Shown here: piece by piece, positions 1-64,000 of the stretch
Layout: the number at the start of each line of letters is the position of its first letter
Numbering within the stretch: the first letter of the stretch is position 1
Notes under the pieces: generated by a model
Told to the model about the DNA's origin: nothing
The model's database searches: none
What the model saw: only the letters and a program-made list of their open reading frames with translations
Made by a program: the position numbers and the translations under genes
From: Salinimicrobium sp. TH3
Lineage (GTDB): Bacteria; Bacteroidota; Bacteroidia; Flavobacteriales; Flavobacteriaceae
Reading direction: 5' to 3'
Assembly: GCF_026676115.1 (NCBI RefSeq)
Contig: NZ_JAPONB010000004.1
Span: forward strand, 186,001-250,000
DNA length: 64,000 nt

Positions 1-43
1 GTAGACAAAGTGATTTTACCAAAGAACAACTAATAACAATTCA

Positions 44-2011
44 ATGAAAAAATTCAATTCAATTTTATTTATTGCTCTTTTCAGCTTGCTTTTGGTAAGC
101 TGTGGAGATGAAAATAATAAAGACACAAATAGATCATCGGGCGGTGCTATGGCATCTAATGCAGCCGAAAGGGTCTACGTAGCTCCCGGGGAGCATGACG
201 AATTTTACGCATTTCTCTCGGGAGGATATAGTGGTAACCTTACCGTATATGGTCTTCCCTCAGGGCGTATGTTAAAGGAAATTCCTGTGTTTTCCCAGTT
301 CCCTACCAGCGGGTACGGATATTCTGAAGAGACAAAGCCGATGTTGAACACTTCTCATGGATTTGTGCCCTGGGGAGATTCTCACCACCCGGATATTTCC
401 CAAACAAATGGAGAAACTGATGGCCGATGGATTTTCATCAATGAGAATAACACCCCCCGTATCGCCAGGATAAGTCTGGAGACTTTTGAGACAGAAGAGA
501 TCATTGAGATCCCTCACAGTGCAGGTAATCACTCCTCCTCTTTCGTGACCGAGAATACAGAATATGTTGTAGCGGGTACACGCTTTGCAGTTCCCTATCC
601 TCAAAAGGATATGCCTATTGATGAAATGAAGGGGAATTTTAAAGGCCCTCTTACTTTTATTGCAGTAGGAGACGACGGTAAAATGAACATCGATTTTCAA
701 CTGGCTATGCCAGGCTTTAACTATGACCTGTCACACCCTGGACGTGGAGATTCCCATGGATGGTTCTTCTTCACTACTTATAACACCGAAGAAGCCCATA
801 CTATGCAGGAAGTGAACGCTTCTCAAAACGATAAAGATTTTATCGCTGCGGTAAACTGGAAAAAGATCCAGGAATATGTAAGGAACGGCGGTGGTGAACA
901 AATGGATGCAGAGTACGCACATAACGTATACGATCACAGCACACATACGGCTACAACCACAATGGAGAACAAAGTAACCAGAGTTGATCCGCGTGATGTG
1001 GAAGGTGCAGTATTCTTCATGCCTACTCCCAAATCGCCGCACGGCTGTGATGTAGATCCTTCCGGAGAATATATTGTTGGAAATGGAAAACTGTCAACAG
1101 ACCTTACTGTTCACTCTTTCTCAAAAATGCTGAAAGCAATAGAGAATGAAGATTTCACAGGAGAAGCCTATGACATTCCTATTCTTAACTTTGACTCTAC
1201 TCTTGCAGGAACTGTAAAAGAAGGAGGATTAGGACCATTGCACACAGAATTTGACGGAAAAGGAAATGCTTACACCACATTCTTTATTTCTTCGGAAGTT
1301 GTGAAATGGAAATTGGGAACCTGGGAAGTTCTTGACAGGCAGCCAAGCTACTATTCAGTGGGTCACCTTATGATCCCCGGCGGAAACTCGCGTAAGCCTG
1401 AAGGAAAGTACCTAATCTCAATGAACAAGATCACTAAGGATCGTTATCTGCCAACAGGACCGGAATTGGAACATTCTGCCCAGTTGTACGACATTACGGG
1501 GGATAAAATGGAGCTGCTGCTGGACTTCCCTACTCATGGAGAGCCACATTACGCTGCAGGAATTTCTGCCGATAGAATAAAGGCGAATTCTAAAAAGATC
1601 TACAGGCTTGATGAAAATGAGCACAAGTATGCTGCGACCAGTGAAAGTGAGACAAAGATGGAGCGGGACGGGAACAATGTTCATGTATATATGACCACGG
1701 TGCGTAGTCACTTTGCACCAGATAACCTGGAAGGGATCAAAGTAGGAGACAAAGTATTCTTCCACGTTACCAACCTGGAGCAGGATTTTGATGTTCCTCA
1801 CGGTTTTGCAATGATAGGTGCCAACACTTCAGAATTGTTGATCATGCCGGGACAAACAAAAACAATTACCTGGGAACCTAAAAAAGAAGGTGTATGGCCG
1901 TTCTACTGTACAGATTTCTGTTCTGCACTTCACCAGGAAATGCAGGGTTATGTAAGAGTTTCAGGAAAGAATTCCAACGTGCCGTTAAAATGGACCCTGG
2001 ACGGAGAGTAG
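44..2011 (+). CDS. nosZ: Nitrous oxide reductase, clade II lipoprotein type
   Basis: Reduces N2O to N2 in the periplasm with CuA and CuZ copper centres. The 655-residue product starts with a lipoprotein signal (lipobox LVSC, Cys about 20), so it is probably Sec-exported and membrane-anchored, as in clade II enzymes rather than the Tat-exported clade I. The C-terminal cupredoxin domain carries the CuA motif CTDFCSALHQEM (about 622-633) with Cys, Cys, His and Met ligands. The N-terminal propeller has His-bearing loops such as GDSHGWFF, KSPHGCDVD and LGPLHTEFDGKG, as expected for CuZ. It is first in the nos cluster visible here; only 43 bases lie upstream, so its promoter and any preceding gene are outside the view. 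Identification is very secure. Confidence 0.97.
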   Translation: MKKFNSILFIALFSLLLVSCGDENNKDTNRSSGGAMASNAAERVYVAPGEHDEFYAFLSGGYSGNLTVYGLPSGRMLKEIPVFSQFPTSGYGYSEETKPMLNTSHGFVPWGDSHHPDISQTNGETDGRWIFINENNTPRIARISLETFETEEIIEIPHSAGNHSSSFVTENTEYVVAGTRFAVPYPQKDMPIDEMKGNFKGPLTFIAVGDDGKMNIDFQLAMPGFNYDLSHPGRGDSHGWFFFTTYNTEEAHTMQEVNASQNDKDFIAAVNWKKIQEYVRNGGGEQMDAEYAHNVYDHSTHTATTTMENKVTRVDPRDVEGAVFFMPTPKSPHGCDVDPSGEYIVGNGKLSTDLTVHSFSKMLKAIENEDFTGEAYDIPILNFDSTLAGTVKEGGLGPLHTEFDGKGNAYTTFFISSEVVKWKLGTWEVLDRQPSYYSVGHLMIPGGNSRKPEGKYLISMNKITKDRYLPTGPELEHSAQLYDITGDKMELLLDFPTHGEPHYAAGISADRIKANSKKIYRLDENEHKYAATSESETKMERDGNNVHVYMTTVRSHFAPDNLEGIKVGDKVFFHVTNLEQDFDVPHGFAMIGANTSELLIMPGQTKTITWEPKKEGVWPFYCTDFCSALHQEMQGYVRVSGKNSNVPLKWTLDGE

Positions 2012-2053
2012 AGTATGTTTAATTAGTTATAAAATTTCAACTCTTCATTTAAT

Positions 2054-2090
2054 GAAAGCGGGTTAGGGTAATACTACCCGCTTTCTTTTT
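2054..2090 (+). terminator. Hairpin with T-run after nosZ
   Basis: GAAAGCGGGT (2054-2063) pairs with ACCCGCTTTC (2076-2085) and is followed by a run of T. It is a standard intrinsic terminator shape. It sits between nosZ and the rest of the nos genes, so it may act as a partial terminator giving more nosZ than accessory transcript. Confidence 0.75.
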
Positions 2091-2101
2091 AAATAAATAA
2101 T

Positions 2102-2707
2102 ATGAAAACGTCAGGATTAATAATGATAGTAGGTTCGGCCCTGCTACTGGGGCTGTTCTTCTACCCGTTATGGAACATTAAACTTGAAGCTCCACAATAT
2201 CCCGATCCTCTTGGTATGGATATTTACATTGCCGGTATTGAAGGCGAAGAAGAATTTGACATACAGAACATTGATGGTATCAACCACTATATTGGCATGA
2301 AAAAGATACCAAAACCCGAGGAGATGTGGGAGTTTAATACCTTCCCTCTGGTTATTGGAGGCATGGCAGGGTTGGGAATTTTACTTGGTATTTTAGGCTT
2401 TTTTGGAAAAATAAGCCCTAACTGGTTTCTTGGTTGGCTGGTGCTCATGACAATCCTGGGAATACTGGGAATGTATGACTTCAATAACTGGCTTATTGAT
2501 TACGGAACCGATCTCGATCCCAAGGCAATTATAAAGCTAACAGATTCTGAAGGAAATCCATTGAGCTATAAACCACCTTTGCTTGGATCTGAAAAGATTT
2601 TGAACTTTACCGCCCACTCCTACCCTCAAACAGGGGCATATCTCATGTTTATAGGGATGTTCCTTACTCTGGTAGCGTGGATTTGGGGTAAAAGAACAAC
2701 AAAATAA
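2102..2707 (+). CDS. Nos-cluster integral membrane protein, function unknown
   Basis: A 201-residue protein with hydrophobic segments near residues 5-24, 77-100, 106-126 and 176-194, so probably four membrane spans. A soluble loop of about 50 residues follows the first span (YPDPLGMDIYIAGIEGEEEF), and a second (about 130-170) contains GTDLDPKAIIKLTDSEG. It lies between nosZ and nosL on the same strand, 13 bases before nosL. I recall similar membrane proteins in nos clusters of other Bacteroidota, but no enzymatic motif is visible. A role in NosZ maturation or electron delivery is inference from position only. Confidence 0.8.
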   Translation: MKTSGLIMIVGSALLLGLFFYPLWNIKLEAPQYPDPLGMDIYIAGIEGEEEFDIQNIDGINHYIGMKKIPKPEEMWEFNTFPLVIGGMAGLGILLGILGFFGKISPNWFLGWLVLMTILGILGMYDFNNWLIDYGTDLDPKAIIKLTDSEGNPLSYKPPLLGSEKILNFTAHSYPQTGAYLMFIGMFLTLVAWIWGKRTTK

Positions 2708-2720
2708 TAAACTGGATCTT

Positions 2721-3161
2721 ATGAAAAATTTGCTCTACCTGTTGATCCCTGTGTTTTTTATTTCCTGCAGCACCAATCCACAACCCATAGATTATGGAAA
2801 GGATTCGTGTGACTTTTGTGAGATGACAATAGTGGACCGAAGCTTTTCGGCCCAGGCAGTAAGTAAGAAAGGCAAACAATTTAAATATGATGCCATAGAA
2901 TGTATGGTGAATGACCTTCACGATCATTCTGAAGGAATGGCAATTCAACAGGTAGCAGATTTTTCAAATCCCGGTAATATGATCGCGGTAGAACAGGCTC
3001 TTTTCATAGTTAATGATAGCCTTAAGAGTCCTATGGGAGCTAATTTGGCTGCCATTAGAAAAGAATCCTCTATAGCTTCCCCGCAGAACGCCCATACTTA
3101 TTACTGGAATGACCTCATTACTTACCTGCTTGAAAAAGACTCTTTATTTGGAATAGAATAA
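2721..3161 (+). CDS. nosL: NosL-type copper-binding lipoprotein
   Basis: NosL is an outer-surface or periplasmic copper chaperone that helps metallate NosZ. The 146-residue product begins with a lipoprotein signal ending FFISC (Cys about 16), followed by the family's motif DSCDFCEMTI (CxxC plus a downstream Met), a plausible Cu(I) site. The body contains the NosL-like stretch KGKQFKYDAIECMVND and, near the end, a region matching the usual NosL fold. The stop codon overlaps the nosD start by one base (TAATG), so translation is probably coupled. Confidence 0.92.
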   Translation: MKNLLYLLIPVFFISCSTNPQPIDYGKDSCDFCEMTIVDRSFSAQAVSKKGKQFKYDAIECMVNDLHDHSEGMAIQQVADFSNPGNMIAVEQALFIVNDSLKSPMGANLAAIRKESSIASPQNAHTYYWNDLITYLLEKDSLFGIE

Positions 3162-4399
3162 TGAAGAAGTTAATCCTCTTTTTTTTCCTGTTCTTTTTTG
3201 TCTCTACTGTTGCAGCCAAAGAGATCATCGTGTGTCATGAATGTGAAATTTCTTCTATTAAGCAGGCAGTAGAACTTGCTGTAAGTGGAGATACCATCAG
3301 GATCAAAAAAGGGCTTTACAAGGAATATGAAATTGAGATTATTGGCAAATCCCTCACAATAATTGGGGAAGATTACCCGGTGATCGATGCCGAAATGAAA
3401 GGCACGGCTTTTAAAATAAAAGCAGATGATTTCTCCATTGAAGGTCTGCACATCAAAAATATAGGAACAAGCCACACCAGTGATAACGCTGCCATCCTTG
3501 TCTCCAGGTCAAAAAATTTCAGCATTAAAAATAACCGGCTGAGCAATATTTTCTTCGGAATTCTACTGGAAAGATCTGAAAATGGAATTATTGAAGGTAA
3601 TATAATCAGGAGTAAAGCAAGAAGCCAGGCCAATTCCGGAAATGGCATTCATGTATGGCATTCCAAAGAACTTATCATTGAAGACAACGATGTACAGGGA
3701 GTAAGGGATGGTATCTATCTGGAGTTTGCCAATAATTGTGATATCATCAACAATGTTTGTAAGGAGAACCTGAGGTACGGCCTTCACTTTATGTTTTCCG
3801 ATCACAACAGGTATCTCGAAAACCTTTTTGAGAATAATGGTGCGGGAGTAGCGGTGATGTATTCAAAATTCATTGAGATGGAAAGAAACCTTTTCAGGAA
3901 GAATTGGGGCAGTGCCTCTTATGGCCTGCTTTTGAAGGAGATCAACGACGCTACTTTAAAACATAATATCTTTGAAGATAACACCATTGCAATAAGTGCC
4001 GATAATACCAACAGGATAGATTATCTGGAGAATGATTTTATAAGCAATGGCTATGCGATAAGAATAAGGGGAGCTTGTTATAAAAACGTTTTCAGGAGAA
4101 ATAATTTTCTTGCAAATTCATTTGATGTGGCATACACGGGAAATATTAATGAAAATGAATTTTCAAGGAACTACTGGAGTGATTATACGGGCTATGACCT
4201 CAATAAAGACGGAATTGGAGATGTGCCGTTCCGGCCGGTAAAATTGTTTTCTTACCTGGTTAACACGACTCCCGAAGCTATTATCCTGCTAAGAAGCATG
4301 TTTATAGGGTTGTTGGATTTTTCAGAAAAAGTCTCTCCTGTTTTTACTCCGGCAGAGCTTGTTGATCCACAACCTAAAATGAAGAAGATCAAATGGTAA
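3161..4399 (+). CDS. nosD: NosD, periplasmic parallel beta-helix maturation factor
   Basis: NosD works with the NosF/NosY ABC transporter to assemble the CuZ site of NosZ. The 412-residue product has a Sec signal peptide (about 1-19, ending VAAKE) and then many carbohydrate-binding/sugar-hydrolysis-type beta-helix rungs, seen as recurrent N-N-x-hydrophobic patterns such as IKNNRLSNIFFGILLE and IIEDNDVQGVRDGIYLE. The C-terminal NYWSDYTGYDLNKDGIGD stretch is typical of NosD. It overlaps nosL by one base and nosF by seven, consistent with one transcript. Confidence 0.94.
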   Translation: MKKLILFFFLFFFVSTVAAKEIIVCHECEISSIKQAVELAVSGDTIRIKKGLYKEYEIEIIGKSLTIIGEDYPVIDAEMKGTAFKIKADDFSIEGLHIKNIGTSHTSDNAAILVSRSKNFSIKNNRLSNIFFGILLERSENGIIEGNIIRSKARSQANSGNGIHVWHSKELIIEDNDVQGVRDGIYLEFANNCDIINNVCKENLRYGLHFMFSDHNRYLENLFENNGAGVAVMYSKFIEMERNLFRKNWGSASYGLLLKEINDATLKHNIFEDNTIAISADNTNRIDYLENDFISNGYAIRIRGACYKNVFRRNNFLANSFDVAYTGNINENEFSRNYWSDYTGYDLNKDGIGDVPFRPVKLFSYLVNTTPEAIILLRSMFIGLLDFSEKVSPVFTPAELVDPQPKMKKIKW

Positions 4400-5100
4400 G
4401 TATTAAAGACCTACATAAAAAATATGGACACCAGATCGTGTTGAACGGTCTGGACCTGGAAATAAAGGAAAAAGGCATAATTGCCGTTCTGGGTCCTAAT
4501 GGATCGGGGAAAACCACCCTTATAAAAAGCATTCTGGGAATGGTAGTTCCAGAGAAAGGAAAGATCGAGCTGAATGGAAAAAGTATTCTCCATAAATGGA
4601 ATTACCGGCAGGAGCTGGATTATCTTCCACAGATCGCCAATTTCCCCGGAAACCTGCGGGTACAGGAATTGATCACAATGATCAAGGATTTGCGGGGCAA
4701 GATCGCAAGGGATCAACAACTAATTGACTTTTTTGGTCTCCATCCCTACCTTGACAAAAAACTGAATAAATTATCGGGCGGTACCCGCCAAAAAGTGAAT
4801 TTATTGCTGTGTTTTATGTTCGACAGTCCGCTAATCATTCTTGATGAACCAACATCGGGACTTGATCCTGTTTCCCTGTTACGTCTGCGTGAGTTGATAA
4901 GGACCGAAAAACAAAGAGGCAAAACTATTCTTATCACATCTCACATCATGAATTTTGTGGAAGAGATGGCAGATCGGATTGTCTTTTTGCTGGACGGGAA
5001 GATCTACTTCGATGGCACTGTGAGTGAGTTAAAAACCTCTACAGGCCAGTTTGATTTTGAACACGCCATAGCGCACTTATTATCTGAAGAACATGTTTAA
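4393..5100 (+). CDS. nosF: NosF, ABC transporter ATPase for NosZ maturation
   Basis: Cytoplasmic ATPase partner of NosY. All ABC motifs are present in 235 residues: Walker A GPNGSGKTT (34-42), signature LSGGTRQKV, Walker B LIILDEPTSGLDP and a switch His in ITSHIM. The substrate handled with NosD is thought to be a sulfur species for the CuZ cluster (family knowledge). The start overlaps nosD by seven bases and the end overlaps nosY by eight. Confidence 0.95.
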   Translation: MVSIKDLHKKYGHQIVLNGLDLEIKEKGIIAVLGPNGSGKTTLIKSILGMVVPEKGKIELNGKSILHKWNYRQELDYLPQIANFPGNLRVQELITMIKDLRGKIARDQQLIDFFGLHPYLDKKLNKLSGGTRQKVNLLLCFMFDSPLIILDEPTSGLDPVSLLRLRELIRTEKQRGKTILITSHIMNFVEEMADRIVFLLDGKIYFDGTVSELKTSTGQFDFEHAIAHLLSEEHV

Positions 5101-5875
5101 GATACTTAAATACAGCTTTTTTGACCTTGTACGCAGTAGCTGGAGTTATGTTTATTTCTTCTTCTATTTGCTGTTGGGAACGACTTTATTGTTTCTTAAC
5201 AACGACCTTTCCACGGCTGTTATTACCCTTATGAACGTCATCATCATGTTAGTTCCCCTCATTGGGACAATTTTTGGGGTGATGTATTATTATAATTCCC
5301 GGGAATTTACGGAGTTGCTGCTGGCCCAGCCGGTGAAGCGAAGTTCTATTTTTCTTGGCCAATACCTCGGTGTTGCGATCTCTCTTTCTTTAAGCCTTGT
5401 AATAGGGCTGGGCCTGCCCTTTGTAGCTTACGGTCTCTTTAAATCTCCGGCCATTTGGGACTTCATCATGCTCCTTATTACGGGACTTTTCCTCACCCTC
5501 ATCTTCTCTGCACTGGCATTTAATATTGCTCTCTCTAATGAGAATAAGATCAAAGGATTTGGTTTTGCTATTTTGATGTGGTTGTTCTTAGCGGTGATCT
5601 ATGACGGGCTCTTTCTGCTCTCTTTGGTTTACTTTCAGGAATATCCCCTGGATAAGTTTTCACTTGTAGCAACCATGTTCAATCCTATAGATCTTTCAAG
5701 GATCCTTATCCTTCTAAAACTTGATATTTCGGCTCTCCTTAGTTACACCGGCGCCGTCTTTAAGGAGTTTTTCGGGACACCCGTAGGTGCTTTTGCTTCT
5801 TTGGGAATGCTGGTTGTATGGGTCATCCTGCCGCTCTTCAGGATTTCAAGGGTGGTAAAGAAAAAAGATTTTTAA
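5093..5875 (+). CDS. nosY: NosY, ABC transporter permease for NosZ maturation
   Basis: A 260-residue membrane protein with about six hydrophobic spans (near 18-36, 48-68, 90-112, 120-145, 150-178 and 238-254) and the cytoplasmic loop YYNSREFTELLLAQPVKRSS, the region that normally contacts the ATPase in this ABC-2-type permease family. It overlaps nosF and is the last nos gene. The cluster here shows no nosR, nosX or nosG/H-type genes, which may lie upstream of the window or be absent, as is common in clade II systems. Confidence 0.93.
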   Translation: MFKILKYSFFDLVRSSWSYVYFFFYLLLGTTLLFLNNDLSTAVITLMNVIIMLVPLIGTIFGVMYYYNSREFTELLLAQPVKRSSIFLGQYLGVAISLSLSLVIGLGLPFVAYGLFKSPAIWDFIMLLITGLFLTLIFSALAFNIALSNENKIKGFGFAILMWLFLAVIYDGLFLLSLVYFQEYPLDKFSLVATMFNPIDLSRILILLKLDISALLSYTGAVFKEFFGTPVGAFASLGMLVVWVILPLFRISRVVKKKDF

Positions 5876-5973
5876 CCTTTAATAAACATTGTTTAACAGC
5901 AGTTTGGAGCTTCTAAGCAGATCATTTGGTTATCTTAAAATTTGAATCAAAGTTTAACCAAAAACCAATTCAA

Positions 5974-6294
5974 ATGAAAAATCAGGAATTTTTAAATAAG
6001 CTGTCGAACTGTATTAACCATTGTAACCATTGTGCAGATGCCTGTCTTGATGAGGACAACCTCAAGAAGATGGTAGATTGTATAAGAAAAGATAAGGTCT
6101 GTGCCTCTGCCTGCGCATCACTTGCAGATATATTAACTATCAAGGATGCCAATGTTGCAGGGCTTGTGAAATACTGTGAAATGGTATGTACACAATGTGC
6201 TGAGGAGTGTAAAAAACATGAAACTCAACACTGCCAGGACTGTGCAGAAGCCTGCCGCGAATGTGCAGAAGCTTGCAGACAATATGCAGCCTAA
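5974..6294 (+). CDS. Four-helix-bundle copper-binding protein (Csp/DUF326 type)
   Basis: A 106-residue cysteine-rich protein with sixteen Cys, mostly in CxxC and CxxxC spacing (NCINHCNHCADAC, YCEMVCTQCAEEC, HCQDCAEACRECAEAC). This matches copper storage proteins of the Csp3/DUF326 type, whose helices point Cys inward to hold many Cu(I) ions. An upstream TTG start at 5926 is possible, but the ATG at 5974 gives the usual family N-terminus (MKNQEFLNKLSNCINHC), and no export signal is seen, so it is probably cytosolic. It follows nosY by about 100 bases, suggesting copper buffering beside a copper enzyme; co-regulation is inference. Confidence 0.88.
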   Translation: MKNQEFLNKLSNCINHCNHCADACLDEDNLKKMVDCIRKDKVCASACASLADILTIKDANVAGLVKYCEMVCTQCAEECKKHETQHCQDCAEACRECAEACRQYAA

Positions 6295-6295
6295 G

Positions 6296-6338
6296 AATAA
6301 TGAAAAACCCGGATTAATCTCCGGGTTTTTTCATTATT
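6296..6338. terminator. Strong bidirectional terminator between Csp and malQ
   Basis: AATAATGAAAAACCCGG (6296-6312) pairs with CCGGGTTTTTTCATTATT (6321-6338) around an eight-base loop. The A/T flanks give a T-run on either strand, so it can end both the + strand copper protein transcript and the - strand malQ operon. Confidence 0.88.
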
Positions 6339-6356
6339 CTAAAATGTCATTTTTGG
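6339..6356. repeat. Dispersed palindrome, copy 1
   Basis: CTAAAATGTCATTTTTGG with the exact core AAAATGNCATTTT. It lies eight bases past the malQ stop codon, between that stop and the terminator. Confidence 0.7.
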
Positions 6357-6363
6357 AAGATCT

Positions 6364-7869
6364 TTATTTCTGAATTCTTCCGTAGAGCTCGTTTTCTTCA
6401 AACAGTTTTTCTGTATTTAAACTGGCTATTTCTTCAGAAGTTGTGCGCCAGCACCAATTTCCTTTCGTACTGCCGGGAGTATTCATTATGGCCTCACTCC
6501 CCAACCCTAAAATATCCTGCAAAGGTAGTATCGCTATGGCAGCAATAGATCCTAAGGCCATACGCCCCAGTACCTCATGAACATTTTCTTTAGTTATATT
6601 TTGACCGGTATAGCGATCCAAATGTTCCTGCACTTTTTTATCACTGTCCATAAGCCAGCCCCGCGTGGTGTTATTATCATGCGTCCCCGTATAGACAATG
6701 CTGTTGAACTGGTGGTTATAAGGAATATATGGATTCCTGCGGTTTGGATCCCCAAAAGCGAACTGCAAAACTTTCATTCCCGGGAAATCAAATTCATCCA
6801 GTAAGTCGTAAACGGGCTGGTCCAAAATTCCAAGATCTTCGGCTATAAAGGGCATTTCAGGAAATTCTGTTTGTACCTTTTTAAAGAAATCCACTCCGGG
6901 AGTATTTTCCCATTTTCCGTTGATAGCAGTCTTCTCCTCTGCAGGCACCTCCCAGTAATCGGCAAATGCCCTAAAGTGGTCAATCCTCACAACATCAAAC
7001 AACAGGAGATTTTGCCGCAGGCGCTCAAGCCACCATTGATATCCATCCTTTTTAAGTTCTTCCCAATCATAAACAGGGGTTCCCCATAATTGGCCTGTTT
7101 TACTAAAAAGATCTGGTGGTACACCTGAAATATGAGTAGGCTCTTTGTGCTCATCCAGTTTAAATATTTCGGGATTTGCCCAACAATCGGCACTGTCGTG
7201 ATTCACGTAAAAAGGTACATCTCCAAAAATTTTGATCCCCTGTCCATGTGCTTCGAGTATCAAACGGGACCATTGAGAAAAGAAGAGAAACTGAATAAAT
7301 TTTTCACGTTCGATTTGTTCACTCAATTCATGGCTTACTTTTTCCAGAGCTTCCGGTTCTCTATCTCGTAATTCTTTTGGCCAATTGGTCCAATTGGCTT
7401 TATCGTATTTGTAGTGCAAAGCCAGGTAGAGGCTGTAATTATCAAGCCATCCTGCATGCGTCTTTGTGAATTCAGCAAAGTCGGGATCTTTTTGATTACT
7501 GCTTTTAAATTTTTTATAGGCAGCAGTAAAAATTTGCTGCTTATACATTTCTACGTTCTCAAAAATGACCTTTTCAGACTTCATTCCTGAAGGCACAGGA
7601 AAATCCTTAAGATCGATATATCCTTCTTCCTCCAATAGTTCCAGACTAATCAACAGAGGATTTCCAGCAAAAGCCGAATGACTGCTGTAAGGGGAATGAT
7701 TGTAGATCCCATCTGTTGGATTCAAAGGAAGAATTTGCCAGTAAGTATATCCCGATTTTTTTAAAAAGTCGAGAAATTTAAAAGCTTCCGGGCCCAGATC
7801 CCCTATTCCAAATTCCCCTGGTAAGGAGGTTATATGTAAAAGAACACCACTGCTTCTTTCTAATTTCAT
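6364..7869 (-). CDS. malQ: 4-alpha-glucanotransferase (amylomaltase, GH77)
   Basis: Transfers alpha-1,4-glucan segments between maltooligosaccharides, and so supplies longer chains and glucose. At 501 residues it is the usual length for the short bacterial type. It has the N-terminal signature RSSGVLLHITSLPGEFGIGD, the nucleophile region VVRIDHFRAFADYWEVP, the acid/base region PFIAEDLG and the third acid in YTGTHDNNTTRGW. It is the last gene of the - strand unit treZ-GH57-treY-malQ, beginning only one base after the treY stop, so it is almost certainly cotranscribed. Its likely job here is recycling short oligosaccharides left by TreY/TreZ. Confidence 0.95.
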   Translation of the reverse strand: MKLERSSGVLLHITSLPGEFGIGDLGPEAFKFLDFLKKSGYTYWQILPLNPTDGIYNHSPYSSHSAFAGNPLLISLELLEEEGYIDLKDFPVPSGMKSEKVIFENVEMYKQQIFTAAYKKFKSSNQKDPDFAEFTKTHAGWLDNYSLYLALHYKYDKANWTNWPKELRDREPEALEKVSHELSEQIEREKFIQFLFFSQWSRLILEAHGQGIKIFGDVPFYVNHDSADCWANPEIFKLDEHKEPTHISGVPPDLFSKTGQLWGTPVYDWEELKKDGYQWWLERLRQNLLLFDVVRIDHFRAFADYWEVPAEEKTAINGKWENTPGVDFFKKVQTEFPEMPFIAEDLGILDQPVYDLLDEFDFPGMKVLQFAFGDPNRRNPYIPYNHQFNSIVYTGTHDNNTTRGWLMDSDKKVQEHLDRYTGQNITKENVHEVLGRMALGSIAAIAILPLQDILGLGSEAIMNTPGSTKGNWCWRTTSEEIASLNTEKLFEENELYGRIQK

Positions 7870-7870
7870 A

Positions 7871-10510
7871 TTAAGTATCTTGTTTTAAAAGTGCGACAGG
7901 AAAATCTTTAAAAAGATCTTTAACTGCGATTTCTTCTGAAGAAAATTCCTCTCCCGAAAAGACATTTTTGAAGGTTCCTGTAAAGTTTTTGGGCAGAACA
8001 ATTTTCAGCTCTTGCTGTAGGTCCTGTACCTGAAGATCTTTTGTAAAAAGATCCACTACCATCACGGGAACTACAATTATTGCAGCATTTTCTTCATCCC
8101 TGCGGGCGAAGGCGAGAATTTTATCTGCCATCTCCCCTTTTACTTCCAGCTGTACATACTCCCCTTTTTCAAAAGTGCCGGGAATTTCCAACCGAAAATT
8201 AAGTGCGCGATGAATGCAAAACATTTTTATTTTTCCAGAGGTATAGTCCTGTTTCAAATTTTTAATCTCCTGTTGAAGATCTTCAGGAAGCACAGAATTC
8301 AATTCTGAAAGATATTTCTTGCGAAGTTCGTAATCTACAGGTCTTCTGTTATCGGGATCCACGTAGCTAAGGTCCCAAAGTTCGGTTCCCTGGTAAACAT
8401 CCGGAATTCCGGGGGCGGTGATTTTCAGCAGAGATTGAGAAAGAGATTTTAGAGCTCCATAGGCAGAAATCTTTTTTTGAAAACCTTCAAAAGAATCTTT
8501 AAACTGCGAAGAGTTCAGCAGAGCCTTCAGGAAATCGAAAACTTTATTCTCATAATCAATATTAGGATCGGCCCATGAAGAATGCTCTTTTGCTTCCCGC
8601 AGGACTTTTTGCAGATAGGCAGTAGATCTTTCCAAAAATTCCTCTCCTGGCTCTCCTGAGTGAGGCCAGGCACCTATGAGCATCTGGAATATGAAATACT
8701 CTTCATTGGCATCGGGAACAGCCGGATCTTTTCTCAAATCTTTAGCGATTTCCCGCCAGTCTTCCACCTTTTTAAACCACTCTCCGCCAATTTCGCTCAA
8801 CACATTAATTCTCATTCGGGCATCTTCTCCACGTTTGGTGTCGTGGGTAGCGGTGGCATTTATTGAAAGCGGAAAATCTTCCATCCTCAATTTCATACGT
8901 TCATGAAATCCTGCTACAGAAAGCCCAAAATTTTCGGGAGAATCCCCTACTTCATTGTGAGAGATCAATTCATTGAAAATATAAAAAGTGGTGTCTTCCA
9001 CTCCCTTTGCGGCCAAAGGACCTGTGAACTGCTGACATCTTTGAAGAAACTGCAGCATGTTATCACGATCTTTTTGAGCTTCTCCCAGGAAGACATCTTT
9101 AACCTTCTCCAACTCCTTTTCCAGCTCGGGCTTAGTACGTTGTGCAGTTTGAAAAGCAGATTCTATAATTTTTTTCTGCCGCTTTCGCAGCGGATATTCT
9201 TCGGGATAGATCCTATAGACAGGGAAAGCAGCCAAAAAGGCTCCCAAAGCCTTCCGGTTATTTTCTTCATCCTCCAAAAGATCGAGATTTAAAGCCATTT
9301 CCCAAAGGTTCTTATATTCACCTCCCATTCTCTCGGTAAGGATGAACAGCTTTTGCTCATAAACCAAATCATTATAATCTGAGTTTTTAGGGTAAAGCTT
9401 TTGATAGGCTTCTAAAAACTTCTCCTCCCCTGTAGGATCGGTAAGCAGTTGATTCACTGTAGCCAGAAATCCGTATCCGCTGGTACCTTCAACAGGCCAG
9501 TGTACAGGTAGCTTTTCATCCCACTCCAGGATCTTCTCGATAGTGATATAAAAATCGGGGCCCAGTTTTTCACGAAGCCATTCAAGATACTCCTTGGGAT
9601 CTAAGAGTCCGTCAATATGGTCTATTCGCAGGCCGTGGATAAGGTTCTCTTCACATAACTGCAGAATAAAACGGTGATAACTTTCAAAAACCTTTTTGTC
9701 TTCCATACGAAGACAAATGAGATCATTAATCGTAAAAAACCTGCGGTAATTGATGTTTTCTTCGGTCTCTTTCCAGTGAGCCGGCAGGAAATACTGTTCC
9801 TCCAGCATTTCCTTCAGGTTTTCTTCGGAAGCATTTATCTCTTTTATCCTGCTGTTGATCTTATTTCTAAATTCGGGATCTTTCTGATATTCCCGCAGAA
9901 AGTATTCTTTCAATTCCTGCCATTTTTCCCCTTTTACCGATAAGTTTCTGAACTTTTCTTCCCATTTCCCCCCAAGTTGGTCGCCAAGGATGGAAGCGTA
10001 GGAACGCGCTGCAGCTAAATATTCATGATCAAAATACTTAAAGAAAAATCCCTTTTTTGAAACCTTTAGCTGCAGCTCTTTATTCTTAATTACTTTAGCC
10101 AAAGGATTTCCCAGAAAAGGTGCCATCACCTTACCCGATTGTTCCCAGTCAATATCAAAGGATTTGTAATGAGTAGATTCGGGACCTAGCTCAAAAATAT
10201 CCTGTAGCCAAACATTATTTCCGTCAAAGGCCATATGGTTGGGAACAATGTCCTGCAGCCATGACATGTTTTTCTGCTTCAGTTTTGAACTAATCTTTCT
10301 AAACATGTCAAGCCTCCCAATCTCTTTATTTAATCGAAAGGGATCGATAATATCATAACCATGACTACTTCCCTGGCGGGCCTGGAAAAAGGGAGCCGAA
10401 TAAACGGTCGAAATTCCAAACTCTTCGAGGTAATCGAGAATTTCATTGAGATCATCGAAAGTATATTCCGGAGAAAGTTGAACGCGATATGTTGAAACGG
10501 GATTTTTCAT
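7871..10510 (-). CDS. treY: Maltooligosyltrehalose synthase (GH13)
   Basis: Isomerises the reducing-end alpha-1,4 bond of maltodextrin to alpha,alpha-1,1, giving maltooligosyltrehalose. The 879-residue product has the TreY N-terminus TYRVQLSPEYTFDDL, DIVPNHMAFDGNN, the nucleophile region GLRIDHIDGLLDP, EGTSGYGFLATVNQLL, KGVEDTTFYIFN, ATATHDTKRGEDARMRI and PGIPDVYQGTELW. Its start overlaps the stop of the GH57 gene by one base. With TreZ, 2.5 kb upstream on the same strand, it forms the TreY/TreZ route from glucan to trehalose. Catalytic regions look intact. Confidence 0.95.
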   Translation of the reverse strand: MKNPVSTYRVQLSPEYTFDDLNEILDYLEEFGISTVYSAPFFQARQGSSHGYDIIDPFRLNKEIGRLDMFRKISSKLKQKNMSWLQDIVPNHMAFDGNNVWLQDIFELGPESTHYKSFDIDWEQSGKVMAPFLGNPLAKVIKNKELQLKVSKKGFFFKYFDHEYLAAARSYASILGDQLGGKWEEKFRNLSVKGEKWQELKEYFLREYQKDPEFRNKINSRIKEINASEENLKEMLEEQYFLPAHWKETEENINYRRFFTINDLICLRMEDKKVFESYHRFILQLCEENLIHGLRIDHIDGLLDPKEYLEWLREKLGPDFYITIEKILEWDEKLPVHWPVEGTSGYGFLATVNQLLTDPTGEEKFLEAYQKLYPKNSDYNDLVYEQKLFILTERMGGEYKNLWEMALNLDLLEDEENNRKALGAFLAAFPVYRIYPEEYPLRKRQKKIIESAFQTAQRTKPELEKELEKVKDVFLGEAQKDRDNMLQFLQRCQQFTGPLAAKGVEDTTFYIFNELISHNEVGDSPENFGLSVAGFHERMKLRMEDFPLSINATATHDTKRGEDARMRINVLSEIGGEWFKKVEDWREIAKDLRKDPAVPDANEEYFIFQMLIGAWPHSGEPGEEFLERSTAYLQKVLREAKEHSSWADPNIDYENKVFDFLKALLNSSQFKDSFEGFQKKISAYGALKSLSQSLLKITAPGIPDVYQGTELWDLSYVDPDNRRPVDYELRKKYLSELNSVLPEDLQQEIKNLKQDYTSGKIKMFCIHRALNFRLEIPGTFEKGEYVQLEVKGEMADKILAFARRDEENAAIIVVPVMVVDLFTKDLQVQDLQQELKIVLPKNFTGTFKNVFSGEEFSSEEIAVKDLFKDFPVALLKQDT

Positions 10511-12933
10511 TACAGGGAGAGATTAACAGATTCCTCAAGTTCGTGGAAAGCATGCACCCACTTGGAAGCAGACTCATCTCCATCTTCACCGCGTTTCAAC
10601 ATATCCTGGTATTGCTTTTCTTTAATTCCAAAAGTAATATTTTGTGCTTCCCATTTTTCGGGCGACAAAGGTGTGGCTTCCAGTAATTTAAGAAATGTAT
10701 TTACCTTTTTAAGCAACTTAAAATCTGTTGGATTCTGCTCCAGCTCCAGCATTCTTTCGGTTAGTTGCCGGTCCGCAAGGAAATTAAGGGTCACCATATC
10801 AAGATTAGCCTGTATTGACACTGCCGACTTTATTTGGCTTTCCAGTTTTTTAAGGTTGCAATCTTTCTTTTTAAGCTCCTTAATGAGCCTGTTATTTACT
10901 GCCATTTCCACCGGGAGCTTGAGTCTCGAAGGTACGCGCATATTGATCTCCTGGAAAGTCTTAAGCAAAGGATAAGTATTATCATACAGTTGTTGCATGG
11001 CCCCCTCGGCCCCTGTAAGGTTATTTTCCATCACCTGCTTCATAATGAGGTGTTGCTCATCACGAAACAAGTGCCAAAAGGAGTAATTGTGATTTCCAAA
11101 GTGCGTATCCATAAGATTAAAGATCTCGTAGATGTTCCCTTTTTCGAAATAAAATGACATTTTATCGTGAAGTTCTTCGAGGGCTTCGGGACTAATATAC
11201 TGCCTCACCCCTCCAAAAATATGATGATCTCCCATATAAAGCACCGCATAGGAAATATCGAGGTCTTCCCAGGTAATATCACTGCGAAACTCGGTGCGGG
11301 CGATCATTAATTTTTGTTTTCCGGCTTCATAGTAATGGCTGGCTTTAATGGTAGCACTAAAGTTGTAAAGTGAAACTTCTTCAGGGAACTCCTCGAAAAT
11401 CGAAGAGACGGCGTAGTGAGCACCAATCCTTATCATATCGAGCTCCATTGGTTTTACATACAGCTCGTAGGCTTTATGTACCGTTCCATATTCCGGAATG
11501 TTGCTCGGGATCTTCTTAAGGGATTCCACAAAATCGGGTTCATAACTGTCGCCACTTATCTCTTCGGCCAGTTGCACAGCCCTTTGCGCATAAAAAATGT
11601 CTTGCATAGACTCAATCCCACTTACCTCGTCAAAGAACCAGCCGCAGCTAGTGTACATCAACATAGTATGGTACTGCATTTCAAGCAGCTTAAGTAACTT
11701 AACTTCGTCTTCTTTAGAAAGCCCTTCCCCAAAATTTTCGGTAAGGAATTTTTTTACGTTGCCGGCCTCCCGGTCCAGGATCACCTGGATATATTTATTT
11801 CTCACTCCCCAGGGATCTGAAGAAAAAGGCTGCATTTTCTTTTCGTAAAGAGTAATAAGCTTTTCCCGTACCTGGTCAAATGCGTCTCTAAGAGGTTTAC
11901 GCCACTCTTGATTCCAATCTTCATTCCCTCCTGTATTACAACCACAATCGCTGCGCCATCGCTCTACACCGTGGTAACAACTCCATGAGGTATTTTCAAT
12001 GATCTGGGCCTCGTATTCGGGCGGGAATTTTTCAAGGAATTCGCCATAAATGGTGAGATTTAGATCTTCATCTTCTTCCAGGGAGTGCAGGCAGTAAGAA
12101 AGTGCCATCTCTCCCAGTTTATGGTGATGACCATAACTCTCTCCATCTGTAGCTATGTGTACCAGCTCCATGTCATCATCTTCGTCAAACTGGCCTCTTA
12201 ACCTGTCGGCAAAAGCTTCTCCATTATTAAGAAGACCTTCAAAAGCAACGGCCTGTGAAGCGGGGCCATCATAAAAGAACAGGCTTATCTCGTTACCAGA
12301 AGGTAAATTACATCTATAGGCACGGCGGGTATTTACTTTAGCGTCACTGGCGTCTTCCCAGTCTTTAGCACCAATCTTTCTCACCTGTTTTGCCTGGTAT
12401 GGAGATAGGATGGTGAACTTGATCCCGTGCTTGGCAAGCATCTCCAACACATCGGTATTTACCGCTGTTTCACCAAGCCACATGCCTTCGGGCATACGGT
12501 TATAGCGGGATTTGAAATCCTCAATTCCCCAAATTACCTGCGTTTCCTGATCTCGTTTATTGGCCAGGGGCATAATAAGGTGATTATAAGCCTGTGCCAG
12601 CGCAGACCCGTGTCCGGAAAAAGCTTCCTGGCTCTGCTTGTCGGCCTCCAGTATCGCCTCATAAGTTTGTGGCGTTTCACTCTGCATCCATGCCAGTAAG
12701 GTGGGACCTATATTAAAACTCATCCAGGCATAATTATTCATGATAGCCTGGATCTTCCCCTCCTCATCAAGAATACGGGAAGCCGAATTTCTTACGTAAC
12801 ATTCTGCATTTATCCTGTGATTCCAGTCGTGATACGGGTATGCCGATTCCTGTATCTCAACCTTGTTCAACCAAGGGTTTTCCCTTGGCGGTTGATAAAA
12901 ATGTCCGTGCACACATACATATTTCTTACTCAT
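10510..12933 (-). CDS. GH57 family glycoside hydrolase with DUF3536
   Basis: An 807-residue protein beginning with the GH57 strand HGHFYQPPRENPW (about 9-21), followed by AMSFNIGPTLLAWMQ-like and MPEGMWLGETAVNTDVLE, where a Glu is in the usual nucleophile neighbourhood, and DGESYGHHHKLGEMALSYC. The C-terminal half corresponds to the DUF3536 region found fused to this GH57 subgroup. GH57 members act on alpha-glucans (amylase, branching or amylopullulanase activities), but the DUF3536 subgroup has no activity I can name with confidence. It sits between treZ and treY, where other organisms often have the debranching enzyme TreX. One dispersed palindrome lies inside it (11149-11165). Confidence 0.88.
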   Translation of the reverse strand: MSKKYVCVHGHFYQPPRENPWLNKVEIQESAYPYHDWNHRINAECYVRNSASRILDEEGKIQAIMNNYAWMSFNIGPTLLAWMQSETPQTYEAILEADKQSQEAFSGHGSALAQAYNHLIMPLANKRDQETQVIWGIEDFKSRYNRMPEGMWLGETAVNTDVLEMLAKHGIKFTILSPYQAKQVRKIGAKDWEDASDAKVNTRRAYRCNLPSGNEISLFFYDGPASQAVAFEGLLNNGEAFADRLRGQFDEDDDMELVHIATDGESYGHHHKLGEMALSYCLHSLEEDEDLNLTIYGEFLEKFPPEYEAQIIENTSWSCYHGVERWRSDCGCNTGGNEDWNQEWRKPLRDAFDQVREKLITLYEKKMQPFSSDPWGVRNKYIQVILDREAGNVKKFLTENFGEGLSKEDEVKLLKLLEMQYHTMLMYTSCGWFFDEVSGIESMQDIFYAQRAVQLAEEISGDSYEPDFVESLKKIPSNIPEYGTVHKAYELYVKPMELDMIRIGAHYAVSSIFEEFPEEVSLYNFSATIKASHYYEAGKQKLMIARTEFRSDITWEDLDISYAVLYMGDHHIFGGVRQYISPEALEELHDKMSFYFEKGNIYEIFNLMDTHFGNHNYSFWHLFRDEQHLIMKQVMENNLTGAEGAMQQLYDNTYPLLKTFQEINMRVPSRLKLPVEMAVNNRLIKELKKKDCNLKKLESQIKSAVSIQANLDMVTLNFLADRQLTERMLELEQNPTDFKLLKKVNTFLKLLEATPLSPEKWEAQNITFGIKEKQYQDMLKRGEDGDESASKWVHAFHELEESVNLSL
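11149..11165. repeat. Dispersed palindrome, copy 2 (inside GH57 gene)
   Basis: ATAAAATGACATTTTAT, perfect eight-base arms around a central A. On the coding strand it encodes the peptide KMSF (in DKMSFYFEKG). Confidence 0.55.
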
Positions 12934-12978
12934 AATGTTGTAATTAGTTAATGAACTACCTCTTCTGGAATTTAGGTT

Positions 12979-12997
12979 CCAAAAAAGGCATTTTTGG
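12979..12997. repeat. Dispersed palindrome, copy 3 (treZ-GH57 gap)
   Basis: CCAAAAAAGGCATTTTTGG, one mismatch from the 19-base consensus. It is in the 76-base gap directly downstream of the treZ stop and before the GH57 start. Confidence 0.6.
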
Positions 12998-13009
12998 GAG
13001 GAAATATTT

Positions 13010-14830
13010 TTAAGATCTGTAGATCAAAACCGCTTCCGCAGGAACGTTGATTTTTCCTGAATTTAAAACGTCTTCAATTTTCCAGTCGCCTCCCCATTTT
13101 TTATCTGCAGAAGATATTAGAACCTGCAGTTTTTCTTTTTCTGAAATTTCTTCTGAATAAGCTGAACTTCCGAAGTTGTAGATACCGGTTAAAGCTGAAT
13201 TTCCATCCCGGGCCGAAACTTTCAGGATCCTCTTTTCTTCATCAGCTTCGGTATTAATACTTTGGCTTTTAAAAAGGTTAAAAGCGCCATCCTTTTTCAG
13301 TTTTATCAACTCTTTATAAAAGGCAAAGGTGTTTTTTTTCTGCGCTTCTTCTCTAAAATGCCAGTCAAGCCTGGAATTTTCAAAAGTTGTTTCAGCCTGC
13401 GGGTCGGGGAATTCTCCTTCAGCATGAGAATGGAAGAAATATTCAAATTCTTTTTTTCGCCCCTCCTGTACAGCTTTTACCAGGTCGGTATCCCCATGAC
13501 TAACAAAATACTGAAACCTGTTCTTTTCGCCAAACTCCTCACCCATAAAAAGCATAGGCACATAAGGGGACGAAATTATAGTTGCAGCAGCAAGTTTTTG
13601 TTTTTCAAAACTCACTAGTTCGGCCAGCCGCTCTCCCAGCAACCGGTTCCCCACCTGGTCATGATTCTGTATACATATTACGAAATTGGAAGGATCTAAC
13701 CCTTTGGGGCTGTTGCCAACGCTTCGTTTTCTGAAATTGGAATATTTACCGTCATAGACAAAAGCCTGTTTAAAAGCTTTTCCCAAATATTCCATTTTTC
13801 CGAAATCGGCATAATAACCGGCTTTTTCGCCGGTAAGAACAGTATGTAGGGAATGGTGGAAATCATCCACCCACTGGCCTTCCAATCCAAAACCACCTTC
13901 GGTATATTCTTTTACTAATTTTGTGTCATTAAGATCACTTTCGGCAATGAGATTGTATCTTCTCCCGGTCTTTGCCTCCAGCTCATCTGTCTTTTCACTC
14001 AGCTCTTTGAGAAAGTGTCTTGCGCCACGGTCTATGATCTCATGAACAGCATCCAGGCGAAGGCCGTCAAAATGAAAATCTTCCAGCCACATTAAAGCAT
14101 TCTGGATAAAATGATGCCTCACGGGATCTGAATATTCATCGTCAAAATTAAGGGCGCTTCCCCACGGAGTGTGATATTTATCTGTGAAATAAGGACCGTA
14201 CTGCGAAATGTAATTTCCTTCGGGTCCAAGATGATTGTAAACCACATCGAGCAGGATGCTGAAGCCCCGGTTATGACAGGCATCAATCAATTTTTTGAGG
14301 CCGTTAACTCCGCCATAACTTTCCTCGGCTGCAAAAGGATAAACCCCGTCATAACCCCAGTTACGCTCTCCCGGAAATTGTGCAATTGGCATCAACTCCA
14401 AGGTATTGATTCCCAATTCTTTAAGATGGTCAAGTTTTTCGATAATGGACTCAAAAGTTCCGGCAGGAGTGAATGTTCCCACATGGATCTCGTAAATGAT
14501 CATGTCGTCGATCTCCCTGCCTTTCCAGGAGTTGTCCTGCCAGGAATGACCTGAATGATCTATGACCTTAGACCAGGAATGTACACCCTGTGGCTGGGAA
14601 AGAGAGGCGGGATCGGGAAATTCATCTTTTTTATTCAGCCTGAACTTATACAGCGTTCCCGGCCTAATATTGTTGATGGTTTTACTCCAGTAACCTTGAT
14701 CATCTTTGGTAAGAGCCACCGGCTCCGGAATATTTTTTATGACTACTTCAATGGATTCGGCAAAAGGTGCCCATACGCAAAACTCAACCTCTTCATGTCC
14801 TATATATACTGCACCAACTTTCTTAACCAT
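13010..14830 (-). CDS. treZ: Malto-oligosyltrehalose trehalohydrolase (GH13)
   Basis: Cleaves trehalose from the end of maltooligosyltrehalose made by TreY. The product has an N-terminal E-set domain (VWAPFAESIEVVI) and a GH13 barrel with YEIHVGTFTPAGTF, GYDGVYPFA, nucleophile region GLRLDAVHEIIDRG, acid region LIAESDLND, QNHDQVGNRLLG and FMGEEFGEKNRFQYF, the last being typical of TreZ. I chose the ATG at 14830 (MVKKVGAVYIG, 606 residues): an in-frame ATG at 14857 adds nine residues, but a TAGCTTTG -7-like element at 14872-14865 would put transcription start close to it. First gene of the - strand operon. Confidence 0.93.
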   Translation of the reverse strand: MVKKVGAVYIGHEEVEFCVWAPFAESIEVVIKNIPEPVALTKDDQGYWSKTINNIRPGTLYKFRLNKKDEFPDPASLSQPQGVHSWSKVIDHSGHSWQDNSWKGREIDDMIIYEIHVGTFTPAGTFESIIEKLDHLKELGINTLELMPIAQFPGERNWGYDGVYPFAAEESYGGVNGLKKLIDACHNRGFSILLDVVYNHLGPEGNYISQYGPYFTDKYHTPWGSALNFDDEYSDPVRHHFIQNALMWLEDFHFDGLRLDAVHEIIDRGARHFLKELSEKTDELEAKTGRRYNLIAESDLNDTKLVKEYTEGGFGLEGQWVDDFHHSLHTVLTGEKAGYYADFGKMEYLGKAFKQAFVYDGKYSNFRKRSVGNSPKGLDPSNFVICIQNHDQVGNRLLGERLAELVSFEKQKLAAATIISSPYVPMLFMGEEFGEKNRFQYFVSHGDTDLVKAVQEGRKKEFEYFFHSHAEGEFPDPQAETTFENSRLDWHFREEAQKKNTFAFYKELIKLKKDGAFNLFKSQSINTEADEEKRILKVSARDGNSALTGIYNFGSSAYSEEISEKEKLQVLISSADKKWGGDWKIEDVLNSGKINVPAEAVLIYRS

Positions 14831-14864
14831 AGATATCTTTTCTTCCTGAATTTTCAATCACATT

Positions 14865-14872
14865 CAAAGCTA
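14865..14872 (-). promoter_or_regulatory. Putative -7 element (TAGCTTTG) of treZ operon
   Basis: A perfect match on the - strand to the Bacteroidota -7 consensus TAnnTTTG, 35 bases before the treZ ATG at 14830. No clear -33 TTTG is seen at the expected spacing. It lies in the 194-base divergent gap between treZ and glgE (14831-15024), which must hold the control region for both arms of the island. Confidence 0.4.
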
Positions 14873-15024
14873 AGAAGGATAAAACGGAAGATTTAATGTT
14901 TAATACTTTTTTAACTAAGGGTGTGCTTTTACTTGCCTAAATTTAAGTGTTTTAGAATACACAAAGACTTGAAATCACTGGTATTTCGGGAAATAATCAA
15001 CCTTTTATCCTTTAAATAAAACAT

Positions 15025-17004
15025 ATGAAAATAGATGGTCATAAGCGAGTTAGTATAAGAAATGTGAAACCCCAAATTGACTGTGGAAAGTACCCGATAA
15101 AAAGAGTAATAGACGAAGAAATAAAAGTAGAAGCCGATATATTTGGTGACGGCCATGATAAGGTGGACGCTGTGCTCCATTACCGGGAGAAAAAGAAAGG
15201 CAAAGGTCGCGAAAAGAAATGGCAGGAACAGCCTATGAGCTTTATAGGTAATGACCGGTGGACCACTACTTTCAAGCTTGGTGAAACAGGAGATTATGAA
15301 TACACCATTGAATCATGGGTAGATCACTACACAACCTGGCAGGACGGCCTTGAGAAAAAAGCTGCCGCAAACCAAAATCTTAAAACTGAACTTCTTATTG
15401 GAGCCGAACTTATGGAAGAAGCGCTTTCCCGCGCCTCTGCTCCCAATAAAAAGAAACTCAAAGAATGGATTGAGCTTTTACGGGACGAAGAGCATGAACA
15501 AAGAGCAGTTTCTGAAGCTTTGAGCGACGGTGCCTCCAAAGCGATGTATGAATCCCGTGATCGCAATAAAGCTTTCTCATACGATAAGACTCTTGAGGTA
15601 AGAGTGGAAAGAAAAAAGGCGCTTTTTAGTGCCTGGTATGAATTTTTTCCGAGATCTGCATCCCCCGAGAAAGGCCGTCATGGAACATTTAAAGACTGTG
15701 AAAATGTGCTGCCCGAGGTGGCAAAAATGGGGTTTGACACCATCTATTTCCCTCCTATTCATCCTATAGGGCGCAGCCACCGTAAAGGTCTCAACAATGC
15801 TACCGAAGCCGAGGAAGGAGATCCCGGATCACCATGGGCAATAGGAGCCAAAGAAGGAGGACATAAAGCAATTCATCCCGAACTTGGAACTATGGAGGAT
15901 TTCAAACGTCTCGTGAAAAAAGCCAAGGATATGGATATTGAAATAGCCCTTGATTTCGCTATTCAATGTTCCCCAGATCACCCTTATGTTAAGGAGCACC
16001 CGCAATGGTTCAAATGGCGACCAGATGGCACCGTGCAATATGCCGAAAACCCGCCCAAGAAATACCAGGATGTGCTACCCGTCAATTTTGAAACCGAAGA
16101 CTGGGAAAATCTTTGGGATGAACTTAAGAGCATCGTTGAATTTTGGATTGACAAAGGTGTAAATGTCTTTAGAGTAGATAATCCTCACACCAAGACTTTT
16201 CCATTCTGGGAATGGTGTATTAAGGAGATCAACAAAAAACACGAAGGCATTATTTTCCTTGCGGAAGCTTTCACCCGCCCAAGGGTAATGGAAGAGCTGG
16301 CGAAGATTGGCTTTAATCAATCCTACACCTATTTTACCTGGAGGAACACCAAAGAAGAATTTCAGGAATATCTAACAGAATTAACTAAAACTGAAGTAAG
16401 GGAGTACTACAGACCTAACTTTTGGCCGAATACACCCGATATCCTTCCAATATCACTTGAACACAGGGAAGAACCTTCTTTTATTATAAGGCTTATCCTG
16501 GCTGCAACCATGTCCTCAAATTACGGATTGTATGGACCCGTGTTTGAATTCGGCTTAAACGAGCCTTATCCAGGCAAAGAGGAGTATGTTCACTCAGAAA
16601 AATACCAGATCTATCACTGGGACTGGCACCGCAACACGCGCACCAAAGAAATGATAAGCATTCTCAACAGGATAAGGAAGGAAAATGAGGCGTTGCAAAC
16701 CACCTGGAATATAGAATTTTGTGATACAGATAATGACCAAATTATATGTTATTCCAAAGTAGACCAGGAGGAAAAAAATAAACTAATTATCGTTGTGAAC
16801 CTTGATCCCCACAATACTCAGGCAGGTTGGGTCCAGGTGCCGCTGGAACGTCTTAAAATTGAAAACCATGACTCCTACTCTGTAAGAGATCTTCTTACGG
16901 GAGCGAGTTATATATGGCAGGACGAGTGGAATTTTGTTGAATTACATCCACGGGCAATTCCCGCACACATATTAAAAGTTGAAACTAAAAAACCAATACA
17001 ATAA
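15025..17004 (+). CDS. glgE: Alpha-1,4-glucan:maltose-1-phosphate maltosyltransferase
   Basis: Adds maltosyl units from maltose-1-phosphate to an alpha-glucan. The 659-residue product has an N-terminal domain (about 1-190) including a helical insert, then the GlgE signature KALFSAWYEFFPRSASPE, FDTIYFPPIHPIG, nucleophile region VNVFRVDNPHTKTFPFWEW and acid region IIFLAEAFTRPRVM. These separate it from amylases. It is 10 bases before the treS-maltokinase start (17015), whose product makes its substrate from trehalose, so the two form a complete GlgE pathway with glgB downstream. Confidence 0.95.
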   Translation: MKIDGHKRVSIRNVKPQIDCGKYPIKRVIDEEIKVEADIFGDGHDKVDAVLHYREKKKGKGREKKWQEQPMSFIGNDRWTTTFKLGETGDYEYTIESWVDHYTTWQDGLEKKAAANQNLKTELLIGAELMEEALSRASAPNKKKLKEWIELLRDEEHEQRAVSEALSDGASKAMYESRDRNKAFSYDKTLEVRVERKKALFSAWYEFFPRSASPEKGRHGTFKDCENVLPEVAKMGFDTIYFPPIHPIGRSHRKGLNNATEAEEGDPGSPWAIGAKEGGHKAIHPELGTMEDFKRLVKKAKDMDIEIALDFAIQCSPDHPYVKEHPQWFKWRPDGTVQYAENPPKKYQDVLPVNFETEDWENLWDELKSIVEFWIDKGVNVFRVDNPHTKTFPFWEWCIKEINKKHEGIIFLAEAFTRPRVMEELAKIGFNQSYTYFTWRNTKEEFQEYLTELTKTEVREYYRPNFWPNTPDILPISLEHREEPSFIIRLILAATMSSNYGLYGPVFEFGLNEPYPGKEEYVHSEKYQIYHWDWHRNTRTKEMISILNRIRKENEALQTTWNIEFCDTDNDQIICYSKVDQEEKNKLIIVVNLDPHNTQAGWVQVPLERLKIENHDSYSVRDLLTGASYIWQDEWNFVELHPRAIPAHILKVETKKPIQ

Positions 17005-17014
17005 AGACAAAAAA

Positions 17015-20000
17015 ATGATCAAACCAATTCAAGCGAGCGATCAGGAAACCTGGTATAAAGATGCTATAATTTATGAACTTCATATCAAAGCTTTTTTTGA
17101 CAGTAACGGAGACGGAATAGGTGATTTCGAAGGCCTTCTCGAAAAACTGGATTATCTGGAAGATCTTGGTGTTACAGCTATTTGGCTGCTTCCTTTTTAT
17201 CCTTCTCCCTTAAAGGATGATGGATATGACATAGCAGATTACTACAGTATAAATCCCTCCTATGGGGATCTCGACACCTTTAAAAAACTTATCGATGAAG
17301 CCCATCAGCGCGGATTAAAAATCATTACCGAGCTGGTCATTAATCACACTTCAGATCAACACCCGTGGTTCCAGAGAGCCCGTAATGCCCCAATTGGATC
17401 TCCAGAAAGGGATTATTACGTTTGGAGTGATGACCCAGATAAATATAAAGACACAAGGATCATCTTTACCGATACAGAACCTTCCAACTGGACCTGGGAC
17501 CCCGTGGCAAAGCAATATTTTTGGCACCGTTTCTTTAGTCACCAACCCGATCTAAATTTTGACAATCCGCAGGTACAGCAGGAAGTATTCGATGTCCTGG
17601 ACTTCTGGTTCGACCTGGGAGTGGATGGCTTTAGGCTTGATGCTGTTCCATATCTTTTTGAAAGAGAAGGTACCAACTGTGAAAACCTTCCCGAAACACA
17701 TGATTTCTTGAAGAAGCTGCGGACCCATGTTGACAGCAAGTATGAAAACAAATTATTGCTGGCAGAAGCCAATATGTGGCCGGAGGATTCGGCTGAATAT
17801 TTTGGTGAAGGAGATGAATGCCATATGAACTACCATTTCCCTATAATGCCCAGGATGTTTATGTCGGTCAAAATGGAAGACAGATATCCGATAATGGACA
17901 TTATCGACCAGACACCCGATATTCCCGAAAACTGCCAGTGGGCAATCTTCCTTAGAAATCACGATGAACTTACTCTGGAAATGGTGACCGATGAGGAGAG
18001 GGATTATATGTATAAGGTGTATACTAAAGATCCACAGGCAAAGATCAATGTGGGAATTCGCCACAGGCTCGCTCCCTTGTTAGAAAATAACAGGAATAAG
18101 ATCGAGTTGATGAATGTATTGCTGTTCTCCCTTCCCGGAACTCCTGTTATATATTATGGAGATGAAATTGGAATGGGAGATAACTTTTACCTGGGAGACC
18201 GGGATGGCGTTAGAACGCCAATGCAATGGTCTTCACACCGTAATGCAGGTTTCTCACATGCCAATCCACACAAGCTTTATCTACCCGTGATCATTGATCC
18301 CTCATATAAATATGAATCTATCAATGTGGAGACAGAGCAAATGAATTCTTCTTCCCTTTTGTGGTGGATGAAAAGGATCATTAGCATGAGGAAAAAGTTC
18401 AAAGCCTTTGGACGTGGAGATATTAATTTCCTTTCTCCAAGTAATGCCAAAATTATTGCATATACCCGAACCTTTGAAGATGAGGATATCCTGGTGCTTG
18501 GAAATCTTTCCAGATTTCCTCAGGCTGCCGAATTAGACCTGGAGGCTTATGAAGGTTACATTCCTGTTGAAGTATTTAGTCATAATAAGTTTCCAAGGAT
18601 CACAGAACATCCATATTTATTCACGATGGCTCCTCATGGATATTACTGGTTCCAGCTGCAAAAAGAGGAAGGACACATAAAAAAATCTGAAACTCCCCTT
18701 CTGCAAGTTGATAATTGGGAACAATTACTTCAAAATAAGATCAGGTACAAATTCGAACACTATGTATTGCCTGAATATTTGAACTCCTGTCGTTGGTTTG
18801 GTGGTAAATCCAGGGTCATCCAGAACATTAATGTGGTTAATAAGGTTGATATCCCCGTAAAGGACATGCCTTCCACCTTAATTACCATTGAGGTAAGCTA
18901 CAACGACGGATTACCTGAAGTTTATCAACTCCCTCTAGGATTTCTAAGTCCCAGGCATGAAGAAGAGTACAAGGAAATACCTGCAAAAGGAATAATTGCA
19001 AAGCTTAAGCTGGGCGAAGAGGAAGGATATCTTTTTGATGCTGTTTACAGTGAAAGTTTTAGAAACGTACTGTTTAAGAACATCAAAAAGGGCAGAAAAC
19101 TTCAAAGTGGTCGAGCAAACCTGGTATTCTATCACAGTGAAGATACTTTTGAACCCGAAAAAGAAAAGGTCCATTCAAAGATCCTTAATGCCGAGCAAAG
19201 TAATACTTCCCTCATATTTGATAATAAATATTTTCTGAAGTTATATCGTAAACTGGATAATACCATTAATCCAGATCTTGAGATCACCAGGTATCTAACT
19301 GAAAAAACAGAGTATAAGAACTCTCCAAGATTTGTGGGTGCCATAGAATACAAACCCGATTCAAAGAACATCATTGTTCTTGGAATGATGCAGGACCTTA
19401 TTCCAAATCAAGGCGACGCCTGGGATTATACAAAGGATGCTCTAAACCGCTTTTTTGACAGGGTATTAACCTTACCTAAAGAAAAAGAGTTCGAGGCGGT
19501 AGAACATACTTTGACTCCACTTTCCTATCAGGATCTTTCAGAAAACATGCAGGAATTAATGGGTGCAATTTTCCCTGAAAGAATGTTCCTGCTGGGCCAA
19601 AGAACTGCAGAAATGCACAAAGCCCTGGCTGCAAATCCACATGAGAAAGATTTCGAACCAGAACCTTTCTCTCTGCACTACCAGAGATCGCTGTTCTCTT
19701 CCCTGCAGTCGCTCACGCGAAACGCCTTCCAAAATCTTCAAAAGAGTATAAAAACCCTTCCGAAGCATATTCAGGAAGAAGCACAGGAAGTGCTTAATAT
19801 GAAGAACGATGTACTCCAGGTGTTTAAAAAGGTCTATGACCATAAAATACCGATCATGAAAATAAGGACCCATGGGGATTACCACCTTGGGCAGGTTTTA
19901 TGGACAGGAAAAGACTTTGTGATCATTGATTTTGAAGGAGAACCGGCAAGATCGTTTAGTGAAAGAAGATTAAAAAGATCTCCCCTTCGCGATGTTGCGG

Positions 20001-20314
20001 GAATGGTTCGCTCATTCCACTATGCCGCTTTTGGAAGCATCCTGGAATCTGAACTGGATGCCCACAACAAAGAAGGGGACCTGGATAACTGGGCAGAAAA
20101 CTGGTATTATCTGGTAACACAGATGTTCCTTAAAGGCTACTATGAGCATGTTGGGGATAACAATTTCATTCCCGATGATGAGGAAGACACTAAGGTCCTT
20201 ATGCAGATTTTCCTGCTTGAAAAAGCGATCTATGAAATGAATTATGAATTGAACAATCGTCCAGATTGGGTTTTGATCCCGCTAAGGGGCATTAAATCAT
20301 GCATTAAACAATAA
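17015..20314 (+). CDS. treS: Trehalose synthase / maltokinase fusion
   Basis: A two-enzyme fusion of 1099 residues. The first half is a GH13 trehalose synthase (trehalose to maltose isomerase) with WYKDAIIYELHIKAFFDSNG, VINHTSDQHPWFQ, nucleophile region GFRLDAVPYLFE, LLAEANMWPED, FLRNHDELTLEMV and GVRTPMQWS. The second half (about 580-1095) is a maltokinase, with the phosphotransferase motif HGDYHLGQVLW (about 951-961) and IDFEGEPARSF. Together they convert trehalose to maltose and then maltose-1-phosphate for GlgE. A TTG start at 16979 would overlap glgE; the ATG at 17015 (MIKPIQASDQETWYKD) fits the family N-terminus better. Three bases separate it from glgB. Confidence 0.95.
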   Translation: MIKPIQASDQETWYKDAIIYELHIKAFFDSNGDGIGDFEGLLEKLDYLEDLGVTAIWLLPFYPSPLKDDGYDIADYYSINPSYGDLDTFKKLIDEAHQRGLKIITELVINHTSDQHPWFQRARNAPIGSPERDYYVWSDDPDKYKDTRIIFTDTEPSNWTWDPVAKQYFWHRFFSHQPDLNFDNPQVQQEVFDVLDFWFDLGVDGFRLDAVPYLFEREGTNCENLPETHDFLKKLRTHVDSKYENKLLLAEANMWPEDSAEYFGEGDECHMNYHFPIMPRMFMSVKMEDRYPIMDIIDQTPDIPENCQWAIFLRNHDELTLEMVTDEERDYMYKVYTKDPQAKINVGIRHRLAPLLENNRNKIELMNVLLFSLPGTPVIYYGDEIGMGDNFYLGDRDGVRTPMQWSSHRNAGFSHANPHKLYLPVIIDPSYKYESINVETEQMNSSSLLWWMKRIISMRKKFKAFGRGDINFLSPSNAKIIAYTRTFEDEDILVLGNLSRFPQAAELDLEAYEGYIPVEVFSHNKFPRITEHPYLFTMAPHGYYWFQLQKEEGHIKKSETPLLQVDNWEQLLQNKIRYKFEHYVLPEYLNSCRWFGGKSRVIQNINVVNKVDIPVKDMPSTLITIEVSYNDGLPEVYQLPLGFLSPRHEEEYKEIPAKGIIAKLKLGEEEGYLFDAVYSESFRNVLFKNIKKGRKLQSGRANLVFYHSEDTFEPEKEKVHSKILNAEQSNTSLIFDNKYFLKLYRKLDNTINPDLEITRYLTEKTEYKNSPRFVGAIEYKPDSKNIIVLGMMQDLIPNQGDAWDYTKDALNRFFDRVLTLPKEKEFEAVEHTLTPLSYQDLSENMQELMGAIFPERMFLLGQRTAEMHKALAANPHEKDFEPEPFSLHYQRSLFSSLQSLTRNAFQNLQKSIKTLPKHIQEEAQEVLNMKNDVLQVFKKVYDHKIPIMKIRTHGDYHLGQVLWTGKDFVIIDFEGEPARSFSERRLKRSPLRDVAGMVRSFHYAAFGSILESELDAHNKEGDLDNWAENWYYLVTQMFLKGYYEHVGDNNFIPDDEEDTKVLMQIFLLEKAIYEMNYELNNRPDWVLIPLRGIKSCIKQ

Positions 20315-20317
20315 ATT

Positions 20318-23197
20318 ATGGCTAAGAAAGAAAACAATAACAAAAAAGATATAGATAAAAATGTTTCAGAAACCGGAAAGGCTCCCAAAGCTCCTATAGA
20401 TAAAGGAAATACTTCTGCCGAAGAATCGGGGGACGTGAAGGGACCAAAAGGTGTAGGAAGTAAAACCCCGAAGAAAAGTGACACTAAAAAAACCTCTTCG
20501 GTTAAATCAACTTCTGAAAAGAAAACGGCAGCAAAGAAAACTTCAGCTACCAAAAAATCTACTACCTCAAAGGCAAAGTCAACCTCTGAAGAGAAAACCA
20601 AGCCAACAAAGCTAAAAACAGGTTTACCCAAAACTAAAATGCCCGATGCAAATAGTGCTGTCAAACCTAAACCTAAAAGCAAGGCCAGGAAAACATCTGC
20701 AGAAAAGAAAAAGCAGGATACGCAGTCTAAACCGGCAAAATTTCAGAAGCCTTTGACAGATGATCAGGTGCCCGATGTGGCTGCACCGGCAACCAAGGTT
20801 ACAACCACTCCAGAGGAGAATCCTGAGAAGAAAACCGGCACCCGAAAATCGGCAGGGAAGAAAGCCGCTGCTACTCCTAAAAGTGAAGCAAAGAAGGCAG
20901 AAAAAAAACCGGCAAAGAAAATGTCCCGCCAAAAAAAGGTTCCGGGAATAAGCGCCGAAGAGAAAATGAAGTTGCCCAACACTTCTCCTTCCGAAGATTT
21001 AAAAGATGCGGCTAAAGAAACAGCCGGTAAGATTAAAAAAACGGTATCATCCAAAAAAGGTTCTAAAAAGGACCTTGAGAAAAAAGCAAAGGATCTCATT
21101 CCCGATCCCGAGGATGTAAAAGCGGCAGCCGGAGGTTTAGCGGAAAAGGTGATCCCGGCAGCAGAAAAAGCTAAGAAAAAGCTAGAGGAAATTTTACCCG
21201 GTAAAGAAGAAGTAACCGCAGCTGCTAAAAAGGCGAAGGAAACAGTAGAAGACCTTACCACAGATAAAAAACAGGAGCAAAAATCCTCTTCAGATAAACC
21301 TGTAGAGGCCACTCTTTTTACAGAGTTCGATACTCACTTATTTAGAGAAGGAAAACATTATCACCTCTACAACAAACTGGGTTCTCACCTCATGGAATAT
21401 ATGGGAACCGAAGGAGTCTATTTTGCAGTTTGGGCTCCCAATGCCGAAAAAATTTCGGTAGTTGGGGACTTTAATAACTGGGATAGAGAAGCACATCCAA
21501 TGAACGCCCGCTGGGACAACTCAGGTATCTGGGAGGTATTTATACCCGATGCCAAAAAAGGCAGTTTGTACAAATATTTTATTAGATCAACAAATGGTTA
21601 TGAAGCCGACAAAGGGGATCCTTTTGCCTTTCAATGGGAAACGCCACCAAATACCGCCTCTATGGTCTGGGATCTTGAGAATACCTGGAAGGATAATGAT
21701 TGGATGAAGGACCGGGCAAAGAAAAACGGAAAACCGCAACCCATGTCTGTTTATGAACTTCATTTAGGTTCCTGGAAGAGAGTTCCAGAAGATGATCTGC
21801 GTTCTCTTAGCTATCTTGAACTTGCTGAGCAACTTCCAAAGTACATTAAGGAGATGGGCTTTACTCACGTAGAGTTTATGCCGGTAATGGAACATCCGTT
21901 TTTTGGATCCTGGGGTTACCAGATCACAGGATATTTTGCTCCTTCGAGCCGTTTTGGGACGCCGCAGGAATTTATGCAGCTTATTGATAGCCTGCACCAG
22001 GAAGGGATTGGAGTAATTTTGGACTGGGTTCCCTCCCACTTCCCTTCAGATCTCCATGGGTTACACTATTTCGACGGAACCTATCTTTACGAACACGCCG
22101 ATCCCCAAAAAGGATTCCACCCGGACTGGCAGAGTTACATCTTTAACTATGGCCGTAATGAAGTACGCTCCTTCCTTATTAGTAACGCATTATTCTGGCT
22201 TGATAAGTTCCATGCCGATGGATTGCGCGTAGATGCAGTGGCATCAATGCTGTACCTTGATTACTCCAGAAAAGAAGGAGAATGGGAGCCAAATGAATTT
22301 GGGGGTAGAGAAAACCTCGAAGCTATTAGTTTCCTTAAGGAATTCAATGAAGTAGTTTACAAAGAGTTTCCCGATGCCATTACCATTGCCGAAGAATCCA
22401 CAGCATGGCCAATGGTTTCCAAACCCACCTATATTGGTGGACTTGGCTTTGGAATGAAGTGGATGATGGGATGGATGCATGACACCCTTAAATATTTTAG
22501 TGAGGATCCAGTTCACAGAAAACATCATCATAATACGATCACTTTTAGCACGAATTACGCTTTTACAGAAAATTTCATGCTTCCGTTGTCACACGATGAG
22601 GTAGTCTATGGAAAACAATCCATTCTTAATAAAATGCCGGGGGATACCTGGAACAAGTTTGCGAACCTGCGAACGTTATATTCCTATATGTATTCTCACC
22701 CCGGAACCAAGCTTCTCTTTATGGGAGCTGAATTCGGGCAGAGTACAGAATGGAACCATGATTCCAGTCTTGAGTGGCATTTGACCAATGAAGCTCCACA
22801 TCGACAAGTCCAGGAAACTTTTAAGGAGCTAAATGAGCTCTATAAAAAGGAACCTGCCTTATATGAAAAAGCATTTTCCCCAGAAGGTTTTGAATGGGTG
22901 GATTATAATGATGAAGAAAACAGTATTATTAGCTTTTTACGAAAGGGAAATGATCCTAAAGACAACATTCTTGTGGTGTGCAACTTCACCCCTGTACCAA
23001 GGGAGAACTATAGGATTGGAGTGCAGGAAGCAGGAGACTGGAAGGAGATCTTTAACAGCGATGACGAAAAACTTGGAGGCAGTAATGTTAAGAATCACGG
23101 AAAAATTGAAAGTCAGGAATTGCCGGCACACAGGCAGAAACATTCTCTTTCTCTTACTATACCTCCCATGGCTGTGATTTACCTTAAGAGATCATAA
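20318..23197 (+). CDS. glgB: 1,4-alpha-glucan branching enzyme with long Lys-rich tail
   Basis: Makes alpha-1,6 branches in glucan. The enzyme proper begins near residue 331 with a CBM48/E-set domain (YFAVWAPNAEKISVVGDFNNW) and a GH13 barrel with HVEFMPVMEHPFFGSWGYQ, nucleophile region GLRVDAVASMLYLDYS, acid region ITIAEESTAWP and LPLSHDEVVYGK; its 629 residues match a normal GlgB. Residues 1-329 are an unusual extension. Roughly 1-210 is disordered, rich in Lys, Thr, Ser, Ala and Pro (for example SEKKTAAKKTSATKKST), resembling histone H1 tails. About 225-315 is predicted amphipathic helix with repeated AAAxxAKE patterns (EDVKAAAGGLAEKV, EEVTAAAKKAKETV). The ATG and reading frame are continuous, with no sign of a frameshift. 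Confidence 0.95.
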   Translation: MAKKENNNKKDIDKNVSETGKAPKAPIDKGNTSAEESGDVKGPKGVGSKTPKKSDTKKTSSVKSTSEKKTAAKKTSATKKSTTSKAKSTSEEKTKPTKLKTGLPKTKMPDANSAVKPKPKSKARKTSAEKKKQDTQSKPAKFQKPLTDDQVPDVAAPATKVTTTPEENPEKKTGTRKSAGKKAAATPKSEAKKAEKKPAKKMSRQKKVPGISAEEKMKLPNTSPSEDLKDAAKETAGKIKKTVSSKKGSKKDLEKKAKDLIPDPEDVKAAAGGLAEKVIPAAEKAKKKLEEILPGKEEVTAAAKKAKETVEDLTTDKKQEQKSSSDKPVEATLFTEFDTHLFREGKHYHLYNKLGSHLMEYMGTEGVYFAVWAPNAEKISVVGDFNNWDREAHPMNARWDNSGIWEVFIPDAKKGSLYKYFIRSTNGYEADKGDPFAFQWETPPNTASMVWDLENTWKDNDWMKDRAKKNGKPQPMSVYELHLGSWKRVPEDDLRSLSYLELAEQLPKYIKEMGFTHVEFMPVMEHPFFGSWGYQITGYFAPSSRFGTPQEFMQLIDSLHQEGIGVILDWVPSHFPSDLHGLHYFDGTYLYEHADPQKGFHPDWQSYIFNYGRNEVRSFLISNALFWLDKFHADGLRVDAVASMLYLDYSRKEGEWEPNEFGGRENLEAISFLKEFNEVVYKEFPDAITIAEESTAWPMVSKPTYIGGLGFGMKWMMGWMHDTLKYFSEDPVHRKHHHNTITFSTNYAFTENFMLPLSHDEVVYGKQSILNKMPGDTWNKFANLRTLYSYMYSHPGTKLLFMGAEFGQSTEWNHDSSLEWHLTNEAPHRQVQETFKELNELYKKEPALYEKAFSPEGFEWVDYNDEENSIISFLRKGNDPKDNILVVCNFTPVPRENYRIGVQEAGDWKEIFNSDDEKLGGSNVKNHGKIESQELPAHRQKHSLSLTIPPMAVIYLKRS

Positions 23198-23217
23198 CAT
23201 TCTAATAAAAAAAGAAC

Positions 23218-23248
23218 TGCCCCGAATTGTTTCGGGGCATCTTTTTTA
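23218..23248 (+). terminator. Intrinsic terminator after glgB
   Basis: TGCCCCGAA (23218-23226) pairs with TTCGGGGCA (23231-23239) around a TTGT loop and is followed by TCTTTTTTATT. A strong rho-independent terminator ending the glgE-treS-glgB transcript, 21 bases after the glgB stop. Confidence 0.92.
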
Positions 23249-23355
23249 TTAAAATTATTTAATCGATAGATTTATGGAGCGTATATTTTAACCTGTTTCA
23301 AAGAACTTTTAATGGTTATATCGTATCTTCAGAACTCATTACTAAAAAAGAAATT

Positions 23356-24414
23356 GTGAAAAATATTAATGCCTATGCAGCCCAGACGGCAAATGAAGAT
23401 CTTGCACCTTTCAAAATTGATAGAAGGGAGCCGGGGCCCGGGGATGTCGAAATCGAAATCCTCTTTTGTGGCGTTTGCCACTCCGATATTCATACCGCCC
23501 GCAACGAATGGGGCGGCACGAAATATCCCTGCGTACCCGGACATGAAATAGTGGGAAAAGTTACCCGCGTTGGGAAGGAAGTAACTAAATATCAAGAAGG
23601 AGATACTGTGGGCGTAGGTTGTTTTGTCGACTCCTGCGGTCACTGTGAAAATTGTGAAGAAGATTTAGAACAGTATTGTCTTAAAGGTCCTACAGCTACT
23701 TACAATTCCCCTTCACCCCTGGATCGGGAGGTTCACACCTATGGGGGCTACTCTTCTCACATAGTAGTAAAAGAAGAATTTGTATTAAAAATTTCTGATA
23801 AACTGCCGCTTAATGCCGTAGCTCCACTTTTATGCGCGGGAATTACCACCTACTCTCCTCTTCGTCGCTGGAATGTTAAAAAAGGGGACAAAGTTGGTGT
23901 GGTTGGCCTTGGTGGATTAGGGCACATGGCGGTAAAATTAGCATCCTCAATGGGTGCCGAAGTTACTATGCTAAGCCGCTCTCCACGAAAAGAGCAGGAT
24001 GCCAATGAATTAGGTGCTGCACATTTTCAACTCACTACCAGTGAAGAAAATATGAAAAACATGGCGGGACGGTTTAATTTGATCATCAATACTGTTTCGG
24101 CACAACACGATTACAACCAGTACCTCAACCTTCTTAAAACAGACGGTGTTATGGTACTGCTGGGAATACCTCCCAAACCTTCAGAAGTACAGGCAGCGCA
24201 GTTGATCATGAAGAGACGAAGCCTTGTTGGTTCTCTTGTTGGAGGAATTAAGGAAACTCAGGAGATGCTGGACTATTGTGCAGAGCATGGAATAGTTTCA
24301 GAAGTAGAAATGATCAACATCGATCAAATCAACGAAGCTTATGAAAGAACCTTAAGTGCAGATGTGCGCTACCGCTTTGTAATAGATATGAAATCTCTTA
24401 AAAATCAAAACTAA
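23356..24414 (+). CDS. Zinc-dependent NAD(P) alcohol dehydrogenase
   Basis: A 352-residue medium-chain dehydrogenase of the YahK/cinnamyl-alcohol-type group. Catalytic zinc ligands are in FCGVCHSDIHTA and VPGHEIVG, the structural zinc site is SCGHCENCEEDLEQYC with four Cys, and the cofactor site is GVVGLGGLGHMAVKLA. A Ser/Arg-containing stretch after the second beta strand (MLSRSPRKE) suggests NADPH preference, as in relatives, though this is inference. The start is GTG at 23356; no in-frame ATG nearby fits. It is followed after eight bases by an OsmC-like gene, so the pair may be a carbonyl/oxidative stress unit. The substrate cannot be read from sequence. Confidence 0.9.
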   Translation: MKNINAYAAQTANEDLAPFKIDRREPGPGDVEIEILFCGVCHSDIHTARNEWGGTKYPCVPGHEIVGKVTRVGKEVTKYQEGDTVGVGCFVDSCGHCENCEEDLEQYCLKGPTATYNSPSPLDREVHTYGGYSSHIVVKEEFVLKISDKLPLNAVAPLLCAGITTYSPLRRWNVKKGDKVGVVGLGGLGHMAVKLASSMGAEVTMLSRSPRKEQDANELGAAHFQLTTSEENMKNMAGRFNLIINTVSAQHDYNQYLNLLKTDGVMVLLGIPPKPSEVQAAQLIMKRRSLVGSLVGGIKETQEMLDYCAEHGIVSEVEMINIDQINEAYERTLSADVRYRFVIDMKSLKNQN

Positions 24415-24422
24415 CTACAACA

Positions 24423-24836
24423 ATGAAAAGAAAAGCAACAGCCGTATGGCACGGCACGATCAAAGAAGGAAAAGGAAATTTATCAACCCAAAGTCAGGTA
24501 CTGCAAAAAACGCCTTACTCATTTCATACCCGGTTTGAAGATGAAAAAGGAACTAATCCCGAGGAACTCATAGGGGCAGCCCATGCGGGCTGTTTTGCCA
24601 TGCAGTTATCTGCAAATTTAAGTAAGGAAGATTTTAATCCCGTAGAGCTGGAAGTCAAAAGTGAAATAACCTTTGAGGACGGCACTGTGAAAAGATCTCA
24701 TCTTATACTAACCGCCAAAGTACCGGGAATTTCCCAGGAAAAATTCAATGAACTCGTAAAAGACGCCAAAGAAAATTGTCCCATTTCCAGGTTACTAAAT
24801 ACCGAGATCACTCTTGAATCAACTCTTAACGGCTAA
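24423..24836 (+). CDS. OsmC/Ohr family peroxide-stress protein
   Basis: A 137-residue member of the OsmC family, thiol-dependent reductases of organic hydroperoxides. The two reactive cysteines are in place: HAGCFAMQLS (about residue 59) and ENCPISRLL (about 119). The N-terminus RKATAVWHGTIKEGKGNLST is typical of OsmC rather than Ohr. It probably shares a transcript with the dehydrogenase eight bases upstream. Its last 11 bases overlap the 3' end of the convergent gene at 24826. Confidence 0.92.
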   Translation: MKRKATAVWHGTIKEGKGNLSTQSQVLQKTPYSFHTRFEDEKGTNPEELIGAAHAGCFAMQLSANLSKEDFNPVELEVKSEITFEDGTVKRSHLILTAKVPGISQEKFNELVKDAKENCPISRLLNTEITLESTLNG

Positions 24837-25527
24837 GAATTGATTCTTTTAAAACTTTAGAAAGCGCTTCAAAAATGTCATTTTTGAGGCGCTTTTCCAT
24901 TTTGTTTTCCTGCACGTATTTTTGATTGACTTCCAACTCTATTCCTACATAATGATCTGGAAACCTTTGTCTAAGATAAGTAGTGAAGCCATCATCAACC
25001 CCCAGGTAAGGATAGTTGAAGCAGGTTTTTAAATCACTATTCTGTCGAAAGATCTGGTTCTTGAATTCATGACAGAACTCTTCTTCAGCTTTTCTCACGG
25101 GATCATACAACAAACCAATATCGGCATCTCTTAACTCCCCATTTAATTCGGGAGTGAAAGTATGGACAGAAATATGCACTATCTCTTTCCCTTCTGAAAT
25201 TGAATCTGCAATCCTTCCCTCAACAAAATTCCTGTAAGGCAAATAATATTCTCGCAGTAATTCCTCTTTTTGAGCCTCCGGAAGTTGTACAGTAAATTCT
25301 GAAAATAACTGTGGGTGCCCCAGAGAACGGTTTGGCTCAATCAAGAGTCTGCTTATCATATACTCCTGACTAAAAATTGCCAGGGGAGACAAATGCTTCA
25401 GGAGATCTAATGCTCCCGGGTCATAGCCGCGGTGGGTTTCCAGCACTTCCCCTGCTTTAGAAAAATACTCTTCGTACTTCTCCGGGATCTCATTACCGGC
25501 GTGTTCACATGTTAGAAATAAATTCAA
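24826..25527 (-). CDS. N-formylglutamate amidohydrolase-like protein
   Basis: A 233-residue member of the N-formylglutamate amidohydrolase family (HutG-type zinc hydrolases). The N-terminus LFLTCEHAGNEIPEKY has the Glu-His pair expected at the metal site, and VHISVHTFTPELNG and IGLLYDP match other family blocks. No histidine-utilisation genes are nearby; instead it is third in a - strand unit with a RimK-like ligase and a GCS2-type ligase, so it more likely hydrolyses or trims a product of those ligases (inference). A long dispersed palindrome (24861-24895) is built into its C-terminal coding region and encodes KNDIFEAL. Confidence 0.85.
   Translation of the reverse strand: MNLFLTCEHAGNEIPEKYEEYFSKAGEVLETHRGYDPGALDLLKHLSPLAIFSQEYMISRLLIEPNRSLGHPQLFSEFTVQLPEAQKEELLREYYLPYRNFVEGRIADSISEGKEIVHISVHTFTPELNGELRDADIGLLYDPVRKAEEEFCHEFKNQIFRQNSDLKTCFNYPYLGVDDGFTTYLRQRFPDHYVGIELEVNQKYVQENKMEKRLKNDIFEALSKVLKESILSR
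24861..24895. repeat. Dispersed palindrome, copy 4 (extended stem, in coding region)
   Basis: The left arm (24861-24877) and right arm (24879-24895) match at 16 of 17 positions around a central T: a GC-rich outer stem AAAGCGC plus the standard CAAAAATG core. It lies within the last 35-70 bases of the amidohydrolase gene. Confidence 0.8.
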
Positions 25528-25548
25528 GATTTAAATTTTGATACCTGG

Positions 25549-26790
25549 TTAATTGGTCTTTACCGTCTTATTACTCAAGAACATCCTGTTCTCCTGCAAA
25601 CACTGCCCCAGCTCTTTATAGATCTTCAAGAGGTTTTCTTCTGAAGGATCTTCGCCCAAAGCATTTAAGATCCTTGTTGAAAGGCTGCCATTTTGAAGCA
25701 GGAATTCTATACTTTCTTGATGTTTTTCAGATATATTTTCTTTTACAAGAGAATAGATCTTTTCCCAAATTTGCTTTACACTTACAGGGGCCTTCAAGTC
25801 AAAAATAGCAGCAAACTTCTCACTTTCAACAAGCGTTTGTTCAGCATCTTTGATCACTGCATTAAAGATCTCAAAAATGTCATTTTCGTGCCATTGCTTT
25901 TGATCTTCAAGAGTAACCAATTCCTCGCTAACCAGAAGCTTTAATGCTTCAATAATGAGCACAGCGATAGCAACATCGGCTTTAGGGCATTCCTGTATGT
26001 CAATAACTCTTATTTCTATTGCGCCACGATCAAAGCGTGCTATGGCCCCACGGGAATTGAGAAAGTGATGGTCCAGGATATTTTCGGTATCATGAGGCCT
26101 AATTGCTTTATTGATGGGCTCAAATATCCCGGTGTGATATTCCTGTTTGGAGAAAAGCTGTTCAGGGATCACCTTCCCTGTCATCTCTGGGATCTCTTTT
26201 TGATTTGTTTTATAGACATGCATCCTGGTATCTTTAAAACCGGTAATTTTCCCTTCAAAAATAGGAGAACTGGCACTCAACCCCGGGATAATAGGCAGCA
26301 GGATACGCACGGCAGCATGGAGTTTTTCAAATTGTGCATCTCCCGAAAAAGGCAGGTTGATGTGCATACTCTGTACATTACTCCAGCCATGTCCACGACA
26401 GTCAAAAATACGGTTATACAGGGCGTAGATTTTACTGTAACTGTGCTGCCATAGCTGCATTTCCCTTTCGGGATTCATTAGTGGATGTGCAGCTGTGGGT
26501 AGAAGCTCGCTGTCAAAATCTTTCAAAAGCCGGTTCATCTCCCTTACGTTTTCTGCAAAAAGGACATCCAAGGTTTCGAGATCTGCAGTTGGGCCGTTGG
26601 TTTTAAGTTCCACCACATGGGCAACCAGTTCATTGCTCCACTCAATTTTTCCGTTCTCCACATCTGAGGTGATGGAGCCGCTTTTTTTTATAAATAGCTT
26701 GTCTACGATATGATTTACTTTGTAGGTAGCGGAGTTCACTATCATGTACTCCAGTTCTATTCCATAGACTTCAAAAAGGTTATAACTCAT
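25549..26790 (-). CDS. GCS2-type glutamate-cysteine ligase-like enzyme
   Basis: A 413-residue carboxylate-amine ligase of the glutamate-cysteine ligase family 2 fold. It has the N-terminal block VYGIELEYMIVN (metal/substrate Glu residues), HSYSKIYALYNRIFDCRGHGW, SMHINLPF and GAIEIRVIDIQECP, all characteristic of this fold. Family members join an amino group to a gamma- or alpha-carboxylate with ATP. Its four-base overlap with the RimK-like gene upstream suggests the two ligases act in one pathway. True glutathione synthesis is possible but would normally pair with a GshB, which the RimK-like neighbour does not obviously resemble. One dispersed palindrome lies inside it at 25871-25888. Confidence 0.87.
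   Translation of the reverse strand: MSYNLFEVYGIELEYMIVNSATYKVNHIVDKLFIKKSGSITSDVENGKIEWSNELVAHVVELKTNGPTADLETLDVLFAENVREMNRLLKDFDSELLPTAAHPLMNPEREMQLWQHSYSKIYALYNRIFDCRGHGWSNVQSMHINLPFSGDAQFEKLHAAVRILLPIIPGLSASSPIFEGKITGFKDTRMHVYKTNQKEIPEMTGKVIPEQLFSKQEYHTGIFEPINKAIRPHDTENILDHHFLNSRGAIARFDRGAIEIRVIDIQECPKADVAIAVLIIEALKLLVSEELVTLEDQKQWHENDIFEIFNAVIKDAEQTLVESEKFAAIFDLKAPVSVKQIWEKIYSLVKENISEKHQESIEFLLQNGSLSTRILNALGEDPSEENLLKIYKELGQCLQENRMFLSNKTVKTN
25871..25888. repeat. Dispersed palindrome, copy 5 (inside GCS2-like gene)
   Basis: TCAAAAATGTCATTTTCG with the exact 13-base core. On the coding strand it gives ENDIFE, sharing NDIFE with the peptide encoded by copy 4. Confidence 0.65.
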
Positions 26791-28244
26791 TCGGTTTTTT
26801 TATCCAGCCGGTTTTTAAGGGCAGTAAGAATCTCAATATAAATTTTATCACCATAATAGCGATCTTCAATGCCAAAATCAATGTTGGGATTATCATTAAT
26901 CTCGATCACCAGAGGTTTTCCATTGACCTCTTTAACATCGATCCCATATAATCCTTTCCCCATTAGTTTGGCCGATTTTAAGGCCACATCCAGTATCTTT
27001 TTTGGCACATCCTCAATGGAGATCACATCTGCATCGCCTTCGTTATCATCTTTCTTCTTTGCATTCCAGTTATATATTTGCCAGTGGCCTTTCGCCATAT
27101 AATAACGGCAGGCAAATATTGGTTTATCATCAAGTATCCCAATGCGCCAGTCGAAATCTGAAGGGGTATATTCCTGGGCTATTACAAGCTCAGATTTTTT
27201 CAACATCTCCCCTACCAGTTTTTCGTACTCTTCGGCTGTAGAGGCTTTTTTGACTCCGAATGAAAAAGTGGAATCGGGAGATTTTAAGACCAGGGGCAAA
27301 CCTGTCTTTTCAATAATTTTATTTCGGTTATCCTTATGAACAATGATAGTCTTTGGTGTAGGAATTCCCGCGTTTTCAAGGGCTTCGGCCATAAAAACTT
27401 TATTACAGCACTTGAGGATAGCATCGGGATAATCCACAATGGCTATATCTTCCTGTTGTGCTTTTCGGGCAAAAGCATAAGCGTCATTATTTACCTCTGT
27501 ACTCTGTCTTATAAAAAGCGCATCAAATGCCGAGAGCCTGGAGAGGTCTTTTGGAGACACAAATTCCACATAAAAGTTCATTTTTTCAGCCAGCTCGGCG
27601 AACTTCTTTAAAGCTTTAGGATTACTTGGTGGAGCGGGATCGTGATCCTGAACAAGGATGGCAAGATCATATTCAGAAGTTTCATTTTTGGGGGTATCGT
27701 ACCTCTTTTTCGCAAAATACTGAATTGCGAATTCCCGCATGGAGCTCTTATGATCATCGGGGATTTCAACTTCAGATAAAGCCTTGATAGATTTTATGTT
27801 CCATTTATTGCTATAAGAGAATTTCACCCTTAAAAACGGAATTTGAAAATGCCTGTGAAACATCGCGCTTAACTCCCGGTATTTTTGGGCCACATTTTGA
27901 CCAAAATAAATACTAAGAGTAAATTCAGCAGATTTTATTCCTTTTAAGCTTTTTTGAATAAGGTCATCAAACTCATCTGATACGATCTTCACCAGCTTTG
28001 GTTCCCTAAGGTCTACCAGGTTCATCACTGTTGGGATGGCAAGATGGCCACGAGCTTCAGCCAAGAGAGAAACGTAATAACCCTGACTTTGGTACGAATA
28101 GTCTTTACAAAGATTGAAGATCCGGGCTTTTTTAAGCTGAAAAAAATTGGGGTTTGTAAGATAATCCCGGGCCGATATTACCTCCATGTTCTCAAGGGAT
28201 AAATTCCAGTTTTCGGGTTTATTTACAACTAAAAATTTCTTCAT
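26787..28244 (-). CDS. RimK-like ATP-grasp ligase with N-terminal RLAN-type domain
   Basis: A 485-residue protein. The C-terminal half (about 270-480) is an ATP-grasp domain related to RimK, with AGIPTPKTIIVHKDN, the ATP-binding LVLKSPDSTFSFGVKK, IAQEYTPSDFDWRIGILD and the metal-binding end VIEINDNPNIDFGIED. The N-terminal part (about 1-200), starting FLVVNKPENWNLSLENMEV and containing YYVSLLAEARGHLAIPTV, matches the RimK-like N-terminal domain seen in stand-alone ligases. Such enzymes form amide bonds between a carboxylate and an amine; the substrate is not visible. First gene of the three-gene - strand unit, with a perfect -7-like element 22 bases upstream. Confidence 0.87.
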   Translation of the reverse strand: MKKFLVVNKPENWNLSLENMEVISARDYLTNPNFFQLKKARIFNLCKDYSYQSQGYYVSLLAEARGHLAIPTVMNLVDLREPKLVKIVSDEFDDLIQKSLKGIKSAEFTLSIYFGQNVAQKYRELSAMFHRHFQIPFLRVKFSYSNKWNIKSIKALSEVEIPDDHKSSMREFAIQYFAKKRYDTPKNETSEYDLAILVQDHDPAPPSNPKALKKFAELAEKMNFYVEFVSPKDLSRLSAFDALFIRQSTEVNNDAYAFARKAQQEDIAIVDYPDAILKCCNKVFMAEALENAGIPTPKTIIVHKDNRNKIIEKTGLPLVLKSPDSTFSFGVKKASTAEEYEKLVGEMLKKSELVIAQEYTPSDFDWRIGILDDKPIFACRYYMAKGHWQIYNWNAKKKDDNEGDADVISIEDVPKKILDVALKSAKLMGKGLYGIDVKEVNGKPLVIEINDNPNIDFGIEDRYYGDKIYIEILTALKNRLDKKTE

Positions 28245-28265
28245 TAATTTTAAAATATTTTAATC

Positions 28266-28273
28266 AAAGGTAT
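28266..28273 (-). promoter_or_regulatory. Putative -7 element (TACCTTTG) of RimK-like operon
   Basis: A perfect TAnnTTTG match on the - strand, 22 bases before the ATG at 28244. A -33 TTTG at the usual spacing is not evident. Confidence 0.4.
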
Positions 28274-28661
28274 ATCAAAATTCTTCTGAAAATTCAGATA
28301 AAAAATTTTACTTCCGGGAGCAAATTCTGAAGTTTTCATCTTTCCACAAAAGAATTTAAATACCTGAAATGATATTCAGTTGATCCCGTTTTGACCTTTG
28401 AGACCAAAGTGAGTATTCTTGCTTAAATATATCTTTAAACTTAAGTATAATCCATCAAAATACAAGTAATGACGGCCAGTTTTAATTCTGAAAAGTCCCC
28501 AAAAGAATCTTTGATACCATGAACTAAACGTCTCCGGGATTATTTTGAAAAGATGGACAGGGTTTGGATCATTTGAAAGTCAGCGATGCAAGAATTGATG
28601 CGTGGCGGCCAAATTACATATTCAAAAGATCACTTGCTTAGGAAGGTGTGAAAATTAGAAA
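28274..28661. other. Long non-coding stretch, no confident feature
   Basis: Nearly 390 bases between the RimK-like promoter and the fhs terminator without a convincing gene. A short + frame just before the fhs terminator (about 28555-28640) reads GQGLDHLKVSDARIDAWRPN before a stop, which has protein-like composition and could be a gene remnant, but there is no start, no domain and no support beyond that. No tRNA-like or riboswitch-like fold was recognised. Confidence 0.4.
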
Positions 28662-28668
28662 AATAAAA

Positions 28669-28697
28669 AACCTTCCAGTGGGAAATGCCGGAAGGTT
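28669..28697 (-). terminator. Intrinsic terminator after fhs
   Basis: On the - strand AACCTTCC (28697-28690) and GGAAGGTT (28676-28669) form a stem, followed by TTTTTTATTTTTC. It ends the fhs transcript about 30 bases past the stop. Confidence 0.85.
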
Positions 28698-28725
28698 CTT
28701 TTCTAGAAGTTAATAAATCTTGCCC

Positions 28726-30411
28726 CTAAATTAGCCCCGAAATATTTCCTTCCAAATCAATACTTATATTTTCTGATGCAGGGTGTGCAGGCAACCCCGG
28801 CATGCGCATCATATCTCCGGTAATTGGGATCAAAAATCCCGCTCCGGAAGCAATCTCTATTTCACGTACATTCAATGTAAATCCTGTTGGTCTTCCAAGA
28901 AGTATAGGATCATCTGAAAGGGATTTCTGCGTTTTGGCTATACAAACCGGAAGACCTTCCAGGCCAAGGTTAGTAATGGTCTTTAAGTCACGCATAGCTT
29001 TTGGTGCAAATTCGACCTTTTCGGCACCGTAGATTTTTTTGGCTATAGTTTCTATTTTATGGATCACCGAATCTTCCCAGCTGTACAGTGGTTTAAACTC
29101 TGATTTCCCTTCTTCAATAGCTTCAATTACTTTACGAGCCAAGTCAAGCGCTCCTTCCCCTCCTTTTGCCCAACCATCTGAAAGAGCAACTTTAATATTC
29201 AGTTTTTCGGCCAGTTCCTGGATCACTTGTATTTCCTCGTCACTGTCGCTAAAGAATTTATTAATTGCTATTACCGGAGTAATATTAAATTGACGGGCAT
29301 TTTCCAGATGTTTCTCCAGGTTTGGCAATCCCTTTTTCAAAGCTTCCACATTAGGAATAGTAAGGGAAGAAAGAGGTGCCCCACCATGATATTTTAATGC
29401 TCTTATTGTTGTGGTCATCACCACAACCTTTGGTGCAAGACCTGCACTCTGACATTTAATATCAAGAAACTTTTCTGCACCAAGATCAAAACCAAATCCG
29501 GCTTCGGTAACTGTATAGTCCGAAAGACTCATTCCCATGCGGGTAGCGATAACGGAGTTGGTCCCTTGTGCAATATTAGCAAATGGTCCCAGGTGAATAA
29601 TGGCAGGATTCCCTTCAATGGTTTGTACCAGGTTAGGTTTAAGCGCATCCTTAAGAAGAGTTGCCATGGCGCCTTCAGCATTAAGATCCCTGGCGTAAAT
29701 TGGTTTTTTATCAAAAGTAAAACCGATAAAAATGTTTCCTAAACGACCTTTTAGATCCTCAAGATTTTCGGCCAGGCACATGATGGCCATAATTTCTGAA
29801 GCTGCAGTAATATCAAAACCGCTTTCCCTCGGAATACCGGAACCCGTTCCGCCAAGGCCAATGACAATATTTCGCAACGAGCGGTCATTCACGTCCATTA
29901 CCCGTTTTAAAGAAACGGTACGTGGATCAATACCCAGGTTGTTGGTTTTTGACTGAATATTATTGTCCACCAGAGCTGCCAGGAGATTGTGGGCTTTTTC
30001 AATGGCCGAAAAATCTCCGGTAAAATGAAGATTAATGTCTTCCATAGGTAATACCTGCGAATACCCTCCTCCGGTTGCTCCTCCTTTAATACCAAATACC
30101 GGCCCCAGGGAAGGCTCCCTTAAGACCACCGTAGTTTGTTTCCCCAGCCTGTTTAAAGCTTCTGAAAGGCCTATGGAAACTGTCGTTTTCCCTTCTCCTG
30201 CAGGAGTCGGAGAAACAGCCGAAACCAGGATAAGGGTACTGTTATCTACCTTGGTCCTGTCAATCTTATTAAGAGGTATCTTCGCCTTATATTTCCCGTA
30301 CATCTCAATGTCGTCGGGATCAAGGCCGAGCTTTTGGGCGATTTCTGTAATAGGTTTTAATTTGATGTCTTGGGCAATCTCGAGGTCTGTGAGCGGCGTA
30401 GTGGTCATCAT
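28726..30411 (-). CDS. fhs: Formate--tetrahydrofolate ligase
   Basis: Joins formate to tetrahydrofolate with ATP, giving 10-formyl-THF for one-carbon metabolism. The 561-residue product has the nucleotide loop PTPAGEGKTTVSIGLSEAL, the family signature GIKGGATGGGYSQVLPMED and GGTGSGIPRESGFDITAASE. Length is normal. It is a single-gene unit with its own -7-like element upstream and an intrinsic terminator downstream. Confidence 0.97.
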   Translation of the reverse strand: MMTTTPLTDLEIAQDIKLKPITEIAQKLGLDPDDIEMYGKYKAKIPLNKIDRTKVDNSTLILVSAVSPTPAGEGKTTVSIGLSEALNRLGKQTTVVLREPSLGPVFGIKGGATGGGYSQVLPMEDINLHFTGDFSAIEKAHNLLAALVDNNIQSKTNNLGIDPRTVSLKRVMDVNDRSLRNIVIGLGGTGSGIPRESGFDITAASEIMAIMCLAENLEDLKGRLGNIFIGFTFDKKPIYARDLNAEGAMATLLKDALKPNLVQTIEGNPAIIHLGPFANIAQGTNSVIATRMGMSLSDYTVTEAGFGFDLGAEKFLDIKCQSAGLAPKVVVMTTTIRALKYHGGAPLSSLTIPNVEALKKGLPNLEKHLENARQFNITPVIAINKFFSDSDEEIQVIQELAEKLNIKVALSDGWAKGGEGALDLARKVIEAIEEGKSEFKPLYSWEDSVIHKIETIAKKIYGAEKVEFAPKAMRDLKTITNLGLEGLPVCIAKTQKSLSDDPILLGRPTGFTLNVREIEIASGAGFLIPITGDMMRMPGLPAHPASENISIDLEGNISGLI

Positions 30412-30814
30412 TTATTTCCTGCTTTATATTGGACTCCAAAATTACATTATAAACAACGCGGGAATAATGATAAGGATCAGGTTTTTGAAAATTTCTCAAA
30501 CGTTTTCGTGATAAATTGAAGGAGGCAGAAACTTAAACAAATTGATGAAGAAAAAATTATCGTCTGGCGACAAAAATTTACTCGTCCTTTAATCATTTAT
30601 CAAGAACTAACAATCTAAATTTTAGAGCCTTACATTATTAATGCATTTTAAAAATTTTATCAAAAAATAAATCTTTTTTAATATTAGATCCTTTTTTACT
30701 GTAAATTTAAATCATCACAGTATGATATATTTCGCATCCTCCACTGTGGCGTTAATTTCCCCAATAGGCTTTTTATTTTTTCCCCCCGAGTGTTTAATCT
30801 TTAAATCTTTTATT
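30412..30814. other. A/T-rich divergent intergenic region
   Basis: About 400 bases between the fhs start and the chosen start of the multicopper oxidase. It is strongly A/T-rich. At 30437-30444 the - strand reads TAATTTTG, a perfect -7 match 26 bases before fhs. No small gene or RNA was recognised; a frame from 30722 only extends the oxidase ORF upstream of its signal peptide. Confidence 0.5.
30437..30444 (-). promoter_or_regulatory. Putative -7 element (TAATTTTG) of fhs
   Basis: A perfect TAnnTTTG match, 26 bases before the fhs ATG; no clear -33 partner. Confidence 0.35.
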
Positions 30815-32875
30815 ATGGAAAAAAATTTCTCCTATGGAACAAAGCTTTTCATTTTATTAAGCTTGTTATTTTCAGGACAGTTGATGGCACAGGTGCCTTT
30901 GCTAGATCCTTTACTTCATCCAAAATTTGAAAATCCTCTTCCCTTTCCTTCGGTTTTGCAGCCAACCAACAAGGGTAAAATTGATTATGAAGTATTCATT
31001 GAACAAACCGTCCAGGATCTGGGAATTGTAAATTCACAGGGAAAGCCATTTGGAAAGAAAACAAAAGTTTGGGGTTATGGTCTTAAGGATGAGGCAACTT
31101 ATCCCGGACCTACAATTGAGGCTCGTTCAGGAATTCCCATAAAAATAAAATGGACTAATGATCTGCCAGAAAAACATTTACTCACCATTGATAGAAACAT
31201 TCATTGGGCAGGAACTGATATGGGCGGAGTTTTACCTGATTGGGGAAAGGGAAAGGATTTTAATGGCATCCCTACCGTTACCCACCTTCACGGGGGACAT
31301 ACTGATGCCGATAGCGATGGTCATCCTGAAGCATGGTATACCCCTCACTTTAGATATACAGGCTCTAACTTTTTCAATAATAAAGGAGTTTTTACTTATG
31401 ACAACAGTCAGGAAGCCGCAACCTTGTGGTATCATGACCACACTATTGGAATTACCCGCTTAAATGTTTATGCCGGACTCGCCGGCTTCTACCTTTTAAG
31501 AGATGATCATGAAGATGCCTTAAACCTTCCCAAAGGTGAATTTGAAGTTCCGCTGGCAATTCAGGATAGGTCGTTTACGGCAGATGGACAATTGTTTTAC
31601 CCCTCACAAACCTTTACAGGTTTTGACCCGGATACTAATGAACCTATTACGTTTGAAAACTCCATTTTACCAGAAATGTTTGGGGATTTCATCCTTGTTA
31701 ACGGGAAAGTTTGGCCCTTCCTCAATGTGCAGCCAAGGAAATACAGGCTACGTCTTCTCAATGGTTCCGATTCCAGATTTTATGATCTCTCCTTACCAGT
31801 GGTTTTTACCCAAATTGGCTCAGACGGTGGTCTTTTGGATGCACCGGTAGTAAGAGACAAGATTCTAATTGGTCCGGGTGAAAGAGTAGATGTTATTGTC
31901 GACTTTTCAGCACCCGAACTCTGGGGAGAGACATTGATCATGAAAAACACTGCCCGTTCTCCATATCCTTATGGGGTCACAGTTAATCCCCAAACGAGCG
32001 GACAAATTATGGCTTTCAAAGTAGTTACCCCACTCACTGATAATGATATGAGTGAAATCCCGGAAAATCTTCGAAAGACTTCTTCGACAGTTGATAAGAA
32101 TTCTTCAAACACCCGGGAACTGGTTCTATTTGAGAATACCGATGAGTATGGACGTTTAATGCCATCCCTGGGAACTGTTGACCAAGGTGCTCTCACCTAC
32201 ATGGATGAATTAACTGAAAATCCTGAATTAGGTGCTACAGAAATATGGGAAATATATAATACCACACCCGATGCCCATCCCATTCATCTACATCTTGTAC
32301 ACTTCCAGGTTATCGAAACTCAAGAATTTGACGTTGATAATTCTGTATTTGGGGCCGGTAGCAGCTCTTCTGTGACTCTTTTGGGAAGTCCTTCCCCTCC
32401 TGCCCCTGAGAATGCCGGCCGCAAGGATACTTTTATAATTCTTCCCGGCGAAGTAGCAAGAGTTAAAGCATTTTTTGACAAACCGGGAGAATACGTATGG
32501 CACTGCCATATCCTTTCTCATGAAGACCATGACATGATGAGACCTTTTTATGTAGGAGATTACACAGCTCCGGCTATGGCCTCAATACAAACTATAAGCC
32601 TGTCCCCAGAAATATTGGAATTTCTTAAAATAACACCAAATCCCGTCCGCCAGCTATCAAAAATTCAGTTCAGAGTAAATGCAGATGCACAGGTGCTGGT
32701 AGAAGTCTATGATTTTTCGGGAAAAGTAGTTTCTACTCTACACAATGGCCTTGCGGGAGCTAATGTGGATCATGAAGTGGAGTTCGACAGAAGTGGGCTT
32801 CCCTCCGGTGCTTATATCTGCAAGCTAAGTACTGCAGATGGACGCTCGTTTGAAAAGATAATTATGGCAAAATAA
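30815..32875 (+). CDS. Secreted multicopper oxidase with T9SS sorting domain
   Basis: A 686-residue copper oxidase of the CotA/bilirubin-oxidase/laccase type. All copper ligand blocks are present: VTHLHGGHTDADSDGHPEAW, TLWYHDHTIGITRLN, HPIHLHLVHFQV and VWHCHILSHEDHDMMRPF, giving type 1, 2 and 3 sites. I chose the ATG at 30815 because it gives a clean signal peptide (GQLMAQVPL cleavage region); a start at 30722 would add 31 residues before it. The last 80 or so residues (LKITPNPVRQLSKIQFRV to SFEKIIMAK) look like a Por secretion type A sorting domain, so the enzyme is probably exported by the type IX system and attached or released outside. Substrate (phenols, metal ions, bilirubin-like) is unknown. 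Confidence 0.93.
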   Translation: MEKNFSYGTKLFILLSLLFSGQLMAQVPLLDPLLHPKFENPLPFPSVLQPTNKGKIDYEVFIEQTVQDLGIVNSQGKPFGKKTKVWGYGLKDEATYPGPTIEARSGIPIKIKWTNDLPEKHLLTIDRNIHWAGTDMGGVLPDWGKGKDFNGIPTVTHLHGGHTDADSDGHPEAWYTPHFRYTGSNFFNNKGVFTYDNSQEAATLWYHDHTIGITRLNVYAGLAGFYLLRDDHEDALNLPKGEFEVPLAIQDRSFTADGQLFYPSQTFTGFDPDTNEPITFENSILPEMFGDFILVNGKVWPFLNVQPRKYRLRLLNGSDSRFYDLSLPVVFTQIGSDGGLLDAPVVRDKILIGPGERVDVIVDFSAPELWGETLIMKNTARSPYPYGVTVNPQTSGQIMAFKVVTPLTDNDMSEIPENLRKTSSTVDKNSSNTRELVLFENTDEYGRLMPSLGTVDQGALTYMDELTENPELGATEIWEIYNTTPDAHPIHLHLVHFQVIETQEFDVDNSVFGAGSSSSVTLLGSPSPPAPENAGRKDTFIILPGEVARVKAFFDKPGEYVWHCHILSHEDHDMMRPFYVGDYTAPAMASIQTISLSPEILEFLKITPNPVRQLSKIQFRVNADAQVLVEVYDFSGKVVSTLHNGLAGANVDHEVEFDRSGLPSGAYICKLSTADGRSFEKIIMAK

Positions 32876-32890
32876 AGCTGTTGTAGAACT

Positions 32891-32922
32891 GAGATGGCTG
32901 TCACCTACTTGGCAGCCATCTC
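32891..32922. terminator. Hairpin between convergent oxidase and antiporter genes
   Basis: GAGATGGCTGTCA (32891-32903) pairs with TGGCAGCCATCTC (32910-32922) at 12 of 13 positions around CCTACT. The right end touches the antiporter stop codon. T-runs are weak on both sides, so it may work with other factors. Confidence 0.6.
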
Positions 32923-34889
32923 TAATTTACCGCTTTAAAAAAAGCATCTATATGCTCCTGATCTCCACTAATAAATACCCTGTCATTTTGCAAAAGTTTG
33001 ACATTGGGAAACACATTTTTGATCATTTCTCCTTTCCTTGAAACGGCGAGAATATTTACTCCGTAATTTCGGCGAACATCCACTTCTTCAATAGTTTTAC
33101 CTACTACTGGTCCACTATCGGCTAAAACCCGCACACAACTTATTTTGAAATCGGGTATAGCAGAAGAGTTAAAGGTATGCACGGTTTTTCTGGATTGAAA
33201 TACCTGGTAATTGTCTGCTCTAACAGAATCTACCAGGTTTTCTAATTCATCTATTGGCACAAGATAATTGGTAAGAACCCTTGAAAAGATTTCAATTGAA
33301 GTTTCGAATTCTTCAGGAATGACTTCATCTGCTCCCAGCGCAAGCAGCGGCTGAATTTCCTTCACGTATCTTGTTCTTACAACAATATAAACCGATGGAG
33401 ATAGATGCCGAATATTTGAAACTATAGCCTTGGTAGCTTGTGGATCTGATATTGCCACAACCACTACCCTCGCCTTTTTGACATTTACCGAATCAAGCAT
33501 GTGCTCCTGAACTGCGTCTCCATAAATTATAGGCTCCCCTTTTGCCTTCTCATGTCTTACTATCTGCGCATTTAGCTCCAGAATCAAATAGGGTATTTCT
33601 GCATATTTAGCTGCTCTGGCCAAATTTGTTCCATTGATTCCGTATCCAATTATTAACAGGTGATTTTCCAGTTCATTTTGAGTTTCATTCTCAGAAATTG
33701 ATGTACTGCTACCTGTTCTCATATAAAGAGGCCTCAGTAAATAATTCGATATTTTCCCTGAAAACATAATAATGAAGGGAGTAAGAAACATGGTAAATAC
33801 TGAAACTGAAAGGAAGTATTGATTCATTTCTGGAGATAGTAACCCGCTCTCAATCCCAATCCTCGATAAAATAAAAGCAAACTCCCCTACCTGGAACAAA
33901 GCCATTGATGTTAGGAGAATCGTTCTTAAAGGATATTTTAATGCAGCCACGGCAAAGGCAACCACACCACCTTTTACTATGAGTACTATAAGTACCATTA
34001 AAAGCACAATTCCGGCATTCTTTAAAAAGAATTGCAGGTCAAGCAGCATCCCTATTGAGATGAAGAAAAAACTGATGAAAAGCTCTCTAAAAGGTAAGAT
34101 GGTACTTGTGGCCTGATGGCTATAATCAGATTCAGAAATAATCAATCCGGCGAGAAAAGCTCCGAAGGCGAGTGATAAACCGGCAGAAGCCGTTATAAAA
34201 GCTACAGTAAAACAGAGTGCTATTGTTGAAAGCAGGAACAACTCTTTACTCCGGGTTTTTGCTATAAGGTACATAACCCGTGGCACGATGTATTTGGCAC
34301 TTAAATAGGTAAAGGCAATTACCAGGGCACTTTTCAATAACAAAAAAAAGATTTCATTCAGGAGATTGCCAGAACCTCCTGCCATGATGGGAGTTACCAG
34401 CATCATTGGAACCACGATAAGATCCTGAAAAATAAGGATTCCAAGGGCCGTACGGCCATGTGGTGCAGTGATCTCATTACGGTCCTGCAAAATCTTTAGC
34501 ACTATTGCCGTGCTCGACAGAGAAAATAGAAAGCCGATAAATACAGATTCGTTCCAGGCAAAACCCAGAAGGTAGAAAATTAGTCCGGTAACTATGATAC
34601 TAATACCAACCTGCATGAATCCTCCATAGAATACAGTGCGCTTCATGGAAGCCAGCTGTTTTATGGAAAGCTCCATCCCAATGACAAACATTAAAAGAAT
34701 GACCCCAATCTCAGATAAGATCTCAACCTGTTCGGGATTTTCAATTAATCCGAAACTAAATGGTCCTATTATGATCCCCGTAATTAAAAAACCGAGAATA
34801 GAAGGAATTCGGAGGCGTTGCAACAGAAGTACTACCACTACTGAAAAACCCAATAATACCACAATGTCCTGAAGTAACGGAAAATGCAT
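32922..34889 (-). CDS. CPA2-family monovalent cation:proton antiporter (Kef-type)
   Basis: A 655-residue inner-membrane antiporter with about 12 hydrophobic spans in residues 1-385 (start LLQDIVVLLGFSVVVVLLLQ, then FLITGIIIGPFSFGLI, typical of the KefB/C group). It is followed by a cytosolic TrkA-N/RCK domain with LLIIGYGINGTNLARA (GxGxxG), and a TrkA-C-like end (CVRVLADSGPVVGKTIEEVD). It probably moves K+ or Na+ against H+ under nucleotide control. A separate ancillary KefF/G protein is not adjacent. A TAAATTTG -7-like element lies 21 bases upstream. Confidence 0.92.
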   Translation of the reverse strand: MHFPLLQDIVVLLGFSVVVVLLLQRLRIPSILGFLITGIIIGPFSFGLIENPEQVEILSEIGVILLMFVIGMELSIKQLASMKRTVFYGGFMQVGISIIVTGLIFYLLGFAWNESVFIGFLFSLSSTAIVLKILQDRNEITAPHGRTALGILIFQDLIVVPMMLVTPIMAGGSGNLLNEIFFLLLKSALVIAFTYLSAKYIVPRVMYLIAKTRSKELFLLSTIALCFTVAFITASAGLSLAFGAFLAGLIISESDYSHQATSTILPFRELFISFFFISIGMLLDLQFFLKNAGIVLLMVLIVLIVKGGVVAFAVAALKYPLRTILLTSMALFQVGEFAFILSRIGIESGLLSPEMNQYFLSVSVFTMFLTPFIIMFSGKISNYLLRPLYMRTGSSTSISENETQNELENHLLIIGYGINGTNLARAAKYAEIPYLILELNAQIVRHEKAKGEPIIYGDAVQEHMLDSVNVKKARVVVVAISDPQATKAIVSNIRHLSPSVYIVVRTRYVKEIQPLLALGADEVIPEEFETSIEIFSRVLTNYLVPIDELENLVDSVRADNYQVFQSRKTVHTFNSSAIPDFKISCVRVLADSGPVVGKTIEEVDVRRNYGVNILAVSRKGEMIKNVFPNVKLLQNDRVFISGDQEHIDAFFKAVN

Positions 34890-34909
34890 TCTTTAAACTT
34901 TACTTACTT

Positions 34910-34917
34910 CAAATTTA
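34910..34917 (-). promoter_or_regulatory. Putative -7 element (TAAATTTG) of Kef-type antiporter
   Basis: A perfect TAnnTTTG match on the - strand, 21 bases before the ATG at 34889. Confidence 0.38.
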
Positions 34918-35127
34918 TCGAATTCCCTCCTATAAATTCTGCTTTAAGCCGGTAGGATTCGTATAAATTTTCATTACAAAATCATTAATAACGTGAACAA
35001 AAATTTCTTTTTAATGTAAAAGGCTTATACAATTGTTCCCTCATTTAATTTCCACAATAAATTTCAATGGATTTTAAGAATCCTAAACCTTGAATTTCAT
35101 AAATTATAACCCTAATGATTATTTTCT

Positions 35128-35811
35128 ATGTTTGGAATAAATGATATCCCTAAATTCCTGCTCGCCTTTTTCCTGGTCCTGCCTGTTATTTCAATAGTAC
35201 ATGAAGCAGGGCATGTATTATTTGCATGGCTCATGGGCGCCAAGAACATTCGGGTCGTTGTTGGAAGTGGAAAACCTGTTTTTACCAAAGGCATCATTGA
35301 AATTCGTCAATATTATTTTTGGTACGGCTTCTGTACTTTTGAGAATATTGAACGCAAAGAGAAACTGGCGAATATCCTGATCTTTTCGGGAGGTGCGCTT
35401 TTTAATTTGTTAAGCACTATTGCAGTGATCTTACTTGTAGAGAATAAATTCCTGGAGACGGGCATGATCACCTACCAGTTCACGTATTTTTCCATGTACT
35501 ATGTGTTCTTTGCCCTGCTGCCCATGATCTATCCCGGAGGTAATTACAGCGATGGAAAGATGATCCTTGAGCTTGTGAAGAATAAAGAAGAGGTTATTAG
35601 GGAGCGTACCTACCGGGTCCAAAAGGAATCCAACGGAGGCAGCTGGCAGGTTCTGGACCATAAGAATAAGCTTGTTCAAACTTTCCAAAAAGAGGAAGAT
35701 GCTGTGCAAAAAGCCCGGGAAATTGCACAGGAGCACCACCCCAGCCGTATTGTGCGAATCAATGGAGACGAAGAAAAAGAGATACAGAATTATCCCCGGA
35801 TCCCTTTATAG
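35128..35811 (+). CDS. M50-like membrane metalloprotease
   Basis: A 227-residue membrane protein with the zinc motif HEAGH (about 27-31) inside VISIVHEAGHVLFAWLMGAK and a second block YPGGNYSDGKMILEL that resembles the NxxDG metal-binding motif of M50 site-2-type proteases. Hydrophobic spans lie near 8-24, 85-103 and 115-137. The C-terminal 70 residues are charged and soluble, unlike classical RseP, which carries PDZ domains. No anti-sigma factor is adjacent, so the substrate is unknown. It is convergent with the stress protein gene and starts 238 bases from the divergent antiporter. Confidence 0.8.
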   Translation: MFGINDIPKFLLAFFLVLPVISIVHEAGHVLFAWLMGAKNIRVVVGSGKPVFTKGIIEIRQYYFWYGFCTFENIERKEKLANILIFSGGALFNLLSTIAVILLVENKFLETGMITYQFTYFSMYYVFFALLPMIYPGGNYSDGKMILELVKNKEEVIRERTYRVQKESNGGSWQVLDHKNKLVQTFQKEEDAVQKAREIAQEHHPSRIVRINGDEEKEIQNYPRIPL

Positions 35812-36669
35812 CTATTTAACCACCCATAAGGGAACATCAAGGTTGGCATTGAACAGCTCCTCGGTCACCGTACCTACAGCAAAGGGAGAAAAGGTGTTTC
35901 CGCCTTTGTCTGACACCACCAGCATATCTACTTCTGAATTTCGAAGGTTGGTCATGATCTTTTGCGCGGCTCCCGATTCCCTTCCCATGAAGATAAGCGG
36001 TTCAATAGGTTGAGAATAGTCGAGCTTCTTCAGGAACTTCTCAAATTTCTCCTTTACGTGTTTTTCCACTTTTGGCCCCATTGATTCTGGGGAAACATAG
36101 GGAGAGAACTGTACAGGCACGCTGTAGACATGTACCACTTTTAGATCCCCATTATGTCCTTCCTGCAGGTCTTTAGTGACCCTGAAAACCTTCCGGGAAT
36201 CATGGGAAAAATCGGTTCCTGCCCAGATAACATTCAGCTTCTCCTTTGCGGTTGCCGGTATCGCCAGGAGATCGCACTTTAACAAGCGTAAAAGTTTTCC
36301 ACTTACTACTCCGGTCCCTTTTTCATGCTTTTTATTACCCACAATGGCGAGATCTATCCTGTACTTATCGACAATATATTTGAGTAAAGTTTCGCTGTAA
36401 GGATCTTCTGAAATGAGTACTTCCCAATTGGCTGATGCAGAAAAATACGTCTTTACCTTCTCATTCAATTCATCTCCGATCACCTCATCCAGGTTCACAT
36501 CTTTAAGATGTTCTTCAAAAAGTTTGGAGATTTCATATTTCTTGATGTTGTGTACAAAATACACATTCTCCGCCTTCAGCCTTTCAGCAATAAAGGATGC
36601 GTAGGTGATGAGTTTTTCATCTATAGCTGAAAGATCCAGAGCGACGAGAATATTTTTGATCTTTTTCAT
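35812..36669 (-). CDS. Universal stress protein, tandem UspA domains
   Basis: A 285-residue protein with two UspA-like halves (about 1-140 and 145-285). The second half ends EELFNANLDVPLWVVK, and a MGRESGAAQKIM stretch plus VVSDKGGNTFSPFAVGTV resembles the GxxGx9GS nucleotide-binding region in degenerate form. Its start overlaps the stop of the BCCT transporter gene by four bases, so it is cotranscribed. Pairing with an osmolyte transporter suggests a role in osmotic or starvation stress (inference). Confidence 0.88.
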   Translation of the reverse strand: MKKIKNILVALDLSAIDEKLITYASFIAERLKAENVYFVHNIKKYEISKLFEEHLKDVNLDEVIGDELNEKVKTYFSASANWEVLISEDPYSETLLKYIVDKYRIDLAIVGNKKHEKGTGVVSGKLLRLLKCDLLAIPATAKEKLNVIWAGTDFSHDSRKVFRVTKDLQEGHNGDLKVVHVYSVPVQFSPYVSPESMGPKVEKHVKEKFEKFLKKLDYSQPIEPLIFMGRESGAAQKIMTNLRNSEVDMLVVSDKGGNTFSPFAVGTVTEELFNANLDVPLWVVK

Positions 36670-38291
36670 GACTGATTTTCTTTATGGTTTCCTCCTCTTT
36701 TTTTAATAAGGTTTGAAATAACTTCTTCATAGCTCTCCAGTTCCTTCTGGGCTTTTTTCTCTTCGGCTTTTAGATATTCATCCCGCACACCGGTGTAAAG
36801 CGAATAGCACATGAAAAGCAGGATAAAAGCAAAAGGCAGCCCCGTGACTATAGAAGCCGTCTGCAGCGCCTGCAATCCCCCGCCTATAAGAAGGACGGCT
36901 GCAACAGCACCTTCGGCCACTGCCCAGAAGATACGCTGTCCTACAGGAGCATCGATCTTTCCGCCCGAAGTAAGGCTGTCAACCACTAATGATCCAGAGT
37001 CGGAAGAGGTGACAAAAAAACCGGCGATCAGGATCACTCCAATAATATTAAGAACTGCCGAGAAAGGAAAGTCCTCCAGGAAAACGAAGAGTGCGGTAGC
37101 GACATTATCATCAACTGCATTAATGATGGTATCGTCTCCTAAAAGCGCCTGCTGTATGGAGGTGCTTCCAAAAGCAGAGATCCAGAAAAATGTTATGAGC
37201 GATGGCACAATAAGCACACCTAATATAAATTCCCTGATGCTTCTTCCTTTTGATATCCGCGCGATGAACATCCCAACAAAAGGTGACCAGGCGATCCACC
37301 ACCCCCAGTAAAAGACTGTCCAGGCATTCTGCCAGTCATTCCCGGTATAGCTCTCGGTCCAGGAGGAGATCTCTAAAAAGCTGAAAAAATAATTCCCTGT
37401 GTTCTGCACGAAGGACTGGAAAATGAAGATCGTTGGCCCCAGTACCACTACAAGCAGTAAGAGTAGAATTGCTATCCTCATGTTCCATTCACTCAGGAAT
37501 TTCACTCCTTTATCCACGCCCAGCACCACAGAGATGGTAGCAATAGCGGTGATCCCGGCAATAAGGCTCACCTGGGTTACGATTCCGCTGTCAACCCCAA
37601 AAACGTGGGCAAGCCCTGCGGCTATCTGTTGTACTCCCAAACCAAGTGAGGTTGCCAGGCCAAATAGGGTAGCCAGTACTGCAAAGATATCAATGAGATC
37701 ACCTCTTTTTCCGTAGATCTTGTCTCCCAGCACCGGGTAAAAAACCGACCGTATCGTGAGCGGTAAACCATGGGAATAAGTGAAGTAAGCCAGGGAAAGT
37801 CCTACCAGAGCATAGATCCCCCAGGCATGGAATCCCCAGTGTAAAAAGGTAAAATTCATAGCCTCCTGGGCCGCCGCCGGGGTTCCACCCTCTGTAAGCG
37901 GCGGATTCATAAAATGTGTGATAGGTTCGGCAATACTCCAAAAGAGCAGCCCAATTCCCATTCCCGCACTAAAAAGCATGGCAAACCAGGAGATGGTTTT
38001 GAACTCGGGTTTGGCATCCTTCCCTCCTATTCTAATATTTCCGAATTTGCTGAAGGCCAGGTACAGCACAAAAACCAGATAAATGTTAACGCATAGCACG
38101 AAGAACCAGCCCCCGGTGTTGGCTACAAAATTCTGGATCGATTTAAAAACTCCTTCGGCCTGCTCCTCAAAAATGAGGGTTAAAGCGATACTTATGATGA
38201 TGATAATAGAAGAAGTAAAAAATACCGGACCATTAACGTCAAGGCCCATAATGGATTTTCGTTCATCACTTCTTACGATCTTTTTAGCCAT
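36666..38291 (-). CDS. BCCT-family osmoprotectant transporter
   Basis: A 541-residue secondary transporter of the betaine/carnitine/choline family with about 12 spans. Diagnostic blocks are KFGNIRIGGKDAKPEF, AMLFSAGMGIGLLFW, HWGFHAWGIYALVGL and the signature TVFYWGWWIAWSPFVGMF followed by IARISKGRSIREFI. The Trp-rich block forms the quaternary amine site in relatives. The C-terminal tail (about 500-541) is Lys/Glu-rich and could sense ionic strength, as in BetP, but that is speculation. It sits 29 bases after a predicted outer-membrane protein gene and overlaps the Usp gene. Confidence 0.94.
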   Translation of the reverse strand: MAKKIVRSDERKSIMGLDVNGPVFFTSSIIIIISIALTLIFEEQAEGVFKSIQNFVANTGGWFFVLCVNIYLVFVLYLAFSKFGNIRIGGKDAKPEFKTISWFAMLFSAGMGIGLLFWSIAEPITHFMNPPLTEGGTPAAAQEAMNFTFLHWGFHAWGIYALVGLSLAYFTYSHGLPLTIRSVFYPVLGDKIYGKRGDLIDIFAVLATLFGLATSLGLGVQQIAAGLAHVFGVDSGIVTQVSLIAGITAIATISVVLGVDKGVKFLSEWNMRIAILLLLLVVVLGPTIFIFQSFVQNTGNYFFSFLEISSWTESYTGNDWQNAWTVFYWGWWIAWSPFVGMFIARISKGRSIREFILGVLIVPSLITFFWISAFGSTSIQQALLGDDTIINAVDDNVATALFVFLEDFPFSAVLNIIGVILIAGFFVTSSDSGSLVVDSLTSGGKIDAPVGQRIFWAVAEGAVAAVLLIGGGLQALQTASIVTGLPFAFILLFMCYSLYTGVRDEYLKAEEKKAQKELESYEEVISNLIKKRGGNHKENQS

Positions 38292-38320
38292 AGTCGTTGA
38301 ATTTTAAAGTTGTTCGGGGC

Positions 38321-39460
38321 TTAAAAATAGTACCCAAAATTAATATTGAACCTCGCCTCCCACTTCGCATCGGGATTTCCTGCGGCAAAATCATCCACAA
38401 AATTTCCGCCCAACCAGGAATGGTTGTATCCTGCGGCATAGTCTATATATGTATAAAGGTTGCCCGCTGTCACCAAAATCCCCGTCACATTCATAAAAGA
38501 ATCTTCAAATGAATTTTCCTCTTTCTGCATGTAGCCGAAGTCATTGTAGAACTGCAAATTGGAAACCGGTCCCCAATTCACCGGCACATTGCGGGCGATA
38601 GCTAGGGTGTACAGGTTAAAATTGGCTGCAACTTCATATGGTGCGCCATAAGCAGCCATGGTGATGATGTCTTCTGAAACTCCTTCCTCATTTTCGGGAT
38701 TATGGGCAACGATCATAGCTTCGGTCTTCAGGTTCCAAAGCTTGTAATCGGCTTCGTAGTGTACGGCAAGAGCGTAGTGATCTCCGGTCTCTTTGGTATT
38801 GATGTTGTAGAGTCCGCCGTATTGGGCAGAAGCTCCAATACGGGACTGCAGGCTGTCCCCCCACTTGTAGAGTAGTTTTAAATTTCCCTGGTGCACCTCT
38901 TTATTATTCCCGGCCACGTCATAAGAATACCTGCTGGCGGAAATCGCGGAAGCATCGCCGAACCTCAGTTCTTCGGCATTTTTAAAGTAGGCCACCTGGT
39001 ATTCCCATTTCTCACCGAGGTTCATATATTTTATGCCCATATCGTGATCATCCTCCAGCCCCATATAGTAGCCCAGGTTAAAGAACCAGTTGTGAGAATT
39101 GTATTGCTGTATTCCAAAAGGCACCTGTGTAAGGCCGACCTGCAGCTCCTCGCTCTCATTGAATTTATAACCGAACCAGCCCTGTTTAAGCATCCCTCCT
39201 CCAAAAGCTTCGGAATAATGACGGAATTCGGCATTGACATAGATTCCCTGGTAAGCAGCAACCGCATTGATCCTGAACATGTCATAACCAAAATCCCCAC
39301 CCCTGTCCTTTTGTTCGGGTTTCCAGGAGGAAAGGTTGTAATTGAAACGCAAGGCTCCGCCTATGTCTACTTCAGGGGAATCCTGTGCCTGTAAAGGAAG
39401 GACAGTAAAAGTACCCACCAGGAAAAGTAAAAACCAGAAATTTTGAAGAGGATAACTCAT
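38321..39460 (-). CDS. Outer-membrane beta-barrel (porin-like) protein
   Basis: A 379-residue protein with a signal peptide (LLFLVGTFTVLPLQAQ) and alternating amphipathic strands ending in an aromatic residue (FNINFGYYF), typical of outer-membrane barrels. Blocks such as LRFNYNLSSW, EFRHYSEAFGGG and LQVGLTQVPFGIQQYNSHNW resemble phosphate-selective or carboxylate porin-like proteins of Bacteroidota. It is first in a - strand unit with BCCT and Usp genes, so it may admit the osmolyte to the periplasm. Substrate is inferred from position only. Confidence 0.82.
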   Translation of the reverse strand: MSYPLQNFWFLLFLVGTFTVLPLQAQDSPEVDIGGALRFNYNLSSWKPEQKDRGGDFGYDMFRINAVAAYQGIYVNAEFRHYSEAFGGGMLKQGWFGYKFNESEELQVGLTQVPFGIQQYNSHNWFFNLGYYMGLEDDHDMGIKYMNLGEKWEYQVAYFKNAEELRFGDASAISASRYSYDVAGNNKEVHQGNLKLLYKWGDSLQSRIGASAQYGGLYNINTKETGDHYALAVHYEADYKLWNLKTEAMIVAHNPENEEGVSEDIITMAAYGAPYEVAANFNLYTLAIARNVPVNWGPVSNLQFYNDFGYMQKEENSFEDSFMNVTGILVTAGNLYTYIDYAAGYNHSWLGGNFVDDFAAGNPDAKWEARFNINFGYYF

Positions 39461-39575
39461 GGATATACTTTGGATGATCCTCTAAATTAGCCCGAATCCT
39501 ATGGAAAAGAGAGTCTACCGCTTATAAAATATTGTTAAGACCAGGTTCCCGACTAAAATTAAGGTTGTTGCCAAT

Positions 39576-40115
39576 TTACTTTTTAAGTAAAAAGGTTTCA
39601 AAAATATCCCATGTTTTCCCATTGTGTTTTAGGATCGTTAGGGATTCAGCATTAAATTCAGCTGAAAAGGATCTGTCTTTATATTCCTTCCATGCCTTTT
39701 TAAAATTCTGCCTGGAAAGGTCCCTTGTTGCAATTGTCATGTGTGGATGCAAATTTTCACTTTTATTGGGGAGAAATTGCGTAAGGGAATCAAGGAGATT
39801 TTTATGAAATTCCTTCAGATGCCTGGGATTAACAGCATTGATAAATATTACACGCTGTCCAAAATGGCCAAAATCCTTTAGTTCCACAGGAAACAAGGCT
39901 GTTTTTTTAGTAACAATTCTAACAGCATCAATAAATAATTGTTCCTGGTTATTTTCCAGCCATACGGGAGGTACAAGGGTGATATGAGCTGGTAGTTTCA
40001 ATGCGTGCAAAGTCTCAAATTTCTCTTTCATCTCCAGTTTTAATTCAAGAACCTGCTCCCTTATTCCAGGTGGTGGAAGAATGGCTGCAAAATAAAGAGC
40101 TTTAGAAAATGACAT
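39576..40115 (-). CDS. 2'-5' RNA ligase / phosphodiesterase superfamily protein
   Basis: A 179-residue protein of the 2H phosphoesterase fold. The two HxT-type motifs are AHITLVP and HPHMTIATRD, in the right order and spacing. These proteins act on 2',3'-cyclic or 2'-5' linkages in RNA or nucleotides. A longer frame to 40190 overlaps the upstream gene; the ATG at 40115 (MSFSKALYFAAILPPPG) fits the family N-terminus better. That ATG lies inside a copy of the dispersed palindrome, ten bases from the stop of the preceding gene. Confidence 0.85.
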   Translation of the reverse strand: MSFSKALYFAAILPPPGIREQVLELKLEMKEKFETLHALKLPAHITLVPPVWLENNQEQLFIDAVRIVTKKTALFPVELKDFGHFGQRVIFINAVNPRHLKEFHKNLLDSLTQFLPNKSENLHPHMTIATRDLSRQNFKKAWKEYKDRSFSAEFNAESLTILKHNGKTWDIFETFLLKK

Positions 40116-40121
40116 TTTTGG
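40104..40121. repeat. Dispersed palindrome, copy 6 (over a start codon)
   Basis: AGAAAATGACATTTTTGG with the exact core. The - strand ATG of the 2H protein gene at 40115-40113 is part of the palindrome, which also begins four bases after the upstream stop codon. Confidence 0.65.
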
Positions 40122-40125
40122 GAAA

Positions 40126-40596
40126 TTATACCATTCTGGTAAGAAGCGCCTTTCCCCTGGCTTTGCGCCTTCGGTCGCATATCGAACCAATCATCACTCC
40201 TAAAAGTAATCCGCTAAGGGGACTATAGTATTTTAAGACTGAGTCGATAAAAACAAGAAGGATTGGCAATAGGAGAAAACCTGCTGCAAGTCCAAATCGC
40301 ATCCCATACATAGCACAATAACCTTCGGGCACCAGAGCTAATTTTTTGCGGAGGAACTTGAGCAAACCTTTAAGGCTTAATTGCAGATGCTTTTCTATTT
40401 TTTCAGCCTCCAAATCAACTCCCGAAAAAATTAAATCCAGTTCCTGTTCAAGAAGTGTAAGTTGTTCTGAAGGTAGATCCTTATACTTCACCTCCTGTAA
40501 AATATTGCTGAAACGCTGCTTAATTTTTATTGACTTTCCTGAGCCGGGCACTCCCGTAGAACGGTCTAACCTTTGAATGGCTTCCTCTAACTTCAT
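40126..40596 (-). CDS. Small membrane protein, function unknown
   Basis: A 156-residue protein. The N-terminal 100 residues are charged and helical (MKLEEAIQRLDRSTGV and LTLLEQELDLIFSGVDLEAE), and the C-terminal part has one or two hydrophobic spans (GLAAGFLLLPILLVFIDSVL and a following SGLLLGVMIGSI) with an Arg/Lys-rich end. No domain is recognised. It precedes the 2H protein gene with 10 bases between, so it may be cotranscribed. Confidence 0.7.
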   Translation of the reverse strand: MKLEEAIQRLDRSTGVPGSGKSIKIKQRFSNILQEVKYKDLPSEQLTLLEQELDLIFSGVDLEAEKIEKHLQLSLKGLLKFLRKKLALVPEGYCAMYGMRFGLAAGFLLLPILLVFIDSVLKYYSPLSGLLLGVMIGSICDRRRKARGKALLTRMV

Positions 40597-40719
40597 CTTT
40601 TAAGAATCTACTTACAGGTTTGACGTAAATTCACAGAAAAGTTACTCCAAAATGCATTTTTTAAGAAGAAATTTTATTGAAAATTTTTTAGGGATCTATT
40701 CTCTTCGTTTTCTACACTT

Positions 40720-42549
40720 CTATTTATAACCTGCGGCCTGTAAATTGAAAAGTTCTGAATATAACTGATTATTTTCCATGAGCTCCTCATGGGTTCCAAT
40801 CTCCAGTACAGCCCCATCCTTTAAAACCATGATCCTGTCGGCTATTCTTACGGTACTGAATCTGTGAGAGATGATCACCGCAGTTTTGCCTGCGGTAAGT
40901 TTAATAAACCTGTCAAAGGCCTCAGTCTCGGCACGTGCATCAAGGGCCGAGGTTGGTTCATCCAGGATAAGAACTTCGGCATCTTTCATATAAGCCCTCG
41001 CAATCGCTATTTTTTGCCACTGTCCTCCCGAAAGATCTTTTCCCTGCTTAAACCGCTTCCCCAACTGTTGATCGTATCCAAAAGGAAGTTCGCTCACTAC
41101 CTGGTCTGCAAGACTTTTTGAGGCAGCCCCTTCTATCCTCTCCTGGTCTTCGATCTCTGTGATCTCTCCCATGGCTATGTTCTCCCTCAAGGTAAGCTCA
41201 AACTTCACAAAATCCTGAAAGATCACTCCAAAATACTTTTGATATGCCGTTCTATCGTATTGTTGAATGGGAACTCCATCCAGCCGTATCTCTCCTTCTG
41301 TGGGCTCATAAAACTGGAGCAGGAGTTTGATCAAAGTTGTTTTACCCGCACCATTCTCTCCAACAAAAGCCAGTTTCTCCCCTGCCTTCAGCTTGAAATT
41401 AATATTTCTCACTACCCATCTTTCCGATTTTGGATATTTAAACCCGACATTAATAAACTCGAATCCGTCCTTGATCACCTTTGGAAGGGGTTGCCCGCCA
41501 GCAGTTGGTTTATGGTAACTAAGATCCAGAAAATCGAAGTAATCCTGAAGGTACAGCGCTGTTTCGGTAATTATAGTAAAGCGGGTAAAAAATCCCTGCA
41601 GCTTTTGCCTTAGCCGGTTAAAAGATCCTGCGAGAAAGGTAAGATCCCCCAGGGAAAAAATTCCGACTACCGTTCTAAAAATAATAAGAACATAAGCCGC
41701 GTAGTAAGCTGAAGTTCCAATGACATTAAAAAATGAGCCCCAGCCGGCCCTTTGTTTTGCCAGCTGCTTGCTCTGTGCATAATAACGCTGAGATAATCCT
41801 TTGAATCTGTCCGCAATATATTCAGAAAGACCAAAAAGTTTCACCTCCTTGGCAGTTACATCACTGGCGCCGGCGTATCGAAGGTAATCAAGTTCACGCC
41901 GCTCTTGTGTCCAGCTTCGGGCAAGAGAGTAACTGGTACCACTAAATTTCACTTCATTGATCATTGTGGGAATGATCGAAACCACCAGCAGGATGATTAG
42001 CCAGGGTTCAAAAGCCACAACTCCTATTAACAACGAAACAATAACAATAATATCTTCGGCCTGGGTAAGGATATTTGACATGAGACCTACTCTACCCGTA
42101 GTTTGCTGCCTGGCCCTTTCCAGCTTATCATAGAATTCTGAATCTTCCAGCTCATCGAGATTAACTTCTGATGTTTTCTTGATGATCCGCACAGAAGTAT
42201 CGATCGAATATTGATCTCCAAGCAACGCATCGATCAGGTTTATTCCCCGATTGAGGAGATCTGATAATACCGCCAGCAAAAATTCAGCGGCGACCAAAAC
42301 CCAAAGTCGGTCAAGATCCTTTACATCGGCACCAATTTGCAGCACAACTTCGTCGATGATCAATTTCCCCACCCATAGCATAAGCACCGGGAGAACAGCA
42401 TTTATGAGCCGACATAATATATTGAGATAAAATAGTTTCGGATTGACTTTTCTTATCTCCCTGAAGAACCTCGGCACAAATTTGAGGGAAACAAAACTCT
42501 CCCGAAATTTGTATTTATTGGGTTCCAAAGATCGTTGGGGTCGTGGCAA
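40720..42549 (-). CDS. ABC exporter, fused permease and ATPase
   Basis: A 609-residue half-transporter. Residues 1-340 form a six-span transmembrane domain, and the rest is an ATPase with Walker A VGENGAGKTTLIKLLL, signature LSGGQWQKIAIARAY, Walker B VLILDEPTSALDA and ISHRFSTV. The overall type resembles MsbA/peptide or lipid exporters of Bacteroidota. The start appears to be TTG at 42549 because no suitable ATG precedes the first span; this is uncertain. Cargo cannot be read from sequence. It lies directly after the esterase gene with a dispersed palindrome between. Confidence 0.9.
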   Translation of the reverse strand: MPRPQRSLEPNKYKFRESFVSLKFVPRFFREIRKVNPKLFYLNILCRLINAVLPVLMLWVGKLIIDEVVLQIGADVKDLDRLWVLVAAEFLLAVLSDLLNRGINLIDALLGDQYSIDTSVRIIKKTSEVNLDELEDSEFYDKLERARQQTTGRVGLMSNILTQAEDIIVIVSLLIGVVAFEPWLIILLVVSIIPTMINEVKFSGTSYSLARSWTQERRELDYLRYAGASDVTAKEVKLFGLSEYIADRFKGLSQRYYAQSKQLAKQRAGWGSFFNVIGTSAYYAAYVLIIFRTVVGIFSLGDLTFLAGSFNRLRQKLQGFFTRFTIITETALYLQDYFDFLDLSYHKPTAGGQPLPKVIKDGFEFINVGFKYPKSERWVVRNINFKLKAGEKLAFVGENGAGKTTLIKLLLQFYEPTEGEIRLDGVPIQQYDRTAYQKYFGVIFQDFVKFELTLRENIAMGEITEIEDQERIEGAASKSLADQVVSELPFGYDQQLGKRFKQGKDLSGGQWQKIAIARAYMKDAEVLILDEPTSALDARAETEAFDRFIKLTAGKTAVIISHRFSTVRIADRIMVLKDGAVLEIGTHEELMENNQLYSELFNLQAAGYK

Positions 42550-42586
42550 ATTGTTGAGATTTTGATTAGGCTGCTACTCGGGCACC

Positions 42587-42607
42587 TTCAAAAATACTAT
42601 TTTTGAA
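42587..42607. repeat. Dispersed palindrome, copy 7 (esterase-ABC gap)
   Basis: TTCAAAAATA and TATTTTTGAA are perfect ten-base arms around a C. Both arms carry the matched G-to-A/C-to-T change relative to the consensus, so pairing is kept. Six bases past the esterase stop. Confidence 0.7.
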
Positions 42608-42612
42608 CCACA

Positions 42613-43434
42613 TTATTGATCGCGCCCGGGGTTTGGGAAAAGCCATTCAAATGCTTCAGGAAACTCCCGGCTCCAAAATGCCTCATTATGCTCCCCATCT
42701 TTCACAATCTTTAGTTGAAGCCTTTCTTCGGAAAGATCTTTCTTCAGCAAGATCTGTTTCATTTCTAAAAGATCAGCTATCATGCTCTCACTCTCGGCAG
42801 TACCGGCAACAAAATAAAAGCGGGAATTTGTTGGGATTTCTGAAGCTTCAGCAAAACTAAAAATCTCTTCACTAAACCAAAAGGAAGGTGATAAAACCCC
42901 TGTTTTCCCAAAAACTTTGGGATATTCAAGCGCTGCATAAAAAGAGATCAGGCCGCCAAGAGAAGAACCCATGACAGCAGTGTTTTCTGCTTCAGGAAGG
43001 CTCCGGAAGTTACTATCTATGTAAGGTTTTAAAGTCTTTACAAGAAAATCAATATAGGCAGCACCTTCCCCTCCACCGTACTTTTCATTTGGAAAGGGAG
43101 TGAGTTCTGCAATTCTCTGTTCATCACCATGGTCAATCCCAACCACAATCACTTTTTGCCCTTTTTGACTATCAAGGAATTCATCTACTTTCCATTCTCC
43201 CGAAAATGCAGTGGTGGTATCGAAGAGATTCTGTGCATCATGCATGTACAACACCGGGTAATTTTCCTGTGACGTCTCATAGCCTGCCGGAAGATAAATT
43301 CTTATGGTTCTTATGGTATCGAGCTGAGGCGCTTCTATCTTAAAAGTTGAAACATTGGAAGAGGCACTATTTTGAGCCAACCCCGGAATTGCATTAAGAA
43401 AAAACAGCAGAAAAATGATATTTTTGAAAGGCAT
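42613..43434 (-). CDS. Secreted esterase of the D/Fes-type alpha/beta fold
   Basis: A 273-residue product from the ATG at 43434, which gives a signal peptide (MPFKNIIFLLFFLNAIPGLA). The body matches the enterochelin-esterase-like or carbohydrate-esterase alpha/beta fold: IRIYLPAGYETSQENYPVLY, MHDAQNLFD, the nucleophile MGSSLGGLISFYAAL and a late His in VKDGEHNEAFW. Natural substrate unknown (siderophore or acylated glycan esters are common for the family). A longer frame to 43521 would run into the DUF2752 gene. Confidence 0.87.
   Translation of the reverse strand: MPFKNIIFLLFFLNAIPGLAQNSASSNVSTFKIEAPQLDTIRTIRIYLPAGYETSQENYPVLYMHDAQNLFDTTTAFSGEWKVDEFLDSQKGQKVIVVGIDHGDEQRIAELTPFPNEKYGGGEGAAYIDFLVKTLKPYIDSNFRSLPEAENTAVMGSSLGGLISFYAALEYPKVFGKTGVLSPSFWFSEEIFSFAEASEIPTNSRFYFVAGTAESESMIADLLEMKQILLKKDLSEERLQLKIVKDGEHNEAFWSREFPEAFEWLFPNPGRDQ
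43411..43427. repeat. Dispersed palindrome, degenerate copy 8
   Basis: AAAAATGATATTTTTGA, six-base arms around GAT. It is inside the esterase signal peptide, just past the DUF2752 stop. It may be chance in an A/T-rich signal sequence. Confidence 0.35.
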
Positions 43435-43436
43435 GG

Positions 43437-43817
43437 TTATAGATTTCTTAGGATCCAAAAAGCAATTATGACAAAAAGGATCAACAGGATTGCTGTTCTT
43501 CCAAAAAAGAATTGTCGCCATTTTAGCAGCTTTTGAGGGGGATTAGGATAATGATCGATCACGGTCCCGGCCATAATATAGGGAAGGGAAATGACCAGTA
43601 ATGGATTATAGGAGTAGGCAGTTTGAACCTGAAGGTTAAGCAAATGGTGCAGCGCCCGCTGAGAGCCGCAGCCGGGACACATCAATCCTGTAAAGGAATG
43701 AAAGGGACAGGCCGGGAAAAAGGTGCTCGATGCAGGATCAAAAGCAGCATAAACGATTCCCAGCACAAGTAAAAATAGCACAGGGCCGCCAAATTTTATG
43801 TATTTACTAATGATCAA
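43437..43817 (-). CDS. DUF2752 membrane protein
   Basis: A membrane protein of about 126 residues with the DUF2752 motif CPGCGSQRALHHLL preceded by FFPACPFHSFTGLM, and hydrophobic spans on either side. Function of the family is unknown. The frame is open up to a TTG at 43865 that overlaps the upstream gene by 59 bases; the TTG at 43817 (IISKYIKFGG) overlaps by 11 and is my choice, though no ATG is available and the start is uncertain. Commonly found next to CD225-type proteins in Bacteroidota, as here. Confidence 0.8.
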   Translation of the reverse strand: MIISKYIKFGGPVLFLLVLGIVYAAFDPASSTFFPACPFHSFTGLMCPGCGSQRALHHLLNLQVQTAYSYNPLLVISLPYIMAGTVIDHYPNPPQKLLKWRQFFFGRTAILLILFVIIAFWILRNL

Positions 43818-44280
43818 GGGCAATAGCAAAAACCATGAATGCAAAATAGAACACAACAATAGCAATCCCTATCCAAAAGCCAATTTGGGTCCACTTTCCT
43901 GCTTCTTTTGAGCTTCTTACTGCTCCTTCATAGTCACCGCAGCTATAACGGGTTTCCACTCTAGCAGCATTAACAATACCTGCGATCCCGAAAGGCATAC
44001 AACAAAGTAGCGTCACCAGGATAGATTCGACGAGCCAGGTGCGGGGAAGTTTTCTATCTCCCAGATCATCCCTGTAATCCCGGGATTGAGGCCTGGTTTC
44101 AATTGGAGGTGGATCTTCAGAAAGTGAATCCTGCAGTTCGGGATATTCTCCCGCCGGAATCCATTTCTCCCGCGGGTGGTGCCATACGAGAGTCCTTCGG
44201 TTGATCCTTTTAGCTTTTAACTCTTCCAGAGAATAGGGCCCATGCTTCTCAAGCCCGTCGGAGTAATAATATTGTGTCAT
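43807..44280 (-). CDS. GYF-like and CD225/dispanin domain protein
   Basis: A 157-residue protein. The first 50 residues (YYYSDGLEKHGPYSLEELKA and TLVWHHPREKWIPAGEYPEL) are a GYF_2/DUF4339-type domain that may bind proline-rich peptides. The second half has two hydrophobic spans with LVTLLCCMPFGIAGIVNAAR, matching CD225/dispanin proteins. Probably a small inner-membrane protein of unknown function, translationally coupled to DUF2752. Confidence 0.85.
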   Translation of the reverse strand: MTQYYYSDGLEKHGPYSLEELKAKRINRRTLVWHHPREKWIPAGEYPELQDSLSEDPPPIETRPQSRDYRDDLGDRKLPRTWLVESILVTLLCCMPFGIAGIVNAARVETRYSCGDYEGAVRSSKEAGKWTQIGFWIGIAIVVFYFAFMVFAIALDH

Positions 44281-44316
44281 TAGCTAAGGAAGAAAGTTCT
44301 CTACTAAATTAGTTAA

Positions 44317-44793
44317 TTAATTGATGAAATACCAGCCATGACTTCCTGCAACTGCACCCAGTATCGTAACAAGACTTAAAATGAGTAATACCCAATGCGC
44401 ACTATGAAGGATTTTAAAAGCCTTTCCCGGATCTTTAGTAGCGTATTCCCTGAATAATTTGTGTAAAATGAAAGGTTCGAGAATAAAGAGCACAATAGTG
44501 AAAATTAGCCAGACCAGGATCATGGCATGAATCCACCAGAACCTAAGATAGAGCAACCTGTCCCAGCCGTAGAGATGCAGCATATAAAAACCTGTGATCG
44601 CGGTGATCAAAGTTGTGATTTTGGCCTGCAGAGAAAAGCGTCCTTCGATCTTTTCAAAGGTCTCCATTTGCTCCTCTTTTGACTTCATCCTTTTAACTGC
44701 CGGAATGATCACAGTTGTGACCATAGCTACTCCACCTATCCATAGTACTACCGCCAAAACATGAAGAACACGAGCTAAAGCGAGATAATCCAT
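44317..44793 (-). CDS. Small four-span membrane protein (CopD-like)
   Basis: A 158-residue protein with about four spans. The start LARVLHVLAVVLWIGGVAMV and conserved His residues (LHV, WWIHAMI, LHSAHWV) resemble CopD/DUF2269-type integral membrane proteins, some of which bind haem or copper. Assignment is by look only. It stands alone between the GYF-CD225 gene and the zinc-ribbon gene. Confidence 0.7.
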   Translation of the reverse strand: MDYLALARVLHVLAVVLWIGGVAMVTTVIIPAVKRMKSKEEQMETFEKIEGRFSLQAKITTLITAITGFYMLHLYGWDRLLYLRFWWIHAMILVWLIFTIVLFILEPFILHKLFREYATKDPGKAFKILHSAHWVLLILSLVTILGAVAGSHGWYFIN

Positions 44794-44862
44794 TTATGGT
44801 GTTATATTGTTCCCGGTGCCAAACGAAATTTAAAATCATCTGCTCTTTATCCCCTTAAGAAA

Positions 44863-45195
44863 CTAAACATCTTTGATCTTTTTACCTTCAGCAAGATAAA
44901 AATGATCCAAACTAAAAATAAAAGTTCCCCAAATAATGACAAGAACAACAGCAACGGTCCAGCTGGTAGGGCTTCCAAGATAATAACCCATAAAAAAATC
45001 TGCAAGAATAGGAAGTGCGGCAACCGGCAGAATACCTATTATTAAAAGAAGTATCCTCCTTTTTGCATCAACAGTCAATTTTGCTCCACAGTTCTTGCAG
45101 TCCCAGGCGGAAAAAACGTTCTGGAAAAAATGTTTTCGTAGGTGCAGCCAAAAAGAATACTTATAACCACAGTTTGGGCAGGTCCTTACTTTCAT
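44863..45195 (-). CDS. Zinc-ribbon membrane protein
   Basis: A 110-residue protein from the ATG at 45195. Two CxxC pairs (RTCPNCGYKY and DCKNCGAKL) 23 residues apart suggest a zinc ribbon on the cytosolic side, followed by two hydrophobic spans. An earlier start at 45216 would add seven residues. Function unknown. Confidence 0.72.
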   Translation of the reverse strand: MKVRTCPNCGYKYSFWLHLRKHFFQNVFSAWDCKNCGAKLTVDAKRRILLLIIGILPVAALPILADFFMGYYLGSPTSWTVAVVLVIIWGTFIFSLDHFYLAEGKKIKDV

Positions 45196-45321
45196 TTTTA
45201 ATAAATTAATTATCAAAGGTCAAAAAAATTATATTTATATCCACTGGTAAGGGTTTAAGAATAAATTTAAAAAAATATTTTATTCAAGACTAAATCATTT
45301 CTGTTAGTCTATTAAAAATAA

Positions 45322-47208
45322 CTATTTAAGTGTTTCTTCCAGCCATTTGAAGAATTCCTTCTGCCAAACAATTGCGTTTTGTGGGCTCAAGATCCAGTGG
45401 TTTTCCATGGGAAAGTAAAGCAGCTTACTTTTGATGCCCCGCAATTGCGCCGCCTGAAATGCTTCAAGCCCCTGCCCTACCGGCACCCGAAAATCTATTC
45501 CTCCCTGTACAATCATAATTGGAGTATTCCATTTATCTACAAAATTGATAGGATTGAAATCGGTGTATGCTCTTGGTGTAGGTTTTTCCCAGTAAGGTCC
45601 ACCAAGGTCTTTATTGACAAAAAAGAGTTCTTCGGTGGTACCGTACATGCTACGGGTGTTGAAGATCCCATCATGTGCAATGAACGATTTAAATCTATTA
45701 TTGTGCATACCTGCCAGGTAGAATACAGAGTAGCCTCCATAGCTGGCCCCCACAGCACCAATTCGTTCTTTATCTACAAAAGGCTCCTCACTAACTGCAT
45801 CAATAGCCGACAAATAATCCTGAATATTCTGTCCACCCCAATCGCCGCTTATCTGCTCATTCCATTCTACGCCATAACCGGGCATTCCTCTCCTGTTTGG
45901 CGCTACAACTATATAACCATTTGCAGCCATTAATTGAAAATTCCATCTAAAAGAATAGAATTGAGACAGAGGAGATTGTGGGCCTCCCTGCAAATATAGA
46001 AGAGTAGGATATTTTTTATTGGGATCAAAGTCGGGAGGGTAGATTATCCAGGTGAGCATCTCTTTCCCATCTGTTGTCGGGATCATTCTTTTTTCCACCC
46101 TGCTTAACTCAATATTGTTGTAAAAATCATCATTGATCTGGGTTAACTGCGTAAGGTTCCCGTTTTGTAAATTCACAGTATATAATTCGGCAGCTTGGTT
46201 CATATCGGTTCTGGAAACGACCATTATATTCCCTGTCTGTCCTACCAGACCTGTAATATCAAATTGTCCTTCTGTAAGTTGTTTGATTGAAGAAACTCCT
46301 TTTTTAGAAGTATTCAGCACATAAAGCTGCTTTGTGCCCAAAACGGGTGCTAAAAAATATATTGTTTTGCCATCGTTCCCCCATTTGAAACTGCTAACAG
46401 TACCATCCCAGTTTTCGGTTAGATTAATTTGCTTTCCATCTCGTAAAATAATGATATCATTCTTGTCTGCTTCATAACCGGGCTCATCCATTTGTAACCA
46501 TGCCAGCACACCATCTTTAGAAAAAGCAGGCTGGGTATCATAACCCTGGTTATCTTCAGTAAGATTTGAAGTAGTTCCTGTTGCAAGATCGTAGGCATAA
46601 ATATCTGTATTTGTACTCACAGCATATTCCTTTCCTTTTACCTTTTTTGAGACATAATACACCTTTGTGCCATCATTATTCCAGATATAATCTTCGGGGC
46701 CTCCAAAAGGTTGAAGTGGTGTATCATGCGGCTCACCTTCCATGATGTCGATCTCTTCGCCGGTAGAAAGATCTTTTAGGAACAGGTGGCTGTAATGACC
46801 ATCTTCCCATTTGTCCCAGTGCCTGTAATTAAGGTCGTCATAAATGTAAACTTCAGATTTTTTTAGCTCTGGATAAAAATCAACGCCCTTGACCGGTTCC
46901 ACTTCCACTTCCTTCGGAAGGATCCGCCATGTCCCCGAAGGGGAAACTTTTCCGTCTGAATATATGCTGTCAATATTCCTGACCATCTCTGGTTCTCCTC
47001 CTTTTACCGGAATAACAAAAGTCTTTGAACTGCCGGAATTCTCGTCAATACTATACGAGCGCGTCCTGAAAATTACCTTTTCAGCATCATTAGTTAGCCC
47101 AACGGCAGAAACCCGCTCCAAAGCCCACAGTTTTTCTGGGGTCATCACCTGTGCAGTAGCCGAAAAATAACATGAGAATAAAAATGAAAGAAAGAAAATC
47201 TTTTTCAT
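45322..47208 (-). CDS. S9 family (prolyl oligopeptidase-like) secreted peptidase
   Basis: A 628-residue peptidase with an N-terminal signal peptide (FLFSCYFSATAQ), a WD40-like beta-propeller (about 30-370) and a catalytic alpha/beta domain. The nucleophile is in GAVGASYGGYSVFYLAG, the Asp in VQGGIDFRVPV and the His in PMENHWILSPQN. It probably removes dipeptides or short peptides in the periplasm. The ATG at 47208 is chosen because it starts the signal peptide; the frame is open to 47301. Confidence 0.92.
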   Translation of the reverse strand: MKKIFFLSFLFSCYFSATAQVMTPEKLWALERVSAVGLTNDAEKVIFRTRSYSIDENSGSSKTFVIPVKGGEPEMVRNIDSIYSDGKVSPSGTWRILPKEVEVEPVKGVDFYPELKKSEVYIYDDLNYRHWDKWEDGHYSHLFLKDLSTGEEIDIMEGEPHDTPLQPFGGPEDYIWNNDGTKVYYVSKKVKGKEYAVSTNTDIYAYDLATGTTSNLTEDNQGYDTQPAFSKDGVLAWLQMDEPGYEADKNDIIILRDGKQINLTENWDGTVSSFKWGNDGKTIYFLAPVLGTKQLYVLNTSKKGVSSIKQLTEGQFDITGLVGQTGNIMVVSRTDMNQAAELYTVNLQNGNLTQLTQINDDFYNNIELSRVEKRMIPTTDGKEMLTWIIYPPDFDPNKKYPTLLYLQGGPQSPLSQFYSFRWNFQLMAANGYIVVAPNRRGMPGYGVEWNEQISGDWGGQNIQDYLSAIDAVSEEPFVDKERIGAVGASYGGYSVFYLAGMHNNRFKSFIAHDGIFNTRSMYGTTEELFFVNKDLGGPYWEKPTPRAYTDFNPINFVDKWNTPIMIVQGGIDFRVPVGQGLEAFQAAQLRGIKSKLLYFPMENHWILSPQNAIVWQKEFFKWLEETLK

Positions 47209-47242
47209 GGGGAAATGGTTAAAGCTTTTTAATAAATAAATT

Positions 47243-47269
47243 CCATCCAAAAATGGCATTTTTGAATGG
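47243..47269. repeat. Dispersed palindrome, copy 9 (GNAT-S9 gap)
   Basis: CCATCCAAAAATG pairs with CATTTTTGAATGG around a G, matching at 12 of 13 positions; the outer CCAT/ATGG arms are unique to this copy. It is 45 bases past the GNAT stop. Confidence 0.8.
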
Positions 47270-47314
47270 TCTTGTAAAAATAAAGAAAACCAAAAGATCA
47301 AAAATGAAAAAATA

Positions 47315-47845
47315 TTAATGATCTCCCGGTACGTTTAAACGGAATAAAAAACTCTTTTCCAGATCATCTGGATAATTAATTTCTCCTCTAAATTCCAATC
47401 CTAGTTTCTTAAGGAGCTTCTGGGAAGCGTGGTTTTCTCTTGAAGTAATTCCCGCAATTGTTCTTACCCCAAGCTCTTCAAGGGCAAATTTTAAAATTCT
47501 ACTCGCGGCTTCAAAACCGTAACCCTTATTTTCATATTGCGGTAAAAAGGCAAATCCTATATCCAGTCCTTCAACTCCCTCCCTGTCATAAAGTCCGCAG
47601 GTGCCAATTTTGGCGCCATCCTCTTTACGAACTACGCAATTATTGGAGAAACCAAGACGCTCCAGTTGAGGCAGCATTTTATCAATTATGTATTGTTCTG
47701 CTTCTTCAACAGAAGTGATATTTCGATCTCCAATAAATTGCAGCCATTTTGGAGTATTGAGAAGTTCATAAATAAAGGCAGCATCTTCTGTGGTCGTGGG
47801 GCGCAGAATAAGCCGTTCGGTCTCATAAATCCTGGAAGGGTTCAT
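47315..47845 (-). CDS. GNAT family N-acetyltransferase (RimJ/RimL-like)
   Basis: A 176-residue acetyltransferase starting RIYETERLILRPTTTEDAAF, with the acetyl-CoA loop region in FAFLPQYENKGYGFEAA and the end GITSRENHASQKLLKKLGLE, typical of the ribosomal-protein/amino-group acetyltransferase subgroup. The substrate is not known. Upstream of the S9 peptidase, on the same strand. Confidence 0.88.
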   Translation of the reverse strand: MNPSRIYETERLILRPTTTEDAAFIYELLNTPKWLQFIGDRNITSVEEAEQYIIDKMLPQLERLGFSNNCVVRKEDGAKIGTCGLYDREGVEGLDIGFAFLPQYENKGYGFEAASRILKFALEELGVRTIAGITSRENHASQKLLKKLGLEFRGEINYPDDLEKSFLFRLNVPGDH

Positions 47846-48013
47846 TGGTAATTTTATAATTATTCAGTGGGAAAGAATTATGGAGTTGCTGCATTTGATC
47901 GTTATCTCAACCTCAAGCTGCAAGATTTCAGCATTGAAGATTAAATTCAGAAATACCAGAATTCAGAAAAAAGATCGTGAATAAGAGTGCCTACGGGAGG
48001 CATCTTCCAACAA

Positions 48014-48412
48014 TTACCTTAGCGTAGCGGAGACTTTAGGTTTAAAATTCTCCAGGAAAAGGTTTAGCTTATGTAAAGACTCTTTCTCAATGAAATTCTT
48101 CTCAATACGCAGAGATTGATTGTGAGTTTCAATCTTATAGCTATCCATGAATTTTTTCACACGACGAATATCTGAAAGTGCAATACTCTTAGGAATTATT
48201 GTATGTCTTATAAGTTTGTCTTCTTTAATAGTAAGGTATTGATATCGTTGCCGATAGTAGGATGTTCCTGCCTGAAGAATCCCTAAAAAGATCCAGAGAT
48301 AACTGAAAACTGAACTACTATTAATATAAACAGCAAAAATCCCCAAACCTATCATGGTAAGGCCGTACCCGTAATTGTTTCTTATTACGCTTTTGCAATA
48401 TCTAATTTTCAT
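48014..48412 (-). CDS. Small membrane protein with PH-like domain
   Basis: A 132-residue protein with two hydrophobic spans (about 15-30 and 36-50) followed by a soluble part, YLTIKEDKLIRHTIIPKSIALSDIRRVK, resembling bacterial PH/YcxB-like domains. Function unknown. No partner gene is adjacent within an obvious operon. Confidence 0.65.
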   Translation of the reverse strand: MKIRYCKSVIRNNYGYGLTMIGLGIFAVYINSSSVFSYLWIFLGILQAGTSYYRQRYQYLTIKEDKLIRHTIIPKSIALSDIRRVKKFMDSYKIETHNQSLRIEKNFIEKESLHKLNLFLENFKPKVSATLR

Positions 48413-48652
48413 GATCTGCCTGTTTAAGTGTTACTTCTGACTAAGCAATTCCTGTTAAATTTTTAACAAGGTATAAAGAAGAAAATAAATAACCGAATCT
48501 TTATTAAAAAAACCTGCTCTTACTCCTTCTGGTCCCCTATAACAGGGAGATTGGACATGAAGATTAATTTCTTCTTTTTGTCAAGTCTGTTTTAAAAATT
48601 CTAATAAGAAAATAAATTGCTATTTTGAGCATCTTAAATCAAATCAAACTAT

Positions 48653-49927
48653 ATGTTTTCTAAAAAATACTTGCTTATATTTTTCATGGCTTTTGCTGCA
48701 AATGCACAAACTATCGATGAAGCTCTGCTGAAAAAAGCACAGGAGATCCACAACGAAGTGATCACTATCGATACCCATAATGACATTAATGTCAACAATT
48801 TTACAGCTCAGAAAAACTATACACAGAACCTCGAAACCCAGGTAAACCTGCCAAAAATGGAAAAAGGAGGCATAGATGTCACCTGGCTCATTGTTTATAC
48901 AGGACAGGAAGAGTTGAATGCAGCAGGTTATAAAAATGCCCATGATAATGCTATGTCCAAATTTGAAGCTATTCACCGCCTGGTGAAGGAAATTGCACCA
49001 AATCAAATAGGTTTGGCTACTACGAGTGAGGAAGTACGGGATTTGGTTTCCCAGGGCAAAAAGGTAGCTATGATTGGGGTGGAAAATGGTTATCCTATTG
49101 GCACAGATATTAATAACGTTGAAAAGTTCTATGATCTTGGAGCCCGTTACATGTCTTTATCTCATAACGGCCATAGTCAACTTTGTGATTCAAACACCGG
49201 GGAAGCCGGGGATGATTGGTTGCATGGAGGATTAAGCGAATTAGGAAAAGAAGTAGTAAAAGAAATGAACCGCCTTGGAATGATGATAGATATCTCCCAC
49301 CCTTCCAAGGAATCTATGCGACAAATGATCGAGCTATCACAAGCTCCTTTGATCGCCTCCCATTCATCGGCCAGAGGTTTATGTGATCACAGCCGTAACC
49401 TGGATGATGAGCAACTGCAATGGCTAAAGGAGAACGGCGGAGTAATTCAAACGGTGGCTTTCGATTCTTATCTCAATACCCAAAAGCATAATGCATACGA
49501 TGCTGCTGTAAATAAGGTCTATACAGAAGTAGGAGAAAAAGTAGGCTTTAAGCTCCTACCCTGGGCCGAAGTAAGGCAATTGGATGAGAAAAAACGCGAA
49601 GCTTATTATGATGACTTCCGCAGGGTGAGAAAACTGGCGCAGCCTAAAATTCAAAAGGTAAAAGAGAAAGTTCCGCCGGTAGATGTTACAGATTTTGTAG
49701 ATCATGTAGATTACCTGGTAGAAAAAATAGGCATTGACCATGTGGGAATAAGTTCAGATTTTGACGGCGGCGGCGGCATTGAAGGATGGAGCGACGCTTC
49801 CCAGTCATTGAACGTTACTCTGGAGTTACTAAAAAGAGGATACACCCGGGAAGAGATCGCAAAACTTTGGGGTGAAAATCTCCTAAGAGTATTAGATGAA
49901 GTTCAGGCTGTGGCGCAGAGACTTTAG
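48653..49927 (+). CDS. M19 family membrane dipeptidase
   Basis: A 424-residue renal-dipeptidase-like zinc peptidase with a signal peptide (LIFFMAFAANAQ). Metal ligand blocks are present: ITIDTHNDINVN, GVENGYPIG, LSHNGHSQLCD, IDISHPSKESM and IASHSSARGLCDHSRN, plus GIDHVGISSDFDGGGG near the end. It probably cleaves exported dipeptides, including D-amino-acid or cysteinyl dipeptides in relatives. A single + strand gene, with a long terminator hairpin downstream. Confidence 0.93.
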   Translation: MFSKKYLLIFFMAFAANAQTIDEALLKKAQEIHNEVITIDTHNDINVNNFTAQKNYTQNLETQVNLPKMEKGGIDVTWLIVYTGQEELNAAGYKNAHDNAMSKFEAIHRLVKEIAPNQIGLATTSEEVRDLVSQGKKVAMIGVENGYPIGTDINNVEKFYDLGARYMSLSHNGHSQLCDSNTGEAGDDWLHGGLSELGKEVVKEMNRLGMMIDISHPSKESMRQMIELSQAPLIASHSSARGLCDHSRNLDDEQLQWLKENGGVIQTVAFDSYLNTQKHNAYDAAVNKVYTEVGEKVGFKLLPWAEVRQLDEKKREAYYDDFRRVRKLAQPKIQKVKEKVPPVDVTDFVDHVDYLVEKIGIDHVGISSDFDGGGGIEGWSDASQSLNVTLELLKRGYTREEIAKLWGENLLRVLDEVQAVAQRL

Positions 49928-49951
49928 AAAACCCATATAATTTTATCAATT

Positions 49952-50018
49952 AAACTGTTTGAAGATCTCTGCTAACTTACCCATCATATCAGCAGGATCT
50001 TCAAACAGTTTTTCTTTT
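49952..50018. terminator. Long bidirectional hairpin between dipeptidase and lipoprotein genes
   Basis: AAACTGTTTGAAGATC (from 49952) pairs with GGATCTTCAAACAGTTT (to about 50012), with a short internal loop and TCTGCT/AGCA inside. T-rich sequence follows on the + side and A/T on the other. It serves both convergent genes. Confidence 0.78.
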
Positions 50019-50020
50019 AA

Positions 50021-50443
50021 TTAAAAACCAACATCCGGTTTAAAATTCGAGGATGTCACTCCAATAAGTCCCGCGGTACCAATAACAGGTACACCATAAT
50101 TCACCAATCTGGACATTTTTTTATTCTTTAGGTAAACAGCCATAACTTCATCTCGCTGAAAAACTATTTCAACATTTTTACCTGCCAGTTTCTGTTTCCG
50201 GCCATTCAACATTTTAGCAGTTTCAGAATTTTTCCCGGTGGTCCCCACCAGTTTTTCTCCCTCCTGTCGCAAGCTTTTTAACTCAAAAGATTTATTGTCT
50301 TTTGTAACTAATCTCACTCGATTCTCTGATTCTACAGCTTCATTAACAGTACCCGGAGCTGAGTGATAGACATTACAGCTTCCCAAGGTAATACTCAAAA
50401 GCAGTAAAATGAGTCTTCCGAAATTGAAATGAAAATTTTTCAT
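50021..50443 (-). CDS. Small lipoprotein, function unknown
   Basis: A 140-residue protein with a lipobox (LSITLGSCNVYH). The soluble part (about 30-110) is Lys/Glu-rich and contains two short beta-rich segments (RVRLVTKDNKSFELKSL and KNVEIVFQRDEVMAVYL), and a Gly/Ala hydrophobic stretch lies near the end (PVIGTAGLIGV). I do not recognise the family. Monocistronic. Confidence 0.75.
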   Translation of the reverse strand: MKNFHFNFGRLILLLLSITLGSCNVYHSAPGTVNEAVESENRVRLVTKDNKSFELKSLRQEGEKLVGTTGKNSETAKMLNGRKQKLAGKNVEIVFQRDEVMAVYLKNKKMSRLVNYGVPVIGTAGLIGVTSSNFKPDVGF

Positions 50444-50731
50444 AGCTTATTTTTTTGAGATTATTATACAGTAAACTAAGAATTCAAATAGAGGAAAAGA
50501 GGTGATAAGGGCAAATCATAAATAGATCAAATGCGGGGAAAGGAAAATTATCAATAAACTCTGTAGTAAATTTATGATAATTAATAAGGTAAATAATCGT
50601 TTAATAAGAATAAACTCACGATTATCTTTAAATTAATTTCAATGAATTAACTAAAATAGCATGTCCAAAAATTTGGAAAACCAAGTTGTAAAAAGTGGTT
50701 TCAGTTGCTTTAAACAAACGGGTAATACTTC

Positions 50732-51442
50732 CTAAGCTCTATCCTTTCTCACCTTTTTATCCCACCACACAAAAGCAATGAATAATATTAAACTTATTAT
50801 AGAAGTCCAGATAAGTCCTGTCTTAAGCCGTTCATAATCCCCTCCAAGATAAGCTATAAAGATAATAAGGGGAGAAATACCAATCATTGTCGCACCAATA
50901 AATTTCCAATAGCCCATCTTTAAAACTCCTCCAACAAAACTAATTGCATCATTAGAGAGAAAAGGGCTAAGCCGCACTACAATAACGGTCCAGAAGCCAT
51001 AGTCCTCAATGAAATCTGATATCTTTTTTTCAGATTTATGGCCTATAAGCTTTTCAACGATCACCGGTCCAAAATAGCGGCCAATAAAATATCCTATACT
51101 GGAAGCAAAAAAAACGGCAACAAAAAGAATTGCGGCTCCAATCCAGGGACCATAAGCAAGGATGGTCACCACCATAAGGAGAGGAGTGGGAATAACAATC
51201 AGAAACATTTGCAGGATCATGGTGATCACTATCACAACCGGTCCAAACCAACCGAATTGCGATACCCATTCACGGGTACGCTGTTCATCGCCACTGGTGA
51301 GAACATTCCAGCCGGTACTAAGAAATTCCTGAACCTGGGGAATAAAGAAATAGCTCAACACCAGAGCGACTATAATAAATAGAGAAATGTATAATGGTGC
51401 TTTACTTTGTCTAACTGAAGGGGTTTCGATACTATCAGCCAT
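50732..51442 (-). CDS. TVP38/TMEM64 (DedA-like) membrane protein
   Basis: A 236-residue membrane protein of the TVP38/TMEM64 group, with spans near 17-37, 70-100, 100-130, 165-185 and 205-228 and the family block FASSIGYFIGRYFGPVIVEK, followed by VVRLSPFLSNDAISFVGG. Eukaryotic and bacterial relatives are lipid scramblase-like, but the function of this one is unknown. It starts four bases after the end of the upstream beta-propeller gene, so the two are cotranscribed. Confidence 0.9.
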   Translation of the reverse strand: MADSIETPSVRQSKAPLYISLFIIVALVLSYFFIPQVQEFLSTGWNVLTSGDEQRTREWVSQFGWFGPVVIVITMILQMFLIVIPTPLLMVVTILAYGPWIGAAILFVAVFFASSIGYFIGRYFGPVIVEKLIGHKSEKKISDFIEDYGFWTVIVVRLSPFLSNDAISFVGGVLKMGYWKFIGATMIGISPLIIFIAYLGGDYERLKTGLIWTSIISLILFIAFVWWDKKVRKDRA

Positions 51443-51446
51443 AAAA

Positions 51447-52313
51447 TTAATTGGGGGTTAAAGTTACGCGGTGTATAGTCGCTGGTTTTCCCTCATTGGA
51501 AATATACAGATTACCAGAAGTGTCATAGGTAAGACCCTCCGGCTGTGGAAATAACTTCCGGTTAAGCCGGTAAAGTTTTTTTGGAACCCCTGCTGGGTCT
51601 AAAATAAGTAACCGCGGTTCCCGTGCCTCAAGTATTAAAACTTCTCCACTTGAAGGATTTATTGCTACTTCCGAAGGAAAGAAGGTTTCTCCAATATCCT
51701 TTTCACGAATATCATCAAAAATTTCCTCCTTAAAAGTTAGTTTGAAAACAGGTTTTTCGTCCACCTGCAAAGAAGGTAATTGAGCAGCATATATACCTTT
51801 TTGGTCCTCAGAGTTTGGATCCTTGCTCTTAACAGCAATTAAAAGCCGGTCCTTAGACTTGTCATAGAACAGCCCCTCCATGTCATTCTTTGAGTTGAAG
51901 AAAGTTTGAAAGGTTTCCACTTTTGCAGTTTTCAAAAAATCTGAAATTTTATATATCATGCCATTGCTTTCCAGAACATAAGCCACATCCTCTTTGATAG
52001 CTATTCCCTCATAATCTCCTTTGCCTGCAAATTTAATCTCCTTCTCAATATTTGATTCCTTCAGGTTATAAATGAAAATACTGCCTCTTTCATCCTGTAC
52101 ACAGGCAATTTTTCCCGGTTCCAAAAAAGCAATTCCAGAGACTTCCTTCAAGAGGGAGGGTAATTTCCAGGTTTGTTCAACTTTGACTGCAGTTGCGATT
52201 CCCGAACGATACCTTTCAGCTTCCCCTTTAAATGTAAAAAGGAACCCTGCTGCAAAGAGTAAAAGCCCCGATGTAATGAGGATGACTGTTTTATTATGGC
52301 CCATTCTTTTCAT
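51447..52313 (-). CDS. SdiA-regulated-like beta-propeller protein
   Basis: A 288-residue protein (ATG at 52313; alternatives at 52346 and 52304). The N-terminus holds one hydrophobic span (KTVILITSGLLLFAAGFL) that can anchor it. The body repeats WKLPSLLKEVSGIAFLEPGK, NDMEGLFYDKSKDRLLIAV and FPQPEGLTYDTSGNLYISNE, matching the SdiA-regulated/YjiK propeller family. Function is unknown. Cotranscribed with the TVP38-type gene. Confidence 0.82.
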   Translation of the reverse strand: MKRMGHNKTVILITSGLLLFAAGFLFTFKGEAERYRSGIATAVKVEQTWKLPSLLKEVSGIAFLEPGKIACVQDERGSIFIYNLKESNIEKEIKFAGKGDYEGIAIKEDVAYVLESNGMIYKISDFLKTAKVETFQTFFNSKNDMEGLFYDKSKDRLLIAVKSKDPNSEDQKGIYAAQLPSLQVDEKPVFKLTFKEEIFDDIREKDIGETFFPSEVAINPSSGEVLILEAREPRLLILDPAGVPKKLYRLNRKLFPQPEGLTYDTSGNLYISNEGKPATIHRVTLTPN

Positions 52314-52468
52314 TTCTTTAAAATTATAAAATTTCTCCCGCAGCAAAAATGTTTTAAACTTTCCTTTTAAAACATTAGCAGGGTTTTGGGAAATTTCAAA
52401 TCCTAAAGTTTTTTAAACATTCGGAACTGTTTTTGTAAGTCTTCGTTTATTTGACTGACACTTATTCT

Positions 52469-54760
52469 ATGAAATATAAAAATGTGAAATTAACACCTGT
52501 CAAAAAATGGGTGTTAAGTTCGTTACTAGGACTTTTTCTCGTCTTCGGATTCTTTTTCCTGATCATCTATTGGGGTTGGTGGGGAAAAGTACCCAGTCCC
52601 CGGGAACTAAAGGACCTTAAACAAAATGAAGCTACCGAGGTTTTTTCTTCTGAAGGGAAATTAATAGGAAAATATTACATTTTTGACAGGCAACCTGTCC
52701 TCTACGAGGAATTGCCTCAACATCTCATTGATGCCCTTGTTGCTACCGAAGATGTCAGGTTTTACGAGCACACAGGTATTGATAACCGCAGTCTTCTCCG
52801 CGTATTTTTCAAGACCATTCTTATGGGAGATAAATCGTCTGGAGGTGGAAGCACCATTACCTTGCAGCTTGCAAAAAATCTTTTTGGGAGAAATGATTAT
52901 GGACACTTAAGCATAGTTGTGAACAAGGTTAGAGAAGCAATAATTGCCGAACGCCTTGAGGATATTTATACCAAGGAAGAGATCATTGGCCTTTACTTTA
53001 ACACCGTGCCTTTTAGTGATAATACTTACGGTATCGAGAGTGCTGCCATGAAATTTTTTAATACCGGCACAAAGGAGCTTGAGCTGGAAGAAGCTGCTAC
53101 TTTGGTAGGTTCTTTAAAAGCTTCTCATTACTACAACCCCCGACTTTTCCCCAAACGCAGCCTGGAAAGAAGGAATGTTGTCCTTTCACAAATGAACAAG
53201 TATGGCTATTTGCCTTCAGAAGAATATGTAAAGGCCAGAGTCAAGCCCCTGGACCTCAACTACCAGTTCTTTAGTAATAATGGCGGAGTCGCACCTTACT
53301 TCCGCTCCCAGCTTAAGAAGGATGTGTCGAATATTTTAGATACCCTTAAAAAAGAAAATGGAGAGCCATACAATCTTTATAGGGATGGACTGCAGCTTCA
53401 TACCACAATAGATTATGAGATGCAGGTTCTTGCTGAAGAAGCCATGCAGGAACATATGGCTGCCCTTCAAAATCAATTTGAAAAAGCCTACGGAAAAAAT
53501 GCACCCTGGAAACGGAAGGATCTCCTTGAGGAAGCACTGCAGAAGAGCAAACAATACAAAAGCCTGGCCGATGCCGGTTGGAGCAAAGAGAAAATTCTGG
53601 ACTCCCTTCACCGTAAAACCGATATGGAGCTCTTTGACTGGGGACAAAAAAAGTTGATTTCTGCCAGTATTGCCGACAGCCTGCAGCATTATATGAAGTT
53701 CCTTAATATGGGTATGGTCAATATGGAACCTACAACCGGAGCTGTGAAAAGTTGGGTGGGAGGAATAAATCATGAATATTTCAAATATGATCATGTTACC
53801 CAAAGCCGCAGGCAAATTGGTTCTACATTTAAACCTGTGGTCTACACAGCAGCAGTTGAAGCGGGAATTGACCCCTGTACATATTATTCTATTCGGGAGG
53901 TAACTTATGAGGGTGGGTGGACCCCTTCCAATTCGGGAAGTAAGGAAGAAGATCCTTACATGAATTATCCCATGGCCACAGCTTTGGCACAATCTGTTAA
54001 TACCATAGCAGTAAAAGTCCTTTTTGATGTAGGGCTGGAAAATGTACTTTCCCAGGCTAAAAAGATGATGTTTCCAAAAGATCTTCCCGCCTACCCTTCT
54101 ATTGCACTTGGAACGGCCGAAATGAATGTAGCCGAACTTGCCAGCTCTTTTTCCAGTTACGTGAACCGGGGAAAACCGGTGAAACCTTACTACCTCACAA
54201 GAATTGAGGATAAATATGGAAATGTAATTGCCAGCTTTGAGCCACAAGTTGCTCCCCAAGCTGCTTTTTCCAACACTACACGGGAAATTATGATAGAGAT
54301 GATGAAAGGGACTGTAAACGAGGGAACAGCTTCAAGATTGAGACACAAATACAATTTACCTAATGATATCGCAGGAAAGACAGGAACCACCCAAAACAAC
54401 CGGGATGGGTGGTTCGTTGGAATCACTCCCGAACTGGTGTCGGTGACCTGGGCCGGCACAGATGACGCCCGTATTGGCTTTCCTTCTACCTATGTGGGAC
54501 AGGGCGCAAACTCTGCTCTACCGGCCTTCGCCCTTCTAATGCAGAAAATGAATGCAGATCCCCAGTTTAATCATATTACTCAGGCAAAATTTGGTACGCC
54601 ATCTTCTACTGTTCAAATGATGCTCAACTGTGAACCCGAAAAAAGGGACAACTTCCTGGAACGACTCTTTACAAAAGCCGACAGCCCCCGTAAGGCCCAA
54701 AAAGAGGAAAAAAAGGGTCTGTTTAAAAAGATCAAAGGCTTGTTCAAGAAAAATAATTAA
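52469..54760 (+). CDS. Class A penicillin-binding protein (PBP1A type)
   Basis: A bifunctional cell-wall synthase of 763 residues. One span (about 15-38) is followed by the glycosyltransferase domain with ATEDVRFYEHTGIDNRSL and SGGGSTITLQLAKNLFGR. The transpeptidase domain has the SxxK nucleophile in QIGSTFKPVVY, SxN in AQSVNTIAVKV and AGKTGTTQNNRDGW. The C-terminus is basic (GLFKKIKGLFKKNN). A TTG start at 52451 would add six residues; the ATG at 52469 is preferred. Confidence 0.96.
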   Translation: MKYKNVKLTPVKKWVLSSLLGLFLVFGFFFLIIYWGWWGKVPSPRELKDLKQNEATEVFSSEGKLIGKYYIFDRQPVLYEELPQHLIDALVATEDVRFYEHTGIDNRSLLRVFFKTILMGDKSSGGGSTITLQLAKNLFGRNDYGHLSIVVNKVREAIIAERLEDIYTKEEIIGLYFNTVPFSDNTYGIESAAMKFFNTGTKELELEEAATLVGSLKASHYYNPRLFPKRSLERRNVVLSQMNKYGYLPSEEYVKARVKPLDLNYQFFSNNGGVAPYFRSQLKKDVSNILDTLKKENGEPYNLYRDGLQLHTTIDYEMQVLAEEAMQEHMAALQNQFEKAYGKNAPWKRKDLLEEALQKSKQYKSLADAGWSKEKILDSLHRKTDMELFDWGQKKLISASIADSLQHYMKFLNMGMVNMEPTTGAVKSWVGGINHEYFKYDHVTQSRRQIGSTFKPVVYTAAVEAGIDPCTYYSIREVTYEGGWTPSNSGSKEEDPYMNYPMATALAQSVNTIAVKVLFDVGLENVLSQAKKMMFPKDLPAYPSIALGTAEMNVAELASSFSSYVNRGKPVKPYYLTRIEDKYGNVIASFEPQVAPQAAFSNTTREIMIEMMKGTVNEGTASRLRHKYNLPNDIAGKTGTTQNNRDGWFVGITPELVSVTWAGTDDARIGFPSTYVGQGANSALPAFALLMQKMNADPQFNHITQAKFGTPSSTVQMMLNCEPEKRDNFLERLFTKADSPRKAQKEEKKGLFKKIKGLFKKNN

Positions 54761-54962
54761 GCCGAATCAAGACAATGACAAAAGAAAATCCTTATCAAGG
54801 TATGTATAGAAATTGAGGATCGATAATTGACCTTTTTTATCCAACCCGATACAGAATTTATATTTTGACTTCCCCATTGTCCTGACTCATGATGCAAAAA
54901 TTGAGGAGATCACAACCTTAACCGTAATATTACTTCAACTCTGGGAGCTGCTGTCTTCTCAA
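54761..54962. other. Intergenic stretch, nothing recognised
   Basis: About 200 bases between the PBP stop and the paired palindromes. No gene, terminator or RNA fold was recognised. Confidence 0.5.
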
Positions 54963-54989
54963 GATGTCAAAAATGGCATTTTTGACATC
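54963..54989. repeat. Dispersed palindrome, copy 10 (perfect 27-base form)
   Basis: GATGTCAAAAATG and CATTTTTGACATC are perfect 13-base arms around a G. It is the longest perfect copy, and the outer GATGTC is unique to it. It lies in the convergent gap after the PBP and helicase genes. Confidence 0.85.
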
Positions 54990-54994
54990 CCATA

Positions 54995-55010
54995 TAAAAT
55001 GTCATTTTTA
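54995..55010. repeat. Dispersed palindrome, copy 11
   Basis: TAAAATGTCATTTTTA with the exact core, five bases from copy 10. This is the only tandem pair in the window. Confidence 0.7.
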
Positions 55011-55031
55011 AGACGGTAATATTTTAGGAGA

Positions 55032-56549
55032 TTAAAATTCCGCCTGATTAATCTTCAGCCTTAGCTTACGCATATAATCCTCTTTTAGCCAATCACGGTA
55101 GTTTTTCGTGCTGTTGCTAATACAATAAGAATACTTTCTAATTCTATAGGCGATATCTTCCTCCAGTTCCTTTGCCAGGAGCCGCGCATCAAAAACATCT
55201 TCACTATTCTCCACGCACATATTGGCATGCTGCTCAAGAGAACGTTCCAGAACTGCTTTTGATTTAAGTCCTTTTTTGATAATGTCGTCATACTCCTCAT
55301 CCACATCAAAAGAAACATCCTTGCTGTTCGCGAATTTATTTCGAAGCTCTTTTGGCATTTCGTAACGGAAATTCTGCTCAATTTCTTCATCACTTATTAG
55401 ATTTTCCAGGAAGTAATCTGGCGACCTAAAGATCTGCTTCCAATCTATAGGGGCGCTCCAAAGTCCAAAACGCGCCGCGTTGTTTCCAAGGTCAATAACC
55501 GTAAATTCACTTTTCCCCGGAAGTATTCTCGATCCCCGCCCAATCATTTGGTAATAAAGCGTAAGAGATTTTGTCGCCCTGTTCAATATGATCGATTCCA
55601 CGGTAGGTTCATCAAAACCGGTCGTAAGAATACTCACAGATGTAAGAATGGCATCTGGTTTTTTCCTGAACCAACGTAAGATCTCTTTTCTGTCCTGCTT
55701 GCTGGTGGTATTGTCGAGATGTCTAACATCGTATCCGGCATTTCGGAAGGTTTCATAAACCTCTTTGGAGGTATTAATCCCGTTGTTGAAGATAAGGGTT
55801 TTCTTACCCTGGGATTTCTCCATATAAGCATCCAGAAGTTTTTCCTGCATACTAAAATTCGAATACAGTTCTTCGGAAGATTTTACAGTATAATCTCCAT
55901 TGATCCCCACCTTAAGTGTAGAAAGCCCAACATCAAAGCTATAAGTGTTAGCCTTGGCCAGAAATCCTTTTGAAATTAGACTGCTAATAGAATCCCCCAC
56001 AATAAGCTCCCGGTAATTGTCTTTCATGGGTAGCTTAATATTGGAACTAAGCGGAGTGGCAGTCACACCAAGAATAAAACACTTATTGAAAAACTTAAAA
56101 AGTTTTCTAAAGGAATTGTAATGGGCCTCATCAATGATTACCATCCCCAGGTTATACAGTTCCACCTTTTCGTCATTAAGCCGGTTATTAAGGGTCTCAA
56201 CCATGGCAACAAAGCACATGTATTCATCCTGGTCTGGTAATTCCTTTATGGTAGAATTGATAATTTTATTATGTACTCCAAACCCCGTAAGCATTTTTGA
56301 GGTTTGTTTACAGAGTTCGATACGGTGGGTTAAGATGAGTACCTTCTTATTGGTCCTCTGGATATATTCCCGCACAATCTGTGAAAAGATCACTGTTTTA
56401 CCACCGCCTGTGGGTAATTGATACAGGAGGTTATAACGCTCGGGATGTGCTTCAAGCACCTTGAATATTTTATCGATATCTTCCTGCTGATATCCGTACA
56501 GTTCCTTATCTACTTTTTTTTCTACGATCCCGAATGTATCCTGCGCCAT
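55032..56549 (-). CDS. SF2 DEAD/DEAH-box helicase
   Basis: A 505-residue helicase-type ATPase with Walker A LPTGGGKTVIFSQIV, Walker B VIIDEAHYNSF, motif III LGVTATPL and a C-terminal RecA domain ending in TTGFDEPTV and YYQMIGRGSRILPGKS (motif VI). It resembles the ResIII/UvrB-like group often found as stand-alone helicases in Bacteroidota. No nuclease or methylase domain and no defence neighbours are visible, so it is probably a housekeeping or repair-associated helicase. Confidence 0.9.
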   Translation of the reverse strand: MAQDTFGIVEKKVDKELYGYQQEDIDKIFKVLEAHPERYNLLYQLPTGGGKTVIFSQIVREYIQRTNKKVLILTHRIELCKQTSKMLTGFGVHNKIINSTIKELPDQDEYMCFVAMVETLNNRLNDEKVELYNLGMVIIDEAHYNSFRKLFKFFNKCFILGVTATPLSSNIKLPMKDNYRELIVGDSISSLISKGFLAKANTYSFDVGLSTLKVGINGDYTVKSSEELYSNFSMQEKLLDAYMEKSQGKKTLIFNNGINTSKEVYETFRNAGYDVRHLDNTTSKQDRKEILRWFRKKPDAILTSVSILTTGFDEPTVESIILNRATKSLTLYYQMIGRGSRILPGKSEFTVIDLGNNAARFGLWSAPIDWKQIFRSPDYFLENLISDEEIEQNFRYEMPKELRNKFANSKDVSFDVDEEYDDIIKKGLKSKAVLERSLEQHANMCVENSEDVFDARLLAKELEEDIAYRIRKYSYCISNSTKNYRDWLKEDYMRKLRLKINQAEF

Positions 56550-56675
56550 TTATAAATTTTCTATCAATTGCAATTTTGCAAAAATAGCTGAAATTAAAGT
56601 TCAGCCAAAAAAATTGGCAATAAAATCCTTACAAAAAAATTATCCTGTTTAACAGTAGCCTCATTTTTAAATATT

Positions 56676-56683
56676 TAACTTTG
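56676..56683 (+). promoter_or_regulatory. Putative -7 element (TAACTTTG) of Crp/Fnr gene
   Basis: A perfect TAnnTTTG match 26 bases before the ATG at 56710, inside an A/T-rich stretch; the -33 match is weak. Confidence 0.42.
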
Positions 56684-56709
56684 AATTTTATTCCTTTTCG
56701 TGAAAATTA

Positions 56710-57426
56710 ATGCTGTTGATTATGTGGAGTAAAAAAAAGCATGCAGTATTTTTTGAAGCTCTAAAGAGTAATAAGCTGTTAAAGGATCTACCTGAGGACG
56801 AACTTCATAAACTCCTTTTGGAAATGGATGAAGTAGTGTGGCCAGACAATACGTGTAGCATACATTTGCAGCGCACCTCTCACTATTTTCATTTTATAGT
56901 TTCAGGCAGGTTAAAGGTCTATCAGGTCGAAAAACATTCGGGCAGGGAATTCACCTTTTTTCTTTTGGAAAAAGCAGATGCTTTTGATATCCTTTGTTTA
57001 CTGGACGGGTGTGAACACGATGTTTATTACGAAACCCTGGACAGGGTTGTCCTTTTATCTCTTCCCATGCAGCGCATGAAGGAATGGATTCAAAAACACC
57101 CCGGGATCAACAGGAACCTCCTGCCCTACCTGAGTCATCAAATGAGAGTTCTTGAGGAATATGCCACTAATGTCACTCTGGTAGATATTCCAACCAGGCT
57201 TGCCAGGCTTATCTTGAGCAACGTCAATTTAGAATCCCTTGAACTGGAATTAATCAACGACCTTTCTAACGAAGAACTCGCAAACCTTATAGGATCAACC
57301 CGAGCTGTGGTAAACCGTCATTTACAGCAGTTTAAAAATGAAGGTATTATTACTCTTGGCAGGAGCAAAGTTCGACTCATTAATTTAGACCTACTGCTAC
57401 AGAAGGCTAGTAATAACGGGGCTTAA
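56710..57426 (+). CDS. Crp/Fnr family transcription regulator
   Basis: A 238-residue regulator. Residues about 20-140 form a cNMP-type sensor domain (SHYFHFIVSGRLKVYQVEKH and KADAFDILCLLDG), then a dimer helix and a C-terminal HTH_Crp (LSNEELANLIGSTRAVVNRH). There is no N-terminal Cys cluster like that of Fnr, so it is not an oxygen-sensing FeS type; a NO-, haem- or nucleotide-responsive type is possible but not shown. Start could also be the ATG at 56722. The gene is 50 kb from the nos operon in this window, so a link is only a hypothesis. Confidence 0.9.
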   Translation: MLLIMWSKKKHAVFFEALKSNKLLKDLPEDELHKLLLEMDEVVWPDNTCSIHLQRTSHYFHFIVSGRLKVYQVEKHSGREFTFFLLEKADAFDILCLLDGCEHDVYYETLDRVVLLSLPMQRMKEWIQKHPGINRNLLPYLSHQMRVLEEYATNVTLVDIPTRLARLILSNVNLESLELELINDLSNEELANLIGSTRAVVNRHLQQFKNEGIITLGRSKVRLINLDLLLQKASNNGA

Positions 57427-57465
57427 GCTCCTTAAAATTTAACACGATGTGCTACCTGGATAGTA

Positions 57466-57494
57466 TTTGATCACATTTCTTCATAGTAACTTTA
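57466..57494 (+). promoter_or_regulatory. Putative promoter of the 57.5 kb secreted protein
   Basis: TTTG (57466-57469), 17 bases, then TAACTTTA (57487-57494; one mismatch to TAnnTTTG). The ATG at 57523 follows 28 bases later. It is the only promoter candidate here with both elements at near-normal spacing. Confidence 0.42.
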
Positions 57495-57522
57495 TAAGAT
57501 ATTAATCAATAAACTGTGTGCT

Positions 57523-58071
57523 ATGAAAAATTTAATTTTAGGATTGTTCCTGTTTGGTTTTATTGCCACAGGTCATTCACAGATCCTCTTGGAGGAAGCA
57601 AAGATTGAGTATCGCCCTGTATCGATGCAACTTGATCCAGATACTAATTATTTGGAAATTATAATCCCCGAGAAAAAAGTGGGAGAATTTCAGCAAGATC
57701 CTTTAGCCTTTATGAAAGCAAATTTTGATGCCAAAAAATTGGCGCTTGACAATAAAGATGCTGATATCGTGAAATTTGAAGTCTATTTTAAAAGCAGAAA
57801 AGGTTTTTTAGTTGCGCTTTTTGACGACCAGGGAGAACTTATCTCCACTAACCAAAAATTCAAAGATGTAAGACTTCCTGAAGATGCCCGTCTTGAAATT
57901 CTTAGGACAAATAAAGATGCAGTTATTAAAGGCACAAAGTATATTGCCTATTCCAAAGGCTGGGACATTGATAAAGAATTTTATAGGGTAAAAATAAGTG
58001 ATGGTCAAAAAACCCAAAGACTGCGTATTAACAGACAAAACAACCGGCATTCTATAGCCCAAAATCAATAA
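57523..58071 (+). CDS. Secreted protein of unknown function
   Basis: A 182-residue product with a signal peptide (LGLFLFGFIATGHSQ) and no known domain. It is rich in Lys and Asp with beta-like segments (VKFEVYFKSRKGFLVALFDD) and a closing stretch (YRVKISDGQKTQRLRINRQ). It follows the Crp/Fnr gene by 96 bases and has its own promoter-like element. Function not inferred. Confidence 0.78.
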   Translation: MKNLILGLFLFGFIATGHSQILLEEAKIEYRPVSMQLDPDTNYLEIIIPEKKVGEFQQDPLAFMKANFDAKKLALDNKDADIVKFEVYFKSRKGFLVALFDDQGELISTNQKFKDVRLPEDARLEILRTNKDAVIKGTKYIAYSKGWDIDKEFYRVKISDGQKTQRLRINRQNNRHSIAQNQ

Positions 58072-58084
58072 AAGATCAAAAAAA

Positions 58085-58184
58085 AGAGACGCCTAAAAAG
58101 CCATTTCTGAGACTCCTCTTTTCAAACCTCGACCTTGAAAGGAATAATTCCGGGAGCTAATAGACTGGATTTTAGGCAGTCTCT
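58085..58184. terminator. Long inverted repeat between convergent genes
   Basis: AGAGACGCCTAAAA (58085-58098) pairs with TTTTAGGCAGTCTCT (58170-58184), with one bulged base. The loop between the arms is 71 bases, longer than a usual terminator. A/T tracts lie outside both arms. The right arm ends at the cysM stop. Confidence 0.5.
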
Positions 58185-59074
58185 TACTTTTTATCAAAAA
58201 GATCTGAAGAAAGATAACGATCCCCTCTGTCACAAACTATACTTACAACTACCCCACTTTTCAATTCGTTACAAAGCCTAATAGCTGCCGCTGCAGCACC
58301 ACCACTACTCATCCCGGCAAATATTCCTTCTTCTTCGGCCAGTCTTGACGTCATCGTCCTGGCTTCGGCTTCAGTCACTTCGAGGATCCTGTCTACTTTT
58401 TGTTCATCAAAGATACTGGGCAAATACTCTTTTGGCCATTTCCTAATGCCGGGAATTCGGGCTTCATTATCGGGTTGTACTCCTACGATTTGGATATCCC
58501 TGTTCTGCTCCTTTAGAAAGGTAGAAGTACCCATAATGGTTCCGGTAGTCCCCATTGAAGAGACAAAGTGGGTGATATTTTTATTGGTATCCCTCCATAT
58601 TTCGGGACCTGTAGTAGCGTAATGGGCTTTCCAGTTATCATCATTTCCAAACTGGTTAAGCATAAAGTAATTTCCTTCTTTCATCCTGGCTTCAGCATAA
58701 TCCCTTGATCCTTCAATACCACCATCGGCACTTGTAAGGATCACCTTAGCCCCATAAGCACGCATGGTCTGCACTCTTTCTGCAGTAGAATTCTCGGGCA
58801 TTACCAATTCAATATCCAGCTTAAGTAACCGTGCTACCATGGCGAGGGCTATCCCCGTATTTCCGCTGGTAGCTTCGATTAATTTGGTTTCAGAAGTAAT
58901 GTCTCCTCTCTCCAGGGCATTCTTGATCATATTATAAGCAGGCCTGTCCTTTACACTACCTCCTGGATTTTGCCCCTCAAGCTTAAAATACAATTCCACA
59001 TTTGGGTTATCTATAAGTTTTTGTGCCCGCACCAGCGGCGTATTTCCAATAAGATCTAATACCGTTCGATTCAT
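58184..59074 (-). CDS. cysM: Cysteine synthase B (O-acetylserine sulfhydrylase)
   Basis: Makes cysteine from O-acetylserine and sulfide or thiosulfate using pyridoxal phosphate. The 296-residue product has the lysine block [28 protein letters not shown] and [15 protein letters not shown], and its Arg-containing pocket (DVxPxN-like [17 protein letters not shown]) resembles CysM rather than CysK. It overlaps cysE by four bases. Catalytic residues are intact. Confidence 0.93.
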
Positions 59075-59859
59075 TTTTGAAGATTTTTTATTTTGATCAC
59101 CGGGTCATGGGTGACAAAGGAATTAGCAGGAACAGAGCTCGTAAGCCAGGCATTCCCACCTATAATACTGTTCGCTCCAATCACAGTATTCCCGCCCAGG
59201 ATGGTAGCGTTGGCATAAATAGTAACATTATCTTCTATAGTTGGATGTCTCTTTTTGTTGCGTAGTCCACGGGCTACATATAAAGCACCTAAAGTAACTC
59301 CCTGATAGAGTTTCACATTGTTCTTTATGATAGTGGTTTCCCCAATCACTACCCCGGTGGCGTGATCAATAAAAAAGGAATCACCAATCTGTGCCCCGGG
59401 ATTTATATCTGTCCCAGACAATTGATGAGCACATTCTGTCATAAGGCGGGGAACCAGGGGCAGGTTCATCTTGTAAAGCTCGTGACTCAGACGATAAATT
59501 GCAATAGCAAAAAACCCGGGATAAGAAAGATAAACCTCCTCTACAGAATTTGCTGCAGGATCATTATTTGCTATCGCAACAGCATCCAGATTTATTTTTT
59601 CGAGCAGGTGAGGTAGTTTACTACAATAGTCCTCCCATATCTCAGAACAGGGCTTGCCGGGTTCCCAGCATACCAGGTCCCCAAGTTCTTTAAAGTCTAC
59701 TGCCAGTTTATCAAGATTGTACCCCACTGGAGTGTCCCGATCAAACAAAGTGTAGAACAGGTTGTGAGTAAATGCTTCAGCCTTTTCCTTGATCTTGAAC
59801 CTAAGGTTGGGAAGTTGCTTTTGAGCCTCGATCTGTTTAATAATTTCCTGATGATCCAT
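59071..59859 (-). CDS. cysE: Serine O-acetyltransferase
   Basis: Makes O-acetylserine for CysM. The 262-residue product has an N-terminal helical domain and a left-handed beta-helix of hexapeptide repeats, with [20 protein letters not shown] (His/Asp catalytic region) and [20 protein letters not shown]. The gene order cysE-cysM with a four-base overlap makes one cysteine-synthesis transcript. The type is closer to EpsC/SatA than to E. coli CysE. Confidence 0.93.
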
Positions 59860-59998
59860 AAAGTTGCTTCTTTGGTAAAATTACTAAATAGCTATTCAAA
59901 GCCAACAAACCTTTTAAGAGGATTTAGTACTGAAAATTTTAACTATAAAAGAAAGGTTAAAAAAACATGCGCACAAATAATTGTAACTCAATGTATTG

Positions 59999-60006
59999 TA
60001 ACTTTA
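59999..60006 (+). promoter_or_regulatory. Putative -7 element of small Lys/Gln-rich ORF
   Basis: TAACTTTA, one mismatch to TAnnTTTG, with TTG 15 bases before it. It is 29 bases before the ATG at 60036. Confidence 0.3.
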
Positions 60007-60035
60007 ATAATGTTATTAATCAAAAACTTATAGCT

Positions 60036-60140
60036 ATGGCTCAAGAACAAAAAAAACCAAATCAAAAGCAGGATTCTGCAAAAAAGAGTGATCAAAAATC
60101 CGATCAAAAATCAGGAAAACAGCAGCACTCTAAAAAGTAG
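60036..60140 (+). CDS. Small Lys/Gln/Ser-rich protein (34 residues)
   Basis: ATG at 60036 to TAG at 60138 gives MAQEQKKPNQKQDSAKKS followed by DQKSDQKSGKQQHSKK. It is fully hydrophilic with a short internal repeat (SDQK SDQK) and no predicted fold. It has an A-rich leader typical of Bacteroidota starts, a -7-like element and room between genes, but no domain evidence. It could be a small stress-type disordered protein or a chance ORF. Confidence 0.5.
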   Translation: MAQEQKKPNQKQDSAKKSDQKSDQKSGKQQHSKK

Positions 60141-60176
60141 TTGTTATTTATATTACATCTCGAGTAATTTTTTCAG

Positions 60177-60195
60177 GCCACCTCCAAAGGGTGGC
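60177..60195. terminator. Weak hairpin between small ORF and FUSC gene
   Basis: GCCACC (60177-60182) pairs with GGTGGC (60190-60195), a short stem next to the FUSC stop. The T-run is poor on both strands. Confidence 0.35.
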
Positions 60196-60196
60196 T

Positions 60197-62416
60197 TTAT
60201 GCTTTCTTCGCCAATATTTTCCTGAGACTTTCACTTATCTCAAGTAACCATTTAAGCCGGTCCATAAGAATTTGCACCTCTTGCAATTTTTCCCATATCT
60301 CTTCCTTTTCATGGACTTCATCTTTTTCAACATTCAGCAATTCCTGGTACAGGTTATCATAAAAAAGTGCTGCTTTGTTAATTTCTTCTGAATTACCTTC
60401 TGTTGTTGGAATTTTATGGTTCTCTAGTGAAGCCTGGAGATTTGTCTTAATTGCAGATATGTAATTGGCAAAATGAGCTGAAGCTTTAGTAGTGGCCTGA
60501 GACCTTATAAATGTTCCCAGGGAAACTACAGCCGACAGAAACTCCTGATTGAGAGAAACGATCCTGAAGGTTTCTTCCAGGGTAATTTTATCTGTCTTTG
60601 ATTCCTGTGCCATACGTTGAAAAGCCGCATTAAAGTCTCCCATGGCTAGAAATGCATTTTTTCGGGCAATTTTGTAAGAAGCAGGTAAGGTGGATTTGTT
60701 GTTGTAAAAAGCTTCAACCTCCTTAATAAATTCCAGGTTTGATTTTATACTCCCTTTTATAAAATTCTGGATGATAGAATGCTCCCAGGTTGGCCAAAGA
60801 AACTTTGCCCCAATAAAAGCCAGTCCTGCACCCACAATGGTATCCAGTACCCGGTATTCAATAACCTGTAATACATTAGGTCGCAGCAGGCTGTAGACAA
60901 ATACTACATTGAGCGTAATAAAAGCTGCAGCTGTTTTATAATTGCGCTGTATCATGGAATGTGCCAGGACCAGGCTTATAACTGCCAGGATCCCGTAAAC
61001 CACCTGGCTTCTTATGAGAAAAACCAGAGAGACTGCGACAGCACCCCCAATGAGAGTTCCGTAAAGTCTTTGTTTAAATCTATCCCGGGTAAGGGCATAT
61101 CCGGGGCGCATGATCACTACAATGGTTAAGAGGATCCAGTAAGCATTTTGTACTGCAAATAATTCCCCCAAAAAATATCCTAACACCATTACCACGGTTA
61201 ATCGTACGGAATGCCTGAAGATCGGAGACTTGAGATCCAGGTTATCCTGAAGGGTCTTAAAATTATAATCTGGTGTAGTAAGGAATTTTGCAGCGTCTTT
61301 TCTTTTAAGTTTTAATTTTTCGTTGCCTTTCCATTCCTCCATGAGCCTCTTAATTGAAAGCAACTTTTGATATTGCTTTTCCTTAAAAACCAGGAAATTC
61401 TTAAAAACCAGAAGCATTTCATTACTGCCTGAAGCGTCTCCCGAAACTTCCAGCTCCCGGTAGGTTTTCCATGTCTCCTGTCTCTTAGCCTTTAATCGTT
61501 CTTCTTCAGTTTTATTGAATTTACGACGGGAGCCTTGCGCTAAAATCCTTAAATGAGCAGCCATTATCTCATTCCAATCCTGTATAAGTTTGATTTTATC
61601 TTCCTGAGAGACAAAAAGTTTACTCATTTTCGAAGAATTGACAGGGTTGGCCATTCCCAATTCCAGGATATCAACCAGTTCCATAAAAATGAGCAGTCTC
61701 TTCCTCACCATTCCAGAGCGACCAAAATTCTTCCTGCGGGTTATAACCATTTCCCTAAGGATCTCGTGTTTCTCATTAATAGTTGTCTGTAGAGTAAACA
61801 CTTCCTTCTCAAGTTCCTCTCTATTATCACATTTTAGGCCCATAAGCCGGGAGCGAATCTCCAGATATTGAGCTGTAAGTTCAAAGATTTCTCCCAGGAG
61901 CTGGTCGGTTTCTCTTCGGCGCAACAGGTAATGGAACAAAAGAGTGAACAGAAGGTACCACAGTCCCCCCACTCCTATCCAAAGTGCGTGGAGCAGTACA
62001 CCGCCTTCCGCAGCAACCTGTGCCATACTAAGCACTACAGCAAGTAATCCCGAAAAGGAGATGAGAGAGGCTCTAAATCCAAAAACCGAAATCATGGAGT
62101 AATGAAAGATCTGAAGAATCAACAGGGGAATAAAAAAGATCGAATATGCTAGAGAAAACCCTGTAATTACAGTTGCAAGGACAGCAATTGCAATAGAAAA
62201 GGATATACCTATTACTCTTCGCCGTAAGCTGCCAGGCACATCACTGGGTGAGGTAAGTAAAACTCCTACTGCCATGGCAATTCCCAACCTAATTTCCCCC
62301 ATTTGAGCTGTGACCAGCAAGGGAATAATAGCTGCAACGGCAAAACGAATTCCTCTGGAGAATTCGGCTGTCTTTAAAAGTTTAAAAAAAGATTGCAGTT
62401 GCCGGTAAAGATTCAA
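60197..62416 (-). CDS. FUSC-domain inner-membrane protein (YccS/AaeB-like)
   Basis: A 739-residue membrane protein with two groups of hydrophobic spans (about 20-170 and 400-540) separated by a long soluble helical region, as in YccS and AaeB-type efflux proteins. The FUSC region includes VMVLGYFLGELFAVQNAYWI and LLTIVVIMRPGYALTRDRFK. Role may be efflux of aromatic acids or envelope stress, but no substrate is visible. The start appears to be TTG at 62416; a TAGTTTTG -7-like element (62440-62433) is very close, so the true start may differ. Confidence 0.88.
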   Translation of the reverse strand: MNLYRQLQSFFKLLKTAEFSRGIRFAVAAIIPLLVTAQMGEIRLGIAMAVGVLLTSPSDVPGSLRRRVIGISFSIAIAVLATVITGFSLAYSIFFIPLLILQIFHYSMISVFGFRASLISFSGLLAVVLSMAQVAAEGGVLLHALWIGVGGLWYLLFTLLFHYLLRRRETDQLLGEIFELTAQYLEIRSRLMGLKCDNREELEKEVFTLQTTINEKHEILREMVITRRKNFGRSGMVRKRLLIFMELVDILELGMANPVNSSKMSKLFVSQEDKIKLIQDWNEIMAAHLRILAQGSRRKFNKTEEERLKAKRQETWKTYRELEVSGDASGSNEMLLVFKNFLVFKEKQYQKLLSIKRLMEEWKGNEKLKLKRKDAAKFLTTPDYNFKTLQDNLDLKSPIFRHSVRLTVVMVLGYFLGELFAVQNAYWILLTIVVIMRPGYALTRDRFKQRLYGTLIGGAVAVSLVFLIRSQVVYGILAVISLVLAHSMIQRNYKTAAAFITLNVVFVYSLLRPNVLQVIEYRVLDTIVGAGLAFIGAKFLWPTWEHSIIQNFIKGSIKSNLEFIKEVEAFYNNKSTLPASYKIARKNAFLAMGDFNAAFQRMAQESKTDKITLEETFRIVSLNQEFLSAVVSLGTFIRSQATTKASAHFANYISAIKTNLQASLENHKIPTTEGNSEEINKAALFYDNLYQELLNVEKDEVHEKEEIWEKLQEVQILMDRLKWLLEISESLRKILAKKA

Positions 62417-62432
62417 AGAAAAAAGTTTCCTG

Positions 62433-62440
62433 CAAAACTA
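62433..62440 (-). promoter_or_regulatory. Putative -7 element (TAGTTTTG) of FUSC gene
   Basis: A perfect TAnnTTTG match, 17 bases before the TTG start used for the FUSC gene. Confidence 0.33.
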
Positions 62441-62622
62441 CGTGGCTTTGGTATAGTAAGAGTGGAATTGATCGTAAAAATTAGACAGGAAAGAGAATTT
62501 AACCTTTAATTAGTATCTCAGCTTTGGCTGTACTGGGAGCGCGTTGTAATTTTAAGATCCACGAAAAAAGCCTGTAGAAACAGGACTTTTCAATCATAAT
62601 AAATATTTAAAAAAATAATACT

Positions 62623-63300
62623 ATGAAAATTTTAATGGTCTTAACTTCTCACGATAAATTAGGAGACACAGGTAAAAAAACCGGATTTTGGGTAGAAGAG
62701 TTCGCTGCTCCTTACTACGTTCTTTCAGATGCCGGTGCAGAGATCACCCTGGCTTCTCCCAAAGGAGGACAACCTCCCATAGACCCATCCAGCACCACAG
62801 AGGATGCCCAAACTGAAGCCACAAAAAGATTTGATAAGGATAAGGAGCTTCAAAATAAGCTTGCCTCAACCAAAAAACTGGAGGATATGAATGCTTCAGA
62901 ATTTGACGGAGTCTTTTATCCCGGCGGGCACGGACCACTATGGGATCTTGCAAACGATTTAAAGTCTATCTCTCTCATAGAAGCTTTTAATGAACAAATG
63001 AAACCTATGGCTTTTGTATGTCATGCCCCGGGTGTACTTGCTAATGTTGAAGATCATAAAGAGCCTTTGGTTCGCAGAAAAAATGTTACAGGATTTGCAA
63101 ATTCCGAAGAAGATGCAGTGGGATTAACTAATGTAGTACCTTTTCTTGTTGAGGACAAGATGAACCAACTGGGTGCAAATTACAGTAAAGGAGAGGACTG
63201 GAGCTCTTATGTGAAAGTAGATGGAAAACTGGTGACGGGACAGAATCCTGCGTCCTCAGAAAAAGCGGCGAGAGAACTCCTCCATTTACTTCAAAAATGA
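62623..63300 (+). CDS. DJ-1/PfpI family protein (Hsp31-like)
   Basis: A 225-residue type 1 glutamine amidotransferase-fold protein. The nucleophile Cys is in AFVCHAPGVLANV (about residue 133), followed by His as usual, and the block FDGVFYPGGHGPLWDL with the early GFWVEEFAAPYYVL matches the Hsp31/YhbO-like glyoxalase and chaperone group. It may detoxify glyoxal or repair glycated proteins. The next gene starts 10 bases after its stop, so the two are probably cotranscribed. Confidence 0.9.
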   Translation: MKILMVLTSHDKLGDTGKKTGFWVEEFAAPYYVLSDAGAEITLASPKGGQPPIDPSSTTEDAQTEATKRFDKDKELQNKLASTKKLEDMNASEFDGVFYPGGHGPLWDLANDLKSISLIEAFNEQMKPMAFVCHAPGVLANVEDHKEPLVRRKNVTGFANSEEDAVGLTNVVPFLVEDKMNQLGANYSKGEDWSSYVKVDGKLVTGQNPASSEKAARELLHLLQK

Positions 63301-63310
63301 TCCTTTGCCT

Positions 63311-64000
63311 ATGGCCAATAAAGAAAAATCTGTATCTAAAGTTATAGAGGAGCATGAAGCTTCGGGCACCTATTTTGAGGTAGATGGAATTAAAACCTTT
63401 GCCTTGAAATACGGTCGTGGGGAACCGGCACTTTGTCTGCACGGGGTTCCCACTTCTTCTTTTCTTTATCGAAAGGTCTTGAGGTCCCTCGAAAAGAAAG
63501 GTTACAAAGGAGTAAGCATAGACATGCCGGGTTTTGGCTTAAGCGATCGCCCCGAAAGATTTGATTATTCCTTTTCTAATCTTGCAGATTTCATATATAA
63601 AGCTGCAAAAGTTTTAAAACTGAAAAAATTTCACCTGGTGGTACATGACGTAGGGGGACCAATTGGTTTTGCTCTTGCTGCAAGACACGCAAACAGGATA
63701 ATGTCCCTAACCATCCTCAATACCTGGGTGGATGTGGTAAATTTCAAGAAACCGGTGGTTATGCGACCCTTTGAAAAAAGGGTTTTAGGCGAGGCTGAGT
63801 TAAAGATGATGAGTCATCTCACCTGGCCGGTAATGTTTAAACAAATGGGAGTCATTAATTCCTCCAATATAAGTCTTTCAGAAATTAATGCTTATGTTGA
63901 TCTTTTAAAAAGAGAAGATCATGGAAAGGCCTTTTTGAAGCTTATGAGAAACTATGATAGTTCAGAGGCGTTTAGGGACTTGTGCTACAAAGCCGTTCAA
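63311..64000 (+). CDS. Alpha/beta hydrolase with Asp nucleophile, partial
   Basis: The frame from the ATG at 63311 is open to the window end (230 residues seen, 3' end missing). It reads like a haloalkane-dehalogenase/epoxide-hydrolase-type alpha/beta hydrolase: oxyanion region LHGVPTSSFLYR, DMPGFGLSDRPERFDYSF and nucleophile region VVHDVGGPIGFAL with Asp about 113. The halide-binding residues usual in dehalogenases (Asn or Glu after HG, Trp after the nucleophile Asp) are Val here, so a true dehalogenase is doubtful. The His and second acid of the triad lie beyond the window. Confidence 0.85.
   Translation, partial: MANKEKSVSKVIEEHEASGTYFEVDGIKTFALKYGRGEPALCLHGVPTSSFLYRKVLRSLEKKGYKGVSIDMPGFGLSDRPERFDYSFSNLADFIYKAAKVLKLKKFHLVVHDVGGPIGFALAARHANRIMSLTILNTWVDVVNFKKPVVMRPFEKRVLGEAELKMMSHLTWPVMFKQMGVINSSNISLSEINAYVDLLKREDHGKAFLKLMRNYDSSEAFRDLCYKAVQ

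Follow-up and report, generated by a model that had tools for sequence, protein, structure and literature searches.

A basic tail on the branching enzyme of Salinimicrobium

What purpose could a basic extension of more than three hundred residues serve on a glycogen branching enzyme? This question is raised by the glgB gene of Salinimicrobium sp. TH3, a member of the Flavobacteriaceae with a genome of 3.69 Mb, from which we analysed a stretch of 64,000 nucleotides (hereafter, the window). Here, glgB is a single open reading frame (20318-23197, + strand) that starts with ATG, contains no internal stop codon and encodes 959 amino acids. An earlier note on this DNA described a tail of about 330 residues ahead of a complete, normal GlgB, and this was borne out: the NCBIfam GlgB models cover residues 333-958, with CBM48 at residues 353-437, and the tail comprises residues 1-329 (Table 1). 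Model NF003811.1 scored 983 bits over residues 338-957 (cut-off 741), representing a full-length curated GlgB match (GH13_9). Moreover, D639, E692 and D760, which we take to be the GH13 catalytic residues, are present and were invariant across 15 sequences. The computed pI is 9.9 for the tail versus 5.4 for the core, and the tail contributes 35.1 of the 108.6 kDa. The long tail on GlgB is a real feature, and the observation is confirmed. A second CBM48-GH13 gene, which carries no comparable tail, is located on another contig of the host genome.

Table 1. Features of glgB and its neighbourhood (positions in the window)
Feature	Position	Strand	Basis
GlgB N-terminal tail, residues 1-329	20318..21304	+	ORF and translation; no domain above cut-off; genus-wide
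Lys/Thr/Ser/Ala/Pro-rich part, residues 1-200; secondary structure prediction blank	20318..20917	+	composition; poor AlphaFold2 model
Conserved motif ISAEEKMKLPNTSPSEDLK, residues 211-229	20948..21004	+	genus alignment
Predicted helical block, residues ~226-319	20993..21274	+	low-confidence AlphaFold2 models
Branching-enzyme core, complete: CBM48, GH13 catalytic domain, C-terminal beta domain	21305..23197	+	Pfam/NCBIfam matches
Terminator-like hairpin 3' of glgB, found on both strands	23218..23239	+	hairpin scan
treS-maltokinase fusion; stop codon ends 3 bases before glgB ATG	16979..20314	+	Pfam domains
glgE maltosyltransferase	15025..17004	+	GlgE N/S and C-terminal domains
CBM48-GH13 gene, treZ-like	13010..14857	-	Pfam domains
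GH57 protein with DUF3536	10510..12933	-	Pfam domains
GH13 gene, treY-like	7871..10510	-	Pfam domains
4-alpha-glucanotransferase, GH77	6364..7869	-	Pfam domains

Make-up and predicted structure of the tail

The tail consists of 26% Lys, 12% Ala, 8% Pro, 19% Ser plus Thr and 14% Asp plus Glu, amounting to a net charge of +40, and it holds one residue from the set Phe, Trp, Tyr, His and Cys. Its densest 100 residues include 31 lysines, while the runner-up among the 46 ATG-started ORFs of at least 150 amino acids that the window holds in all six frames, including spurious ORFs, reached 18. The description of the N-terminal part as rich in Lys, Thr, Ser, Ala and Pro was upheld, and residues 1-200, described as disordered, are without predicted structure. 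For the region beyond, AlphaFold2 with six sequences predicted helices at residues 226-243, 249-260, 264-292 and 296-319, albeit with low confidence (mean pLDDT 57.6). The model of the whole protein (15 sequences; mean pLDDT 42.6) was poor even for the core, and the low pLDDT of the tail therefore proves little. Over the last 115 tail residues, amphipathicity relative to shuffled sequences gave a z of 1.6 in TH3 GlgB and of 0.7 to 3.3 over 11 species, with values of at least 2 in seven of these. Thus, of the amphipathic helical region proposed for residues 225-315, the helices are retained at low confidence, whereas amphipathicity is the weakest part of the observation since the moment is only mild.

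A Pfam and NCBIfam search of tail residues 1-329 returned nothing above cut-off, and when 12 tails (TH3, ten other Salinimicrobium and one Gillisia) were compared with Pfam, none matched a family with an E-value below 0.016. The H1, Hc1, phasin and LEA families gave no match at E<=1 in these 12 tails, in a search whose HMMER filters may drop biased sequence. A PDB search with the tail profile yielded four weak matches, the best being a designed helical repeat protein (E 0.037). Reading of the translated tail revealed no KPAA-type tandem repeats, and KPAK twice. By the family tests that were run, the tail thus appears to be neither a histone nor a phasin nor a LEA protein. The likeness to histone H1 proposed earlier holds for the make-up and fails at the level of family matches.

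Translation, selection and origin of the tail

A protein start near residue 330, the alternative named in the earlier note, was checked and is unlikely, because the span from codon -27 to codon +28 around the junction is free of ATG in all 13 genomes compared (11 Salinimicrobium, 2 Gillisia) and because the next ATG in TH3 glgB, at residue 359, lies inside CBM48 and would cut this domain. GTG and TTG codons near the junction share no single conserved position, and TH3 and L014 lack any start codon there. GGAGG directly precedes the MAKK start in 4 of the 13 genomes. Judged from these sequences, the tail is very probably translated.

Six species pairs were tried for dN/dS, and synonymous sites were unsaturated in two only. 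In these two pairs, the tail before its last 115 residues gave a dN/dS of 0.30 and 0.23, those 115 residues, which span the helices and the greater part of the motif, gave 0.12 and 0.06, and the GlgB core gave 0.02 and 0.03; dN/dS was <=0.30 for every computable pair and tail part. As an aside, the first of the two pairs, L006/L007, showed a dS of 0.10 in the basic part (20318-20959 of the window) versus 0.44 in the core, which is oddly about one quarter.

Neutral drift was simulated in 200 runs per species for nine of the ten genus relatives (L007 was left out). The simulated tails lost Lys and gained hydrophobic residues, and the real tails of the nine relatives did so less. With the base composition of the window, 0-4 of the 200 simulations per species, which are not independent tests because the species are related, were as poor in hydrophobic residues as the real tail. 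The contrast was weaker under the A-rich composition of the tail itself, where 0-98 of 200 simulations reached this hydrophobic share. The observed charge was reached in 7-53 of 200 neutral simulations with the window composition and in 21-105 with the tail's own; net charge alone is weak evidence and not decisive for selection under either. By the dN/dS values, purifying selection is acting on the tail.

Other origins of the tail were rejected. Used as a query against the host genome, the tail retrieved, apart from its own locus, a single weak match (E 0.036, 30% identity) in an 897-aa frame that presumably encodes a cation ATPase. The tail block (125 alignment columns) matched at E<=0.01 in 6 of 397 family genomes; four of these matches were Salinimicrobium GlgB, and the other two, both in one other genus, were weak (0.004 and 0.009). 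As to a gene on the opposite strand, just 3 of 11 genomes keep an antisense frame uninterrupted over the full length of the tail.

Distribution of tails in the GlgB tree

Tailed GlgB was detected in 11 of the 12 genomes of the genus, and all 11 that have GlgB have the tail; the twelfth genome, which is 74% complete, has no such GlgB. The tails measure 238-375 residues, and their net charge, positive in 11 of 11, ranges from +22 to +42. At E<=1e-150, GlgB was matched in 236 of 397 family genomes, where the open frames outside the genus mostly span 630-670 residues and at most 716 among the matches listed. In the phylum, 160 of 395 genomes had a match at E<=1e-200. The two frames that exceeded TH3 GlgB among the matches listed (1009 in G444 and 1496 in G609) were discarded, since they are open upstream of the first ATG and their ORFs encode 729 and 622 aa; a frame of 723 in G023 (L031) showed the same upstream artefact, its first ATG lying six residues ahead of the core.

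For the tree, 139 loci minus nine gave 130 cores, 129 of them different. The dropped loci comprised five from the own-genome CBM48 search (one being TH3 glgB itself) and four duplicates from genus genomes. The tree was computed by a quick method (LG+G4), with support below 80 on 39 of 126 inner branches, and its counts are not prevalences because part of the loci had been selected for resemblance to the full query with its tail. It splits into 57 and 73 rows, and every leader of more than 13 residues lies within the 57. The 73-row half, nearly all Flavobacteriaceae by label or kinship, has at most 13 residues before the core; these canonical GlgBs have the same core as TH3 GlgB, about 60-66% identical. 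In the 57-row half, leaders span 3-375 residues (median 64), and 16 rows have fewer than 30. Among the 41 leaders of at least 30 residues in this half, 38 are net positive and three neutral or acidic; likewise, 38 start with MAK and three do not. The general statement that branching enzymes are short N-terminally is accordingly correct for the 73-row half and incorrect for the half containing TH3 GlgB.

The search of Bacteroidota GlgB proteins suggested in the earlier note found the tail genus-wide in Salinimicrobium and mostly shorter ones in Pontibacter, Mucilaginibacter and Gillisia. The Pontibacter tails (six loci) have 117-181 residues and the two Gillisia tails 145 and 374, in both cases mostly with a MAK start and mostly basic; the long-tailed Mucilaginibacter loci have 55-124 residues, again mostly basic and with MAK, and L099 has only 20. 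Salinimicrobium and Gillisia form one supported clade apart from the other Flavobacteriaceae, in which S. marinum adjoins Gillisia (support 95). The tree gives this clade no settled place among Pontibacter, Adhaeribacter, Dyadobacter and others. This pattern would suit operon transfer between lineages and does not prove it. Within the sampled GlgB tree, tails are a habit of one half, of which the Salinimicrobium tail represents the extreme. Two loci stood out for other reasons: the GlgB of L111, a MAG labelled Bifidobacterium breve, falls among Flavobacterium rows and probably stems from a mis-binned contig, and GlgB matches with one in-frame TAA were found at L040 and, in a second genome of the same other genus, at L048.

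A conserved motif within the tail

Conservation is uneven along the tail. The motif at residues 211-229 has a mean pairwise identity of 0.936 (45 pairs, 10 of 11 species) versus 0.862 for the GlgB core, and the genus means are 49.3% for residues 1-200 and 53.9% for residues 231-315. L015 is the sole genus member (1 of 11) without the motif. In the two Gillisia tails it is absent or present in traces only, and by eye it was not seen in Pontibacter and Mucilaginibacter tails; the tail of Gillisia limnaea also lacks the helical block. When searched against the own genome at E<=10, the 47-residue stretch with the motif matched only itself.

The glgE operon and the alpha-glucan pathway

In TH3, glgB is the third gene of an operon, following glgE and the treS-maltokinase fusion. 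These two genes directly precede glgB at 12 of 12 named loci (4 Salinimicrobium, 2 Gillisia and 6 Pontibacter), and the same order occurs at two named Adhaeribacter loci. Three Mucilaginibacter loci with tails of 112-124 residues have no glgE within the stretch covered and several GlgBs of GlgE operons have short leaders, so that tail and GlgE context coincide in part only. Because neither glgC nor glgA reaches the curated cut-off in any of the 12 genus genomes, GlgE is likely the main route to alpha-glucan in the genus, although a glgA-like gene of 252-269 bits (cut-off 328) in 10 of the 12 genomes leaves room for doubt. The GH13 genes at 13010..14857 and 7871..10510 resemble treZ and treY, respectively. 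The region contains 15 terminator-like sites versus 9.2 expected from shuffles, and the hairpin behind glgB has the most G-C pairs. Elsewhere in the window, the translations indicate NosZ-like, NosD-like and ABC transporter genes at 44-5875 (+), presumably a nitrous oxide reductase cluster, and a glutamate-cysteine ligase family 2 gene beside a RimK-like ATP-grasp gene at 25549-28244 (-).

Possible functions of the tail

The most likely reading, which we put forward tentatively and by analogy, is that the tail tethers GlgB to a polyanion, be it the nucleoid or another one. On this reading, glgB would encode a branching enzyme of the GlgE pathway that brings its own tether. Through their charge, residues 1-200 would attach to a polyanion of the cell, most probably the DNA of the nucleoid; the motif and the helical block would act as a spacer and as a docking or self-association site; and CBM48 and the catalytic site would hold the growing alpha-glucan. 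In this manner, GlgB could pin glycogen particles to the nucleoid and promote their spacing and segregation, as PhaF and PhaM do for PHA and AlgP for polyphosphate. Such a tether is favoured by the composition of the tail, by its presence in all 11 genus genomes that have this GlgB, by the fact that basic tails are found in further genera as well (38 of the 41 longer leaders are net positive), by the retention of Lys and avoidance of hydrophobic residues relative to the neutral simulation with window base composition, by the dN/dS values and by the comparable layout of PhaF and AlgP. In addition, 4 of 6 Pontibacter tails (L066, L068, L069 and L072) contain [RK]GRP, which forms the centre of AT-hook motifs. 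Counting against it are the net charge, which neutral simulations often reach, the lack of KPAA repeats, the neutral or acidic character of 3 of the 41 longer leaders, the missing helical block of Gillisia limnaea and the scarcity of two sequence signatures within the genus. [RK]GRP occurs in 1 of 11 Salinimicrobium tails, and (S/T)PK(K/R), an H1-type motif, occurs once in the TH3 tail and is absent from 7 of 11 genus tails. Furthermore, the motif at 211-229 is the best conserved part, which points to protein docking rather than bulk charge. Such docking would be the task of a scaffold arm whose motif and helices bind GlgE, the TreS-maltokinase fusion or the tail itself, with the pathway concentrated on the particle and the basic part serving as a flexible linker or condensation aid. 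This possibility, the chief rival and only a little less likely than the tether, gains from the motif being more conserved than the enzyme, from the adjacency of the three genes at all 12 named loci and from the uniqueness of the motif stretch in its genome. It loses from the absence of the motif, or its presence in traces only, in L015, Gillisia, Pontibacter and Mucilaginibacter, and from the three Mucilaginibacter tails encoded at loci without glgE in the stretch covered. Tether and docking may both be true.

Weakly constrained growth of low-complexity sequence, in which tails lengthen and shorten with little function, would explain the spread of lengths within the genus and the tail-bearing half of the tree, the modest identity of residues 1-200 (49%) and the frequent match between real tails and simulations with the A-rich composition. 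We regard it as improbable given the dN/dS values, of which two pairs are unsaturated, and the near-invariant motif. Protection against salt or drying, or mere solubility, with the tail as an entropic bristle or LEA-like shield, would fit a hydrophilic tail that is rich in Lys, Ala and Glu, unstructured by prediction over residues 1-200 and, compared with the neutral simulation, poor in hydrophobic residues; moreover, Salinimicrobium comes from saline habitats. However, this role needs no conserved motif, the LEA families are unmatched at E<=1 in all 12 tails and no other ORF of the window has an equally Lys-rich stretch, which makes it quite improbable. Least probable, and by a wide measure doubtful, is adhesion of the helical block to the glucan particle or another surface in the way that phasin helices lie on PHA: helices are predicted and z reaches at least 2 in 7 of 11 species, but it is only 1.6 in TH3, phasin families gave no match, and glycogen is neutral and hydrophilic, with CBM48 already binding alpha-glucan.

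Returning to the tether, its extension to Bacteroidota with a GlgE pathway at large, which would pin nascent glycogen to the nucleoid via a basic GlgB tail and thus make the enzyme its own positioning factor, is rather doubtful. If true, glycogen would join PHA and polyphosphate as a third storage polymer managed through a histone-like tail, which in this case is part of the very enzyme that makes the polymer.

Relation to known systems

In the literature searched, of which subscription journals were mostly not part, we found neither a Lys-rich or disordered GlgB N-terminus nor glycogen work in Salinimicrobium, and no description of this feature, in which a housekeeping enzyme carries a basic extension of 35 kDa that is under selection and shared across the genus. 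The terms 'N-terminal extension', 'disordered', 'lysine-rich' and 'DNA-binding' are absent from the accessible part of a review from 2024 on alpha-glucan enzymes of prokaryotes (PMC11046441). Likewise, the accessible part of a 2025 review of organelle positioning treats PHB, polyphosphate granules, carboxysomes and magnetosomes without the word 'glycogen'. To judge from such excerpts, the placement of bacterial glycogen and its sharing between daughter cells seem little studied, and as the tail can be removed from the branching enzyme in culturable strains, the question is directly testable.

Among known systems, the closest are the GlgBs of Pontibacter GlgE operons. One of them, PoGBE13 of Pontibacter sp. 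SGAir0037, is the homologue for which branching activity is in print: according to the consulted sections it was purified, has a stated mass of 92 kDa (legend of Figure S1), is active and branches amylose; its cluster combines the GlgE pathway with GH57/DUF3536, GH77 and GH13_26 genes (PMC11206854). PoGBE13 and TH3 GlgB are alike in being branching enzymes tied to a GlgE pathway within a similar gene cluster. For six other Pontibacter GlgBs, the calculated masses are 85-92 kDa with the tail and 72-73 kDa without it, and the stated mass, rather than the PoGBE13 sequence, suggests that the enzyme was seemingly purified with its tail on. By analogy with this homologue, as far as its description was available, a branching enzyme can evidently work with a tail. 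The tail is also relevant to the application of such enzymes in modifying starch, because one purified homologue was apparently assayed in tailed form. The words 'N-terminal', 'disorder' and 'truncat' are absent from the main text of that paper (PMC11206854). The six Pontibacter tails (117-181 residues) differ from those of Salinimicrobium in being less basic and in lacking the Salinimicrobium motif and helical block.

Basic proteins of other storage granules offer a second comparison, drawn from the portions of the papers at hand. AlgP of polyphosphate granules has a Lys-rich, disordered, H1-like domain and a predicted helical part (PMC9239181). The TH3 tail resembles it in its Lys-rich, H1-like make-up plus predicted helical part; unlike AlgP, which is a separate protein, it is without KPAA tandem repeats and is fused to an enzyme. 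In PhaF, a basic, histone-like DNA-binding domain is joined to a granule-binding part, and PhaM is comparable, both acting at PHA granules (PMC5658603, PMC13052382). The likeness lies in the pairing of a basic part with a storage-granule part, DNA binding by the TH3 tail being a proposal only. In contrast to PhaF and PhaM, the TH3 tail is N-terminal and matches no phasin family, and the granule binder would be the enzyme itself.
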